Source: Apostichopus japonicus
Lineage: Eukaryota; Echinodermata; Holothuroidea; Aspidochirotida; Stichopodidae
Length of the DNA: 64,000 bases
Direction of reading: 5' to 3'
Assembly (NCBI RefSeq): GCF_037975245.1
Contig: NC_092576.1
Location: 5,230,501-5,294,500, forward strand
In this document: piece after piece, positions 1 to 64,000 of the stretch
Layout of the letters: each line of letters begins with the position of its first letter
Position numbering within the stretch: position 1 is the first letter of the stretch
Translations under genes and position numbers: made by a program
The notes under the pieces: model-generated
Seen by the model: the letters and a program-made list of their open reading frames with translations, nothing else
The model's database searches: none
What the model was told of the DNA's origin: nothing

Positions 1-789
1 CGTCAAATGGCTGGTTACACCTACCCACACATATGTGCTGCACACATGATAAAAGCTGTTTCCCAGCATTTACGGAAAGAAACAGATGACAAACAAAAGA
101 AGCAGTTCGCCCTTTACTGTTTTGCTCTGCTGCAAACGGCGTCATCGTTGCGACAAGCAAAGAAAATATTCACACATATGTGCTCTGTATTTCAACCGTC
201 CAATAGGAGTCCGACGATTTTGCAAACTCTTGAAGTTCTTCAAAAGTTGATAATGAAGTCGGGGGTTTATGACAACTTGGAAGAAGTTTCATCGGAAAAC
301 GAGGAACAATGCGATGAAGATTTCGACACGAGCGTAGAGAGGCAACAATCGATGAAGAATTCATCGCCTTGGCGAAGGGAATTTGTTGAAGTTGCAAGTA
401 ATGGAGCAAGTAGACAAGAGCAAAGTAGTGAAGACATCGAAGAATGTAAGAATGAGTACAAAATGCCAGGTTTCGTTCAAGTTCTGTTAGATAACTTTCT
501 CTATGTCTTTCCAATGTGGAGCGCACTTTTCCTAGGTAATCTGGACAGGTATGCTTGTGACAAAGCTTACCCAATCTCAGGTGATTTTCCAAAGCGAACA
601 ACCAATGCCTTGATTGAGAACTGGTTTGGGAACATCAAAAAAGATTTTCTACCGGGCGTGAGATGTCGCATGAGACCAGGGGAATTTATAAGGAAGGAAG
701 TCGTTGATATTATGGGTAGGTTAGGGGAGGTCGAAATGAAACACATCTATCGAAAAAAGACAGCAAAAGAAGATAATGGAAATGCTTAA
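1..789 (+). CDS. Transposon-type protein, C-terminal part (5' end beyond window)
   Basis: The frame is open from the first base (codons precede the ATG at 7), so the N-terminus lies outside the window; at least 262 codons end at TAA 787-789. The centre (about residues 90-150) is acidic, Ser/Glu-rich and probably disordered. Near the C-terminus is the stretch NALIENWFGNIKKDFLPG followed by RMRPGEFIRK. Similar 'ENWF..K' plus 'RPGEFIR' signatures are, from memory, common at the ends of transposase-like proteins that are multicopy in invertebrate genomes; that assignment is inference. The fragment at 1000-1390 has the look of the next domain of the same element. It could instead be an exon of a host gene derived from such an element. 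No catalytic triad can be assigned from this piece. Confidence 0.45.
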   Translation, partial: RQMAGYTYPHICAAHMIKAVSQHLRKETDDKQKKQFALYCFALLQTASSLRQAKKIFTHMCSVFQPSNRSPTILQTLEVLQKLIMKSGVYDNLEEVSSENEEQCDEDFDTSVERQQSMKNSSPWRREFVEVASNGASRQEQSSEDIEECKNEYKMPGFVQVLLDNFLYVFPMWSALFLGNLDRYACDKAYPISGDFPKRTTNALIENWFGNIKKDFLPGVRCRMRPGEFIRKEVVDIMGRLGEVEMKHIYRKKTAKEDNGNA

Positions 790-969
790 GAAAGTTGGTA
801 TAGAAGAACACCATCAAAACAGCGAAAGCAGGGCAAGTATTTCACATCTCCTTAGCGGATTCCCACCCCCAAACAAAGTAGCACACACATAATACGGAAG
901 AGAGCAACATCCAGGAATCCAAAAAAGGAAAACACTAAAACACCAACAGATCATACATCAATTCCAGCT

Positions 970-1390
970 GCTAAGCAACAACTTCAAAGCATCCCAAGAT
1001 GGGGAGGATGTGTGAAGTACAAAGGAAAAACGGTCGAGATGGAGAATACCTGCCCAATTGACAACTTAATTCTGATAATATCCAGAATGCTAGAAGAACA
1101 TGCAAATGTAAAGCTTGCTTTACAGGACGGTCGCGACCATGTATGCAATCAAATTATCACAGTGGCAGCTTACGGAAGCAGCGGTGATTGGAATATGGCA
1201 AAATTCTTTTTGTTACACGATGTCTGCAAGTATGAGTTACAAGTACAAACCCCACAGACGTGGAATGTGCATGTATGGAAGCGAACATGAGGCGGTCGTC
1301 GAACACCTTGGTGGAATACAAAGCAGTGTCCAGATTTCAAATTGTTCTAAAGACAATTGTCCCGAAAGCAAAAAGTTCGATATTCTGTGA
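970..1390 (+). pseudogene. Frameshifted fragment with NTCPID motif, same decayed element
   Basis: Frame 1 runs from about 972 through a WGGCVKYKG segment and MENTCPIDNLILIISRML to a stop at 1288-1290. From about 1255 the sensible reading moves to another frame, with GMCMYGSEHEAVVEHLGG and a Cys pair (CSKDNC), ending at 1388-1390. The two halves read as one domain broken by a small indel, which marks this as a fossil. An 'NTCP.D' segment after 'WGG' recurs, as I recall, in multicopy transposon-linked proteins; no enzymatic role is claimed. It follows the 1-789 open frame by about 200 bases in the same orientation. Confidence 0.4.
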
Positions 1391-1588
1391 CATTGAACTT
1401 CAAAGGTAACTCACAACCCTACGAGGAATTTGGTCATAGCATGAATGGAACTAACAAGACTACTGGCATGGATGTGTGGCCATTTCATTTAATCTTTTAG
1501 AGCAGCAAAAAGGACAAGATTTCCTACATCGATCATAACCGTGCGGTTACATATGGAACAGCCGCTTGATTGATGTATATACACAAAC

Positions 1589-1590
<2 letters not shown>

Positions 1591-1667
<77 letters not shown>

Positions 1668-1690
1668 TATGTGTGTGCGTGTGTGTGTAT
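1591..1690. repeat. Compound microsatellite (AT)n-(GATA)n-(GT)n
   Basis: About 24 AT steps run into about eight GATA steps and then a GT-rich tail. Confidence 0.95.
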
Positions 1691-2785
1691 TTTGTTACGT
1701 GGGAATGCGAGAGGTCTCGGTAATTATTTTTTATCGAGACACAAGCCTGGGTTCGTTTCCGTGAGGAACACAGACAAATTGACGAGTCTAGAGAATTTGA
1801 ATGAGAACGTAACTATATTGAACAATGGGGTTTGAACCAACAACAACAAGTGGTAATTACAAATATATAGAAAATTACTCACAAACTTAACAAGATAGGA
1901 TATACTTTAAAACACGCTGGTCTCTTCCAACGGCGATATCCCTCAGCGGCCACGACCTTGATGACGACGATTCTCGGTCCGTTTTACCGCGAAAGTCACT
2001 GGTCCTCGACGAAGTTTCTCGCGATCCCAGAAACAGCAGTCACCTTCTTTCCAGCGATGCTCCAAAATAGAAGACGGACTTCCAGCAACAATCTAGAAAA
2101 GCACAAGTCGAACTTCTCGCCGACCAAATATTACCAGAGTCAGTCCAAAATCAGCTTTATAGCCACCAACTCCTGGCGTAACGAACTTCCTCAACGGAGA
2201 CAGAAATTCTTCACCTTCTCCGAAATAAAGACTGGAAAACTGTAGTTTCACAGCAAAGTCCTCTTCAAACTTCTGAATGGAAGTGTAAAATCAATCTTGG
2301 TATTGATATCTCAATCCCTCCGAAACTACTGGCAGTTGAGCACTGACGATATATAGTAGAATGGTATAATATGTGTCGTCGCTTGTATTCGTTCAGAAAC
2401 TGATAAACTTTCCGATCTGGGGCGGCTTTTATACGATTCGCCATGTCAAGAATCATCTAGATCTTTCTCGATACACCTGAGTAACAATTCGACCCAGTTT
2501 CTACGTTTCGCGGAAGTCCTTTGCATATCTCGCGAACATTCCAGAGAATCCACGAAGAGGCGTGTACAACGTGCAACAGGACTTCATGTAAACCGACGGT
2601 AACACGAGACCAGCGTGTCATCATAAGGAATATACCAGAACAATCGTGTATTGCTCATTACATAAATAACATGCTGACACGTTAACCCGACCTAATTTCT
2701 CAAATATTGATTGTCACGTAGGCCATTTCAAATACTTTCTATCATATAACATTAGGTTTCTCACTAGCAGTGACTAGCGTTAAGC
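1691..2785. other. No gene seen; possible old LTR-like sequence
   Basis: The short open frame at 1958-2245 has no recognisable domain. A TGTTACGTGGG-type start near 1692 and the general texture recall an LTR, but no matching CGTAACA end or second copy was found, so this is left unnamed. Confidence 0.3.
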
Positions 2786-2808
2786 TACAATGGGCCCTCG
2801 TAACACTA

Positions 2809-3370
2809 TGTTCCGACGTCTCTATGTTCCGATATCTCTATGTTCCGACGTCTCTGTGTTCCGACAAATTTTTGAGACTCTAATTTTTTTTACCCAATTT
2901 TTTTCTGACTCAATTTTTTTTTGGACCAAAATTTTTGACCAGCTTGCTTACGGACCAACTTTTTTCGGACCCAAATTTGTTTTGACCAAACTGATTTTGG
3001 TTCCCAAAACATTTAGTACGAACAATTAACTTTTGGGTCACAAGCAATTTTCTGTCACAAACACTATTTGGGTCTTAACAAACTTTGGGCCCCTTTTTTT
3101 TCTTGAAAAAAATTTGTGCGTCCCAAAATTGTGTCCCCCAAAAAAGGTAGGTCAGAAAAAATGTTGGTCAAAAAAATTGAGTCTCCCCCAAAAGATATTC
3201 GGTCCCAAAAAATTTGGGGCCAAAAAAATTAAGTCCCCCAAAAAAATTTGGTCCGAAAAATGGGGGACCAAAAAGATTGGGTCTCCAAAAAAAAAAATTG
3301 GGTTCGAAAAAATTGTGGTAAAAAAAAAATTCCAAACATATTGTCGGAACTGGATAGAGACGTCGGAACA
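2809..3370. repeat. Fold-back (inverted repeat) low-complexity block
   Basis: The left end carries three copies of TGTTCCGAYRTCTCT (2809-2865). The right end (about 3340-3370) carries the reverse complement, TTGTCGGAACTGG then GAGACGTCGGAACA. Between them the left half is T-rich (runs of T separated by GACCAA or GACTCAA words) and the right half is A-rich with words such as GGTCCCAAAAAATT and GAGTCCCCCAAAAA. The whole block is thus one large imperfect palindrome built from a degenerate unit of roughly 17-20 bases. The lysine-rich and phenylalanine-rich translations it yields are artefacts of the repeat. Confidence 0.75.
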
Positions 3371-4440
3371 AAGAGTGCTTGTGTACTGTGTACACTTTGA
3401 AACATGCATGTGTCATGTATACTTGTATGTATGTAAGGGGGTGTGCGTTGATGTATGCCCGAGTTTATGTGTGCAAAAGGGAAGGAAGGGAATGCATGAG
3501 GGAAAGAAGGGATCGATATGACGGAGGAATTAGGGGAGTTATTTATGGAGGAAGGAGTTATTGAGTTATTGAAGGAGGGAGGGATATTTACTTCTGAAAA
3601 TCAGTTAAAATATATATGACAACTGATGAAGCGAAGGTTGTTAGGACTTCAAACCCCGTATACAGCTTATCCATGATGAGTACATGCGCTGATCCATGTT
3701 GTAAATAATCAATCGAGGAGAGCCTGAAAGCATTGTAAATAGAGAAGTGTATATATGAATCTATATGAGACGCCAATCTGCACAAGTATTCAAGGAAAAG
3801 TTGTTTTACAATTGTGTCGCAGCTAATAGAGTTTGGAAAATATTGAACGCTTGTCCGTGTGCTCATTACTTTTCAGTGTTTTTTTTTTTTTTTAAGTTAC
3901 GATTGCCTTGCCCTAATAATAATTGTTCCTCCTACCGTGTCTCTTCCACTTAAAGATCTGCTTTATTTTGCCTCCAAGTATATAGCACGTTATAGGTAGG
4001 AAAGCCTGTTTTGTGATTACTTCGTAAATTAAATCAACCTGCGGGCTTCTATTCCGACGGCTCTACAATTAGCCTGCCTAGCTCTTTGTGTAAACACTGT
4101 GTGGAAGTATGTTCATGTCTACAGTGTAGTCACTCATACAGCGTTCACACAACGACCCTCATACAAAACATATATGTGATCGCTTTGCCAGCAGACAAAT
4201 TGGTAAAAAAAAATAGTTAAGTTTACGACAAGGCAGTCGATTACATAATCTCAAGAAACTTTCCCATGTTTTCGTGCCATGATTGTGGTCTTAAAAGCAA
4301 CATGTCTCGAATGGCTGTCTGTTGTCTACCTATGGCATGTAGCCCTCTTTGAAATAATTTTGCTTTACAGGTACAAAATGAAAAGAATCCAAAAATAACA
4401 GTTATTGTCAATGTGAATTTTGACCGTGATTGGTCAAGCT
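3371..4440. other. Intergenic, no gene seen
   Basis: Contains a GT-rich stretch (about 3395-3480), a purine-rich stretch to 3590 and a T15 run near 3880. The open frames here are short and featureless. Confidence 0.5.
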
Positions 4441-7400
4441 AATTCGTGCTGGATTTGATTAGGGCCCAAATTGGTCAAGCACTCTTTGGACCGGACAAGA
4501 CGCATTATTGTACTCTTCTACAATGTCCTTAGAGTTAATGTTACCGATTGGTTAGGTGGTCCAAGGAGTGCTGCATGGATTAGGGCCCAAAGCTTTTTCG
4601 TGGTTCCGTTACACTCATTTGAGAAGTAATGATTTAATGGTCAGTTTAATTGGTCAAGCACTCTTTGGACCTGGCAAGACGCATTATGGTACTCTTCTAC
4701 TATGTCCTTAGAGTTCATGTTAACCATCGGTTTGGTGATCCAAGGCGTGCTGCATGGATGAGGGCCCAAAGCTTTTTCGTTGTCCCGTTTCACTCATTAA
4801 AAAGGAATGCTTTACCGGTCATTTAAATTGGTCAAGTTCGTGGTCCCGTTACACTCATTAAAGAAGTAATGGTTTAGTGGTCATTTAAATTGGTCAAGCA
4901 CTCTTTGGACCGGGCAAGACGCATTTTGGTACTCTTTTACAATGTCCTTAGAGTTAATGTTACCGATTGGTTAGGTGGTCCAAGGAGTGCTGCATGGATG
5001 AGGGCCCAAAGCTTTTTCGTGGTCCCGTTTCACTCATTAAAAAGGAATGCTTTACCGGTCATTTAAATTGGTCAAGCACTCGTTGGACCGGGCAAGACGC
5101 ATTATGGTACTCTTCTACAATGTCCTTAGAGTAAATGTTACCCATTGGTTAGGTGGTCCAAGGCGTGCTGCATGGATTAGGGCCCAAAGCTTTTTCGTGG
5201 TGCCGTTACACTCATTTAAGAAGTAATGATATAATGGTCAGTTTAATTGGTCAAGCACTCTTTGGACCGGGCAAAAGACATTATGATTCTTTTCTACTAT
5301 GTCCTTAGAGTTCATGTAAACCGTCGGTTTGGTGATCCAAGGCGTGCTGCATGGATTAGGGCCCAAAGCTTTTCGTGGTCCCGTTACACTCATTAAAGAA
5401 GTAATGATTTAGTGGTCATTTAAATTGGTCAAGCACTCTTTGGACCGGGCATGACGCATTTTGGTACTCTTTTACAATGTCCTTAGAGTTAATGTTACCG
5501 ATTGGTTAGGTGGTCCAAGGAGTGCTGCATGGATTAGGGCCCAAAGCTTTTTCGTGGTCCCGTTACACTCATTTAAGAAGTAATGATTTAATGGTCAGTT
5601 TAATTGGTCAAGCACTCTTTGGACCTGGCAAGACGCATTATGGTACTCTTCTACTATGTCCTTAGAGTTCATGTTAACCATCGGTTTGGTGATCCAAGGC
5701 GTGCTGCATGGATGAGGGCCCAAAGCTTTTTCGTTGTCCCGTTTCACTCATTAAAAAGGAATGCTTTACCGGTCATTTAAATTGGTCAAGTTCGTGGTCC
5801 CGTTACACTCATTAAAGAAGTAATGGTTTAGTGGTCATTTAAATTGGTCAAGCACTCTTTGGACCGGGCAAGACGCATTTTGGTACTCTTCTAAAATGTC
5901 CTTAGAGTTAATGTTACCGATTGGTTAGGTGGTCCAAGGAGTGCTGCATGGATGAGGGCCCAAAGCTTTTTCGTGGTCCCGTTTCACTCATTAAAAAGGA
6001 ATGCTTTACCGGTCATTTAAATTGGTCAAGCACTCGTTGGACCGGGCAAGACGCATTATGGTACTCTTCTACAATGTCCTTAGAGTAAATGTTACTCATT
6101 GGTTAGGTGGTCCAAGGCGTGCTGCATGGATTAGGGCCCAAAGCTTTTTCGTGGTGCCGTTACACTCATTTAAGAAGTAATGATATAATGGTCAGTTTAA
6201 TTGGTCAAGCACTCTTTGGACCGGGCAAAAGACATTATGATTCTCTTCTACTGTGTCCTTAGAGTTCATGTAAGCCGTCGGTTTGGTGATCCAAGGCGTG
6301 CTGCATGGATTAGGGCCCAAAGCTTTTCGTGGTCCCGTTACACTCATTAAAGAAGTAATGATTTAGTGGTCATTTAAATTGGTCAAGCACTCTTTGGACC
6401 GGGCATGACGCATTTTGGTACTCTTTTACAATGTCCTTAGAGTTAATGTTACCGATTGGTTAGGTGGTCCAAGGAGTGCTGCATGGATTAGGGCCCAAAG
6501 CTTTTTCGTGGTCCCGTTACACTCATTTAAGAAGTAATGATTTAATGGTCAGTTTAATTGGTCAAGTTCGTGGTCCCGTTACACTCATTAAAGAAGTAAT
6601 GGTTTAGTGGTCATTTAAATTGGTCAAGCACTCTTTGGACCGGGCAAGACGCATTTTGGTACTCTTCTAAAATGTCCTTAGAGTTAATGTTACCGATTGG
6701 TTAGGTGGTCCAAGGAGTGCTGCATGGATGAGGGCCCAAAGCTTTTTCGTGGTCCCGTTTCACTCATTAAAAAGGAATGCTTTACCGGTCATTTAAATTG
6801 GTCAAGCACTCGTTGGACCGGGCAAGACGCATTATGGTACTCTTCTACAATGTCCTTAGAGTAAATGTTACTCATTGGTTAGGTGGTCCAAGGCGTGCTG
6901 CATGGATTAGGGCCCAAAGCTTTTTCGTGGTGCCGTTACACTCATTTAAGAAGTAATGATATAATGGTCAGTTTAATTGGTCAAGCACTCTTTGGACCGG
7001 GCAAAAGACATTATGATTCTCTTCTACTGTGTCCTTAGAGTTCATGTAAGCCGTCGGTTTGGTGATCCAAGGCGTGCTGCATGGATTAGGGCCCAAAGCT
7101 TTTCGTGGTCCCGTTACACTCATTAAAGAAGTAATGATTTAGTGGTCATTTAAATTGGTCAAGCACTCTTTGGACCGGGCATGACGCATTTTGGTACTCT
7201 TTTACAATGTCCTTAGAGTTAATGTTACCGATTGGTTAGGTGGTCCAAGGAGTGCTGCATGGATTAGGGCCCAAAGCTTTTTCGTGGTCCCGTTACACTC
7301 ATTTAAGAAGTAATGATTTAATGGTCAGTTTAATTGGTCAAGCACTCTTTGGACCGGGCAAGACGCATTATGGTACTCTTCTGCTATGTCCTTAGAGTTC

Positions 7401-8480
7401 ATGTTAACCATCGGTTTGGTGATCCACGGCGTGCTGCATGGATGAGGGCCCAAAGCTTTTTCGTGGTCCCGTTTCACTCATTAAAAAGGAATGCTTTACC
7501 GGTCATTTAAATTGGTCAAGCACTCGTTGGACTGGGCAAGACGCATTATGGTACTCTTCTACTATGTCCTTAGAGTTCATGTTAACCATCGGTTTGGTGA
7601 TCCAAGGCGTGCTGCATGGATAAGGGCCCAAAGCTTGTTCGTGGTCCCGTTACACTCATTGAAGAAGTAATGATTTAGTGGTCATTTAAATTGGTCAAGC
7701 ACTCTTTGGACCGGGCAAGACGCATTATGGTACCCTTCTACAACTTCCTTAGACTTCCTATGACCTATTGGTTAGGTGGTCCATGGCGTGCTGCATGGAT
7801 AAGGGCCCAAAGCTTTTTCGTGGTCCCGTTACACTCATTGAAGAAGTAATGATTTAGTGGTCATTTAAATTGGTCAAGCACTCTTTGGACCGGGCAAGAC
7901 GCATTATGGTACTCTTCTATAATGGCCTTAGAGTTAATGTTACTCATTGGTTAGGTGGTCCAAGGCGTGCTGCATGGATGAGGGCCCAAAGCTTTTTCGT
8001 GGTCCCGTTACACTCAGTAAAGAAGTAATGATTTAGTGGTCATTTATATTGGTCAAGCACTCTTTAGACCGGAAAGACGCATTATGTTACCCTTCTACAA
8101 GGTCCTTAGACTTCCTATGACCCATTGGTTGGGCGGTCCAAGGCGTGCTGGTTTTGATTAGGGCCCAAATGTTTTTATTTCAGTTCCCGTTACGTTTACT
8201 TAAAAAAAATGTTCATTTAGTGGTCATTTTAATTGGTCAAGCACTCTTTGGACCGGGCAAGACGCATTATGGTATCCTTCTACAATGTGTAACGAATTCA
8301 TATGACCCATTGGTAAGGTGGTCCAAGGCGTGCTAGTCTTGATTAGGGCCTAAAGTATTTTTTTTACAATAATTTAAGAAATGATGAAGTACTGGTCATT
8401 TTAGTTGGTCAAGAACTATTTGGACCGGGCAAGATGCATTATGGTACCCTTCTACATAGTCATTAGAGTTCATATGACTC
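4440..8480 (+). repeat. Satellite array, about 178-bp unit with higher-order repeats
   Basis: The unit begins TTGGTCAAGCACTCTTTGG and contains TGTCCTTAGAGTT, AGGGCCCAAAGC and TCCCGTTACACTCATT. Unit starts at 4471, 4650, 4890, 5068 and 5247 give spacings of 178-179. A hybrid 61-bp truncated unit (TTGGTCAAGTTCGTGG) recurs at 4829, 5782 and 6558. This marks higher-order blocks of about 953 bp and a later one of about 776 bp that is shorter by one unit. Copies from about 7700 to 8480 are more diverged, as expected at an array edge. Short frames inside (for example 7438-7623) are not genes. Confidence 0.93.
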
Positions 8481-9770
8481 ATGGGCCATAGATAAACCTC
8501 TTTCCACGACCAAATGTTGAACATCTTGTAAGAAAGCTTTTGTCTTGCCACAGGTGTTACGTCGATACCATTGTCGAATACGTAACCGAATAGGTAGCTC
8601 AGTTACTCATTCGCGAATATCGAACGAGGAACGGGGAAAAAGTATCTAACTTCACACCGGTGTTTCAACTGTGGTTGACCGAAATTCGATACCATACAAA
8701 TGCTCGAGTTGAATTGCGTAGGATTATTCACAAAGTGGAGACGCTATTGCTAAATTGTTTCTATGTAGCTTTGCGTTCAGTGTGGCGCTTCTGGGGAGCT
8801 GAAAATCTTTCTGTAGGGTGAGGCATTCAGGGGAATTATATTCGGAAATTTGACCGTTTTTGGCCCTAACATAGACCGAAAAACGTTATTTTTTACATAT
8901 TTTCCCAGAATACAGAGCCATCCCTCTAAATATGCCTGTGAGGCTCCTGATTTGAGTCTGTGTATGTCTTAGCTAGTTGTAGTCGAAAGGGTTAGTTGAC
9001 TGAAGGTTTTCACTGGTCTCACAATTTTTTTTGAAGAAAAAGGTAAAAAACGACCGGTTTTTTAATGTAAACAAATCTTTTAAGACAAAAAAAAGTCAAT
9101 GTGACCCCCTCGGAAAAAGGTTGTTTATTGATAGTAGGTAGTAGATAGGATTGAGGGGAGGGGAATGAACTGGTTTTTAAAGTTTGAATAAGAAATTTCA
9201 AAAGTCAAAGCAATTTGTTTCCCTTTTTTGTGTATTGTTTGTACAAATTTTGTAATTTTGCGCATACTAATTAGCCTTTTATTAGACCCTTGCTCCAGTT
9301 ACAGTAACAACTGAGATGCCAAATATGATGTGGATGAACAACAGCCCATACTTATCACTCCAGAATAGCCCTTGACCAGCATGGAGACCATAACTTTGAT
9401 ATAAACCCTAAATTTGGAAGCCTGTAAAATAAATAATTTATTCGCGAATGAAAATTTAACAAAACGTCAAAAAATCAGTCATATTCCTCACATTCAAACA
9501 TCAAATTATATTTTTCTTATAAAATAACATGTCTTGAACTAATCACACTATCAAATGTCCAGCAGATTTCATCAAAATAATTTCAAATGGGCAAAGGAAA
9601 GTACAGTCTATGTATCAGAACCTCATTTACATATCTAATTAGCTCAATTATAAAAAAAATAAAATTAAAAATTAAAATCTCCTTTCAATACCTATTTGTC
9701 AATACTTGGGTCCCTATTGACAAAAATGACCAAATTTTAAGTAATTATAATGTGTAAATCTTTTTTCCCC
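8481..9770. other. Intergenic, no gene seen
   Basis: AT-rich sequence without a recognisable domain, repeat unit or RNA gene on either strand. Confidence 0.5.
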
Positions 9771-10499
9771 AGGGGACAATTATATGATCACAATTGGGAA
9801 CTATATGGCAGCCTATGGCATCTCATGTGTATACAAATGTGGTTAGTCATAGCTCTCTTCTATGTGCCTTAGTAATTACAAGTAAATATTCCACATGTCA
9901 CAGAGAGTTTCTCGCCCCTTCTCAGGAAGTTATGACTTAATGATACTGTATTTGTAAGGGTGAGGGTTGGGGAAGAAAAACAGTTTATATTCTACAATTA
10001 TATCTATGCCTGGAGTTTCTCGTTATCTGCTGTTCTACCCATTTAATAATTGAGCCTTGTTACAAGACAGACAGGAAGGTATAGGGGATATAACCTTATG
10101 ATACATTACACAAACCATATTCATATATTACGAATTCGTTTCTCGTTCTCCACGAATGCAGATTGTCACAACTACCCCATATGGCATTTCTCTAGAGTAG
10201 ATCTTGATAAGAAAAATTACTAATTGAGTGACCTCAGCAGAAGGTCACCTAACCAACATACCCGTTTCTACGAAATCAAACCATATACACTAATCCCCGA
10301 AAGTCAGATTAATGATCAATGTACTTAATTTTGCCAAAGCTTGACAACACATTTAGCAAAGATATTTACCAATCAGTGACATATCAGTGCGGCAAAATTT
10401 TTAATTTAATTCGGCTAACCGGTGAGAGACCATATCCCCAAAAGTAATAACGAAGCTTTTATGGAATTATCATTTGATGAGGCTTATTTTGGAAACATG

Positions 10500-11275
10500 T
10501 CGTATAGTTACAGGGTATAAGCGACTCCTGTTTGAGGTAGTAGGGACTCCAACTTGGAATAGTAACACCTTCCATTTAGGGTAGTAGTAGCGCCGCCTGA
10601 AGTTTTAGTAGCGTCGCCTGTTTCTATAGAATGATAGTAGAGCCACCTTTTAAGAGTAGCAACGTCACTTACGAGTAGTAGCACGACCTGTTTAAGGTTG
10701 CAGCAAGGAGTTTCCTTGTAGTACCTCCTTGGTTGTACCACATCCTGTTTAGGGTAGTAGCACATCCTTTCTTATTTCGGCGTTCCATACGAATGATTTT
10801 GTTATGTTGATTTTCTGTGACCTAAGCACCATGAACCTTACGTTGTTACATTCGTAATGCTGGTTGTAATAAGTGAAGGCGATACTATCTAGACCTAGTA
10901 CACAAAGAGACGAAGCCTAGTGTACAATAGAATGGGATTACTTAATGTATGGAAATGACTACTATTTGTTCGCATTTATTTTCGCAACCAAGTCTAGTGT
11001 AATTTATGACCTGGTTTGGTTCCAACTTGGAAATGTAGCACTTTTCGTTAAGGGTAGTAGCGCCGCTAATTTACAGTAACATCGCCGCCTGACGTGGTAG
11101 TAGCGTCACCTGTTTAGAATAGTAGTAGAGCCACCTTATTAGACTATCATCGTCACTTACGAGTAGTAGCACGACCTGTTTAAGTTTGTAGCAAGGAGGT
11201 TCCTTGTAACATATTCTTTGTTGAAGCACATCCTGTTCATCATCCTGTGTTTTGGTATTGTAACATTTCGGCGTT
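10500..11275. repeat. Two blocks of degenerate GTAGTAGCR(N)CCTG repeats
   Basis: Blocks at about 10,500-10,770 and 11,035-11,275 share the word order GTAGTAGCGCCGCCTG, AGAGCCACCTT, TAGTAGCACGACCTG, AGCAAGGAG and CACATCCTG, so one is a duplicate of the other. A related single block lies at about 53,430-53,720 upstream of gene B. They sit 2-3 kb upstream of the signal-peptide exons. Confidence 0.7.
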
Positions 11276-13220
11276 CCATGAATGAATCTCTGCAGCGTAT
11301 CGTTGTGTTGATTTTCTGTTACATGACCTTGCACTATGACCTTTCGTTGAGTCATATAGCTGGATTTCAGGTAATATACTGATGCTTCTTTGTTTGTGAA
11401 GGCGATTCTATCTCCACCTAGTGCACAAGAGACGTGGCCTAGTGTACACCAGAATGTTATATTTTAAGGTATGGAATTGAAGTTACTATTAAGTGGCATT
11501 TGTTTTACAACCATATGTTCAACACGCCGTTTTTATTTCTTTGTTTTTTGGTAACAATTTGTAGGTTATGTCACAAGACAGTAGGCTGGCTGTAAGTGTC
11601 GCTTTTGCATGGGGGTATTCTGTAGCAGGTTTGTTTCAAAGTCAAAGTAAGCTTGTGTACACGACTATAGATTAACTGAGTTAAGGTTCCTTTTTCATTA
11701 TAAAAGGTCCGTTGGGTATTACGGTACGTGGTAATTTGGTTGTCCGTGTGCAGTTTTGATATGGTATTTTAATTTCATTAATATGACTCAGAATGTGGCC
11801 AGATGTACAGTAGCTATATGCCTGTATTATCATGTATGTGTATGTGTAGCACTAGGTGATGTACATATCTCATTGTGGAAGGTTCCCTCTGAAATATAAA
11901 CGACGAACGTTACAATGTACATGTAAACCTGAGTATCATTAAGTTCTGTAGCATACAGTCAGCATACAATTGTTTCACAAGGCTCTTTCAGAAAGTTTAA
12001 ATTAATATATGAAAATAATTGCCTACTACACTGTAACTGTAACTATTGCAACGCGGTCATAATGGATTCGTCTATACAGTGAATTCACAACAATGAGCGA
12101 AATAGAGAGATAAATATTATTATATAAATATTATTGTGAAATCTATGAATGGTTAGCCCATTTGCGAAGAAACAAAAGTAAGACAAACATAGGAAGTTTG
12201 GTGAATGACAAGTTTCATTGTAAATGGTGTCTCTGACCATATAATGATATCGTAGGTTTAGGTTAAGAGCCATGTTGCTATACCTAGTTAAGTAAGGCCA
12301 TCAATGAGCTTCAGTTCACTAAATATGAACAAAAAGCTTGTTTTATTTCTTTGTCATTCCATGTCAAATCACTAATGAATGTTGCTCGACCCACTTCAAA
12401 CAAATCAGGAAGTTTTTGCCAAGCATGTAATTATTTAATGGGAAATCACTCAAAACTCACTCAAAGTTTGACATTTTCACAGTGCTGTTTCGCCTGTTAG
12501 TTCGCCATTGCACAGGCTTTTTGAGGCCCTACTATTATAGTTTAAGCTCATAGCATGTTTCACGGTCATTGACAATACCTCATGAATGTATTGTACAAAC
12601 AATTTTGAAGCAATGTAGGCCTAACTGATTTTTTTTCTTATTTCTCATTATTTGCTCTAATCATGAAAGGAGGATGTTATTTTAGGAAAGATTCAACTAC
12701 AAACTTCTCCAATAATCTGTTCATTTGACATAAAATGACCCTTCTGTTCAATATGTCAGAACTATTCATACAAATGATATATGCTAATTACTTTACAATC
12801 CTGCTTTTATACCCTATCTTTGGCAAACCACGTCTAGAAGTGGCCATCCACATCTCACACTTTCTTTGACCATAAAGTACAGGATATAACCTCACTGATG
12901 AGTGATGGCCCAACAGCTTATTTGATTTTATTGTAATTCCTTGTAACTTAATTGTAGGTTAGTGAAAAAACAGCACCAAAGAAAATTGGTATGAAAACAA
13001 GTGATTAAAGTGAATGTCAGTGATAGAGAGGATATGAACTTCAAACTCTATTGAAAACAGGTTTTCATGCTACCTTGCTCGTGAGTTACTGTTAACAAAT
13101 GGTCGACCTATATTAAGCGACGGTGGCTTTATCGGCCACTGTAGGTCATAGATTGGAAATCATCCTATGTATATTCAATTTATGTCACTTCAATTAAGTG
13201 TCAATTTTGTTTCTTTTCAG
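11276..13220. other. Upstream region of gene A, no exon recognised
   Basis: Collinear with 53,720-55,530 upstream of gene B. A 5' untranslated exon is expected somewhere here, because the signal-peptide exon is preceded by an acceptor-like TTCTTTTCAG, but none can be placed by eye. Confidence 0.4.
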
Positions 13221-13241
13221 ATATCTATCACAAACCTTTTC

Positions 13242-13275
13242 ATGATCCTTGCTATCCCTTGGTTCATATTGAGTG
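13242..13275 (+). CDS. IgSF receptor gene A, signal-peptide exon
   Basis: This is the coding part of the first recognisable exon: MILAIPWFILS, then a split Gly codon (phase 1) and the donor GTAAG at 13,276. It aligns with the signal exon of gene B (MSTTNLFVIPAILWCILS). The codon that is ATG in gene B is ATA here at 13,221-13,223, so the only in-frame start inside the exon is the internal ATG at 13,242. That leaves a very short hydrophobic leader. An upstream in-frame ATG at 13,167 would add residues only if the acceptor-like sequence at 13,211-13,220 were not spliced. Gene A may therefore secrete poorly or be decaying. Confidence 0.55.
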
Positions 13276-13808
13276 GTAAGATCCAATACCGGCTTTATCT
13301 TGGAGAGGGGAGAAGGGGAGGGGACTATGGTTGGTTATATATGTTAGAGCAAGGGAAGGGTAACATGTTCATATGAAGATATAACAAGCGGTATGAAAGA
13401 CCTGCACTGAGGTATTATGACTTCTTATGTCTGGAGTAATACTTACTCAATAGCATCACTTGCACACGCGCAATATCTATTTGTAATGCAGGGGAATAAG
13501 GGGGAGCTTAGGGGGTTGGGGTGTGGGAGTGCTGACATTCGAAAATGTGGTGAAAGTTTCTGGCATACTGATGGAATGCTATTCTGGTTGGGGCAGGAGG
13601 TCAATTGAATGGGGTTTTATAAATTGTAGTTGAATGCAAGTCAAAATTTATTGGGACTTCATATGAGGCTCTATTTCCCTTAGACTCACCCATTGATACA
13701 TTTTGAACTGGAGAATGGAACACAGATTGAGGGGAAAATGGATACTCTGCAACTTTCATGTGATTTGAAAACAGGGTCAAGGTTTACGTCTTTCCTCTTC
13801 CATTACAG

Positions 13809-14138
13809 GCACGGTTGTCGCTTTGGATAAGTGTCAGTCACCGCAATATTTGCAATTGGGAAAGAAAGGAGTGATATCCTGCAACTATCCTGGTGGTTTC
13901 TATGGTGCATTTTGGTACAACTCGAACAATTTGACTAGCGATGATCGATCATTTATATGCCTCAGAGAAGGCATGATATATGGTACCGGACATGATACCG
14001 GAGAATACGGGGTTCACCCTGATGGATCTCTTATGATCAATCAAGTTTCCACCCAACATAATCATGTTTTCGCAGTATCGACATTGGCGACTACAGATGA
14101 TGATCCAATCGTTGAATATGTTCATGTAGTTGTCTATG
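13809..14138 (+). CDS. IgSF receptor gene A, V-like Ig exon
   Basis: A 330-nt exon (110 codons, phase 1 to phase 1) lies between CATTACAG and GTAAGTCG. It encodes an extracellular V-like Ig domain. It has an N-terminal Cys (DKCQSPQYL), a B-strand Cys (GVISCNYPG), a C-strand Trp (AFWYNSNNLT, with a glycosylation sequon), an E-strand (GSLMINQVS) and a G-strand ending VEYVHVVVYG. At the F-strand site where Y.C is usual, it reads VFAVS, so the canonical second Cys is absent; another Cys occurs in SFICLREG. It is homologous to the three V-like exons of gene B. Ligand is unknown; the family resemblance suggests a recognition or adhesion role at the cell surface. Confidence 0.85.
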
Positions 14139-14164
14139 GTAAGTCGTTTTCTTTGATAAAGTTA

Positions 14165-17100
14165 TTATTTCTTTTGCATGAGTTTATTGTTGGTGGTTGT
14201 ATTTACAAATATAATAAAGAAGAAGACAATTAGGCCGTGGGCCGAAGTAGGAAAAGTGATCTAAAAATTAACTTTCGTTGCACTATCCCGGGGTCTACAT
14301 GAAACCCATTTTAATTTATTAGCAATATGTATTATTTTCCAAAATCAGTTGTTCTTAAGCGTCAATATTGCACATTAATGTTTTTTTTATGCCAAAATGG
14401 CGGCAATTTCCCCATACATATCCTGCACAAAATAGAACAGGCCACAAATACCATAAAATTGATCAGAAGGAGAATCTACCTTCATGTTTAGGTTCCGCCG
14501 GCTATTTTGAACATATGTGGAATGATAATTTGTTTAGTGGGGGGAGGGGGGTCTACTAAAAGGTCATAAAGCACCAAAAAGAGGATAGAGGGCGCTGTCC
14601 ATTTCAGTATATCAGAGCATTGCATACTGCTATGCGAAAAATTATAATTAAAATTACTTCGCGATGCTTTTCATTGTAATTACATGAAAAATCTGTCATA
14701 ACTTCTGTTCATGTGCTAAACACCATTTTCCATAGCCCAATCCTATGCACTGCAATTCCCATACCTATATTTGGTAGCTGGGCATGGATATATATTAAAT
14801 GGTGCTTAAAATCCTACCCCTCTTGAATTGAAAATATTAAGGCAAAGTTAAGGGAATGGGAGGGTGTGGGGAAGGGTGAGGTGGTGTAAGGAGGGATATG
14901 TATAAATCTAGTTTATAAATGAGGAAAGCATATGGGAGTGAGGCTCCAATGTAAACCATAAAGTGTTATGTTTAAAGAAGGTGAGAAAGGTGTGTTAGTT
15001 TTAGTTCTTTTTTCCTAATTTCTTTTACAGTTACTTTATAAAGGGCCAATACCTTATGAATAAAGAAGTGTTACTAAAAACAAGCATTTAGCATATTTGG
15101 TCAACGGCATACATGTGACAGTATTCTACAGTAGTTATTGTTACACTTTTTGAACAAGACATTCAACATGCACTGAGTGAGAACATTATGTGGTACAATG
15201 ATAATTTATTTTATATAACCATTCAGAGAGTCAACTGACTTGGAGATTCCTTGGAAAACACGATTTTCAAAGCTAACACCACTTTTGACCAAAGAGATTT
15301 AATTGGTGTGCCTACATGCAAGTTTGAAAATGTACTTGCAATATTATGTTCAAAAATCCAAGACAGCACAGGCACAAACCATCACCAGTGCATAAATTCC
15401 TTTTTACCATTATTGTTTAACTGAAGTAACAATTGAAAACATTTACTATATAGTATGATAGAGGGGGAGTAGATTGTTGATATGGTAGTTTAATAAGAGA
15501 GCCACATATTTCTGTCTTCTATTGAATGTAACCTCCATTTTGTTCTTGATAATAAGTAATGGTATTTGCACAGAAGTGACAGTACAGACATGTATGTGCA
15601 AATGGGGACAACACTATAAACTGACTTCACAGCCTATAGAAATTCTGATACAAAACTTCAATATTACTTTGACCTATTTGTGTGTGTGGGGGGGGGGGGG
15701 TGCATAGGTTCATCTAGTGAACCATGCAGCTGTCTTTTGCACGGTCATTTTTCGAAAATCACGGCCAAATAACAACATAGGCTTGTGTGATTATATCAAA
15801 GCCATGCTATATATAAACTTCAAAACAGCAAAATGCGTATATTTGATAATAAAATTTTATCGGACCCCACGTCAAAAATGCAAGCCCTACGAGCTCGCAT
15901 TTACGCCTTCGTCATAAAATTACATCGATCTAACTGCACGGCCACAAATTTCAAATGCCCGCCTAAATCATCCCTTTCTATATGAACCCTTGTGGGAGGG
16001 GGTGGGGCAGAGAAGACCCTGGGAGAGCAGAGAATACCAGGTTATGGGACAGACAGGTTGACTGTTATTCAAACCTCCTTTTTTATCCTGAAGTCATTTC
16101 AAAGCCCCATAGGCCAAGACCTAATTTTGTAGTGGAAGTGGTACACGGACAATTTTGTTACTTTCATGGATCAAATTCATGCCCTGTTCAAAGATGATAT
16201 ATATAAATGTACTCACCAGATTGAATACTTGACAAATCTCTTCCTTGTTCTGCTTTAGAGAGCTTTGAAATGTCAGTAAATCGTTGGTAACACTCCCTAT
16301 GATAGCCAGCAATACGACTAGTACGAGTACGAGTGATATCAGTAGGTGAAGAAAAGTTATAGTTTGAGTTCTGACCAACAATTAGCAGCAATTTCTCCTT
16401 ATGAACTTGAAATGGACTTCCATCTCATACAACAATCCTTAAATTTCGCAAAGCTAGCTTCAGAAAAGGGTATAATATTAGATGTTTTCCGACAGCATAC
16501 AGAAATACAACACTGCATGTTAATGTAACACAGTGTAAGTGCAAAATGCATTGTACAGTGCATATGTTGCTCAATCACAGCAATACGATTGTGACTCATA
16601 CATAGAGGACTCTGATTGGTTAATCTGATAATTTGCTCAATTTATTAACCAATCATAAAAATAGCAAATTTTAAATGGTTTTTACTTAATTTCTCTCAAA
16701 TTTGCAAATATTTTTAAAAAGAACAAGCAGTAATAGATTAAGAAAATTATGTTTGAATTTATTAAACTGAAGTTGAGTAGTCCCAGCAGCCATGTGAACG
16801 AAAGAGTGTTTTAGAAGGCTTCAGCCCATGGCCTAAATATATTATATATAGTCCTGCATAAAAAGGAAGAAAATAAAACATAACAGTATTCAAATCATCC
16901 TTCAAATAGCATTGTGCAATAATAAAAGGAACGTCTTAACTCTTTCTCTTTGATGTCTTTCTGCATAGGACAATAACATAAGATCCAATGTCTTGTTAAA
17001 TGTTGACAAAATCTGAAAATTAGTACTTTTAACACTTTACAAGAAAATTAGAAGTTATTTATCAACCCACCAAAACATGTTTCTGATGTCTCCTCAAATC

Positions 17101-17700
17101 TTCCACATAAAGAACAAAAAGCAGTATGCTTTTATTGAAGCGATAAAGAAATTGCTACTAATGTGTCGAAAATTGATTTCAGTAAAACAGTTAATTCGCA
17201 TTTGCAATGAAAGTAGCATGGCGAGTAACTACGAGTAAGCAATGATCTTTAGCAGGTGGAATCATTATTCCATAATTCAATATTTCCCATTTAAGAGTAT
17301 TGTTTAAGTTTTCTGTAAGAAATACATCAGAAGTAAGCTTTTATTTTGATCATGACGTCTCTTTGTCGACTTTCCACCAATATCGATATTGGACAGTAAC
17401 CATTGCCAAAAGGTAGCAATAAGAAAGTAAGTTAAGAGGGTGATAAGGAACAAGAAAACAAATCGGGCCTACGGTAAATTTCTGGGGTAATAGTGGGATT
17501 CCAACCTCCAGGTTCAAGTCTGCAACCTTAGATGAGTGTCGCTTAGTGCTAAAAGATTTCTTGAATAAAATAAATATGTATAGCATGCTTTCGAATGAAA
17601 GGCAAATAAACACAGTTGAACAATATAGGATTGTACTGTATATGATGTGAAAGTAATGATGGACATGAAAAGAGAACGTCTTACATCAACACAAACCATA
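14165..17700. other. 3.5-kb insertion in the V-to-constant intron of gene A
   Basis: The intron just after the V-like exon (to about 14,160) and from about 17,705 on (CACTGGACCGAACACAAGG) is collinear with gene B (59,204-59,250). The 3.5 kb between has no counterpart there. It holds AT-rich DNA, poly-G and G-rich tracts (15,688, 16,000), the exon-like segment at 16,217-16,391 and nothing else recognisable. No clear terminal repeats were found, so the inserting element is not identified. Confidence 0.7.
16217..16391 (-). CDS. Possible exon of a mobile-element-type protein
   Basis: On the minus strand an open stretch with SPTDITRTRT, then GYHRECYQRFTDISKLSKAE, runs into a good donor (GTGAGT, complement of 16,211-16,216). 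The HxxCYxxFT arrangement resembles an N-terminal Cys/His module seen in multicopy invertebrate proteins, from memory. It lies inside the insertion that is missing from gene B, which fits a mobile-element origin. No other exon of it was recognised, and it may be non-functional. Confidence 0.3.
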
Positions 17701-18243
17701 TCCGCATTATCCATCGAATCACTGGACCGAACACAAGGAGTTCAGAGTTTGATGTAAAGAGGTAGAGCGCAATGCAAGGTAGAATCCACAGAAAAAACAA
17801 GAAGTTGTCCAACTTTTTAACTTCGGCTTGATATAGCTCGGTGAAACATGTCATAGGTATGACTCAGGTAAACCTCTCCCATAAATTGTACATTTGCGCC
17901 TGTTCGATAAAGCTCCGAAACTGTTTCTGTACATTTCTCTTGCACTTGCAAATCATTCAAAGTCTAAATAATCTAACTATCATATCTTTGTAAGGGACAC
18001 GTTACAGTTTACATTTCTTATTGTTATAGAAATTATTCGCAAAGATGTTCAATTAATTAGCAGATTAGCTTGACCAGTGTGAATTGCTTGAGTTTGAAAA
18101 GAGCTTTAACAGTGAATAATTGCTTCCCTGCGACCTTTATTGTTGGCAAACCCAACTAGTTAATATAACACCATATAAATATTCCTAATATTTGCTGGTT
18201 GGACAATATTGTTTTAGTTCGTCTTTCTTTTTACAATTTGCAG

Positions 18244-18891
18244 ACATACCACTGGAACCGTACCCTACCATTGACGCTGCTGGATGTGACCAGAAATCAT
18301 GCTTTTTAGAATTGAACGCTGCTTCAAGTTTAATTTGTAGTGTTTCACGAGTAGGTGAAGTATTAGATGATTTGTCATGGAAGTTGAGAACTAGCAGTGG
18401 GGATGAACAAATCTCTTCTCAGTCGACAGATGTAACAACCAGTGTCAATGAATTACAATCTTACCATGCTGTTGTGGATATTTCGTTACAAACCTCTCTC
18501 TCATTACGTTTATTCGTCTGCGTAGCGAGAAGCAATTTGTCTGAGGTAGGTAACAATGAATCTACGATACTGGTTGAAAGCGGGACACTGGAAGCATCTA
18601 GCGAACCTCTGCATGTAACTCCTAATGAGAGAGTGGTCATGAACTGCGGGGAAGATGTGTCATTCTTTGTATGGAAAAAAGTGGGTCAAACGGAAGAAAT
18701 TATTGCATTTGGAACTAAAAGTATGAGTGAAGTTATGATGCCTGATGGATTCACATTGCAAAATACCTCTCTGGTCATCAACACGGCTGGAAATCCTACC
18801 TTGGGCACGTACACGTGTGTTTATAGCACTGACGGTGTTACAACGAAATTTACATCAACTGATGTAACATTTCAGGATGTAATTTTTCAGG
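18244..18891 (+). CDS. IgSF receptor gene A, two-Ig-domain exon
   Basis: A 648-nt exon (216 codons, phase 1 to 1) lies between CAATTTGCAG and GTAAGAAC. The first Ig domain has a B-strand Cys (SLICSVS), Trp (LSWKLR) and F-strand Cys (LFVCVARS), after an extra Cys pair near the start (AGCDQKSCF). The second has VVMNCGE, FFVWKKVG and the canonical GTYTCVYS. Several N-x-S/T sequons are present. These domains form the constant body between the V-like domain and the membrane. It corresponds to 60,246-60,881 of gene B. It is 12 nt longer, because its 3' end reads TTTCAGGATGTAATTTTTCAGG, a small TTTCAG repeat that may shift the donor. Confidence 0.88.
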
Positions 18892-19269
18892 GTAAGAACT
18901 ACATTAAAATGCAAGAACTTCCCAAAACTATTTTATGTGCAGGTTAAATTTTATGTGGTATGCCAGTTGACGTAGTAAACCTAAACTGATCTAATGCATT
19001 TGTTGTTTTGATGTGGAATTGAAGGAAAAGCGTTGCAAATAAAGGGACAGAGTTTAACAAAATCAACGTGTAAGTAATGTACTTTTACTTTGTATGCGGT
19101 GTAAAGTTCTTGATACCTATTTGACATACCGTTGTATATCATTCACATGCATGTTTGGGCTACTATGAACCTATTTATTATAGCTGTGTTGATTTGTTAT
19201 CTGGAGATGATGTCAACTTGTATCTGGAGTTGTTGATGTCCATGTTTTGACTATTTCTTGGTATTTCAG

Positions 19270-19377
19270 AGGAGGAACGACGAACTGGTTGGGTTGTTAT
19301 TGTTGTCGTTGTGTTAATTGTGTTGATGAGTTGCATCGTCGTACTTCTGATCGTGTTCCGCCGCCGCCGACTGAAAG
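19270..19377 (+). CDS. IgSF receptor gene A, transmembrane exon
   Basis: A 108-nt exon (36 codons, phase 1 to 1) lies between GTATTTCAG and GTAATTTATT. It encodes EEERRTGW, then a hydrophobic helix of about 22 residues (VVIVVVVLIVLMSCIVVLLI) and a basic stop-transfer RRRR. This predicts a type I single-pass protein with the Ig domains outside. It is homologous to 61,255-61,350 in gene B. Confidence 0.88.
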
Positions 19378-21172
19378 GTAATTTATTGATTAATCACAAA
19401 TATCAATCTTATTCTGAAGTATCTATTAGACTTATGTTTAATTGATTCGGTTCAGGTTTCTTTCAATCAGACTGTTGTCGACGCTGACTTAGATAACTCT
19501 AGATGGTGAAACCATTTCCCCCTATTATGAATCTCTGCTTAATGGATTTATACTTAAAATACTTCGGAACCATTGCAATCTGTGACTCCTGAATATCTGT
19601 TTCAGCTTCTCCTATAGCTCCACCAATGGCTGGTCCATGTTCCCATTATTGATATGATATTTTGTTAACTCAAACTTGTAGCATGAGGGGTGGATGGGTT
19701 CTTCCAGAGCAATAATAGGGCATCTCTTACATCTTACATCCCCCGTACCCTTTTGGTTAAACCTCACCAGATGCCTCTCAACCCTCCCTGGAAAAGGCTG
19801 GTATAGAATTCTTGAAATGCTCTCCTGTGATTCCTGTTCTACTATGTGTGTGGAATCCTAGCTACAAACCTGGTTAGCACCTACTTTCTAGTGCACGTCG
19901 TGTATCAATTAACTGTATTTAGAACGCAGTACTATATTTCATTGTTTCACTACAAATTAGAGCAGTGTGCCGTGTAGCCTTGGTGACAATAAACCACAAT
20001 CAGACTAAAACCACGTAAATGTAATAATGTAAGCCAAACAGATCCAGCATGTTATTAGAGATCTTGGTGAAAGCAAACTGTATCAAGAACTACAGATTTC
20101 AAATTAGTTTGATATTGTTCTGATCAAAATGTGAATACTCTAACCTATTAATGCTGATTAAACGTGTTCGTCACTCTCCACACTTCATAACCATATATGG
20201 CAATATATCAGTTATAGCAATTCACTAATGTAAATTACCAGGGCATAATTCTTGTTACAATCGGGTGATTTCACTTCCGGAATTATAGTCTAGGGAGAAA
20301 ATAAGGATAGGCTAAGAAACTTTGATACGATTTGAAATCATTGGATGAATATAACTTGATAATAGTATGTATTTAGACTTTGGTACCTATCATGGATTTG
20401 TTAAAGCCTTTGACCAGCCAACATGTCATCATAACTTATTCTTTGAAACACACCATCCAAAGCCAGACTTTAGCCAACGATTTATGTTATTAAGATGATA
20501 TAGATGGAATAGGATGAAACATATTAATCAGATTCAACAGACTAAACAAATTTAAACAGATGATATAGATTAATCAGATTAAACATATTAAACAGATTAA
20601 ATTGATAAAATAGAATAAATACATTAAATAGATGAAATATATGAAACAGATTAAATAGATTAAACAGATTAAATTGATGAAATATGAAACAAATGATATA
20701 GATGAAATAGGTGAAATAGATAAAACAGATTAGATAGATGGAAATGGTAACATACATGATCATCCTGACATAAAATAGGCAATAACAGATCTTTTACTTC
20801 TTACCTATTAGTCACGCCCACTCAGCCAAAGTTACGCTTTGACTGTATTCCTATTATCAGCACTATGACACTAAGATGATCACTTTGTACATGTATGCAT
20901 CATTACATTCACACAAAGAGTGGTGCAGGTCATTTCTTTAGATCAGATTTGAAGTTGCCAAAGCAGTTCCCGTGAAAACGAGGGCGTCACATCCCACAGA
21001 TCTAAGACGTCGAGTTATGTATATAACTCTATATTATCTAACCTAACGTATTCAGACTGTCTAGCATGCCGTTTGAAGCTTGAGTAGTTAATTATTAATA
21101 TTGCTATTTTCGCTGATAGAACTACAGCTTACTATACTCAGATAAGTTATTCAGTTTATATCTTATCCGTAG
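19378..21172 (+). other. Intron of gene A, 1.8 kb
   Basis: Holds one copy of a GGGCATCTC/TTACATCCCCC unit near 19,680-19,750, which is expanded about five-fold in gene B. It also holds the GATNAAA tract at 20,510-20,760. No further exon was seen. Confidence 0.6.
20510..20760. repeat. Degenerate GATTAAACA/GATGAAATA tract
   Basis: Nine- to ten-base A-rich words are repeated with drift. The matching tract in gene B (62,280-62,840) is longer. The Phe/Ile/Tyr-rich minus-strand translation is an artefact. Confidence 0.8.
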
Positions 21173-21280
21173 AAGAGAAAAATTCCAAAGATCAACAGGG
21201 TACAACAGCATCAACACAACAGCAACCGCAGCAACAACTATTCAAACCTACGATAGAGGTGACAGAAGAAGAATTAAAAG
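21173..21280 (+). CDS. IgSF receptor gene A, Gln-rich cytoplasmic exon
   Basis: A 108-nt exon (36 codons, phase 1 to 1) lies between TTATCCGTAG and GTATCTAAG. It encodes EEKNSKDQQGTTASTQQQ, more Gln, then KPTIEVTEEELK. It is likely an unstructured juxtamembrane tail. Gene B has a counterpart at 63,279-63,365 ending VTKEELK. No tyrosine is present, so any signalling motif must come from later exons. Confidence 0.8.
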
Positions 21281-21509
21281 GTATCTAAGCTACCTATGTT
21301 TAGTTCATTATTTCATGGATTATTTACAAATTTCAATCACTGTGTACTTCATATTGATGTAAGAAGCGATTCGTTCTCAGTTTGAATTATCAAGTTTTCC
21401 TGTATTGCACTTGCCTATACATTTAAGTTATAGTGACCCACAATGAAATATATAGAATACGAGTATACGGCTGATACTCATAAATCGACCTTGTTCTTTC
21501 ATTTTAAAG

Positions 21510-21755
21510 CCTCGTGTAAGCATGTTATAATTTCGAAAGACCAAACTCGAGATGTACACGATGGGCTAGTGAAGAGGTTGAAGGAAGCATCTGAAAGACG
21601 GGTGAAAAACTTTTTATAAGAATTTCTATTATTACTTTAATTTCGATTCAGTGTGAAGAGGAAATACAGAAATGATGTACCTAAGCTTGATGTTCTTTTG
21701 TCAAACCATGACAAGTGGTGGAAGGATCTGAAAATATTATACATTGAGAATATAG
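21510..21755 (+). CDS. Possible alternative tail exon(s) of gene A, unrecognised
   Basis: After ATTTTAAAG an open frame in phase 1, matching the Gln-rich exon, reads ASCKHVIISKDQTRD, then GLVKRLKEASERR, before GTGAAA at 21,602. A second open piece (21,659-21,755) reads KYRNDVPKLDVLL, DKWWKDLKILYIENIG, then GTGACC. The gap between them is only about 57 bases, unusually short for an animal intron, so the pieces may be a decayed exon. The LKILYIENIG pattern is faintly leucine-rich-repeat-like. Function is not assigned. Confidence 0.3.
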
Positions 21756-22778
21756 GTGACCGATCCGTATATAGTTATCTTCGTTATTTCATTCAAGTTT
21801 GTTTAAACTTTCAAAATAAAACATTAGTTACAACATCCACTAAGTTCATATATACATCTAACGAGTGCTTGCCCAATATGTTAACCGTTCAGTCATGTCT
21901 TAATTCATGATGTTTCGATATTTCAAAAAGCGACGTCACGTATTTTTGACTTTCAGTGAGTTAAAACTCTTGTTTACTTTTCTTAATACTTGTTTCTGTT
22001 GAAGCAAATGATACATGAAATGTTAAAACAAAATTGCCTGAATATAGTGTCCACTTGATTTTAGTAATTTTCAAACTCTATCGAAGAAAACTGCAAAGTG
22101 GATTAGCACGTTGTAATATAGATACGATTTAACTGATTAATAATTACTGTAGGTAAAATAATGGACTTCGTAATCATACACGTGATGTTGTAATAATTAT
22201 CATGAAATATGTCAATTTGTTGTGTTTTTTGTGAAGAATAATTTTTAAACTTTAAATGCTTCAAGTTACGGCGATTAAGATATGAATATTACATAACTAT
22301 GTGTAAAATTGATATATATTAAATGAAAAAAGTTTTTGTTGGTACAGAGGTGAGCAATGTTCCTTTGATTGCTGGTCATCTCCATTGTCAATTAGCCTTT
22401 TGCTTACCGATTCACATCATGTGTGGGGCTTACCTATCTTAAATTAAACCTGCAGGCATAAATTCATTAAATAGAATCATGGAGCAAAAAGCTCCAGGCA
22501 TCGTCATATCAATATTATAAATAAACATTACCTGAGCTAATTTGAGACAACTGTCATGTTTCAATTTTCATATAAGGTTTCTTTTGTTACACGATATGTA
22601 AAGAAACACCTTACTTAGATTGCTAAAGCAAGTATAAACTGCATTTCTGTTGGCCAATCTTTGAATTACTTTGTGATCTATCTTAGTTAGTCAATGATAT
22701 AAACAATGTTGATAACGATTTGAGCTGCCTCATTCATGTTTGCTCAAACTTATAATATGTAGTTAATTTCTTGAATAG

Positions 22779-22990
22779 GTTGGCATTCAAAGGATTATAC
22801 TGCGAGATAGCTTTACGTCAGTTGAAGAAAACGGTGGAGCTATTAATCTAAGCTCTGGGGCAGTTTTACCTCCGCTTAACACTTTGAAAGGATTGAGCTT
22901 TGAAAACGAAAAATGGCAGCAATGGGACTTAACCAAATTGATAAGTATCCTGCAATATGCTTGTCACAGCAGTCCACCGACCGATATCAA
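22779..22990 (+). CDS. Possible exon, LRR-like, unrecognised
   Basis: After TTCTTGAATAG an open 212-nt segment runs to a good donor (GTAAGC at 22,991). It encodes VGIQRIILRDSF, NGGAINLSSGAVLPPLNTLK, GLSFENEKWQQWDLTKL and ISILQYACHSS. The spacing of L-P-P-L-N-T-L-K-G-L-S-F resembles one leucine-rich repeat. It could be a tail exon of gene A, or a leftover from an LRR gene inserted here. It ends in phase 2, and no exon entering in that phase was found. Confidence 0.3.
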
Positions 22991-22999
22991 GTAAGCGTT

Positions 23000-24936
23000 G
23001 TTACTTTGAACAGTCGACTACTGTTCATAATGTCTGAGAAAGAGTTACATTTATTCAATTTACCTATTTGTTGGAATAATTACTGTAACAACTATATGTG
23101 AAGACATTTTAGCGACATGTCGAACCGTCTCGTGCTTACTCACACACAATAACACGTACAAAATATACCTCATTTAAATAATTGATTGATTTATCTACCA
23201 AAGAAATTCGGTGGTATGCTCCTTCGTTTGAGCAGGCTGCATCAGATATGAAATGAAAACAAAATGATAAAAATACTTGAGCCCGCATTTGTGGACTTAA
23301 CAATAAAAGTATAATATTGCACACCTTTCAGTTTATCTAATAGCAAAACATTGACGAAGTAATACAATTTTTTTCTCAAAGGATTGAAAGAATTCTGCTG
23401 CCCTTTAAATTTGAGAACAAGTTGAGCACGGTACAACAGGAGCCGCGTGGTAAGAATGCAGTATAATAAATTACTGTTACAAATATCTTGATCTTTACAT
23501 GTAATTGTTGATGAGGTGAAATGAAGTTGTGTAACTGATTGCATCTGCACGATTAAGAACAATGACTTATGCGTTTATGATAATCCTGTGTTCAACTGGT
23601 TTGAGAAAAATTAGTAAAACACGAAAAAAGGAGATTTCTTCACGTCTTTATCTAAAACCCTAAAGCTACATTTTTACCTACTGGGCTCATATTTGCTTTC
23701 GTCGGGCGTAATGCCAGTAGCATAGCGCATTTCTTATCGAAGCCAAATAGATTAATGCGATGGTAATTGTACGTGCATTTTGGTATGTTGTGGGCATGTG
23801 CGACACGCTTTGTCTAAACACTTCAAGTCTAAAAGAACATGATGGTTTAATGTCATACTTGGGATGTTGATCCAATTTAGTAAACAGAAGAAAAATTCTT
23901 TGCTTCAAAAGTGAAATGAAGTAAACGATGGTCAAAGCTTTAAAATCTTTTTAAACACAATGCGTTATAAAGTACAGTTTGGATGAAATTTATAGGTGGT
24001 AGTTGATATAACGTAATGAATACAAGAATTCTCTATTTTTTGTTATTCTTCTTTCTTTCTTTCTTTTTATTTATCTATTTATTTACTTATTTTTTGGGCG
24101 GGGAGGGTGGGGGTATTTGAGGTAAACACTCAGTTGATAAGAGTATATTTACATTGTAATTGACCTCTGGACTGTATAAACACAGTACCAGACCAGTGTA
24201 TAATCCATAAGTGGTCTCAATCAGGTACATTGCTTTCATGTTTGTTCAATTGATATTTTCATCGTATAGTGTTTCAGCATCTATTTATGGTTTGAAGATT
24301 TATGTTTATTTCAAGCTCCAGAAGTACTATATAGATAGGGTTGGATTGTCATCTTATCCTAGATGCAATAATCACTGTTTTCTGGAGTGGGAAAGTGGAA
24401 GGGAGGTAGTACCTGTTCATCTTTGCAGTCATGATAAGACATGCGTATATTTGCGATATATCATGATATGGAATATGAACGGTCAACATATCCGAAGATA
24501 GTTGGTTGTGCTTTGAAAAGGTCAAAGTGGAAAGACCTAGTTAAAAATTCTATATAATAGCAACTCGGATGGATATGACATCATTAACAGATTTATAAAA
24601 TACGTTCTACAATAACTAATGTATTTTCCATTGGCCTCTTTTCTTCCCATGTGTTTCCATATAAGCAGTAAACGGACAGTTGTTGTCCTCACAGGGAAAG
24701 GGAGTTTTTAGCAAAAAGAGTTGTTAACAGAAGATTATTACTTGTGCCACAAATACAGGTGGCACAGTTTATCTGTTGTATTCTAGAATTACTAGGTATA
24801 TCAATTATTGTCTTCAAAAAATAATTAAATGTTATACATCCGGATGTAGCTGGCAAAACGGGCTTGTATAAATGTTTTACACGTTTAAGGTTCCATAGAC
24901 CAGACTAAAGAAAACTCTTTTTTCGGTCTCTTTCAG
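23000..24936. other. Intronic or intergenic, no gene seen
   Basis: AT-rich sequence with a short TTTC tract near 24,050-24,090. Small open frames have no features. Confidence 0.5.
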
Positions 24937-25004
24937 TCGAGTGGGTAACTGGTGTTGCAGCTGCAGATTTACAGCGTATTAATTATGACACTGGACAGTG
25001 GGAG
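24937..25004 (+). CDS. IgSF receptor gene A, distal tail exon 1
   Basis: A 68-nt exon lies between GTCTCTTTCAG and GTATGTCC. It enters in phase 1, matching the end of the Gln-rich exon, and leaves in phase 0. It encodes EWVTGVAAADLQRINYDTGQ, then WE. It is assigned to gene A by phase, orientation and strong splice sites; the 3.7-kb intron before it is unverified. It contains one tyrosine (INYDTG). Confidence 0.5.
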
Positions 25005-25216
25005 GTATGTCCTGGTAATAATATGTTATATGAAGAAATTGTTTTAGATAGACTTATTTTATATAGATTCTTCTACTTAGTAGAAGAACTAACATAGTCA
25101 AATTCATCTCGGTTTCGTCTTAATAACACATTTTATGTTCTTGCTAAGGTCGTCTTGCATACATATCAAGGTAAGTAATGTGTACTAATCATTTTGCTAT
25201 TTTTTTATTCACACAG

Positions 25217-25261
25217 GGATTCGTACAAGGTCCTCTGACAAATAATATATATCAAATGCTT
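25217..25261 (+). CDS. IgSF receptor gene A, distal tail micro-exon 2
   Basis: A 45-nt exon (phase 0 to 0) lies between TTTATTCACACAG and GTAAGTAT. It encodes GFVQGPLTNNIYQML. The YQML stretch is a YxxL-type tyrosine motif, although the residue at -2 is Asn, not the Ser/Ile/Val/Leu of a strict ITIM. Confidence 0.5.
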
Positions 25262-26577
25262 GTAAGTATACATAACTTAGTGCAAAAAAGAATGTGAACA
25301 GTTGAATTCAGCAACACTTGGTTCCACTCAGCGACTCTCATATTTTGAAGGAGTTGCGCAATTACGTTTTACTTATGGGGAGGGGGGGGGGGTGGAGGAG
25401 GTGGTTGCCCCACGGCTTTTCAGAAGGTATATTAGACAGAACAGCAATGACCTGGATGTATCAGGATAATGTTAAGAAGTATAATTAATTGCCTATACTT
25501 TCGTATTTATAAATGAAACGGAAAAATGAAAATGAAATGAAAAATACCACTACGATTTACTGTATTGTATCTTTAGCATATCTAGCTTTCGCATGCTCCC
25601 AAAACATAACACGTGTTAGTGTGTTATAACACCCTGGCATATAAATGCATAATATGCTACACGTTAAGAACAAATATAAGCTCACACCTTTTCGGCTTGG
25701 GTGGAATGTAATGTTAGAATTACTTTATGCCAAGACGATCAGTGTAATACACTGAATATTCATCAGTTTATACACAGACAATAGTGCTTTGTAGATGCGC
25801 GAATGTATCAGGCGTACAAGGAACGAATAAAGGATTCATTGTTTTGTGCAAACGTTACATTTCGTTTACATTTCCACTTCCGGTAATTACATATCTGGTA
25901 TATTAGCTGGTATGCTTACCTACTAATGATGCTAACTGTAGACTAAGTTAGAGATGAACAGAGGAATGGATATTTAAGAAACAGGACAATGTTTTACATT
26001 TTTAAGGCAATGAGCGATGAATTCCCATTATATTAATTGTATAACCATTGTGCAATTAAGCAGTAATTGGTGTATCATATTATGTTAAATTTGTATATTT
26101 AACTTAGTGACAATATTAAACTGTCGGCTGTTTCACATCTTGTTTTTCAGTGTACGAAGTTTGAGGGGTTTTTTTTTGTTTTTGTTTTGCCATGCTGTAA
26201 TAACTCTCCACATTACCATAATTCCTAGCTTATAGACATCTTCTCTACAATCAAAGCCAAACTGGTGGTTTGAAATTGATTATGAATGATTTATTACCTC
26301 TTGCAGAATTAATTATGAACAAACCCAAAGTATATGAACACATTACGTTTTAAGTTCTGTATTACACTCTTATGTGATTGTCGTTGGCAAATAGATACTC
26401 TGCAATTAGCTTCTTCACAAGAAACAAACTGTTATAAAGTAAATAAATACACAGATTAAGGTCACTTCCAATTTAAGGAGAAAATATTTCATTTCATGTT
26501 TTCTTTCCGTGTTAGTTATGCATGTTTGTTTATGTGCGTGATAATATTGAACTTCATGTTTTACACTTGTATTACAG
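25262..26577. other. Presumed intron, no gene seen
   Basis: AT-rich sequence with a G-rich tract at about 25,378-25,405. Confidence 0.4.
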
Positions 26578-26601
26578 AAAGAGAAGGCAAATGAAGCAGT
26601 G
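26578..26601 (+). CDS. IgSF receptor gene A, distal tail micro-exon 3
   Basis: A 24-nt exon (phase 0 to 0) lies between TTGTATTACAG and GTAAGTTA. It encodes KEKANEAV. Both splice sites are near consensus, which is the main support. The terminal exon with the stop codon was not recognised downstream. Confidence 0.4.
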
Positions 26602-28325
26602 GTAAGTTAACTGGTAAATTCAGTATCCTATTGTTAGTGGAAACTATGCCTGTACTTTTCATCAGGTTAAATTATCAAATTATTCTACGAGCAGGAAAGG
26701 ATTATATAGATATTGTGGTAAATTTGGTGAAATATTAAAGAAAACATTGTACTTACGAGTAAAATGTAAGGATTTGTATGTGTATGACCCATAATATTTG
26801 GGTGGCACAAAATATGGGGTTTTAGTGTATTAATGAATACACGCTTTACGCTCTCCCGCTTTTTCTTTCCCTAAAATCTCATTAGGTTAGGACAACTATT
26901 TACCATGATGACCCCAAAGACGGCAGGGCCTGGTGGGGTGGTCTGGTCGTGGACTTAATTCTCCACCCGACTTTTTGGCCTGTACTGAAACCTGTATTTG
27001 ACAAAACAAAACGAGCGAAAAGTCTCTGCATAAACTAAAAGCAACTGAAGTCGAAGTTTTTAGATTAAATGACGTCAGTTTGAGGAAATGGTTGAAAGTT
27101 TGAGGTATAGTAGTCGGAATTTGCAAGGAAAAAAGTCAAAAGTTAGAGAATAGGAATATAGAATAAGGAAAAAAAATAGAATTTTTGTTATGAACTCTTT
27201 TGACATATTTTCTTATTCTATGGAAATAATGAAGCAAAGAGGTAACAAAGGTCGAAAGATAGACATTTTGAGATAAGAAACATAGATTTAGGTTTTACAA
27301 CTTCGAAAAGAAAGTGGAACTGATATAAACAAAAGCGAGGTTTAGTTGGTGAAGCAGTCAAAATTTCGAGATAAAATATTGAAGTTTACCATCTGCAGTG
27401 GCCCAACGAAGCATAAAAAGTAAAATTCGTCTAGCAAAGATACCCAAAGTGACCACCGGTTATTATTCTCCCATCCCACTCCCCATTCTTTTGGTAGCTC
27501 CCTACGTACCTCACTGACTGTTGCTGTTGAGTTTGCCTTATACGTCACAGAGGACAATGTTCGATAAATCTTAGTAAAAGTCGCCCATTGTAAAATGGGA
27601 TCCCCCGTTCTTGGACTGCCGTGTAAGAGGAAGTAAATATGTTATGCATTTTAACTGGTTATTGGCTATGTGTCACATGCACATCATCTGTTCTAATTGC
27701 AAAATAAATTAATGTGTTACCACAAGGGACTCTATCAATAGACATTAATAAAATATAAATGTACACACGAAGGGAGAAGAAGCCGACTGGGAGACCAAGG
27801 GTATAACATGACTGGGGATGCCCTCATTGCCCTACCAAACCTCATGTCCTCCCCGCACCTTGGTTCTGCCACTACGGTCATGACTGTATTCACAACAAGA
27901 TAGTGTGGTTGCCATGGTGAATTTCTTGTGATAACATGGTAGCACGTAGTTTATGAAGTCATGAAATCGCAACAATGGTAAAATGAAAGATCTTTAAGCT
28001 AAATGATTTTGGAATTCATTGTATAGGTGTTCTCTGAATGCAAAGTGAATGATGTAAACACTGAATAGTATAATAACTGCAATAAGATCACTATTCACAA
28101 TTTTAATTTTGTTAACCTTGTGTTTGCTACATAAAACATGCTAAATGTCTTTTCTTCTTGTTGATCAGATTTCATATTTTAATGTTGTATGTGATAATAT
28201 TCTTACCCATTTGTTGCTTTCGGACCGACCGAACGGAAGGTTAAATCTCAATTCTGCGATTCCTTATCTGAACCGTGTTCTAGATTCATAGGTAACATAA
28301 TAATAATATATCATGTGTTGTAAAA
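26602..28325. other. No gene seen
   Basis: AT-rich sequence with no domain or repeat unit recognised. If gene A continues, its last exon should be in or beyond this stretch. Confidence 0.4.
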
Positions 28326-28329
28326 ACTA

Positions 28330-28990
28330 CTACAGTACTAATGTCATCATTTGTTTACAATCAATAAGCTTCCGAACTAATGCCGTCATTTGTGTAATTA
28401 TGTCGTCATTTGGGTACACTCATTAAGCTACAGTATTAGTGTTGCCATTTGTGTACAATCAGTAAGATATATACAGTACAATGGTGTCTTTTGTGAACAA
28501 TCACTTAGCTAAAGTACTAATGTCATCATTTGTGCACAATCAATAAGCTACACTACTAATGTCGCCACATGGGCACAGTCAATAAGCAACAGTTCTAACG
28601 TCTTACTTTGTGTACAATCTCTAAGGTACTGTATATACCCTTGTCATCATTTGTGTACAATCTCTAAGCTACAGTTCTAATGTCGTCATATGTGCACAAT
28701 CAATAAGCTACAGTACTAATGTCTTACCTTATGTACAATCTCTAAGTTACTGTAGTATTGTCATAATTTGTGTACATTCTGTAAGCTACAGTACTATGTC
28801 ATCATTTATGTACAATCACTTAGCTAAAGTACTAATGTCGTCATTTCTGCACAATCAATAAGCTACAGTACTAATGTTTTACTTTGTGTACAATCATAAG
28901 CTACAGTACTAATGTCGTCATTTGTGAACAGTAAGTAATATGCACTACACATGTCGTCCTTTGCCTTCCTTTACGCACAATCACTAAGCT
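28330..28990. repeat. Minisatellite, about 40-bp unit
   Basis: Degenerate copies of AATGTCGTCATTTGTG, CACAATCAATAAGCTACAGT and ACT repeat head to tail about 15 times, with substitutions and small indels. Confidence 0.85.
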
Positions 28991-29289
28991 AATGTACAAT
29001 GTGTAAAGTTATTACTGAGATAGGATACAATGATTTAATGAGTATGGAAACATGCACCTATTCTGCTTGTGTATATTCATATATTTGTATATTTCAATTA
29101 ATTAGAGCAAAGCTGTTGGCAGACTCGGATCATAAACAATCGCCATCCGATGTGAAAGTTTGAAATTTGAAAGGCAGGTGGACGACGTCCGTATGATGCA
29201 ACTGAATCATCTCTCGTTTTAACAGATTTGACTAAGAGAGATAAGGAAAATGCAGCTTTGTTCGTAAACACACAGAGAATCTTCGATCA

Positions 29290-32200
29290 ATGTAATACTC
29301 CATAATGAGTACAAAGATGCAATTGTTTTTTGAGAATGTTAAAGGTCACCGGAGCTCAAAATGTGTAATCATAATAATCACAATATCTCAAGAGGGGAAT
29401 ATCCAACATATCTCATACTTTGAATGTGGATGCATCACATTGAGCAAAAGGTGCCAATTATTTTCTGAGGAGGTAAAATGTTATTTTGGGTCACCAAAGG
29501 TCAAAGTTTGAAATAAAAACTTGGTTTGAGGACCGATGTGAAGTTGTCGGAGTGTGTGTAAACACCTCATACGAATTGTCTGTGTTTCAATTGATAATAT
29601 GCATACTAAGTTTGGAACTATTTATTTAACTCTTAGCATTTTTTTAAGATTTTTTATTACTACGTTTAGAGTTCTATTTTTAGCGTTTAGTACTGGGTGT
29701 TTATTAGTTCCTTGCTTTAGCAAAAGGAACCTATGCAGTCAGGTTTGTGTGTGTGTTTGGGTGTGTACGCGTGTGTGTGCATCTGTGACACTTGGTTGGG
29801 TACGCTCTATCTCAATAAGAGAATGTTGGATTCAGGCCAAACTTGGACTATAGATCCGCCATATGGAGAAGGTGTGCCCTATTGTTTTTGGTGCCCACAA
29901 AGGTCACCAAAGGTCAGTTATGGTCCAAAAACCGAAAATATTAAAACTGCAATAACTCCCAGTGCCAATGTGCGTCAATGTTGATATTTTGAGACAAGTT
30001 GTGAACTGGTTAGGGGAACATTTTCAAATTTAACGGTCATGTGATCCAAGGTCACCAAAGGTCAATTAATGATAAAAAAACTAGTATTTTTGCGATAACT
30101 TGAGAACGAAATGTCCTTTAGGGCTGGGAGTTGCTTCAATGTTATCCAATTGTCGACCCGCATCTGGGTGACCTTTGACCTCAATTTGACCTCTGGTCAC
30201 CTTTACATGTTTTGGGGTATTTTTACAGTTTTGATGCTATTTTCAGATGTCAAAGGTACCTTCTGATCATAAATGTCAATAGGTTGACCCGGTGTGACCT
30301 TTATGTGCGAAGTTATATGAGGTCAAAGTTTTCCGTTCGGAGTTAGGATGGTTGTGCAGACATATCGTTTTGTTTTTTGGAATCAGGAGATTAAACTACA
30401 TCTGTTACCAAGGTCAAAAGGTCAAAGGTCACATTAGAAAAAACTGCTTATTTTGGGAGGAAACGAGCAAAAAAGAAAATGTTTGGTTTTGATGCTAGAT
30501 TTGGATATCAAAGGTACCTTCCGATCAAAAATGTCAATTGGTTGACACCCGTGTGACCTTCGTGTGCGAAGTTATACGAGGTCAAAGTTAATTTTCAGAC
30601 ATTTAATGCAATAACTCCCAGTTCCAAGGTGTGACGTGGTTGATATTTTTGGACAAGGTGCAAATGGTATAGGGGAATATTTTCAAACTTAACAGTCATG
30701 TGATCCGAGGTCACCAAAGTCAATTAATGTTAAAAAACTAGTATTTTGGAGGTAGAAAATGGGCAAAGAAAAAAATGTTTGAATATGTATCGTTTGATGC
30801 TCTATTTAGGTCTCATCAATCAAGAATGTCGATAAGTTGACCCAAGATGACCTTTGTATGTTAAGTTATATGAGGTCAAAGTTAATCTTCAGACATTTAG
30901 TGTTATAACTCCCAGTGCCAAGGTGTTACACAGTTGATATTTTGAGACAAATTGCAAATGGTATAGGGGAATATTTTCAAACTTAACGGTCATGTGATCC
31001 GAGGTCACCAAAGGTCAATTAATGATAAAAAACTAGTGTTTTTGCGATAACTTGAGAATGAATTGTCAGTTAGGGTTGGGAGTTGCTTCAATGTAATCCA
31101 ATTGTCGACCCGCATCTGGGTGACCCTTGACCTCAATTTGACCTCTGGTGACCTTTACTTGTTTTGGAGAATTTTACAGTTTCGAGGCTATTTTCAGATG
31201 TCAAAGGTACCTTCTGATCATAAATGTCAATAGGTTAACCCCCGTGTGACCTTCGAGTGCGAAGTTATACAAGGTCAAAGTTAAATTTCAGATATTTAAT
31301 GCAATAACCCCCATTGCCAAGGTGTGACATGGTTGATATTTTTGGACAAGTTGCAAATGGTAAAGGGGTATATTTTCAAACTTAACGGTCATGTGATCTG
31401 AGGTCACCAAAGGTCAATTAATGTTAAAAAACTATTATATTGGGGGAGAAAATGGGCAAAGAAAAAAATGTTTGAATTTTTATAGTTTGATGCTATATTC
31501 ACATCACACCGATCAAAAATGTCACTGTGTTGACCTGAGGTGACCTTTGTTGATTCAGTTATATGAGGTCAAAATTAATCTTCAGACATTTAGTGCAATA
31601 ACTCCCAGTGCCAAGGTGTGTCACGGTTGATATATTTGGACAAGTTGCAAATGGTATATTGGCAATGGTATGTGACGCCTGGCTTGTAAACACGGTATCT
31701 CAAGTAGGGAAGCTTGGACCAATCTAATATTTGGTGTATATGAGTACCACATTGAGTAAATGTGCCCTATTTTTTGGTACCTGTGAAGGTCACCAAAGGT
31801 CAGTTAGAGGCCAAAACCCAAAATATTAAAACAAGCAATAACTCCCATTGACAAGGTGCGACATGGTTGATATTTTGGGACTAGTTGTGAATGTGGCAAG
31901 GGATCATTTTCAAACTTAACAGTCATGTGATCCGAGGTCACCAAAGGTCAATTAATGATAAAAACTAGTATTTTTTTGATAACTTGAGAACGAATTGTCC
32001 GTTAGGGTTGGAAATTGCTTCAATGTAATCCAATTGTCAACCCGCATCTGGGTGACCTTTGACCTCAATTTGACCTCTGGTGACCTTTACTTGTTTTGGG
32101 GAATTTTACAGTTTCGATGCTATTTTCAGATGTCAAGGTACCTTCTGATCATAAATGTCAATAGGTTGACCCCCGTGGTACCTTTGTGTGCAAAGTTATT

Positions 32201-32530
32201 AATGTTAAAAAAGTAGTATTTTTTTTTGGGGGGGGGGAAATGGGAAAAGAAAAAATGTTTGAATTTTTACAGTTTTGATGCTCTATTTAGGTCTCACCGA
32301 TCAAAAAGGTCAATGGTTGACCTCCGGGTGACCTTTGTGTGTGTAGTTATGTATACAAGTTCAAAGTGAATTTTTAGACATTTAATGCAATTAAATCCCA
32401 ATGCCACGGTTGATATTTTGGGACAAGTTGTGAATGGGGTGATGGAACATTTTTAAATTTCACGGTCATGTCATCTGTGGTCACCAATGTTATCATATCT
32501 GTTGAGCTGCTTGTAGGTCACCTTATATCT
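29290..32530. repeat. Repeat complex rich in AGGTCA half-sites, about 945-bp higher-order period
   Basis: Sentences such as GGTCACCAAAGGTCAATTA, CAATAACTCCCAGTGCCAAG, CTTGAGAACGAA and GACCCGCATCTGGGTGACC recur. CTTGAGAAYGAA plus the following text starts near 30,103, 31,055 and 31,993, giving a period near 945. The CAATAACTCCCA block recurs more often (about every 240-660 bases). Related, more diverged sequence lies at 33,880-34,140 and 63,585-64,000. Short frames here are incidental. Confidence 0.85.
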
Positions 32531-33880
32531 CTTACAGTTTCGACGCCATGTTCAGATCTCAAAAGTGCATTTTGATCATAATCCGATCACAATTTGTGAT
32601 CACAAAAGTGTTGGCTATAGTGTTGGTTACTTTATGGGTACATGTAGGACCACAATTACTTGACTATTTGAACCCAATCTTGCTTGATAATATTATGTGT
32701 ATTGTCATATGCCCCTACGCAAGGAACCACAGTGCCCTTGGGCTCTTGTTACTTTCTGTTTTATGCTTTTGCAATATTTTTTTTAATGTATATAGTTTCT
32801 CATACTTATTTATATTTGATTATTGACTATTATTTAATCTTTTGTGTATTCTTTGTTTAAAACTATTTTATTATTTACATATTTCTGAATTTGTTTTGGG
32901 CTATATGTTTTTAGGACTTCCTTATTATCGTTTAGTTTTTTTTATATTGTTGCCTTAGGCTTTTAAATTGTGTGCCTTATTGGTTCTATATATTAAGTGT
33001 TTAGGTTTTTGTTACTATATGTTTCTAGGTTTACATGTTTAAAGCGCTTTGAGAAGATTTGCTGAATATTATACTTGTGTGACAAAGGTACTTAAGGTGA
33101 CTGCATAAAGCATATTTCTTAACCACCTCTCTTCTATTTGCAATTTATGAAGTGAGCCCTCTTTTTAGCCTTGTGATTATCTCATTCTGACTGAACAAAA
33201 TCAAATAAAACCATCATATGAAATCCAGTCAAACCTCAAGATTTATGGCATTTGCCAATGGTTGCTGTCAGAGGTATTGTTTTATGACAATTAAAGAGTC
33301 TACCAGTGCAGTGATGACCTTGTAGAGGGAGAATTGGTTGTGCTTTGGAGAGGGGTAGGTTACTGTGATTTTATTTGTTCTTGACTAACAAGTCACATTG
33401 TACATATACCATATTGTTTTCATATAGCTAGGTCTAAGCATGAGGGAAAGGCTTTGTATGCATCAATCTCCGGTAATTGGAATGTGCGTTGAGAATCATG
33501 AAATGACTTCCTGTGACAGTTAGGGAAATTTTTGGGTATTGCTTGTTCATGCTTGTTCATGTATCTAGATTCTTCTTAGGTTATGAAGCATGGTTGTCTA
33601 TTATTCATGGTGGTATTGGTTGTCCTATGGGTGCTGTATATACAGGCATAATATATACTGTATGAAATCATCACTGGCAAGATCTTTATAAGATTTGCTG
33701 TGCTTATATGTGTTGATTCATTGTAAATAGGAGTCAATTTGTCAAAAGTTGTTTTATCTCGGTTGGTGAGCTTGTTTTTATGTATTGTTCTTTCTTTTTA
33801 TTTGTTTAAAGGTTTCAGTTCGGTTAACACCAAGAGAGTATTAAATGATAGAGAAAAGGAAGAAAACTTGATGTGTTATC
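32531..33880. other. No gene seen
   Basis: T-rich then mixed sequence, with no domain, repeat unit or RNA gene recognised. Confidence 0.5.
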
Positions 33881-34140
33881 ATTTCCCCACCCCTTGCTTG
33901 GTCACACTTGGTATGTAGATCCAACTTGATGAGTACACGTTCAAATAGTCATTTGAGATCAACAGAGGTCAAACTGGAAAACTTTGTCAACACGATAACT
34001 CAAAAAACATCTCTGTTATGTATGTTTGTCTTTAGTATGTAGATCACCTTTAGAAAGGGTCAAATGTCATTTAAGGTTAACAAAGGTAAAATTTTGATCC
34101 CCTTGTCAAGACAATATCACAATAGTCTAAAGATGGATGG
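33880..34140. repeat. Diverged copy of the AGGTCA-rich dispersed repeat
   Basis: Words such as GTATGTAGATCCAACTTGATGA, CAGAGGTCAAACTGG and AACACGATAACTCAA parallel the 143-bp units at the right end of the window. Confidence 0.6.
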
Positions 34141-34439
34141 ATGGATCTCTCTATATTTTTGAATAATTGTATACATTCCTTATTTTTATAGCGTATAGAA
34201 CCTGGTAACCAACGATGGCTGAATATATTAAAAACAAACTTACAGGGTAGTAATAATAATAATAATAATCAGCAGTTATTTTCGCGAGGCTTAAGCGACC
34301 ACAAATTTTGGAGAAGCCAGCAGGAGCTTATGAATACAACGTACACGTCGGGTGGCTTCCAATTCAACAATTTAACTCAAATTTGGTATCTTTTCAATAT
34401 AGAAAGTCATTTTAGATTGGAAAACCATACATTGCTCTT

Positions 34440-34550
34440 GGATAATAACCCGACTTACTATTACCCAGCCGGGAATCAAACCCAAACCTCCCGAATCTTC
34501 AAATGCTACCGCCTTTACCCACTCGGCCACAGCACCAGTGTATAGTAGGT
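34440..34550 (-). mobile_element. tRNA-derived SINE-like unit (Ser/Leu type head)
   Basis: Reading the minus strand, GTGGCCGAGTGGGTAAAGGC is a pol III A-box of tRNA-Ser/Leu type, and GGGTTTGATTCCCGG is the B-box. Acceptor pairing is poor, so it is not an intact tRNA. An adjacent (TAA)n tract lies at 34,248-34,269. Confidence 0.65.
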
Positions 34551-34828
34551 AAAAAAGTAATGGCAATTGAAACACAATGAGGAAGTTAAAAAAATTCCTG
34601 TCTGTCTGATATTCCCTACAATATTGCCGAAAGACATTACTCAATAACCGTCTCAAAGAATACAAAGCGTATTTTGTTTGTAGAGGTTATGATTCGGAGT
34701 TTATCTCAGTTCAAAAGGCACAAATGAAGCAAATTATAAAATTCTGACAAGAAATAAAAAAATCAACATCAATAACCTCTTCTAGTTAGTTATTTCATTG
34801 CACTTCCCAATACGCATTCGCACACCAG

Positions 34829-34940
34829 TAGAACCACTGTGATCTAGTGGTACGGACTTCGGTCTGTGATACAAGGTCACGGGTTCGATTCTTATACCGT
34901 CTTCTTCATGAGGACAAAAACCGGTCGTGTAGTAGAATTT
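34829..34940 (+). mobile_element. tRNA-derived SINE-like unit
   Basis: A-box-like TGATCTAGTGG (about 34,840) and B-box GGGTTCGATTC (about 34,881) are spaced as in a tRNA. The unit is followed by a (TA)n tract at 34,963. Confidence 0.6.
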
Positions 34941-34958
34941 TTCTGATGTGTTGTTCTG

Positions 34959-34962
<4 letters not shown>

Positions 34963-35004
<42 letters not shown>

Positions 35005-35020
35005 AGGGTGTGTGTGTGTG
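34963..35020. repeat. (TA)n(TG)n microsatellite
   Basis: About 16 TA steps, then TG-rich sequence. Confidence 0.95.
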
Positions 35021-35022
35021 TT

Positions 35023-35473
35023 AATGCAATTGAGGTAAACGACAAAGGGCAAATGAATATATATAAATGAAAATCGTAATGAGTTGGAAATTCAAAAACA
35101 GTGAAAAAACTTTCAGCCTCCGGGATTCGAACCACGGGAATTCCGCTCTGTACGCGGACACCCTAACCACTAGGCTATGGACGCTGATTGTACGTCCAGA
35201 GGTTCGAAACCGGTAAGGAAAGTAGTAATTCCACTGTAGGCGTTTGTCACCTGTATCGAACAATACTAGTTCTGTTTTTGGTGACATATTTTGCCTTACT
35301 CTAGAGATCAAATATGATGCTAACCAACTCGAAATCATTTGTGATTCCTAAAGCCGGATCTCGAAAGAGATACTTTGAACAGACTTTATGTTAATGCAAT
35401 TGGAGGTAAACGACAAAGGCAAATGAATATATATAAATGAAAATCGTAATGAGTTGGAAAATCAAGAACAGTA

Positions 35474-35478
<5 letters not shown>
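35023..35478. repeat. Direct repeat of about 85 bp bracketing a tRNA-like unit
   Basis: TGCAATTGAGGTAAACGACA through GAGTTGGAAATTCAA (35,023-35,107) recurs at 35,395-35,476. The 285 bases between contain the tRNA-like unit. The arms are too long for an ordinary target-site duplication. Confidence 0.85.
35108..35200 (-). mobile_element. tRNA-derived SINE-like unit or tRNA pseudogene
   Basis: On the minus strand ATAGCCTAGTGGTTAGG is an A-box. TCCGC and GCGGA form an anticodon-like stem with a 7-base loop, and GTGGTTCGAATCCCGG is the B-box. The T-stem has mismatches, so a functional tRNA is unlikely. Confidence 0.65.
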
Positions 35479-35480
<2 letters not shown>

Positions 35481-35547
<67 letters not shown>

Positions 35548-35610
35548 ATATATATATATATATAGATATATATATATATGTATGTGTATATATATATATA
35601 TATATTTATA
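35481..35610. repeat. (TA)n microsatellite, interrupted
   Basis: Long TA run with TATG and TAGA interruptions. Confidence 0.95.
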
Positions 35611-35614
35611 TCTG

Positions 35615-36040
35615 ATGAGCTCCTTTGGTGGTCAGAAAGGCGCTATTAAACTTCATTGTACTGCGCACAAACATAATCTGCCTACTTTTGTTGACCATTG
35701 TGCCGCTATTGGTAATGAACCCCAGTGGTTCAGGAGGAAGATTAAAGAGAGTCTCCTAATAAAAGACTTAAATGCTGACTTAAAAATATATGAAGCGAGC
35801 TACGGGTTGGAGCTATTCTAATCCCTATTTACTTTTTATTGTTGTTTGTTCTATTCATTCCTAGTTTAAAAATATTGACTAAACAATTTGCTGGTTGTTC
35901 TAATCATTCCTAGTTAAAAAAAAAATCACTCATGCTTATCACTATTGTCCTCTTTGGATGTATATTAGCGCTTGTATTTAATTGATCTTGTACAATTGCC
36001 TGACGATGGAGTGGTGACCACTCCGAAATAAAGCAGTATG
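35615..36040 (+). pseudogene. Penelope-like element 3' end (GIY-YIG region remnant)
   Basis: The frame to the stop at 35,819-35,821 contains [20 protein letters not shown], then [19 protein letters not shown] and SYGLELF. The H...C spacing followed by a basic R(R)KIKESL helix resembles the C-terminal part of the GIY-YIG endonuclease region of Penelope-like elements. The following noncoding DNA ends GACGATGGAGTGGTGACCAC and TCCGAAATAAAG, the kind of tail seen at such element ends. The rest of the element is absent; it is 5'-truncated next to a (TA)n run. Confidence 0.55.
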
Positions 36041-36095
36041 TCGTTGTTAAAAATATTCGCTTGTTTATCTTTTATATTATCAGTATGGACCACTA

Positions 36096-36235
<140 letters not shown>

Positions 36236-36239
36236 ATTA

Positions 36240-37690
36240 TTAACAACCCATTAAATAATCTAGTATTTTCGTCATACCATTCTTCTTGCGAATCTTGTAC
36301 TCAACGTTTAAATGGAAATGTAACTTTTAACATACATTCACATTAAATTATGCATTCACGTCAATGCCTTAAAGGCAATGAGTAATTGTCATTGTGACCA
36401 AATAAGGGTAAAATGATGTAGTCGTTTCGTCATACCATTTACTTGCAATAATAATATTGAAATTTTTACTGGAAATGTGGAATTAATAAAAAAAGAAAAA
36501 AAAATCCGAATAGTTTTAATTACCTTTGCAAATATAACATTTGACATAGAGAATGAATAATAGGATGGGAGATATCCATGAAATGAACCATTCCTTATGC
36601 AAATATGAGTAACCTCAGCCCACAATGTGTAACATACATAGAATCACTGAAAAGCAGAAATGGAAGTGTCTTCTTTCTCGTTGCAAACGGTTTAGAAAGG
36701 GCCGTATCGGTAAGTTTTATTTCAAGAAGAATTTACACCAAGTCTTAGGCTATGAAAAACAGATAATTGAAAGACTGAAACTTTTTAATATGCGCACAGC
36801 CATATATAATGCAATACAAACTGTTGTTCAAAATAAATTTCACTTCCTACAGTTCTTCTCACCCTAGTAAATAATCAATTCGGAACAAGCCAAGCAAATA
36901 TGTTTGTAGAAAATATTACAAAAATAGTTTTGAACCTGTCATTATCAAAGATATCCATATAGTAGGAATACAAGTAACATTTATATTAAAGTGGAGAAAA
37001 TGCTCGTGTGGATATAAAATGCTGTTACCTATAAAGTTCCTTTTTCTGTGCATAACCCCAGATCTTATACATGGCTGTCGGTTTCAGTGACAAACCCCTT
37101 TTTTTAATCAAATTCTTAATTCTCCCATTGGCAGTACTAAATAGATTTTGCCGCTATCTGAATCAGTCGAGCGAATGTCATTTGAATCCATTTCCTCTCC
37201 ACACCTTTGATATGCACGACACTGTGTATCAGTTACAAAATCAAATTTTCATTCCGTACATTGAAATGAGGCTACTCTCTGAATCAGTTTAGGAAAATAA
37301 GAATTTCTGGTGCAAACAGTTCTCGTGTCAATTACATCGGACGTTGAGATAAGTTGTTTAAATATGTAAGAAATAGTATCATTTTTAATATGAGACGCAC
37401 TACAAATGCTACGATTAGCCGAAGTTAAGTGACTGTTACTTTCAGTTCACGCTTTGAAATATCATTATTGTTTTTTTTTCGGGTATCTTTTCAACACAAG
37501 AAGTGTTCATTATGAAAAATATAATAACAAATTAAAAATGAACTTTCTTTATATAATATTATTAAAGGTATACTTTCACTCTTAAATTGATTTGTTCATA
37601 CTTCTCTGTCCTTTGGGACGAGGGAGCGTTGTTCGCCTCATAGTCCGACTGGTAATTCATCAGCAGGAAGTCTCGCACTGATCCACAATC
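36240..37690. other. No gene recognised
   Basis: AT-rich. An 80-codon open frame at 36,625-36,867 (+) is Lys-rich (EKQKWKCLLSRCKRFRKGRI) with no recognisable domain or support. Confidence 0.4.
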
Positions 37691-37696
37691 AATATA

Positions 37697-37699
37697 CTG

Positions 37700-37756
<57 letters not shown>
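37697..37756. repeat. (TA)n microsatellite
   Basis: About 29 TA steps. Confidence 0.97.
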
Positions 37757-37757
<1 letters not shown>

Positions 37758-37918
37758 TGGGACTATACATTATAAAAAATGCAAAATTTCGATTTATCGT
37801 TTAATTTAAACTATAAACAGATACCATTATATTGTCTTCCTTTTGTAATCATGGTCGGTTCCAGGTTTTTGAAAAAGCCTGGGTGAGGTGGGGTGATGAG
37901 GTAATAGTGTTTTTTTTT

Positions 37919-39310
37919 TCAAATGCGTGGTTTTGATATGGGGTGCATAGGTAAGCTTGAACACCAGTTGTGGTTCCTTTTGTTTAGGTTTGGTAGTGAG
38001 GTATTGCCAACGGTTTTCAAATTTTCTGCCTTTCCTGGCTGTGACATTTTCCTCTTTCTTATAGTTACGGAGTAACAGTTTCTCTGTGAACGCGTTCTTT
38101 TTCTGTAAGAAATCAGTCTCATTGTTACAGAGACGTGCGTATATCGTAATACTTTCCCTTTAATGAAGCCTTTAAAAGTGGCAAGTGGGTGTGCAGAGTT
38201 TCTGTCGAGGTATTGAAAGGATTCCGTGGGTTTGATGTAGACTTTGGTGTCTAATAACCCATTGGTTTTGAACCTTGGACCTTTGAAGATTTTCAAATCT
38301 AGGTATGTTACCTCGGTGTGTGATATTTCTACCGTAAACTTTAAGAAGCGGTGAATTTCATTCAGCCTGTTTACTAGTTGATCAAGTTCCTGAAGTGAAC
38401 CGTCGTAAAGCAATAGAATATCATCACTATAGCGGAGCCATTTTCAGATTTTATTATCTGTCAGTAAAATCTGGTTTTCCAGTCCAGCATGACGGTATCA
38501 CAGAGTTCCGGAGAGGCTTAGCTACCCATAGCGCAACCGATCTTTTGTACATAAAATTGGTTATTGAAATCGAAACAGTTTGTTGTTAAAGTAAGTTCAT
38601 TTAGTTTGCGCATGGATATGGAAGATATTTTATTTATTCCATATTCGCTTTTTTCCGCCCTTTCATAGACTTCTTGACATATATATATAATGCCTACTCT
38701 TGGTATCCATGGCGACGACATCGAGTGTAGCAAGTACTACTCTTTTTGGTGACGGGATGGCTTCCAAAATTTTCAGAATGTGATTTGTGTATTTCACATA
38801 GATGCTTTCTTTTAATACAATAAGCAAGAAATAGTCCACAAATTCCGATATTTTTTCGGTCGGTGATCCGTTTCCGCTTATTATCGGTCTGCCGGCAAAT
38901 TTTGAGTTAGCCTGGGGTGCTTTATGATTTTTTGGTAGCACATATATGACCGGTGTGCGGATCTTGTGGCTATATGGTGACAAGTACTCGAAGGTGCTTT
39001 CATCGATTTCTTTTGCAGAGAACATTTCTATTAGTGTTTCCTGGACTAAACTTTTAGTTTGAAACGTCAGATCACGTTCTAACTTTTCGTAGTGGTGACT
39101 AGCTAATTGCCTTTCAATTTCGGCCTGATAGTCTGAGTGATTTATTATAGCAATGCCTCTACCTTTATCGAAGGGTTTGACAATAATAGATCGGTCGTTT
39201 TTAATTGCATTTAGTTCAAAAAGCTCCGCTTTGTGTGCTCCGCTTTGTGTGCTCCTCTTTGTTTTCTGTTGTACTAATCGAAACTTATTTGACTTACTCT
39301 GCTTTTAAAT
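37919..39310 (-). pseudogene. Penelope-like reverse transcriptase, frameshifted
   Basis: Reading the minus strand from about 39,025: YVLPKNHKAP, GRPIISGNGSPTEKISEFVD and LATLDV. The frame then changes, with VYERAEKSEYG, LNELTLTTNCFDFNNQFYVQ and KIGCAMGS. It changes again to the catalytic YSDD (38,420-38,431), YDGSLQELDQLVNRLNEIHR and VTYLDLKIF. The order YxLPKxHK, GRPI-SG, AMGS, YxDD, LDLKI is that of Penelope-like reverse transcriptases. At least two frameshifts make it non-functional. The upstream part to about 39,310 (minus) looks related but was not resolved. The endonuclease end is missing on this strand; a similar end on the opposite strand at 35.6 kb belongs to another copy. Confidence 0.75.
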
Positions 39311-39599
39311 GATTCATGTAAAGGACAAATCACACAATTTTTATTTGTTGTGGATACGGTCGTCATAGCTCTTCAGAAAACGCAACTGAATAACAAGTCC
39401 GGGTTTATATAAATTACTTTCTTTCAATTTACCATTTTTAAGCAATAGTGAAAGTAACAAGGAAGAAAGCATCAGAACAGTATAGTGTCACACAATTACC
39501 CGGCAGCATATTAACTCACTAGACGCTGTGCCACTGACTTGACTTGACGAAGAAGTACATTGTACAACGTAGCCAGATTTTCCTAGTGTGCAGTGCAAT

Positions 39600-40407
39600 G
39601 TAATTATAACTAATTAACCATCAAGTGTATATAAAGCGTGTTATAGTATATTGTAGTTATATCTTATGAACTATTAAGTGCATGGTGTGTTTCATAGTGT
39701 ATGGTAGTAATATGTAATGAATTACTAAGTGTATATGGTGTGTGTCATAGTGTATTGTAGTTATAACTAATTAACCGTCTAGTGTATATTGTGTGCGATA
39801 TAGTGTATTGTAGCTATAACTAACTTAATCTTCAATTGTACATGATGTGTGCTCTAGTGTATTGTAGTTATATCTAATGAACTTTTAAGTACATATGGTT
39901 TGTGCCATAGTGTATTGCAGTTATAACTAAGTAACCAACAAGTGTATGTGATGTATGTTTTAGTGCATTTCAGTTATACCTAATAAGCCTTCAAGTGTAT
40001 ATGATGTGTGTTTTTACGTATTGCAATTATAACTAACTGTTTGTTATAGTGTATTGTTGTTATAACTAATTAACCATCTAGTGTATATTGTGTGCGGTAT
40101 AGTGTATTGTAGCTATAACTAACTTAATCTTCAAGTGTATATGATGTGTGCTCTAGTGTATTGTAGTTATATCTAATGAACTTTTAAGTATATATGGTGT
40201 GCTCCATAGTGTAGTTCAGTTATAACTAAGTAACCATCAAGTGTATATGATGTATGTTTTAGTGCATATCAGTTATACCTAATTAGCCTTCAAGTGTATA
40301 TGATGTGTATTTTTATGTAATTTTATTATAACTAACTGTGTGTTATAGTGTATTGTTGTTATAACTAAGTACCATCGAGTGTAGATGGTGTGTATTATAG
40401 TGTATTG
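39600..40407. repeat. Minisatellite, about 54-bp unit, about 300-bp higher-order period
   Basis: Units run like AGTGTATATTGTGTGCGATA, TAGTGTATTGTAGCTATAAC, TAACTTAATCTTCA. Starts at 39,781, 39,835 and 39,888 give 53-54. A five- to six-unit block starting near 39,773 is repeated from 40,072 with few changes. Confidence 0.9.
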
Positions 40408-40967
40408 CAGAACAAAGAACGGCGGTGCACCATTACCAGGTTACCTCTGAAATCGCGTTCACTTGCTTTCTCAGACGTGAAACGAATCGTTCTATTTTTG
40501 TCATCAAGAGATGGAACAGCCTAATGGAAACAGCGACACGAAGATAAACAAAGAGAATGTCAACTGTGTATATTAATAAACACGCAATGTATCTGCAAAG
40601 TTATTGATCAAATGGAATTTTGTATAATCTCCCCGTGTTCATATATTTGCTTTCTGCTTTTGGTTGTGTCTGTATCCTTTAATGTCAGACGATAACGTTA
40701 AAGACGCTCCGTTCAAGAACCAATGATTGTCCAGCTGTTTTATTTAAAATCTATGTTGTAACTTACAGCCTTACTGTAGATGATAAACATTGTTACATGA
40801 CTATGACCGCCTGCAATCTTAACATTTATATTCCTTCATTTATTAGATCTGTGAAGGATCTAAAAGTTAAACATCATTTTATTTTGTCGATCCTAAAGGA
40901 TTAGAAAAGCACTAACGATCGTTGATGGTTTACTGAAAGCGAGAACAGAAACTGCTTGTGATTCAAT
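40408..40967. other. Upstream of gene C; 76-bp segment shared with 42,729-42,805
   Basis: CAGAACAAAGAACGGCGGTG and onward (40,408-40,484) closely matches CAGAACGAAGAACGGCGTTG at 42,729. The remaining sequence up to the ATG at 40,968 shows no clear promoter element. Confidence 0.5.
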
Positions 40968-41286
40968 ATGGAGAGAATTTGGTTCACATTCTTATTTATT
41001 TTCTTCGTTTCTGGTTCACCTGGATCTAAAGACACAATAGTTGTCAGACTTGTTGAAAGAGATTCTGTGATCTTGAAATGTAATGGATCTGCGACAAGAG
41101 GAAACAAATGGTTTATTGACGATCGAGTCATCTTTGCAAATGAAATAAGTTTTGATTCTTTAGCGGGTGTCAGCTTATCGAATGACTACTCATTATCAAT
41201 ATCAGACGTTACATTCAATCACCAAGGATTGTATAAATGTTATCGTAACAATATCCATGTTGTGAGCTACCAAGTGACAACAGTAG
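40968..41286 (+). CDS. IgSF receptor gene C, signal peptide plus Ig exon
   Basis: The ATG at 40,968 starts MERIWFTFLFIFFVSGSPGS, a typical signal peptide. One Ig-like domain follows: VILKCNGS (B-strand Cys), NKWFIDD (Trp) and HQGLYKCYRNN (F-strand Cys), so the canonical disulphide pair is present. The exon ends in phase 1 at GTAAGTAATG. Leader and first Ig domain share one exon, unlike genes A and B. The gene is therefore a different receptor subtype, in the same orientation and between the two duplicates. Expected location is the cell surface; ligand unknown. Confidence 0.75.
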
Positions 41287-41318
41287 GTAAGTAATGTAAC
41301 AATATTTGTACTGCCATG

Positions 41319-41321
<3 letters not shown>

Positions 41322-41357
<36 letters not shown>

Positions 41358-41388
41358 TATATATATATATTTATATATATATATATAT
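41322..41388. repeat. (TA)n microsatellite in gene C intron 1
   Basis: TA run with TAAATA and TTTATA interruptions. Confidence 0.95.
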
Positions 41389-41712
41389 CTGTGTTGCAAT
41401 AATTCAAAATAAACATAAACCATGGTGTAAAGTAAGATTTCTTAAGAGATCTATTTCAAATAATTCCAAATAATGTAACTCATGGCGTGACGATTTTAAA
41501 GCATGTACCCTACAATTGCATGACATTAGAACGAAGCTGCAATTGGAGAGCAAATGTATCAATAAAATAGCGGCCACTTATCACAGTATTTGAGGTTATC
41601 TTACAATTTATTGAGAATTATAGAGCTGTATACTCAAGAAATACAAATAATAGACCACACTTCAGTCTTGCTTTCATGTTAGAATTATCTTGTATGTATG
41701 TATGTATTTTAG

Positions 41713-41913
41713 ATCCTCATGCAAGCAGGAACTCGCGAAGAAGCCTCATTGACCTATCAAAGACGCAAGCTGACCAAAGTCAGTCTCTTAGATTCATATT
41801 TAACGTCCATGATTATGAATTGTCAATTGTCAACAACTCTGTAACTAGACGTCATACATTAATCTTGGAGCGAATCGAACCGGGGACCTGGAATTGTGTA
41901 ATTATTCATTACT
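41713..41913 (+). CDS. IgSF receptor gene C, second Ig-like exon (tentative)
   Basis: Between TGTATTTTAG and GTATGTTG a 201-nt segment (phase 1 to 1) encodes DPHASRNSRRSLIDL, QSLRFIFNVHDYELSI, RRHTLILERIEPGTWNC and VIIHY. The end (LERIEPGTWNC) resembles Ig E-F strands, but no B-strand Cys is visible, so the domain is atypical or degraded. The donor was chosen because it keeps phase 1 to the next exon. Reading on through it would reach a stop at 41,969. Confidence 0.5.
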
Positions 41914-42211
41914 GTATGTTGTATGTTGTTGCATATTTTGAAGTAATTACTTATTACCTGATTTACTGATTGAGTGCGCGTAAATGTTCCTATTTAATTT
42001 ATAGATCACTAACATATCTCTTTCAAAGTTCTCGCTACCCCTCCCCTCCCTTGCGAAGGGCTAAGTAACTTAGTGTTAATATAATCTTTTGAGGGCAGGG
42101 CAAATGAAAGTTCCTGAACAGATGTATTTAACATGATGTCCGACTATTTATAATAGTTGAAACATATATTATTGCAATCTTAAAATATCTTAGATTATTA
42201 TATTTCTCCAG

Positions 42212-42505
42212 TGATTCCAGAGCTTATATTGTCATTTGATCAACGCACGGACGGCAAACCGACCCGTTTATATGATTACTTAGTACAGGATCGAAGCAAA
42301 GCTCTAAAGGTTAGATGTATTGCTATAAGTTCCAGACCTCCTGCTAGCCTAACGTGGGTTGTGAATAGTGAAGATATAGACGCATCCAATGTACACAATG
42401 TACTATACAAACCAAACAAGGAGGGGGTAAATACCACAGACTCAGAATCTACATTACATCTACCACCAACTGGAACTCACGTCAAAATTTTATGTCACAA
42501 ATTTT
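42212..42505 (+). CDS. IgSF receptor gene C, third Ig exon, 3' end disrupted
   Basis: After ATTTCTCCAG, in phase 1, the sequence reads VIPELILSFDQRTDG, ALKVRCIAISSRPPASLTWV, SESTLHLPPTGTHVKILCH. This is a C2-type Ig domain with B-strand Cys (VRCIA), Trp (LTWVV) and F-strand Cys (KILCH). Just after the last Cys the reading runs into LINE-type sequence and a stop (42,523-42,525), so the G-strand and exon end are lost or displaced. Without splicing around it, the product would be a truncated protein lacking a membrane anchor. Confidence 0.65.
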
Positions 42506-42726
42506 TGTCACTAACTTTTTTCTAATAGGGTTGTGAATGAGTGGAACGGTTTGGCTGAGAAAGTTGTACTTGCAAGTAGTGTGAATGGGATTAAGAATGA
42601 TTTGGACAAGCACTTGAAGCATTGAAATCGGGTCTGAATGTTTGTTTCTTCATTTCTTTTATATTTTATGAAGACTTGAGTGTCCCTCCTGATCCTTTTT
42701 TCTACTAAACTAAACTCTAAATCTCA
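42500..42726 (+). mobile_element. LINE 3' end (reverse transcriptase C-terminus), 5'-truncated
   Basis: In the frame at about 42,505 the sequence reads LFSNRVVNEWNGLAEKVV, then SSVNGIKNDLDKHLKH and a stop at about 42,624. 'FSNRV.N.WN.L...VV.A.SVN.FK..LD' is the familiar C-terminal end of non-LTR reverse transcriptases. About 100 bases of T-rich 3' untranslated sequence follow. It lies directly after the last Cys of the third Ig exon of gene C. Confidence 0.7.
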
Positions 42727-42796
42727 CACAGAACGAAGAACGGCGTTGCACCATTACCGAGGTGGCCTCTAAAATAATCTTTTCTAGCTTTTTCAG

Positions 42797-43023
42797 ACGT
42801 GATATTAATAATTATATTATTATTACTTCGCAGAAATACTTCACGATGCTCGAGTACAGACGTTTCCACGATCAACCATGAACCGCAATCATTGAGTCCA
42901 TCAGCTGAAATGATGACAACTGAATATCACAAAGTCGTAACACATTGTTATTTTAGAGATCATGTGGCAGCACCTAACGACATTCCCGAGTATCAGGAGA
43001 TTGAACAGCTCAATGAAAACTAA
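42797..43023 (+). CDS. IgSF receptor gene C, membrane-proximal and tyrosine-motif tail exon
   Basis: After CTTTTTCAG, in phase 1, the exon encodes DVILIIILLLLRRNTSR (a hydrophobic stretch of only about 10 residues plus a basic stop-transfer), then a cytoplasmic tail to TAA 43,021-43,023. The tail has MMTTEYHKVV, a TxYxxV motif (42,919-42,936) matching the immunoreceptor tyrosine-based switch motif consensus TxYxx(V/I) of SLAM and PD-1 type receptors. It also has PEYQEIEQL, a YxxI motif (tyrosine at 42,991). The hydrophobic part is too short to span a membrane, so part of the helix may lie in an upstream exon lost or hidden near the LINE insertion. Confidence 0.6.
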
Positions 43024-43503
43024 AACAAGCAGATATACAGAGAGAATCAGATATTACAAATAGATTTCATCATAACCAAGATTATCAAATACATATGAAA
43101 AGTTAAGAATATGAACTTTTGTTGTAGCAATTTGATACTATTTCCCAATGTGTCATGACATAGCTGATATGTTGAAACCATCTTCAGACAATACAGTTTG
43201 CAATAAGATAAACATAAAACTTCCATTCCTTGTCATGCATGTGTCTAAGCTGTGTAAACATGTTCTATTCAATATAAATCAGCTTAGATATTTGCTAGCT
43301 GACAGTATTTTGTTTTTGGAATTGAGGAAAAGAAAGCGTAACTACAGAACATTAAAAACAGAGAAATGACCCCAATAGAAATGAAAAAGCTAACTGAAAA
43401 CTAAGGAAAGAAGATGAATAGAAACAAAAACAGAACTGTATATATTCTATAAGAGCATGACACTTGTGGAACAATGGATAATTACTGAACACTTCAACAA
43501 AAG

Positions 43504-43571
<68 letters not shown>

Positions 43572-44753
43572 TATATTTATAAACACTCACTAATATAATA
43601 CTTTAATTATTGTACATCTATTTATCGTTAATCTTAGTCACTGTTTATATTTCAATTTCATTTTCTATCTAGTCTAGTGATAAAGTTCAGCTCTACATTA
43701 ATTAGATTACTCGTTCTTTTGCGTTCTAGATAGAATACTACCGTATATTGTATTATAATTCAACTTTGGCTGATTCTCATTAATAGGCATCGTTCAATTG
43801 TGATTACTTGATCTGACAATAGCTGGCCAAGACACATCATGCCTTGCTGCAGGTAAGTAGCGTTCGTTATTTAAAAATTCATGCAATGAAATTAAACGAC
43901 TGTTAGCGCAGTACTGATATGACATCTCGACATGACATCTCGACTATTAATCCAACCAAGAATTTATCTCTCAGGAACTAAGTATCCTAATTTTATTTTG
44001 ATTGTCAGCAGTATGATATGCTTATTTATTAACTTTTGTCAGTCTAGCAAGCCATTACATGGTATGATTGTGTTAAGAGCTTGGTGCACATATGCATATC
44101 AATTTTCCTTATATTTGTGTACAACCATGACTAACGAATCACGGAAATAATGTTCGAACTTGAAGAAATATGTCGCATTCACATTGCATTGGAAAATGAA
44201 ACCAGGTGAATTTTCAAAACGGCCTTCAACTACTCCTAAATAACCGATTTGCTATATGTTAAAGGGAAGGAACTGCAGCATTCCAGACAATTATGAGAAA
44301 GTTCAGGAGCAGAACATGATTTAAAATTAAAGGTTACGGGGAGAGGAATAAATTCCAGCACCATTGCACCACCATTGATCCTCTGTAACAAGAAAATTAT
44401 GATAAAAGTGAAGTAAATCTAATAAAGCAATACATCATCATACTATTATTAGCGAGGCGATTGTGAAAGGCTGGACATGGTTCTGAGAGCCTTCGATTTA
44501 GTTGTATTTAATTTAAGTTCATACACTCCGATAATTTTAGCGCTCGACCAGTTCGGTATTTTTAGGTACTTTTGCAAATATGCCACATTCCATAACACTC
44601 GAAGCCATGGTAAGGGAAACCGTTATGGATGTTTCTTTACCCAACTTGAACAGTTTATTCTTGAGTTCTATGCGCTAAATTTTTGAAACATATGAACTTT
44701 ATATTAATGGAGAAAGTCAAGCGCGTAGCCAGGATTTCATCGTAGTAATATAT
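43024..44753. other. No gene seen; (TA)n at 43,506-43,566
   Basis: AT-rich sequence downstream of gene C with a pure (TA)n tract of about 30 steps. Open frames of 60-73 codons have no recognisable features. Confidence 0.5.
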
Positions 44754-45770
44754 TTTAACGCGCCGTCCTCGGTGGTGTGAGCAGGGAAGAGTGGGAATGC
44801 GGGAACACGGGAATGAGGCTGTCGACAGGAGATATTAAAGTTTACCCGTTTATTTACGATCTATATACATGTCAAGATGGTGCACAGTGGTCGTGCATTA
44901 CAGAGACGAAACCAGGTTTTAACACATGCTCAGAAGTTGATGAAGTTAAATACAACACAGTGCATTACTAATGGCGGGTCTCGACGCAAAGGGCAGAACG
45001 ATAGACGTCGGCGCTGAAGATTGGGCTATGGGGAACGGCGGCGCAGTTGACGGAATGGTGAACGGCGGCGCATTTGGCGGAATGGTGAACGGCCTCGCAG
45101 ATGGCGGGATTGTGAACGGCGGCGCAGATGGCGGAATGGTGAACGGCGGCGAAGTTGGCGGAATGGTGAACGGCTGCGCAGATGAACAGAAGGAATGTAG
45201 AACCTGGTCTTCTAGGTTATTTAACTCGTCGTCCGATCCAACCTCCTGCGCTGGCCCACCGCTGTTTGCGCCAACAGATGACTCGATCGTCTCCTAACTC
45301 ATGATCAGAATCGTTCTCCCCGTCCTAGTCCGAGCAGGAAACCAACCCCCTGGTACGGTACGAGCCCGCAGTTGCTTTTAAACAGAAACTACTTCCTACA
45401 CCTACAATGTGTGAACCTACACTTTACTCTATTAGAAACATAAGCCACGGCCAGTCTACAACCAATAAAACACGATAAATACGACATGCGTGCTGGTTAA
45501 GATTTACCCAGACCTAACATTTTTGGCCCCTGGAAAACGTGACCTAGACGTCCTTCTTAGTGACCTCCTAAATCGAGCAACACGAGAGAGTTCCCCCTTA
45601 ACGTTGTTCATAACTCAAGCAAGTGACACCCCTTATAAGATTTTATCTAACAAACAATTCCCGTAAAGCGTCTAATATAATGTAAAGAATCAATCCAAGT
45701 TAAAACATTCGATTGGACAAAATACTTGTTAACGCTAACGACAAACAAGGAGCTTTGACGTGTCGTTACA
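44754..45770 (-). repeat. Left LTR (3' LTR of the minus-strand element)
   Basis: Starts TTTAACGCGCC (first bases altered from TGTAACG) and ends TGTCGTTACA. It contains five 27-bp units (AACGGCGGCGCAGTTGGCGG-type, 45,033-45,180), where the right LTR has about two. The Gly/Val/Asn-rich reading 44,971-45,297 is a product of these units. A purine-rich tract lies on the minus strand just inside (complement of 45,771-45,785), consistent with a polypurine tract. Confidence 0.8.
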
Positions 45771-46170
45771 TCTTTCCTACCCGAGAATGAAATGCGTCCC
45801 GCATTTAACTTAGCTCTTTTAAGAGAAAAGAATGAAAAATAGTACACACATGCAGTTCGATCGCAGTACTTAGCAACTTAAAAAAGAGTCGTAAGCATGA
45901 ATAATATGACGCCTCCATCCTATAACAGATGTCCTCTCAACTAAACAAACATAAGGAAAATCAAAGTGTCCCGTATAACAAAAATAAGGTAAACATCAAA
46001 GTGTCCAGTCTAATGTGTGAAAATAATTTACAACATGCGTATATCGTGAAACTTAATGTTCAAACCACGTAAATAATGCACTAACGTTGGAATAAAGATC
46101 AACATCCGTATCCAAAATCATATAAGATAACGTGTGGTTTCCAAAGGCAAACATATAACATAGAACAAAA

Positions 46171-46455
46171 TCAGCAAGTACATTTAAAATCGTCCAACAG
46201 AGTAAAAAAACAAGGTCCGAACGAAGCTTCGTCGCTTTGGCGGAACCCAACTTGCGGCGCACTGTCTCGCAGCGCATCTCTCTCGGCTCTCCGTCTCAAG
46301 CGCGACGTTCTACGTAGTATCATAGGTGAGTGCGTCGTTCCTCTCCCTCTGTCTGGCTGATTTAAGTTCTTGGTTGTACATTTTCGACATGGCAGGTGTT
46401 GGTAGTCTTTACAGTTTCGATTGGCAAGTTGATCCTTCAATGCACTAAACAGCAC
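46171..46455 (-). pseudogene. Possible end of pol or other internal remnant
   Basis: The minus-strand frame has CRKCTTKNLNQPDRGRG and ILRRTSRLRRRAERDALRD. Basic RR-rich ends of this kind close many gypsy-type polyproteins, but no integrase motif is visible. Low-confidence remnant. Confidence 0.3.
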
Positions 46456-46803
46456 ATAAGATAAACATAATTAAGTCTAACGTCTCCCCAGCAATTGCAA
46501 AATAAAGGTCTGAAATTTGCTACTCCTGCGGAAGCAAATGAACAAATGTCAAAATACTGTGTCTTCAAACAAAACAATTCACTAACTAGTAGATCCCCAA
46601 AACAGTTATTTATTCAAGGCAGGTAGCTAACGAAGAGGGGGGATTCCGGTAGTCCAAACTCCATCTGGGCTTGACATAAGAAGTCTTTGTTCCAGATTTA
46701 GTTCAGTCTTTGCTAGCGCTAGTCGTGGTACGTCGGTGGTGGTCTGGTGACTTGCTGACAGATATCAATTGAAAATAGAGATTTTCTGGCCAACCTTTCG
46801 TTT

Positions 46804-47022
46804 TTCGTCACAAACAAAGTATTTGTAAACATTTACATCTATATCTACAGCCTTCACAGCCAACGATGACCTCCAACGCTGCGGACTTTTTCCAATCTTT
46901 TACGGGGATGTCTACATTTCTGGCTGGTGCGTAATTTAAAGGGACAGTCTACCTAGTTTTAGCTGTTTCCTCCAGAGCCGAGATGTGCGTGGTACAGCTA
47001 AACAATCAACTATTTAAGTTTT
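46804..47022. repeat. Inverted partner of 49,082-49,290
   Basis: About 210 bases containing GTATTTGTAAACATTTACAT, CAACGATGACCTCCAACGC and GAGCCGAGATGTGCGTGG recur as the reverse complement inside the right LTR. The edge coincides with the point where reverse transcriptase sequence stops. Confidence 0.85.
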
Positions 47023-47459
47023 TCTATGGAATGAACAATCTGCTTCTTCCGGACCAGTACAACTGGCGATGCCCATGGGCTTGATGAAGGTTCAATGATG
47101 TCCTGGCCTAGCATTCTTTCTACCTCGTTCTCGGCCTCTTCCTTGCGGTGTATCGGGAGGCGACGCGGGGCCTGTCGAATTGGCCTAGAAGTTCCGGTGT
47201 CGATTGCATGTTGGACCAAGTCAGTGCGCCCAAGGTCCCCTTTACATCGAGCAAAGACGTCTGCATTATCGGCCAGAAGTTTTTTCACCAATTTCGCTTC
47301 CGCGTCACCAAGGTAGTCAGAGCTCTGCTCTGCTAGCTTATGCAAATGTTCGTCCAGAGTTGCATATTTCTCCTTGCATTCTACAACGCTTCTCTCCCTG
47401 GTCTTGCAACGGGCAACTGTTTTTTTCTTCAATTCCTTTTTTCTTCTGCAGAAAGACAT
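47010..47459 (-). pseudogene. Retrotransposon pol: start of reverse transcriptase, truncated
   Basis: On the minus strand: VKKLLADNADVFARCKGDLG, VQHAIDTGTSRPIRQAPRRL, VERMLGQDIIEPSSSPWASP and VVLVRKK, then unrelated residues and a stop. This is the N-terminal part of a gypsy-type reverse transcriptase up to the SPWASPVVLVRKK block. The catalytic YxDD region is absent because the sequence switches to the inverted repeat at about 47,022. Confidence 0.85.
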
Positions 47460-48076
47460 TCACCCACAGTAGTGCCTTCGTAAAGTGGTAGGGGTCTGCT
47501 CGTCGGATTCATTAGTCGTAAAGGTATGGTTTCCTTATTGGCGTTCACAATGGCCCTAGCGATCATCACGGGGTGCTTCTCGAGAAACTTCTCGCTGCAC
47601 TCCACAACAGCAGATTCTCCTTGCATTTTCCAGCCTGGGACTCGGGCCGTCGCCATCCCTCCGCTCGAGGCAGGAACAACCACCGCCTTGGCTAACACAA
47701 CTCTGCACCTATCAAGCTTTTCCTCAATGGTACTCTGCTGTAGTCCATCAATGGTCATCTCCCCCTTTCCAGCGGCTATCGTGCAATCGAATCTCTGTAA
47801 GAAGTCGTACCCAAGTAGAGCATCAGCGTCTATATCTGCCACCCAAATATCATGCATCGCTTCTAGTTGCCCCACTTTAACCAGGAATCTACCACGTCCC
47901 ATACTGTGTAGTGGTCTACCATCCGCTACCGCCAAATTCTCTGCAACGTCGTCAAGGACCTTATTCCTCTTAGCGCACAGTCGCTCAAAGAACTTCGTTT
48001 GCATAACAGTGAACTCAGACCCGGTGTCGACAAAGAAATTCACAACGACCCCTTCCAGCTGCCCCTTCACGTACAA
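47429..48076 (-). pseudogene. Retrotransposon aspartic protease region
   Basis: On the minus strand: VNFFVDTGSEFTVMQTKFF with the DTG active-site triplet, and later DADALLGYDFLQRFDC, the usual second conserved block of retropepsins. The stretch is free of stops, but it belongs to an element without complete reverse transcriptase or integrase. Confidence 0.85.
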
Positions 48077-48220
48077 ACCACGGGTACCAACGGACCGGAC
48101 TCTGCTCCTAAAAAGTGGTATTGCGGGCTCACCTAGCGGAAAAGTCAGACTCAGCCCTACGAATCCGACTTCTGCTCGTTTTCCGTCTTCTTTACGCCAT
48201 CCGGTCGGCTCTCGTATTTC

Positions 48221-48830
48221 TTAGGCATAGGGCAATTCCTTCTGAAGTGGCCTATTTCTCCAGAGTTCGAACACTTGATCGATCGATTTTAACCTATGCA
48301 ATCTGTCGTCATTTCTGCTCTTTGTCTGGTCCTTCTGTAAAAGGGCGGTCAAATGAGTTCCCCAATTCAGTCGATGGATGGGATCTCCCCTCGGCCTACC
48401 ATCATTCATCCACATGGTCCGGGGGCTTCTCCACTCTCGCCCTTGGGCAGTTAAGTCCTCTAGAGCTTGGATACTGGACCTATCTGGTTGACGAGTGGAG
48501 GGTTGTCGGACGGATTGCTGTATCGTGTCTTGCGCCTCTCCTCTCACTTATGCGGCGGTGGGCTCTTCAGTCAGTAAATTTCGACTCGTCATCTCGTCGT
48601 GCCGTCTATATCTATTTCGGTCACGGCTTCCCTCTTCTGCATGAGTCACTGGTCCCTCTTCCAGTAACGGGTCGAACTCAGCCACCTCAGATCGGTGAAA
48701 ATCGGGGAGCGACCATGCACGCTGCTCATTCGTCAAATCATCTGCAAACGGGTTGGTGTCCGACATCTTCCTTCGCTCTAACCAAAACGAACACACTGGA
48801 ATCCCACCGCTGCCACCAATGTAACGCGCC
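48221..48830 (-). pseudogene. Retrotransposon gag-like region with zinc-knuckle remnant
   Basis: The minus-strand frame begins near MSDTNPFADDLTNEQRAW and is broken by an in-frame stop at about 48,548. Near its end (about 48,230-48,273) another frame gives IKCSNSGEIGHFRRNCPMP, a CCHC-type knuckle in which the second Cys is Ser. The frame shifts and the lost Cys show decay. Confidence 0.65.
48798..48818 (-). other. Primer binding site, tRNA-Leu type
   Basis: One base inside the right LTR the plus strand reads GGAATCCCACCGCTGCCACC followed by A. This equals the 3' end of animal tRNA-Leu (AAG/TAG type; T-arm end, acceptor strand, CCA). The minus strand is therefore complementary to that primer. 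Confidence 0.8.
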
Positions 48831-49918
48831 GTCCTCGGTGGTGTGCGCAAGGAAGAGTGGAAATGCGGGAACACAGGAATGAGGCTGTCGACAGGAGATA
48901 TTAAAGTTTACCCTTTATTTACGATCTATATACATGTCAAGATGGTGCACGGTGGTCGTGCAATACAGAGGCAATTATTAAATATGAAACCAGCTTTAAA
49001 CACATGCTCAGAAGTTGATGAAGTTAAATACAACACAGTACATTACTAATGGCGGGTCTCGGGGCGGAGTTATATAAATAGTTGATTGTTTAGCTGTACC
49101 ATGCACATCTCGGCTCTGGAGGAAAACAGCTAAAACTAGATAGACTGTCCCTTTAAGTTACGCACCAGCCAGAAAAGTAAACATCCCCGTAAAAGATTGG
49201 AAATAGTCCGCAGCGTTGGAGGTCATCGTTGGCTGTGAAGGCTGTAGATATAGATGTAATGTTTACAAATACTTTGTTGAATGGTGAACGGCGGCGCAGT
49301 TGGCGGGATGGTGAACGGCGGCGCAGATGAACAGAAGGAATGTAGAACCTGGTCTTCAAGGTTAGTTTACTCGTTGTCCGATCCGACCTCCTGCGCTGGC
49401 CCACCGCTGTTTGCGCCAATAGATGACTCGTTCGTCTCCTAACTCATGATCAAAATCGTTCTCCCTGTCCTAGTCCGAGCAGGGAACCAACCCCCTGGTA
49501 CGAGCCAGCAGTTGCTTTTAAACAGAAACTACTTCCTTTACCTACAATGTGTGAACCTACACTTAACCCTATTAGAAACATAAGCCACGCCCAGTCTACA
49601 ACCACCAACCAATAAAACACGATAAAATACGACATGCGTGCTGGTTAAGATTTACCCAGACCTAACATGTTTGGCCCCTGGAAAACGTGACCTAGACGTC
49701 CTACTCAGTGGCCTCCAAAATCGGGCAACATGAGAGAGTTCCCCCTTAACGTTGTTCATAACTCAAGCAAGAAACACCCCTTATAAGATTTTATCTAACA
49801 AACAATTCCCGTAAAGCGTCTAATATAATGTAAAGAATCAACCCAAGTTAAAAAATTTGATTAGAGAAAATACTTGTTAACGCTAACGACACACAAGGAG
49901 CTTTGACGTGTCGTTACA
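48820..49918 (-). repeat. Right LTR (5' LTR of the minus-strand element), rearranged
   Basis: Matches the left LTR at both ends, but 49,062-49,285 is replaced by sequence that is the inverted partner of 46,804-47,022, preceded by TTATATAAATAG. Only about two 27-bp units follow. Confidence 0.8.
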
Positions 49919-49997
49919 TCATCGTATTGTATTAAAGCAACAATAGAACCTGCGCATATGCTATATCCTATTGATGGATAGGAAAGTAAACTTCAAC

Positions 49998-50394
49998 CAG
50001 TGGCAGAGCTAGGGGTATTGGTCAGGGGGCAAGAATGGTCTGTAGATGCGCTTTCGACACTATCTAAGCGGAGCGCCACCATAGGTTGGCGCGGAGCGTA
50101 CAGAAAATTTTTGAGTAAAGATACTCCCTAGATCGCAGGAAATGACCCTTTCCGGGCCTTGCTAATTTGCAGATAAACGAAAAATAAATAGGTGTCATCG
50201 CCATTTTGTCAGAAAATTACACCAACAAATTGTGACAAATGTCAATAGGTAGATGAGAGCGCAATAAAAAAGTCAATAATCGCGAATAAGTATGAAGTAG
50301 TAAAAAGCTGAAAAGGGCGCCAGCAGTCCATTTGAGTCCGTCAGGGGAGGGGGGGCATTCGCCTCCCCCTGACTGTATGGACGCTCCGCCACTG
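49998..50394. mobile_element. MITE-like unit with CAGTGGCRGAGC ends
   Basis: Begins CAGTGGCAGAGCTAGGGG and ends as the reverse complement of CAGTGGCGGAGCGTCCAT. A further GTCAGGGGG word lies about 25 bases inside each end. No transposase is encoded. The flanks ACTTCAAC and CTCAAGTA are similar but not an exact 8-bp duplication, so an hAT-type assignment is tentative. Confidence 0.65.
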
Positions 50395-52554
50395 CTCAAG
50401 TAACGGTGATAACAGTGTTGTTGTGACTGAGATGACAGTCTGCTCTTGCTGTTTGCACATTTAGTCCTAACCGCTATTTAAGAAGATTGAGATGCAACAC
50501 GACAGAGGCCTTGTTGCAAAAGACTTAGTGAAAAAATGTTTGTGGTAAGTGTTTGTATCCTTGTTGAGGTTATGAAGTGATAAATTGTATTTCATGACAA
50601 CCTGAAAGTATGCACATGTGAGTCATCATACATCACCGAAGGCATCTGAGAGTAACAAAATGGAGATTAATTTACAAATAAAAACAATATAATATTATAG
50701 AGAAAAAGCAGACTACCTGTAAATAGACAACAATGTACTGTGACAGACTGTTCAAATTGCTGCAATACCTGTTTATAGGCATACATCTATGGTGGTGTCT
50801 TGTTCCATATGAACTTCAATATTCATCAGTAAAGCATTCACATTTAAACAAAAAAAATAGAAACATCATGTCAATTATTTTTAAGTGAAATATCTGTTTT
50901 TTTTTAAGAATAATCATTTTATTGAGGGGAGTGGGGTTGTTATATTTTGGAGAAGTTATCTATTTCTTCTTTCATGTTGATTTTTATTTTGCGATTATGA
51001 ATATATTTGGACGAATTTAAGAGAAAATTGAAGGGTTGCGGAGGTGCGATTGTGCACGTTTCGCAGGTGTACAATACACATACTAATGATATGTGGTATA
51101 GTGATCAGGTAGACCAGGCCGAGCCTACACACCCGCTACAGTTAACTGTGGTATAGTATTTTAAGAGACTTGGCTACACTGTCAACCTCCACAATTGATG
51201 TTATCGGGAAACAAAAATGGGGGCGCTAAACACCAAACACATGGGCGGCTCATTTCAATATAGCTGGTCCAAGTAAACAAAATATCCTGAGCTAATAAAT
51301 GGCACACTAGCTTAAATTCAAAGGCTCCTAAAAGTCGTGCTCCTAAAAGTCATATGTTAAACCAGTGCAACAATTACCAAAAGATGTACTATTATGCAAC
51401 GTGTTGTAGATCAAATAAAACAAATGTCAACGTAGTGGATATCAGCACCCAGGACAAAGAAGAATTCTTTATAGACGATATCTCAAAGAATGGTCTGTGC
51501 TGTTTAAGTTCAGTCGCACAGACATCGGGTTCAGACTTGACCCAGATGTTCAAGTAAACAGTTTACCTGTTTAATAGCACAATATACTCAATTCTAAAAA
51601 AATAACTGCATATGGAAGACTCCAATACCAATTTTGGGTCGATGTGTGACCAAGGTTAAACAAAACTGTGAAACTCACTGTGTATCGTTTGTTGTGGTTC
51701 CGAGATACGTTCATACACTGATGGATCTCCGAATATGTGATAACCTAGCATATGAAAGACTCCGATACTAGTTTTGGGTCGATGTGTGCCCAATTTAAAC
51801 ACAAATGTTAAACTCACTTTGTATCGTTTGCTGTCGTTCCGAGAGACGTTGATCCACTGATTGATCTCCAAATATGTGATAACATAGGCTTAAGTATGAG
51901 GTTTTTTTAGGGTTCAGAGTAGTCCTGTACAACACTGTGAAAACATGAGTAACATGTATGTTCACATATGTGAGGAATATGCAGAAGTATATGAGGGATT
52001 AGGTTATCTGCCCAAGGAACATACAATAGAATTAGAACTTGATAGAATAGAGAGCATATATATGCAATAACACATATGTGCTATTACCAAAGTCATTGAA
52101 CCAACTGATTGGGCCCACCCATTAGCCTGAATACTGATATAGAGAGTGAGTACTTTAAATTCCCTCCCAGAGAGGATATACTATGCATGAGAAATAGGAT
52201 TAACCTAGCTCAAACTTGTGCACAATCCTAACGTTATTTGGTAGATTTCGATTTCTACGATGACATTTTGCATTCTTTTTCAGGACCTGAGGACTACCAT
52301 AGGACCACACACCAAATTATGGGTGCCATCATTGTCTGGTGGGGGGGGGGGGTAACAAAGAAGAAATGATAAACGATTGCTTCCAGTACTAAAAGCTGCA
52401 TGTAACTTAAAAATACATATAACAAAATGCAATCTAGGAGCAAGAGAGCTTACACTTCTTGTATCTTTGTCTTAAGATTAACAACTTACTTCCTGTTCCC
52501 AAGTTTATTCATTCCTTACCCAAGTTATAGGCGTCCGTTGTCTTAATTCCGTGA
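50395..52554. other. No gene seen; 139-bp tandem duplication at 51,610-51,890
   Basis: TATGGAAGACTCCAATACCA and the following text (about 51,610) is repeated from about 51,749 with roughly 10% drift, both ending AATATGTGATAAC. A poly-G run lies near 52,340. Small frames have no features. Confidence 0.55.
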
Positions 52555-53429
52555 AATCATCATGCTTGACCACAGATGGCAACCTATTGCATCTGATGTG
52601 TACACAGATGAGGTTAGTCCCAGCCCTCTTCTATATATGTGCCTAAGTAATTACAACAAATATTCCACATGTCTCAGAGAGTTTCTCGCCCCTTCTCGGG
52701 AAGTAATGACTTAATTAAATGCAGTAGTTTTTTTTTGAGGGGATGAGGGGAAATAAGAAAAATAGTTTATATTCTACATTTATATCTATGTCTGAAGTTT
52801 CTCGTTATCTGCTGTTCTACCTATTTAATAATTGAGCCCTGACCTAACTGTGCCGGAGCCCTCTAACATAACATGGCGCCCAACGTGGGGAGTACGACTT
52901 TGATGTGGGTCTGGGTGAATTTCCAGTAAGCAGGAAGTAAGTAGTTACATTTAAGACTACGAGGAACGTAAGCACATGCCTGAAGTGATACAAATGGGAT
53001 ATAACTCTATAATGTATTACGCAAACCATGCCCATACATTACGACTTCATTTATCGTTCTCCACAAATGCAGATTGTCACAACTACCCATATGGCATTTC
53101 TCTAGAGTAGATCGTGATAACGAAATTGCTAATTGAGTGACCTCACTAGAAGGTCACCCAAAAAATAGACCCTTTGCCGAAAAAAAAATAAAACCAGATA
53201 CACCAATGACCGTAAGGTAGATTAATGATCAATGTTCTAAATTTTGCCAAAGCTTGACAAAACGTTTTGCAAAGATATTTACCCTTCAAGTGACATATTA
53301 CTGCGGCAACATTTTAAATTAAATTCAGCTTAACGGTAAGAGCATATATCCCCAAAAGGAATAACGAAGCGTTTAATGATTATAGTTCAAGGAAACTTGT
53401 TTTGGAATCATTTCGTAGTTACAGCTTAT

Positions 53430-53720
53430 TAGCAACTCTTGTTTGGGGTAGTAGTGACTCCAATTTGGAATAGTAGCACCTTCCGGTTAGGGTAGTAGTA
53501 ACGCCGCAAAGTTATAGTAGCATCGCCGCCTGAAGTTGAAGTAGCGTCGTCTGTTTAAAATAGTAGCAGAGCCACCTTTTTACAGAAGCATCTTCAGTCA
53601 GGAGTAGTAGCACGACCTGTTATGGGTTGTAGCAAGGAGGTTCCAGGCAGAATCTCCTTGGTTGTATAGCACATCCTGTTTTGGGTACTTTCAGATCCTG
53701 TGGTATTTCGGCGTTCCATG
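53430..53720. repeat. Degenerate GTAGTAGC repeats upstream of gene B
   Basis: Same word order as the two blocks at 10.5 and 11.0 kb, present once here. Confidence 0.7.
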
Positions 53721-55534
53721 CGAATGATCTGTGCAACGCGTATCGTTGTGTTGATTTTGGTTTGATTAGACTTTGTACCATTAACATCTCGTTATTTCTA
53801 TCCGGTAATGATGGTTCTAGATTGGAAGGCGATACTGTCTAGACCCAGTACACAAAGAGACGTAGCCTAGCTTAGTGCTTGTAGGCTAGCTCTAAGTTTT
53901 GTTTTTACATAAGCGTATGCTGCATTAGGTTGTTTCGAAGTCAAAGTAAGCTTGTGTAGTCTAACCGAGTGCAGATTCCTTTCTACAACTGGATTAAAGG
54001 TCCGTTGTGTACTACTCTGTAATTTGGTAATCCTTTGCAGCTTTGATATGGTATGTTTATTTCATTTACATGACTCATAACTATAAATCACTATTGCAAA
54101 CGCCGTCTTACTGGAAAACATTGAGTGAACATTATATGACTGAGTTAAATTTATTGTGAAATCTTGGAATTGTTAGCCCATTTGTGAAGGAACCAAAGTA
54201 AGATAAACATAGGATGTTTGGTAAATAACAAGTTTCATTGTAAATGGTGTCTCCGATCATACAATGATAGCGCGGGTTTAGGTTAAAGAGACACGTTGCT
54301 ATACCTAGTTAAGTAAGATGGGCATTAGTGCATATCTGTTGACTTAGTATGGACAAAAAGCTTGTTTCATTTCTCTGTCATTCCGTGTCAAATCACTGAC
54401 GGCTGTTGCCCCTCACAAAACGTGTTTGGAGTTTATTTTGCCTAGTTTATAGTTATATAATGTTAAATTACTCAAATCAATCAAAGCTCAATCAAAGTTT
54501 GAGATTTCCATTGTAATGTTTTGCCATTATACAGGCTTTTTGAGTCCTGTTATTGCTATTCAAGCTCATATCATGTTTCACGGTCATTGTCAATACCTCC
54601 TGGATGTATTGTACAAACATTAGATCTCTACTACAATACAAAATCTTTTTTTTCAACCTGACCCATTTGAACTATACAGTTGTCAAAGACGACATATTTT
54701 GCACTTCGTAGCAACTCACATTTTCTATGAGCATTAATTTCTGGATATAACCTCACTTATTTGATTTTATTGTATTTCCTTGTAAATTAACTGGAGGTTA
54801 GTGAAAAACAGCACCAAAGAAAAACATATGAAAACAAGTGATTACAGTGATATGGAGGATATGAAGTTTCAAATTCTATCGAAGAAAAGGTTCTCTTGCT
54901 ACCTTGCTCGTGACTTACTATACAAATAGTCGACCTATAAGCGGGAAGCAACGGTTATCCTATCGTTGGTGTGTGACAAGACTGAAGGGTGGGGTTGGGA
55001 GAGCGTAGCACCCAAACCCCAAAGTCCATCGGGGGTAAATGATTAGGCGGGGAATTTTCTTTAATAGACCCCTCCTCCGGGAACAAGACACTCAAGGAAA
55101 ATAAGTCAAAAGTATTGTAAAGCACTACATTGCCTTTAGACCTAACGTATGGAGTTAAGGGTTCAATCCCCTAGCCCCCAAATCGAAGGATCCCCCCTTC
55201 CCTACCATCATCTCTGAGTCTAATGCCTGTCTCTGTTCTGCACATCTGCATGTCCATCAATATGTCCTTTTAAGGTGTATGTCTTTGTAGTGTTACATAG
55301 CAAGTATAACATAAATGGGTTTGTTTTATCATTATTTTTTGTAATAAGAAAACCAACAGAAATCTCATCCGTAGATTATAGATTAAAAATCATCTTACAT
55401 AATTCCACAGCAATCCGTGCCCACAGGTCTATGGAGGGCCATTCTGAATACCAGGACTGATTCCATTCTTTGATGATGTCCCACGTTCAATTTATGTCAG
55501 GAGTACAATTAAATGTCTTTTTTTTCTTTCTCAG
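53721..55534. other. Upstream region of gene B, no exon recognised
   Basis: Collinear with the region upstream of gene A. A GGGTTCAATCCCC word at about 55,158 recalls a pol III B-box, but no A-box was found. TTTCTTTCTCAG before the ATG is acceptor-like, implying an unseen 5' exon. Confidence 0.4.
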
Positions 55535-55589
55535 ATGTCTACAACAAACCTTTTTGTGATCCCTGCTATCCTTTGGTGCATTTTAAGTG
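55535..55589 (+). CDS. IgSF receptor gene B, signal-peptide exon
   Basis: The ATG at 55,535 immediately follows TTTCTTTCTCAG. The exon encodes MSTTNLFVIPAILWCILS and a split Gly codon, ending in phase 1 at GTAAGATC (55,590). A short N-region, hydrophobic core and small residue near the junction fit a signal peptide. Only one such exon precedes the three V-like exons, since the duplicated units start downstream of it. The start is better preserved than in gene A. Confidence 0.82.
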
Positions 55590-56118
55590 GTAAGATCCAG
55601 TACCGGGTACCGCATTTATCTCGGAGAGTGGAGGGAGGGGGGGGGGGGCTGCGGTGGGTTATATATGTATGGGAGAAGGAAGGGTTACATGTTTACATAA
55701 AGATACAAGAAGTGAAATGAAAGACCTGCATTTCGGTATTAAGACTTCATATGTCTGGAGAAGTACTTACTCAATCACATCACATGCATACGCCCAGCAT
55801 TGAAAGGGACGAATTGTCAGGTAAAGGTTGGGGTTGGTGACCTTTGTAAATGTGGTGAATGTGTCTGGCAAACTGATGGAAATGCAATGTGGAGGATGCT
55901 ATTCTGTTTGGGGTAGGATGTCATTCGAATGGTATTTTTTAATTGTAGTTGAATGCAAGGCAAAATTCATTACAATTTCATATGATGGTTCTATGTTCCT
56001 TAGACTTAACAATTTATACATTTTGGACTGGAGAATGGAACTCGGTCTGAGAGAAAAATATACTACAACTTTCATTTGATATAAAACAAGATAAACGTCT
56101 TTTTTTCTTCAATTACAG

Positions 56119-56448
56119 GAACGGTTGTCTCATCAGATAAGTGCCAGACTCCGCAATATCTGCAATTGGGGAAGAAAGGTATAATATCCTGCAACTTTCC
56201 TGGTGATTTATATGGAACAGTTTGGTACAACTCGTCCAATTTGACTAGCGAAGATCGACAACTAATTTCCAACATAGAAGGTTATGTATTTGGACCCGGA
56301 TACGAGTCCGGAGAATACGGTGTTCAACCTGATGGATCTCTTGTAATCAACACAGTTTCCACCAAACATGATACTTATTTCGGTGTATCGACATTGGCGA
56401 CTACAGAAGATGATCCAATCGTTGAATATGTCCGTGTAGTTGTCTACG
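56119..56448 (+). CDS. IgSF receptor gene B, V-like Ig exon 1
   Basis: A 330-nt exon (phase 1 to 1) between CTTCAATTACAG and GTAAGTCG. It begins GTVVSSDKCQTPQYLQLGKK, with the extra N-terminal Cys. The B-strand is GIISCNFPGD, the C-strand TVWYNSSNLT (sequons NSS and NLT), and E/F strands are GSLVINTVSTKHDTYFGVST. The F-strand Cys is replaced by Gly (TYFGV). It ends IVEYVRVVVYG. It is a V-like extracellular domain. It differs from exon 2 at three bases only, all within about 20 bases around HDTYFGVS. Confidence 0.9.
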
Positions 56449-57496
56449 GTAAGTCGACTTCTTTGATAACAACATGCATATCTGTCGAAACACTGGACCG
56501 AGTTCAGAGTTTGGAACGAAGAGGTAGAGCACAATGCAACGTGGAATCCACAGAAAAAGAAACAGTAAGAGGTTCAACATTTCGACTGGCGCTTGATAGA
56601 GCCCAACGAAACACGTCATAAGCATAACACAGGGAAATCCCTCCCATAAGTTTTAGATACGCGCCTGTTCGTTTGATCTCCGAACCCTTTTCTGTACATC
56701 TCTCTAGCTCATGTAAATATTCAACCTCAAGTCATCCTCTAATAAGAAAACAATCTAGCCAATGACCAATTTTATACCTACTGTTTGGAGATTTCTTCTC
56801 AGAAATCGTTCGCGTTTATTACGAATAAAAGCTTGGTAAAGGATTCCTCGATGATCATCACATTCTCCTATCATATCTCGTTATCATTTTTCAGACATGT
56901 CTCCCTTTAGCTGACAATAAAAAAGTCAATCGGGGGTTTGTTCATTTATCAATCCATCCATTTATTCATCCCCATCCCCCATCATATGTTTATTATACAA
57001 ACGATGAAAGAAGAGACTGGGGGACTGCGGTGGGTTATATATGTAAGGGAGGAGGAAGGTTTACATGTTTACATAAAGATACGAGAAGTGAAATGAAAGA
57101 CCTGCATTCTGGTATTAAGACTTCCTATATGTCTGGAGAAGTACTTACTCAATCACATCACATGCATACGCCCAGCATTGAAAGGGACGAATTGTCAGGT
57201 ATGGGTTAGGGGTGGTGACCTTTGTAAATGTGGTGAATGTGTCTGGCAAACTGATGGAAATGCAATGTGGAGGATGCTATTCTGTTTGGGGTAGGATGTC
57301 ATTCGAATGGTATTTTTAAATTGTAGTTGAATGCAAGGCAAAATTCATTACAATTTCATATGATGGTTCTATGTTCCTTAGACTTAACAATTTATACATT
57401 TTGGACTGGAGAATGGAACTCGGTCTGAGAGAAAAATATACTACAACTTTCATTTGATATGAAACAAGATAAACGTCTTTTTTTCTTCAATTACAG

Positions 57497-57826
57497 GAAC
57501 GGTTGTCTCATCAGATAAGTGCCAGACTCCGCAATATCTGCAATTGGGGAAGAAAGGTATAATATCCTGCAACTTTCCTGGTGATTTATATGGAACAGTT
57601 TGGTACAACTCGTCCAATTTGACTAGCGAAGATCGACAACTAATTTCCAACATAGAAGGTTATGTATTTGGACCCGGATACGAGTCCGGAGAATACGGTG
57701 TTCAACCTGATGGATCTCTTGTAATCAACACAGTTTCCACCAAACATAATACTTATTTCGTTGTATCAACATTGGCGACTACAGAAGATGATCCAATCGT
57801 TGAATATGTCCGTGTAGTTGTCTACG
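57497..57826 (+). CDS. IgSF receptor gene B, V-like Ig exon 2
   Basis: A 330-nt exon (phase 1 to 1) with the same splice signals as exon 1. It is identical to exon 1 except in the F-strand segment, where it reads KHNTYFVVST like exon 3. The Cys position is Val. It therefore looks like a mosaic: exon-1 sequence carrying an exon-3 patch. Whether it is used together with, or instead of, its neighbours cannot be told from DNA. Confidence 0.9.
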
Positions 57827-58873
57827 GTAAGTCGACTTCTTTGATAACAACATGCATATCTGTCGAAACACTGGACCGAGTTCAGAGTTTGGAACGAAGA
57901 GGTAGAGCACAATGCAACGTGGAATACACAGAAAAAGAAACAGTAAGAGGTTCAACATTTCGACTGGCGCTTGATAGAGCCCAACGAAACACGTCATAAG
58001 CATAACACAGGGATATCCCTCGCATAAGTTTTAGATACACGCCTGTTCGTTTGATCTCCGAACCCTTTTCTGTACATTTCTCTAGCTCATGTAAATATTC
58101 AACCTCAAGTCATCCTCCGATAGGAGAACAATCCAGCCAATGACCACTTTACCCCTACTATTTGGAGATTTCTTCTCAGAAATCGTTTGCGTTTATAACG
58201 AATAAAAGCTTGGTAAAGGATTCCTCGATGATCATCACATTCTCCTATCATATCTCGTTATCATGTTTCAGACATGTCTCCCTTTAGCTGACAATAAAAG
58301 AAGTCAATCGGGAGTTTGTTCATTCATCAATCCATCCATTTATTCATCCCCATCCCCCCATCATGTGTTTATTATACTAACGATGAAAAAACGACTGGGG
58401 GACTGCGGTGGGTTATATATGTAAGGGAGAAGGAAGGGTTACATGTTTACATAAAGATACGAGAAGTGAAATGAAAGACCTGCATTCCGGTAATAAGACT
58501 TCCTATATGTCTGGAGAAGTACTTACTCAATCACATCACATGCATACGCCCAGCATTGGGAGGGACGAATTGTCAGGTAAGGGTTAGGGGTGGTGACCTT
58601 TGTAAATGTGGTGAATGTGTCTGGCAAACTGATGGAAATGCAATGTGGAGATGCTATTCTGTTTGGGTAAGGATGTCAATTGCATGGCATTGTTTTAACT
58701 GTAGTTGAATGCAAGGCAAAATTCATTACAATTTCATATGATGGTTCTATGTTCCTTAGACTTAACAATTTATACATTTTGGACTGGAGAATGGAACTCG
58801 GTCTGAGGGAAAAATATACTACAACTTTCATTTGACATGGAACAAGGTAAACGTCTTTTTTCTTCAATTACAG

Positions 58874-59203
58874 ACACGGTTGTCTCATCAGATAAGTGCC
58901 AGACTCCGCAATATCTGCAATTGGGAAAGAAAGGTATAATATCCTGCAACTTTCCTGGTGGTTTATATGGAACATTTTGGTACAACTCGTCCAATTTGAC
59001 TAGCGAAGATCGACAACTAATTTCCCACAGAGAAGGTTTTGTATTTGAACCCAGATACGAGTCCGGAGAATACGGTGTTCAACCTGATGGATCTCTTGTA
59101 ATCAATACAGTTTCCACCAAACATAATACTTATTTCGTTGTATCAACATTGGCGACTACAGAAGATGATCCAATCGTTGAATATGTCTGTGTAGTTGTCT
59201 ACG
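58874..59203 (+). CDS. IgSF receptor gene B, V-like Ig exon 3
   Basis: A 330-nt exon (phase 1 to 1) between CTTCAATTACAG and GTAAGTCG. It differs from exon 2 at about 12 bases, nearly all changing the protein: Asp to Gly and Val to Phe near the Trp (GGLYGTFWYNSS), then HREGFVFEPRYESG in place of NIEGYVFGPGYESG, and Arg to Cys in VEYVCVVVYG. The new Cys near the G-strand is an odd addition. It is the closest exon to the constant body and the most like the single V-like exon of gene A in its flanking intron. Confidence 0.9.
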
Positions 59204-60245
59204 GTAAGTCGTTTTCTTTGACAACAATATGCATATCTGTTGAAAAACTGGACCGAGTTCAGAGTTTGGAGGGAAGAGATAGAGCACAATGCAACGTGGA
59301 ATACACAGAAAAAAACCCATAATAGGTTCAGCATTTCGACTGGCTCTTGATAGAGCCCAACGAAACACGTCATAAGCATAACTCAGATAAATCCCTCGCA
59401 TAAGTTTTAGATACATGCCTATTCGTTTGATCTCCGAACCCTTTTCTGTACATTTCTCTAGCTCATGTAAATATTCAACCTCAAGTCATCCTCTAATAAG
59501 AGAACAATCCAGCCAATGATCAATTTTACCCCTACTATTTGGAGATTTCTTCTCAGAAATCGTTTGCGTTTATAACGAATAAAGGTTGGTAATGGATTCC
59601 TCGATGATCATCACATTCTCCTATCATATCTCCCTTTAGCTGACAATAAAAGAAGTCATCGGTGTTGTTTTTTTCATTCATCAATCCATCCCTTTATTCA
59701 TCTACTCACTCACTCATATGTTATAATACAAACGATGAAAAAAAGAGAAAAGTGAGACTCTGTCCGCATACAAACCATACACAAGATAAAATATTCTCAT
59801 GTGATTAGTAGCCTACTATAATAGAGTTGCAATGGTTCAACAGTGTAAGAAGTTACATTACTGAAAAACCATTAGCACTGAAGCCACTTTCATTGTGAGT
59901 ATATATATCTAACGGTCTAACTACACTGCATCACATTAAGACCATATAAAGAAGCTATGAATATGTAGAAATAACACGTAGTGTCCACCTGACAACTGGA
60001 TGTCGTTTAGTAAGTACAGTCGGTAACATACTATTTTCAGTTAATCATCTAACTATAATATCTTTGTGAGGAACAAGCTAACGCTTACATTTCCTATTGA
60101 AATATTTAACAAAGAATAACGACTTCCGTGCGCCCTTTAATTGTTTGTAAACCCAACACAATTAATAAAAGACCATATAAACATGCCTAATACTTTTTGG
60201 CTGGACATTATTATTTTAATACGTCTTTCTTTCCACAATTTGCAG
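59204..60245 (+). other. Intron of gene B between V-like exon 3 and the two-Ig exon
   Basis: About 1 kb, ending in a polypyrimidine tract and TTTGCAG. No extra exon seen. A pyrimidine-rich CATTCATCAATCCATCC stretch near 59,680 is shared by all three V units. Confidence 0.7.
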
Positions 60246-60881
60246 ACACACCACCTGAACCGTACCCAACCATTGATGCTACTGGATGTTACCAGAAATC
60301 ATTATGCTTTTTAGAATTAAACGCTGCTTCAAGTTTAAGTTGTAATGTTTTACGAGTAGGTGAAGTATTAGATGATTTGTCATGGAAGTTAAGTACTAAC
60401 AGTGGGGATGGACAGATCTCTTCGCAGTCGAAAGCTGTAACGACCAGTGTCAATGAATTACAATCTTACCATACTGTTGTGAATATTTCGTTACAAAACT
60501 CTCTCTCATTACGTTTATTCATCTGTGCAGCAAGAAGCGATGTGTCTGAGGTAGGTAACAGTGAATCTACGATACTGGTTGAAAGCGGGACACTTCAAGC
60601 ATCTAGCGAACATCTGCTTGTGCCTCCTAATGAAAGAGTGGTTATGAACTGCGGAGAAGATGTGTTATTCTTTGTATGGAAAAAAGTGGGTCCAACGGAA
60701 CAAATGTTTGCATTTGGAACTAAAAGTATGAGTAAAGTTATGATGCCTGGGGGATTCACATTGCAAAATAGCTCTCTTGTCATTAACACGGCTGGAAATC
60801 CTACCCTGGGCACGTACACGTGTGTTTATAGCACTGACGGTGTAACAACGAAATTTACATCAACTGATGTAACTCTTCAAG
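60246..60881 (+). CDS. IgSF receptor gene B, two-Ig-domain exon
   Basis: A 636-nt exon (212 codons, phase 1 to 1) between CACAATTTGCAG and GTAAGATC. The first Ig domain has SLSCNVLRVG, LSWKLSTN and LFICAARSDV. The second has VVMNCGEDV, FFVWKKVGPT and GTYTCVYSTDG. Canonical Cys pairs and Trp are present in both, with an additional Cys pair near the start (TGCYQKSLCF). It is the shared body for whichever V-like domains are spliced on. It aligns end to end with the gene A exon, with scattered replacements. Confidence 0.9.
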
Positions 60882-61254
60882 GTAAGATCTAAGTTAAAGT
60901 GCGAACCTTCCCAATTACTATTTATTTGCAGGTTAAAGTATATGTGTTGTGCCAGTTTACTTAGTAAACCTGAACTTATAGAATGTTTTTCTTGTTTTGA
61001 TTTGGAATTGAAGGAGAAGTTTTGCTGATAAAGTGACTTAGTATTAATAATAACTTATATGTACTTTTACTTTTATAAGGTGTATAGTTTTGGATACCGA
61101 TTTGATATAAACCCCTATATATCATTCACATGCATGTTTGGGCTACTATGAACCTATTTATTATAGCTGTGTTGATTTGTTATCTGGAGATGATGTCAAC
61201 TTGTATATGGAATTGTTGATGTTCATATTTTGACTATTTCTCTTCGCATTTTAG

Positions 61255-61350
61255 AGGAGGAACGACGAACTGGTTGGATTGTTGTTGTTGTGATTTTGGT
61301 GTTCTTGGTGTTATTGATTTTCATCGGAGTCGTCCTCTATCGATGTAAAG
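61255..61350 (+). CDS. IgSF receptor gene B, transmembrane exon
   Basis: A 96-nt exon (32 codons, phase 1 to 1) between CGCATTTTAG and GTAATTTACT. It encodes EEERRTGW, then the hydrophobic span IVVVVILVFLVLLIFIGVVL and YRCK. A type I membrane anchor, shorter on the cytoplasmic side than gene A (no RRRR). Confidence 0.88.
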
Positions 61351-61657
61351 GTAATTTACTGATTAATCAGTAAATATCAATCTTACTCTGAAGTATCTAA
61401 TAGACTCCTGCTTAATTGACTGATTGATTTTCGGTTCTGGTTTCTTTTGCACTCAGGCTGTTGTCGAGGCTTACTTAGATAACTCTAGACTGTGAAATGT
61501 TTTCCCGATCAGGTATCTCTGCTTAATTTATATTTAAATACTTCGAAGCCATTGCAAATAAGTGATTCCTGAATATCTGATTCAGCCTTTCCTTGCCCCA
61601 TTAACGGCTATTCCATGTTCCCATCATTGATAAGACATTGTGTCAACTCCGACTTGT

Positions 61658-62045
61658 AGAATGAGGGTAGGGGTGGGGGTCTTCCATTACAAAATAGGGC
61701 ATTCCCTGCAGATAACATCCCAGGTACAGTACAGTATCATGAGGAGGGTCTTCCATTTCAATAGTAGGGCATCCCCTGTAGAATACACCCCCAGTACACT
61801 ATAACAAGGGAGCCAGATTGCAACCGCGTACAGTAGCATGAGGGGTGGGATTAGGGTCTTCCATTGCAATAATAGGGCATCCCATGCAGATTACACCCCC
61901 TGCCCCCGTAAACTATAGTGCGGAAGACCTTTCATTGCTAGGGCATCCCCTGCAGATTGCACCACTCGTACACTAGCTTGAGGGGCGGGATGAGGGCCTT
62001 CCAAAGCAATAATAGGGCATCTCTCACATATTACATCCCCCATAT
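61658..62045. repeat. About five copies of an 85-bp repeat (GTCTTCCATT..GGGCATCCCC)
   Basis: Units contain CATGAGGGGTGGGA, TCTTCCATTGCAATAATAGG, GCATCCCCTGCAGATTACAC. Gene A has only one such unit (about 19,680-19,750), so this is an expansion specific to copy B. Confidence 0.8.
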
Positions 62046-62279
62046 ACGTTTGATTAAGCCTCTCCCAGATGTTCTTTATGACCTCTTAACCCTTCCTGGT
62101 ATAGAATCCGGGAAATGTTTTCCTGTGATTCATGTTCTATCACGTGATAAATATATGAAATAGCATATAGATTTTTTTAAGCTATTGACCAGAACAAAAA
62201 TGGTTGCATAACTTATTCGTTAAGACACACAGTCCAAAATCATACTTTAGTCAATACTTTAGTCAACGTGGTACGTGAT

Positions 62280-62840
62280 CAACATGTAAGATTAACACAT
62301 TAAATAACATTAATATATAAAATAAGATAAATAGATGGAAAAGCATAGATTATTTTATGCTATTGACCAGAAAAAATGGCTGCATAACTTCTTCGTTAAG
62401 ACACACGGTCCAAAATCAGACTTTAGTCAACAAAGTATACGTTATCAACATGAACGATTTAAATATGAAATAGCATAAATCGATGAAATAGCATAAATAG
62501 ATGAAATAGCCAAAAAGATGAAATAGTATATATAGCATAGATGAACAGAAGCAATAGATTAAACGGATGATAAAACGGAAAATTAAACGGATAAAACAGA
62601 TTAAATGAATGAAATAGATATTAAATATATGAAATAGATGAAACAGATGCAATAGGTGAATTAGATGGACTAGATAAAATAGATGAAATAGATCAGATAG
62701 ATGAAATAGATCGAATAGATTAAATATATGAAATCGATCGTATAAATTGGATAGATCGGATAGATTTGATAGGTTAGCTAGATTAGAGAAATTAGAAAAA
62801 GATAGAGAAATTAGAAGTATTAGATATATTGAATAGATTA
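62280..62840. repeat. Degenerate GATNAAATA tract
   Basis: Short A-rich words (GATGAAATA, GATTAAATA, GATCGAATA) over about 500 bases; longer than the partner tract in gene A. Confidence 0.85.
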
Positions 62841-63278
62841 AATATATAGATTGTGCTATTTAAACGTTACTATACATGAACATCCTGACATAAAACTAGG
62901 CAATTAACAGAGCAGATCCGTTTACAAAGTATTTTAAGTCCCACCGATTGAGAAGAAGTCATGTTTTTGCTGTATTCTTATCAGCACTATAACAATGAGA
63001 TGATCACTTTGTATGTATGCATCATTACCTTTACATAAAGAGAGGTGCAGGTCATTTCTTTAGATCAGAGTTCAAGTTGTCAATGCAGTCTCCGTGAAAA
63101 CGAATGACTCACATCCCACAGATCTCAGGCGTCAAGTTATGTACATAACTATATATTATCTTACCTAACGTATACCGTTTGAAGCTTGTGTCTTTTAATA
63201 TTAATACTTTTATTTTCGCTGTTAGAACTACAGCTTGCATTAGTCCGATAAGTAATACAGTATATATCTTATCTGCAG

Positions 63279-63365
63279 TAGAGCGTAATTCCAGACAACT
63301 AATGAGTACAACACAACAGCAACTACTCAATCCTGGTGAAAAGGTGACAAAAGAAGAATTAAAAG
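63279..63365 (+). CDS. IgSF receptor gene B, Gln-rich cytoplasmic exon
   Basis: An 87-nt exon (29 codons, phase 1 to 1) between TATCTGCAG and GTATCTAAG. It encodes VERNSRQLMSTTQQQLLN, then EKVTKEELK. It is the counterpart of 21,173-21,280. By analogy with gene A, further tail exons should lie beyond the window's right edge. Confidence 0.8.
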
Positions 63366-63584
63366 GTATCTAAGCTATCTACATTTAGTTGATTAATTCA
63401 TGTATTACATGGATTTCTGTACTCCACCTGCATATAAATTTAATTTAAAGTGACCCAGAATGAAATAGAATACGAGTATAATGTTGCTACTCATATATCG
63501 ATGTTTGGTCTCGATGAATATCGTAACCTTTGCATTCATAATGGCGTATGTGTGCATGTATGCGTATGTATGCGTTTGTAACGC

Positions 63585-64000
63585 CCAGCTTGTAAACAGA
63601 ATATCTCAAAACGGGAAGTTGGACCAACTTCATGTTTGATGTGTAGATGTACTACATTGAGTACAAAAAGGCTATCGTTTTCTGTGCAGGTCAAGGTCAT
63701 TTGGGGTAGCCAGGGGTCAAAATGTGGAAACCTTGTAAACACAATATCTGAAGAAGGGAAGCTTGGGCAGACCTCATATTTGGTGTGTAAACGTACCACA
63801 TGGAGCACAAGAAGCCTTTTTTTTCTGTGGAGGTCAAAGTTGATTAGGGTCACTAGGGGTCAAATTGTAAAAACCTTGTTAACACCATAGCTCATGAAAG
63901 GAAGATTGGACAAACCTCATATTTAATGTGTAGAAAGTACCACATTCAGTACAGGAAGCCTATTGTTTTCTGTGGAGGTCAAAGGTCATTTAGGGTCGCT
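63585..64000. repeat. 143-bp tandem repeat, continuing past the window
   Basis: CTTGTAAACAGAATATCTCA (63,590), CTTGTAAACACAATATCTGA (63,733) and CTTGTTAACACCATAGCTCA (63,876) mark three units of about 143 bases. Each carries AGGTCAA(A)GGTCA-type text. It is the same broad family as the complex at 29.3-32.5 kb. Confidence 0.88.

What the first reader, a model, noticed from the sequence alone, without database searches (positions are those of the whole stretch)
55535..61350. Tandem array of three phase-matched V-like Ig exons behind a single signal exon
Gene B has one signal exon, three V-like exons of exactly 330 nt (all phase 1-1), then one two-Ig exon and one transmembrane exon. The exons are in tandem 1.38-kb units and nearly identical. 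This layout allows either stacking (three V-like domains) or mutually exclusive choice, the principle used by arthropod Dscam for diversity. The frame logic is seen directly; the diversification role is inference. I know of no described echinoderm receptor with this design.
Basis: partly seen in the sequence, partly recalled or inferred. Interest (0 to 1): 0.88.

Follow-up and report, generated by a model that had tools for sequence, protein, structure and literature searches.

The report
Sea-cucumber receptor with stacked V-exons
A sea cucumber gene for an immune-type cell-surface receptor carries three tandem copies of one binding-domain exon, most likely joined into one longer receptor rather than chosen one at a time, and it sits in a cluster of related genes that mostly carry one to four such copies.

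Summary
At 55535-61350 a signal exon is followed by three 330-nt V-like exons (phase 1-1, AG/GT, pitch 1378 and 1377 nt), a 636-nt two-Ig exon and a 96-nt TM exon; the gene continues past the window.
The genome matches Apostichopus japonicus. NCBI's model of this gene (P0024, 814 aa, 100% identical) stacks V1-V2-V3. V1 and V2 differ at 2 of 109 residues, so choosing between them would add little: stacking is supported, Dscam-like choice is not. I saw no transcript.
The gene is one of about 27 in 1.45 Mb; 8 of 26 V-bearing genes have 2-4 tandem V exons, and most group by position across genes. Of 7 multi-V genes with an NCBI model, 5 are stacked in full; gene F omits an intact V, and partly disrupted gene E keeps one of four, so optional skipping stays possible.
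The V domain has a V-set fold without the canonical Cys pair. Distant V relatives often precede a NACHT exon (31 of 110; cluster 0 of 40): a NACHT-less relative of Ig-NACHT receptors. Microbe recognition is inference.

The parts
55535..55589 (+). signal-peptide exon (coding part from ATG; MSTTNLFVIPAILWCILS, ends phase 1)
   Evidence: N-terminus of P0024
56119..56448 (+). V-like exon V1 (beta type), 330 nt, phase 1-1
   Evidence: P0024 residues 20-128
57497..57826 (+). V-like exon V2 (beta type), 330 nt, phase 1-1
   Evidence: P0024 residues 130-238
58874..59203 (+). V-like exon V3 (gamma type), 330 nt, phase 1-1
   Evidence: P0024 residues 240-348
55643..57018 (+). tandem unit 1 (intron, V1, intron)
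   Evidence: self-BLAST
57019..58396 (+). tandem unit 2 (intron, V2, intron)
   Evidence: self-BLAST
58397..59632 (+). tandem unit 3 (intron, V3, intron; a further stretch to about 59748 matches at 85%)
   Evidence: self-BLAST
60246..60881 (+). constant exon with two Ig-like domains, 636 nt, phase 1-1
   Evidence: weak Ig_3, Ig_2, ig, all under cut-off; 27 copies in the cluster
61255..61350 (+). transmembrane exon, 96 nt, phase 1-1
63279..63365 (+). first cytoplasmic-tail exon, 87 nt, phase 1-1; further tail matches (not exact exon ends) lie outside the window at extended coordinates 64757-64855, 65680-65892, 66267-66341, 67115-67180, 67346-67402 and 71166-71216
   Evidence: contained in P0024

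Best explanation
The locus is one intact gene for a type-I membrane receptor: signal peptide, three stacked V-set-fold domains, two further Ig domains, a TM helix and a cytoplasmic tail of about 200 residues. Because the exons from signal to first tail exon are all bounded in phase 1, a V exon can be duplicated (I infer by unequal crossing-over between introns) without breaking the frame, and ordinary splicing adds each copy to the outer part. Genes of the cluster thus carry ladders of one to four V domains, in which the order of V types is largely inherited. Shown: exon structure, copy numbers, position grouping, annotated models. Resting on NCBI's model only: that the mRNA includes all three V exons. 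Inferred: that extra V domains raise reach or avidity, and that the receptor recognises microbes on coelomocytes, by analogy with the Ig-NACHT receptor AjNLRC4.
Against: No transcript examined; NCBI models may chain near-identical exons without unique junction reads, and apparently come from the same assembly. Gene F's models P0002 and P0011 join V1 to C and omit an intact V2. Gene E's model P0004 uses only the last of four V exons, leaving out two open ones. The upstream-intron tree supports the beta group poorly (69.3/22), the downstream-intron tree is mixed, and genes F and G lie outside the position groups. AlphaFold models are weak overall (mean pLDDT 51 and 56). No expression or ligand data.
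Confidence: 0.74

Rival explanations
1. Cassette model (an extension of stacking, so the odds overlap): V exons are normally all included, but single ones can be skipped, so one gene makes receptors with fewer V domains, as B7-H3 makes 4Ig and 2Ig forms.
For: Gene F has two intact V exons with good splice sites, but the model named 'isoform X1' joins V1 directly to C; symmetric phases allow it; two isoform pairs (P0016/P0017, P0009/P0015) differ by loss of the TM stretch (sequences); B7-H3 precedent PMC3172298 (passages).
Against: For the window gene only the full stack was found. The gene F model could be a prediction error; a model lacking V exons was found in 2 of 7 multi-V genes with NCBI models, and one of those two (E) has disrupted V exons.
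Confidence: 0.35
2. Dscam-like mutually exclusive choice of one V exon as a source of diversity.
For: Tandem interchangeable exons between one signal and one constant exon. Gene F and E models hold one V each.
Against: V1 and V2 differ by 2 residues; five models co-include all V exons. That some Dscam1 alternative exons are not multiples of three, so that double inclusion would break the frame, is recalled, not tested.
Confidence: 0.05
3. Neutral exon amplification: V copies are gained and lost with no selected function for their number (can be true together with stacking).
For: W1/W2 is a recent duplicate inside one gene; gene E is decaying; a C15 array has seven near-identical V exons; for W1/W3 and W2/W3 exons do not differ significantly less than introns (p 0.33 and 0.29).
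Against: 28 of 30 V exons read have no stop (of the other two, E1 is disrupted and L047 was cut wrongly); position groups persist over gene duplications; pN/pS 1.51 over residues 29-38 and 46-63 against 0.48 elsewhere in 18 array exons, but that stretch was chosen after seeing the window's differences, the circular-shift fraction is 0.0499, and 9 single-V exons show no contrast (0.64, 0.62).
Confidence: 0.25
4. Assembly artefact: one V unit tripled by mis-assembly.
For: V1 and V2 differ by only 3 of 330 nt.
Against: Compared intron stretches differ by 2.6-7.9%; W3 groups with gamma exons of other genes, W1/W2 with beta; the published assembly used about 64x PacBio HiFi with 14.7-kb mean reads (PMC10344927, passages).
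Confidence: 0.03

Closest known systems
AjNLRC4 and AjNLR-new, Ig-NACHT membrane receptors of A. japonicus (PMC8699970: abstract and passages; PMC13133943: passages)
   Same: Same species; an Ig-like and an Ig domain, then a TM. Metagenome protein P0027 has such a layout (V-set 28-117 and NACHT 581-734; TM-like stretch read from its sequence) and matches the family at E 8.4e-20, 29% identity over 38% of the query, its V domain at 54.7 bits.
   Different: No NACHT: 0 of 40 cluster V exons have a listed NACHT exon within 30 kb downstream, against 36 of 110 distant V relatives. The tail does not match P0027's. The AjNLRC4 paper predicts one Ig-like domain (31-132), one Ig (251-353) and two TMs; AjNLR-new is reported with NACHT outside the cell. 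Their own sequences were not compared here.
B7-H3 (CD276), PMC3172298 (passages)
   Same: Tandem exon duplication lengthens one receptor by stacking Ig domains; a shorter form arises by alternative splicing.
   Different: Unit is a V+C pair in one vertebrate gene; here V alone, up to four copies, across a gene cluster.
Chelicerate sDscam and Drosophila Dscam1 (PMC4835542, passages)
   Same: Tandemly arrayed Ig-encoding exons feed one constant region.
   Different: There generally one cassette is used per transcript; here five models co-include copies, and the copies are much alike.
CEACAM N-domain and CD2 D1
   Same: V-set fold; best structural matches and best PDB sequence match (biliary glycoprotein, E 2.2e-5). 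That these also lack the canonical disulfide is recalled.
   Different: No orthology shown; 10-20% identity in the rows seen.

Membership tests
Ig V-set domain (Pfam PF07686) | V-set fold | tested here: met
Ig V-set domain (Pfam PF07686) | score over Pfam cut-off | tested here: not met
   0 families at E<=1 for V1, V2, V3; the V of P0005 and P0014 reaches 13.0 and 16.7 bits, cut-off 26
Ig V-set domain (Pfam PF07686) | canonical B-F Cys pair | tested here: not met
   Cys 8 and 24 in 27 of 27; other Cys only at 34, 50 or 105 in some, none in the F strand; disulfide partners unknown
Ig-NACHT receptors (AjNLRC4 type) | V-like plus Ig outer part related to the family's | tested here: met
   P0027 against the family: E 8.4e-20; V domain; alignment; P0027 stands in for AjNLRC4, whose sequence was not compared
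Ig-NACHT receptors (AjNLRC4 type) | NACHT domain | tested here: not met
   none at E<=10 in 123.5 kb; none of 106 listed NACHT exons in C16:4.60-6.20 Mb; 106 of 488 candidates scored; not among the families listed for P0023 and P0024
Dscam | mutually exclusive use of tandem Ig exons | tested here: inconclusive
   no transcripts; five models co-include, two hold one V
Dscam | Ig plus fibronectin III outer part | tested here: inconclusive
   no general FN3 family among the 10 listed for P0024 (one RbmA-like_FnIII at E 0.016, under cut-off); its Ig domains also score under cut-off, so absence is weak evidence. Human and fly Dscam are among the fold matches of the P0024 model, with rmsd over 15
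B7-H3 / CEACAM | orthology to the vertebrate gene | not tested
   only fold and weak sequence similarity seen
A. japonicus cluster family (this report) | own C exon and tail exon in the C16:4.67-6.12 Mb cluster | tested here: met

The most novel reading that the evidence does not exclude
A V-domain ladder system: a clustered invertebrate receptor family in which position-specific V modules (alpha, beta, gamma) are stacked, gained, lost and optionally skipped, so that V number differs between genes, splice forms and perhaps individuals, with selection acting on the C-C'-C'' face rather than on a CDR3-like loop.
Probability: 0.22. Interest if true: 0.76.

Novelty: new variant of a known kind. 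Interest (0 to 1): 0.55.

Why it matters
A recent review describes echinoderm immune diversity as large germline gene families (PMC13428168, passages). Here is a gene cluster in which the V exon inside the gene is also a unit of change, with copies from fresh to decaying, related to functionally studied Ig-NACHT receptors of the same animal. It is a testable case of whether domain number is a selected, variable trait of an invertebrate receptor.

Tried and rejected

NACHT loss read from the tail: I suspected the tail to be a remnant of an Ig-NACHT tail; the tail profile scored -0.5 on P0027 against a maximum of 2.5 in 200 shuffles, so this is not supported. Only the outer part's similarity and the genomic NACHT pattern stand. 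In that pattern the upstream control is 0 of 110 at 15 kb and 1 of 110 at 30 kb; the lists are capped (106 of 488 NACHT and 150 of 297 V candidates scored).

Other species: three protein searches returned A. japonicus proteins plus P0027 only; they need shared 5-mers and are limited by length, so absence elsewhere is not shown. V number in a second animal: P0020 of the fragmented assembly proved to be the counterpart of gene C, so no second count for the window gene exists. Tail-type association: one search gave multi-V 7 of 7 for tails at 80% or more and 2 of 20 for the others, but one search shows that one of the seven is two one-V units, so 6 of 7 against 2 of 20; p not recomputed.

The first V-domain pattern script missed most V domains (12 rows) and was replaced by an HMM. 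Rows dropped: the tree omits isoform duplicates P0011, P0015, P0017, and P0027 (P0021 has no V); omits L047; omits L047, L032, L036; 10 of 40 V exons had no locus. In one search the support label of the alpha group (A1, D1, E1) was lost on rooting, so that group rests on tree shape, and on 89/87 for P0023_V1 with P0026_V1.

Papers: ten searches listed, in the rows shown, no description of this cluster; not all matching papers are shown, and subscription papers and preprints are not held.
Full report
WHAT IS THERE. One signal exon (ATG at 55535) is followed by V exons at 56119-56448, 57497-57826 and 58874-59203, a 636-nt exon at 60246-60881 and a 96-nt TM exon at 61255-61350, all bounded in phase 1, with canonical splice sites. 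V start-to-start spacings are 1378 and 1377 nt; the units are 93.7-95.8% identical. V1/V2 differ at 3 nt and 2 residues, V1/V3 at 15 nt and 10, V2/V3 at 12 nt and 8; the intron stretches compared differ by 2.6-3.7% (V1/V2) and 4.1-7.9% (with V3). The gene goes on: a tail exon at 63279-63365 and others beyond the window.

WHOSE IT IS. The window lies on contig C16 (46,036,110 bases) of a 671,581,487-base genome. The closest proteins are A. japonicus, most of them on a contig of 46,042,199 bases, close to C16 but not equal in length; the published HiFi assembly is 671.6 Mb (PMC10344927, passages). P0024, an NCBI protein of 814 aa, matches the 783-aa query at 100% over its whole length, with V1, V2 and V3 in series; the three V exons equal P0024 20-128, 130-238 and 240-348. 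The first protein search had a length limit that excluded it, hence the second.

THE CLUSTER. A genome search with V2 found 40 V exons at 62-100% identity, all in C16:4.68-6.12 Mb; every other listed match is at 42% or less (150 of 297 candidates scored). The constant exon has 27 copies there, three of them matched in pieces or in part, one of these with a stop; one tail exon has 27 full copies. Pairing V with C exons gives 18 genes with one V exon, 4 with two, 2 with three, 2 with four, 1 with none. Pitches inside the eight multi-V genes are 1.36-1.38, 1.04-1.08 or 0.65 kb. Of 30 V exons read, 28 have no stop; E1 is disrupted at its end and L047 was cut wrongly; E4 is open but its start is altered.

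STACK OR CHOICE. NCBI models hold all V exons in series in W (P0024, 3), D (P0023, 4), A (P0026, 3), G (P0025, 2) and H (P0001, 2; assigned by 65.1% identity, exons not read). Gene F is modelled with V1 and without its intact V2 (P0002, P0011). Gene E is modelled with its last V alone (P0004), although its two middle V exons are open. For gene C I found no NCBI chromosome model, only P0020, two V in series, on a contig of another assembly. These are annotations; I saw no reads. P0016/P0017 and P0009/P0015 differ by the TM stretch (sequences), so a symmetric exon does appear to be skipped elsewhere in the family.

HISTORY. In DNA trees of 29 V exons, A2, C1, D2, E2, W1 and W2 form one group (beta, 88.9/95) and A3, C2, D3, D4, E3, E4 and W3 another (gamma, 92.5/88). 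The upstream intron supports gamma (98.3/99) but beta poorly (69.3/22); the downstream intron is mixed. The window gene is therefore best read as beta-beta-gamma: V1/V2 a recent duplicate, V3 an older distinct module. Genes F and G lie outside these groups. Protein-level support for the same groups is modest (80-89 ultrafast bootstrap).

RELATION TO IG-NACHT RECEPTORS. P0027, a metagenome protein with V-set and NACHT domains, matches the family at E 8.4e-20. AjNLRC4 of this species has Ig-like, Ig, TM and NACHT parts and binds microbes through its Ig part (PMC8699970, abstract and passages). Among 110 distant V relatives 31 have a listed NACHT exon within 15 kb downstream and 0 upstream (30 kb: 36 and 1); among the 40 cluster V exons none does. 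So the cluster looks like a NACHT-less branch related to the Ig-NACHT genes. That its tail derives from theirs is not supported.

VERDICT. A real, apparently intact V-exon array, partly of recent origin, in a receptor gene cluster for which I found close relatives only in A. japonicus; stacking most likely, optional skipping possible, mutually exclusive choice unlikely.

Noticed in passing
window 13215-25049 (matches to the end of P0018 follow at 26528-29219): A second family member with one V exon; its C exon is 100% identical to NCBI P0012. A third lies outside the window at extended 80.6-87.7 kb.
   Followed up: partly
window 40962-43023: Other Ig exons on the + strand (Ig_3 E 6.9e-6 at 40962-41294; C2-set_2 E 3.4e-4 at 42184-42525); gene not modelled.
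   Followed up: no
window 47429-48220, minus strand: LTR-type element frame with a gag-associated aspartyl protease (PF13975 E 2.9e-9), between the Ig genes.
   Followed up: no
G000 C15:4241400-4249602 (L015/L016): Seven V-like exons at about 1.29-kb pitch, repeats 98.6-99.1% identical, exon ends as in the window: a fresher V-exon array in another branch.
   Followed up: partly
G000 C7:15547418-15556160, minus strand (L017/L018): Seven V-set exons in a row that clearly differ from each other, a better candidate for diversity by exon choice or stacking.
   Followed up: no
G000 C12: Many of the 140 listed V-set matches and of the 106 listed NACHT matches lie on C12.
   Followed up: no
G000 C16:5985963-5989770: Four-V gene E with its first V exon disrupted at the end and the last one altered at the start: a decaying array.
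   Followed up: partly
window 61656-62041 and 63589-63997: Short diverged direct repeats downstream of the TM exon.
   Followed up: no
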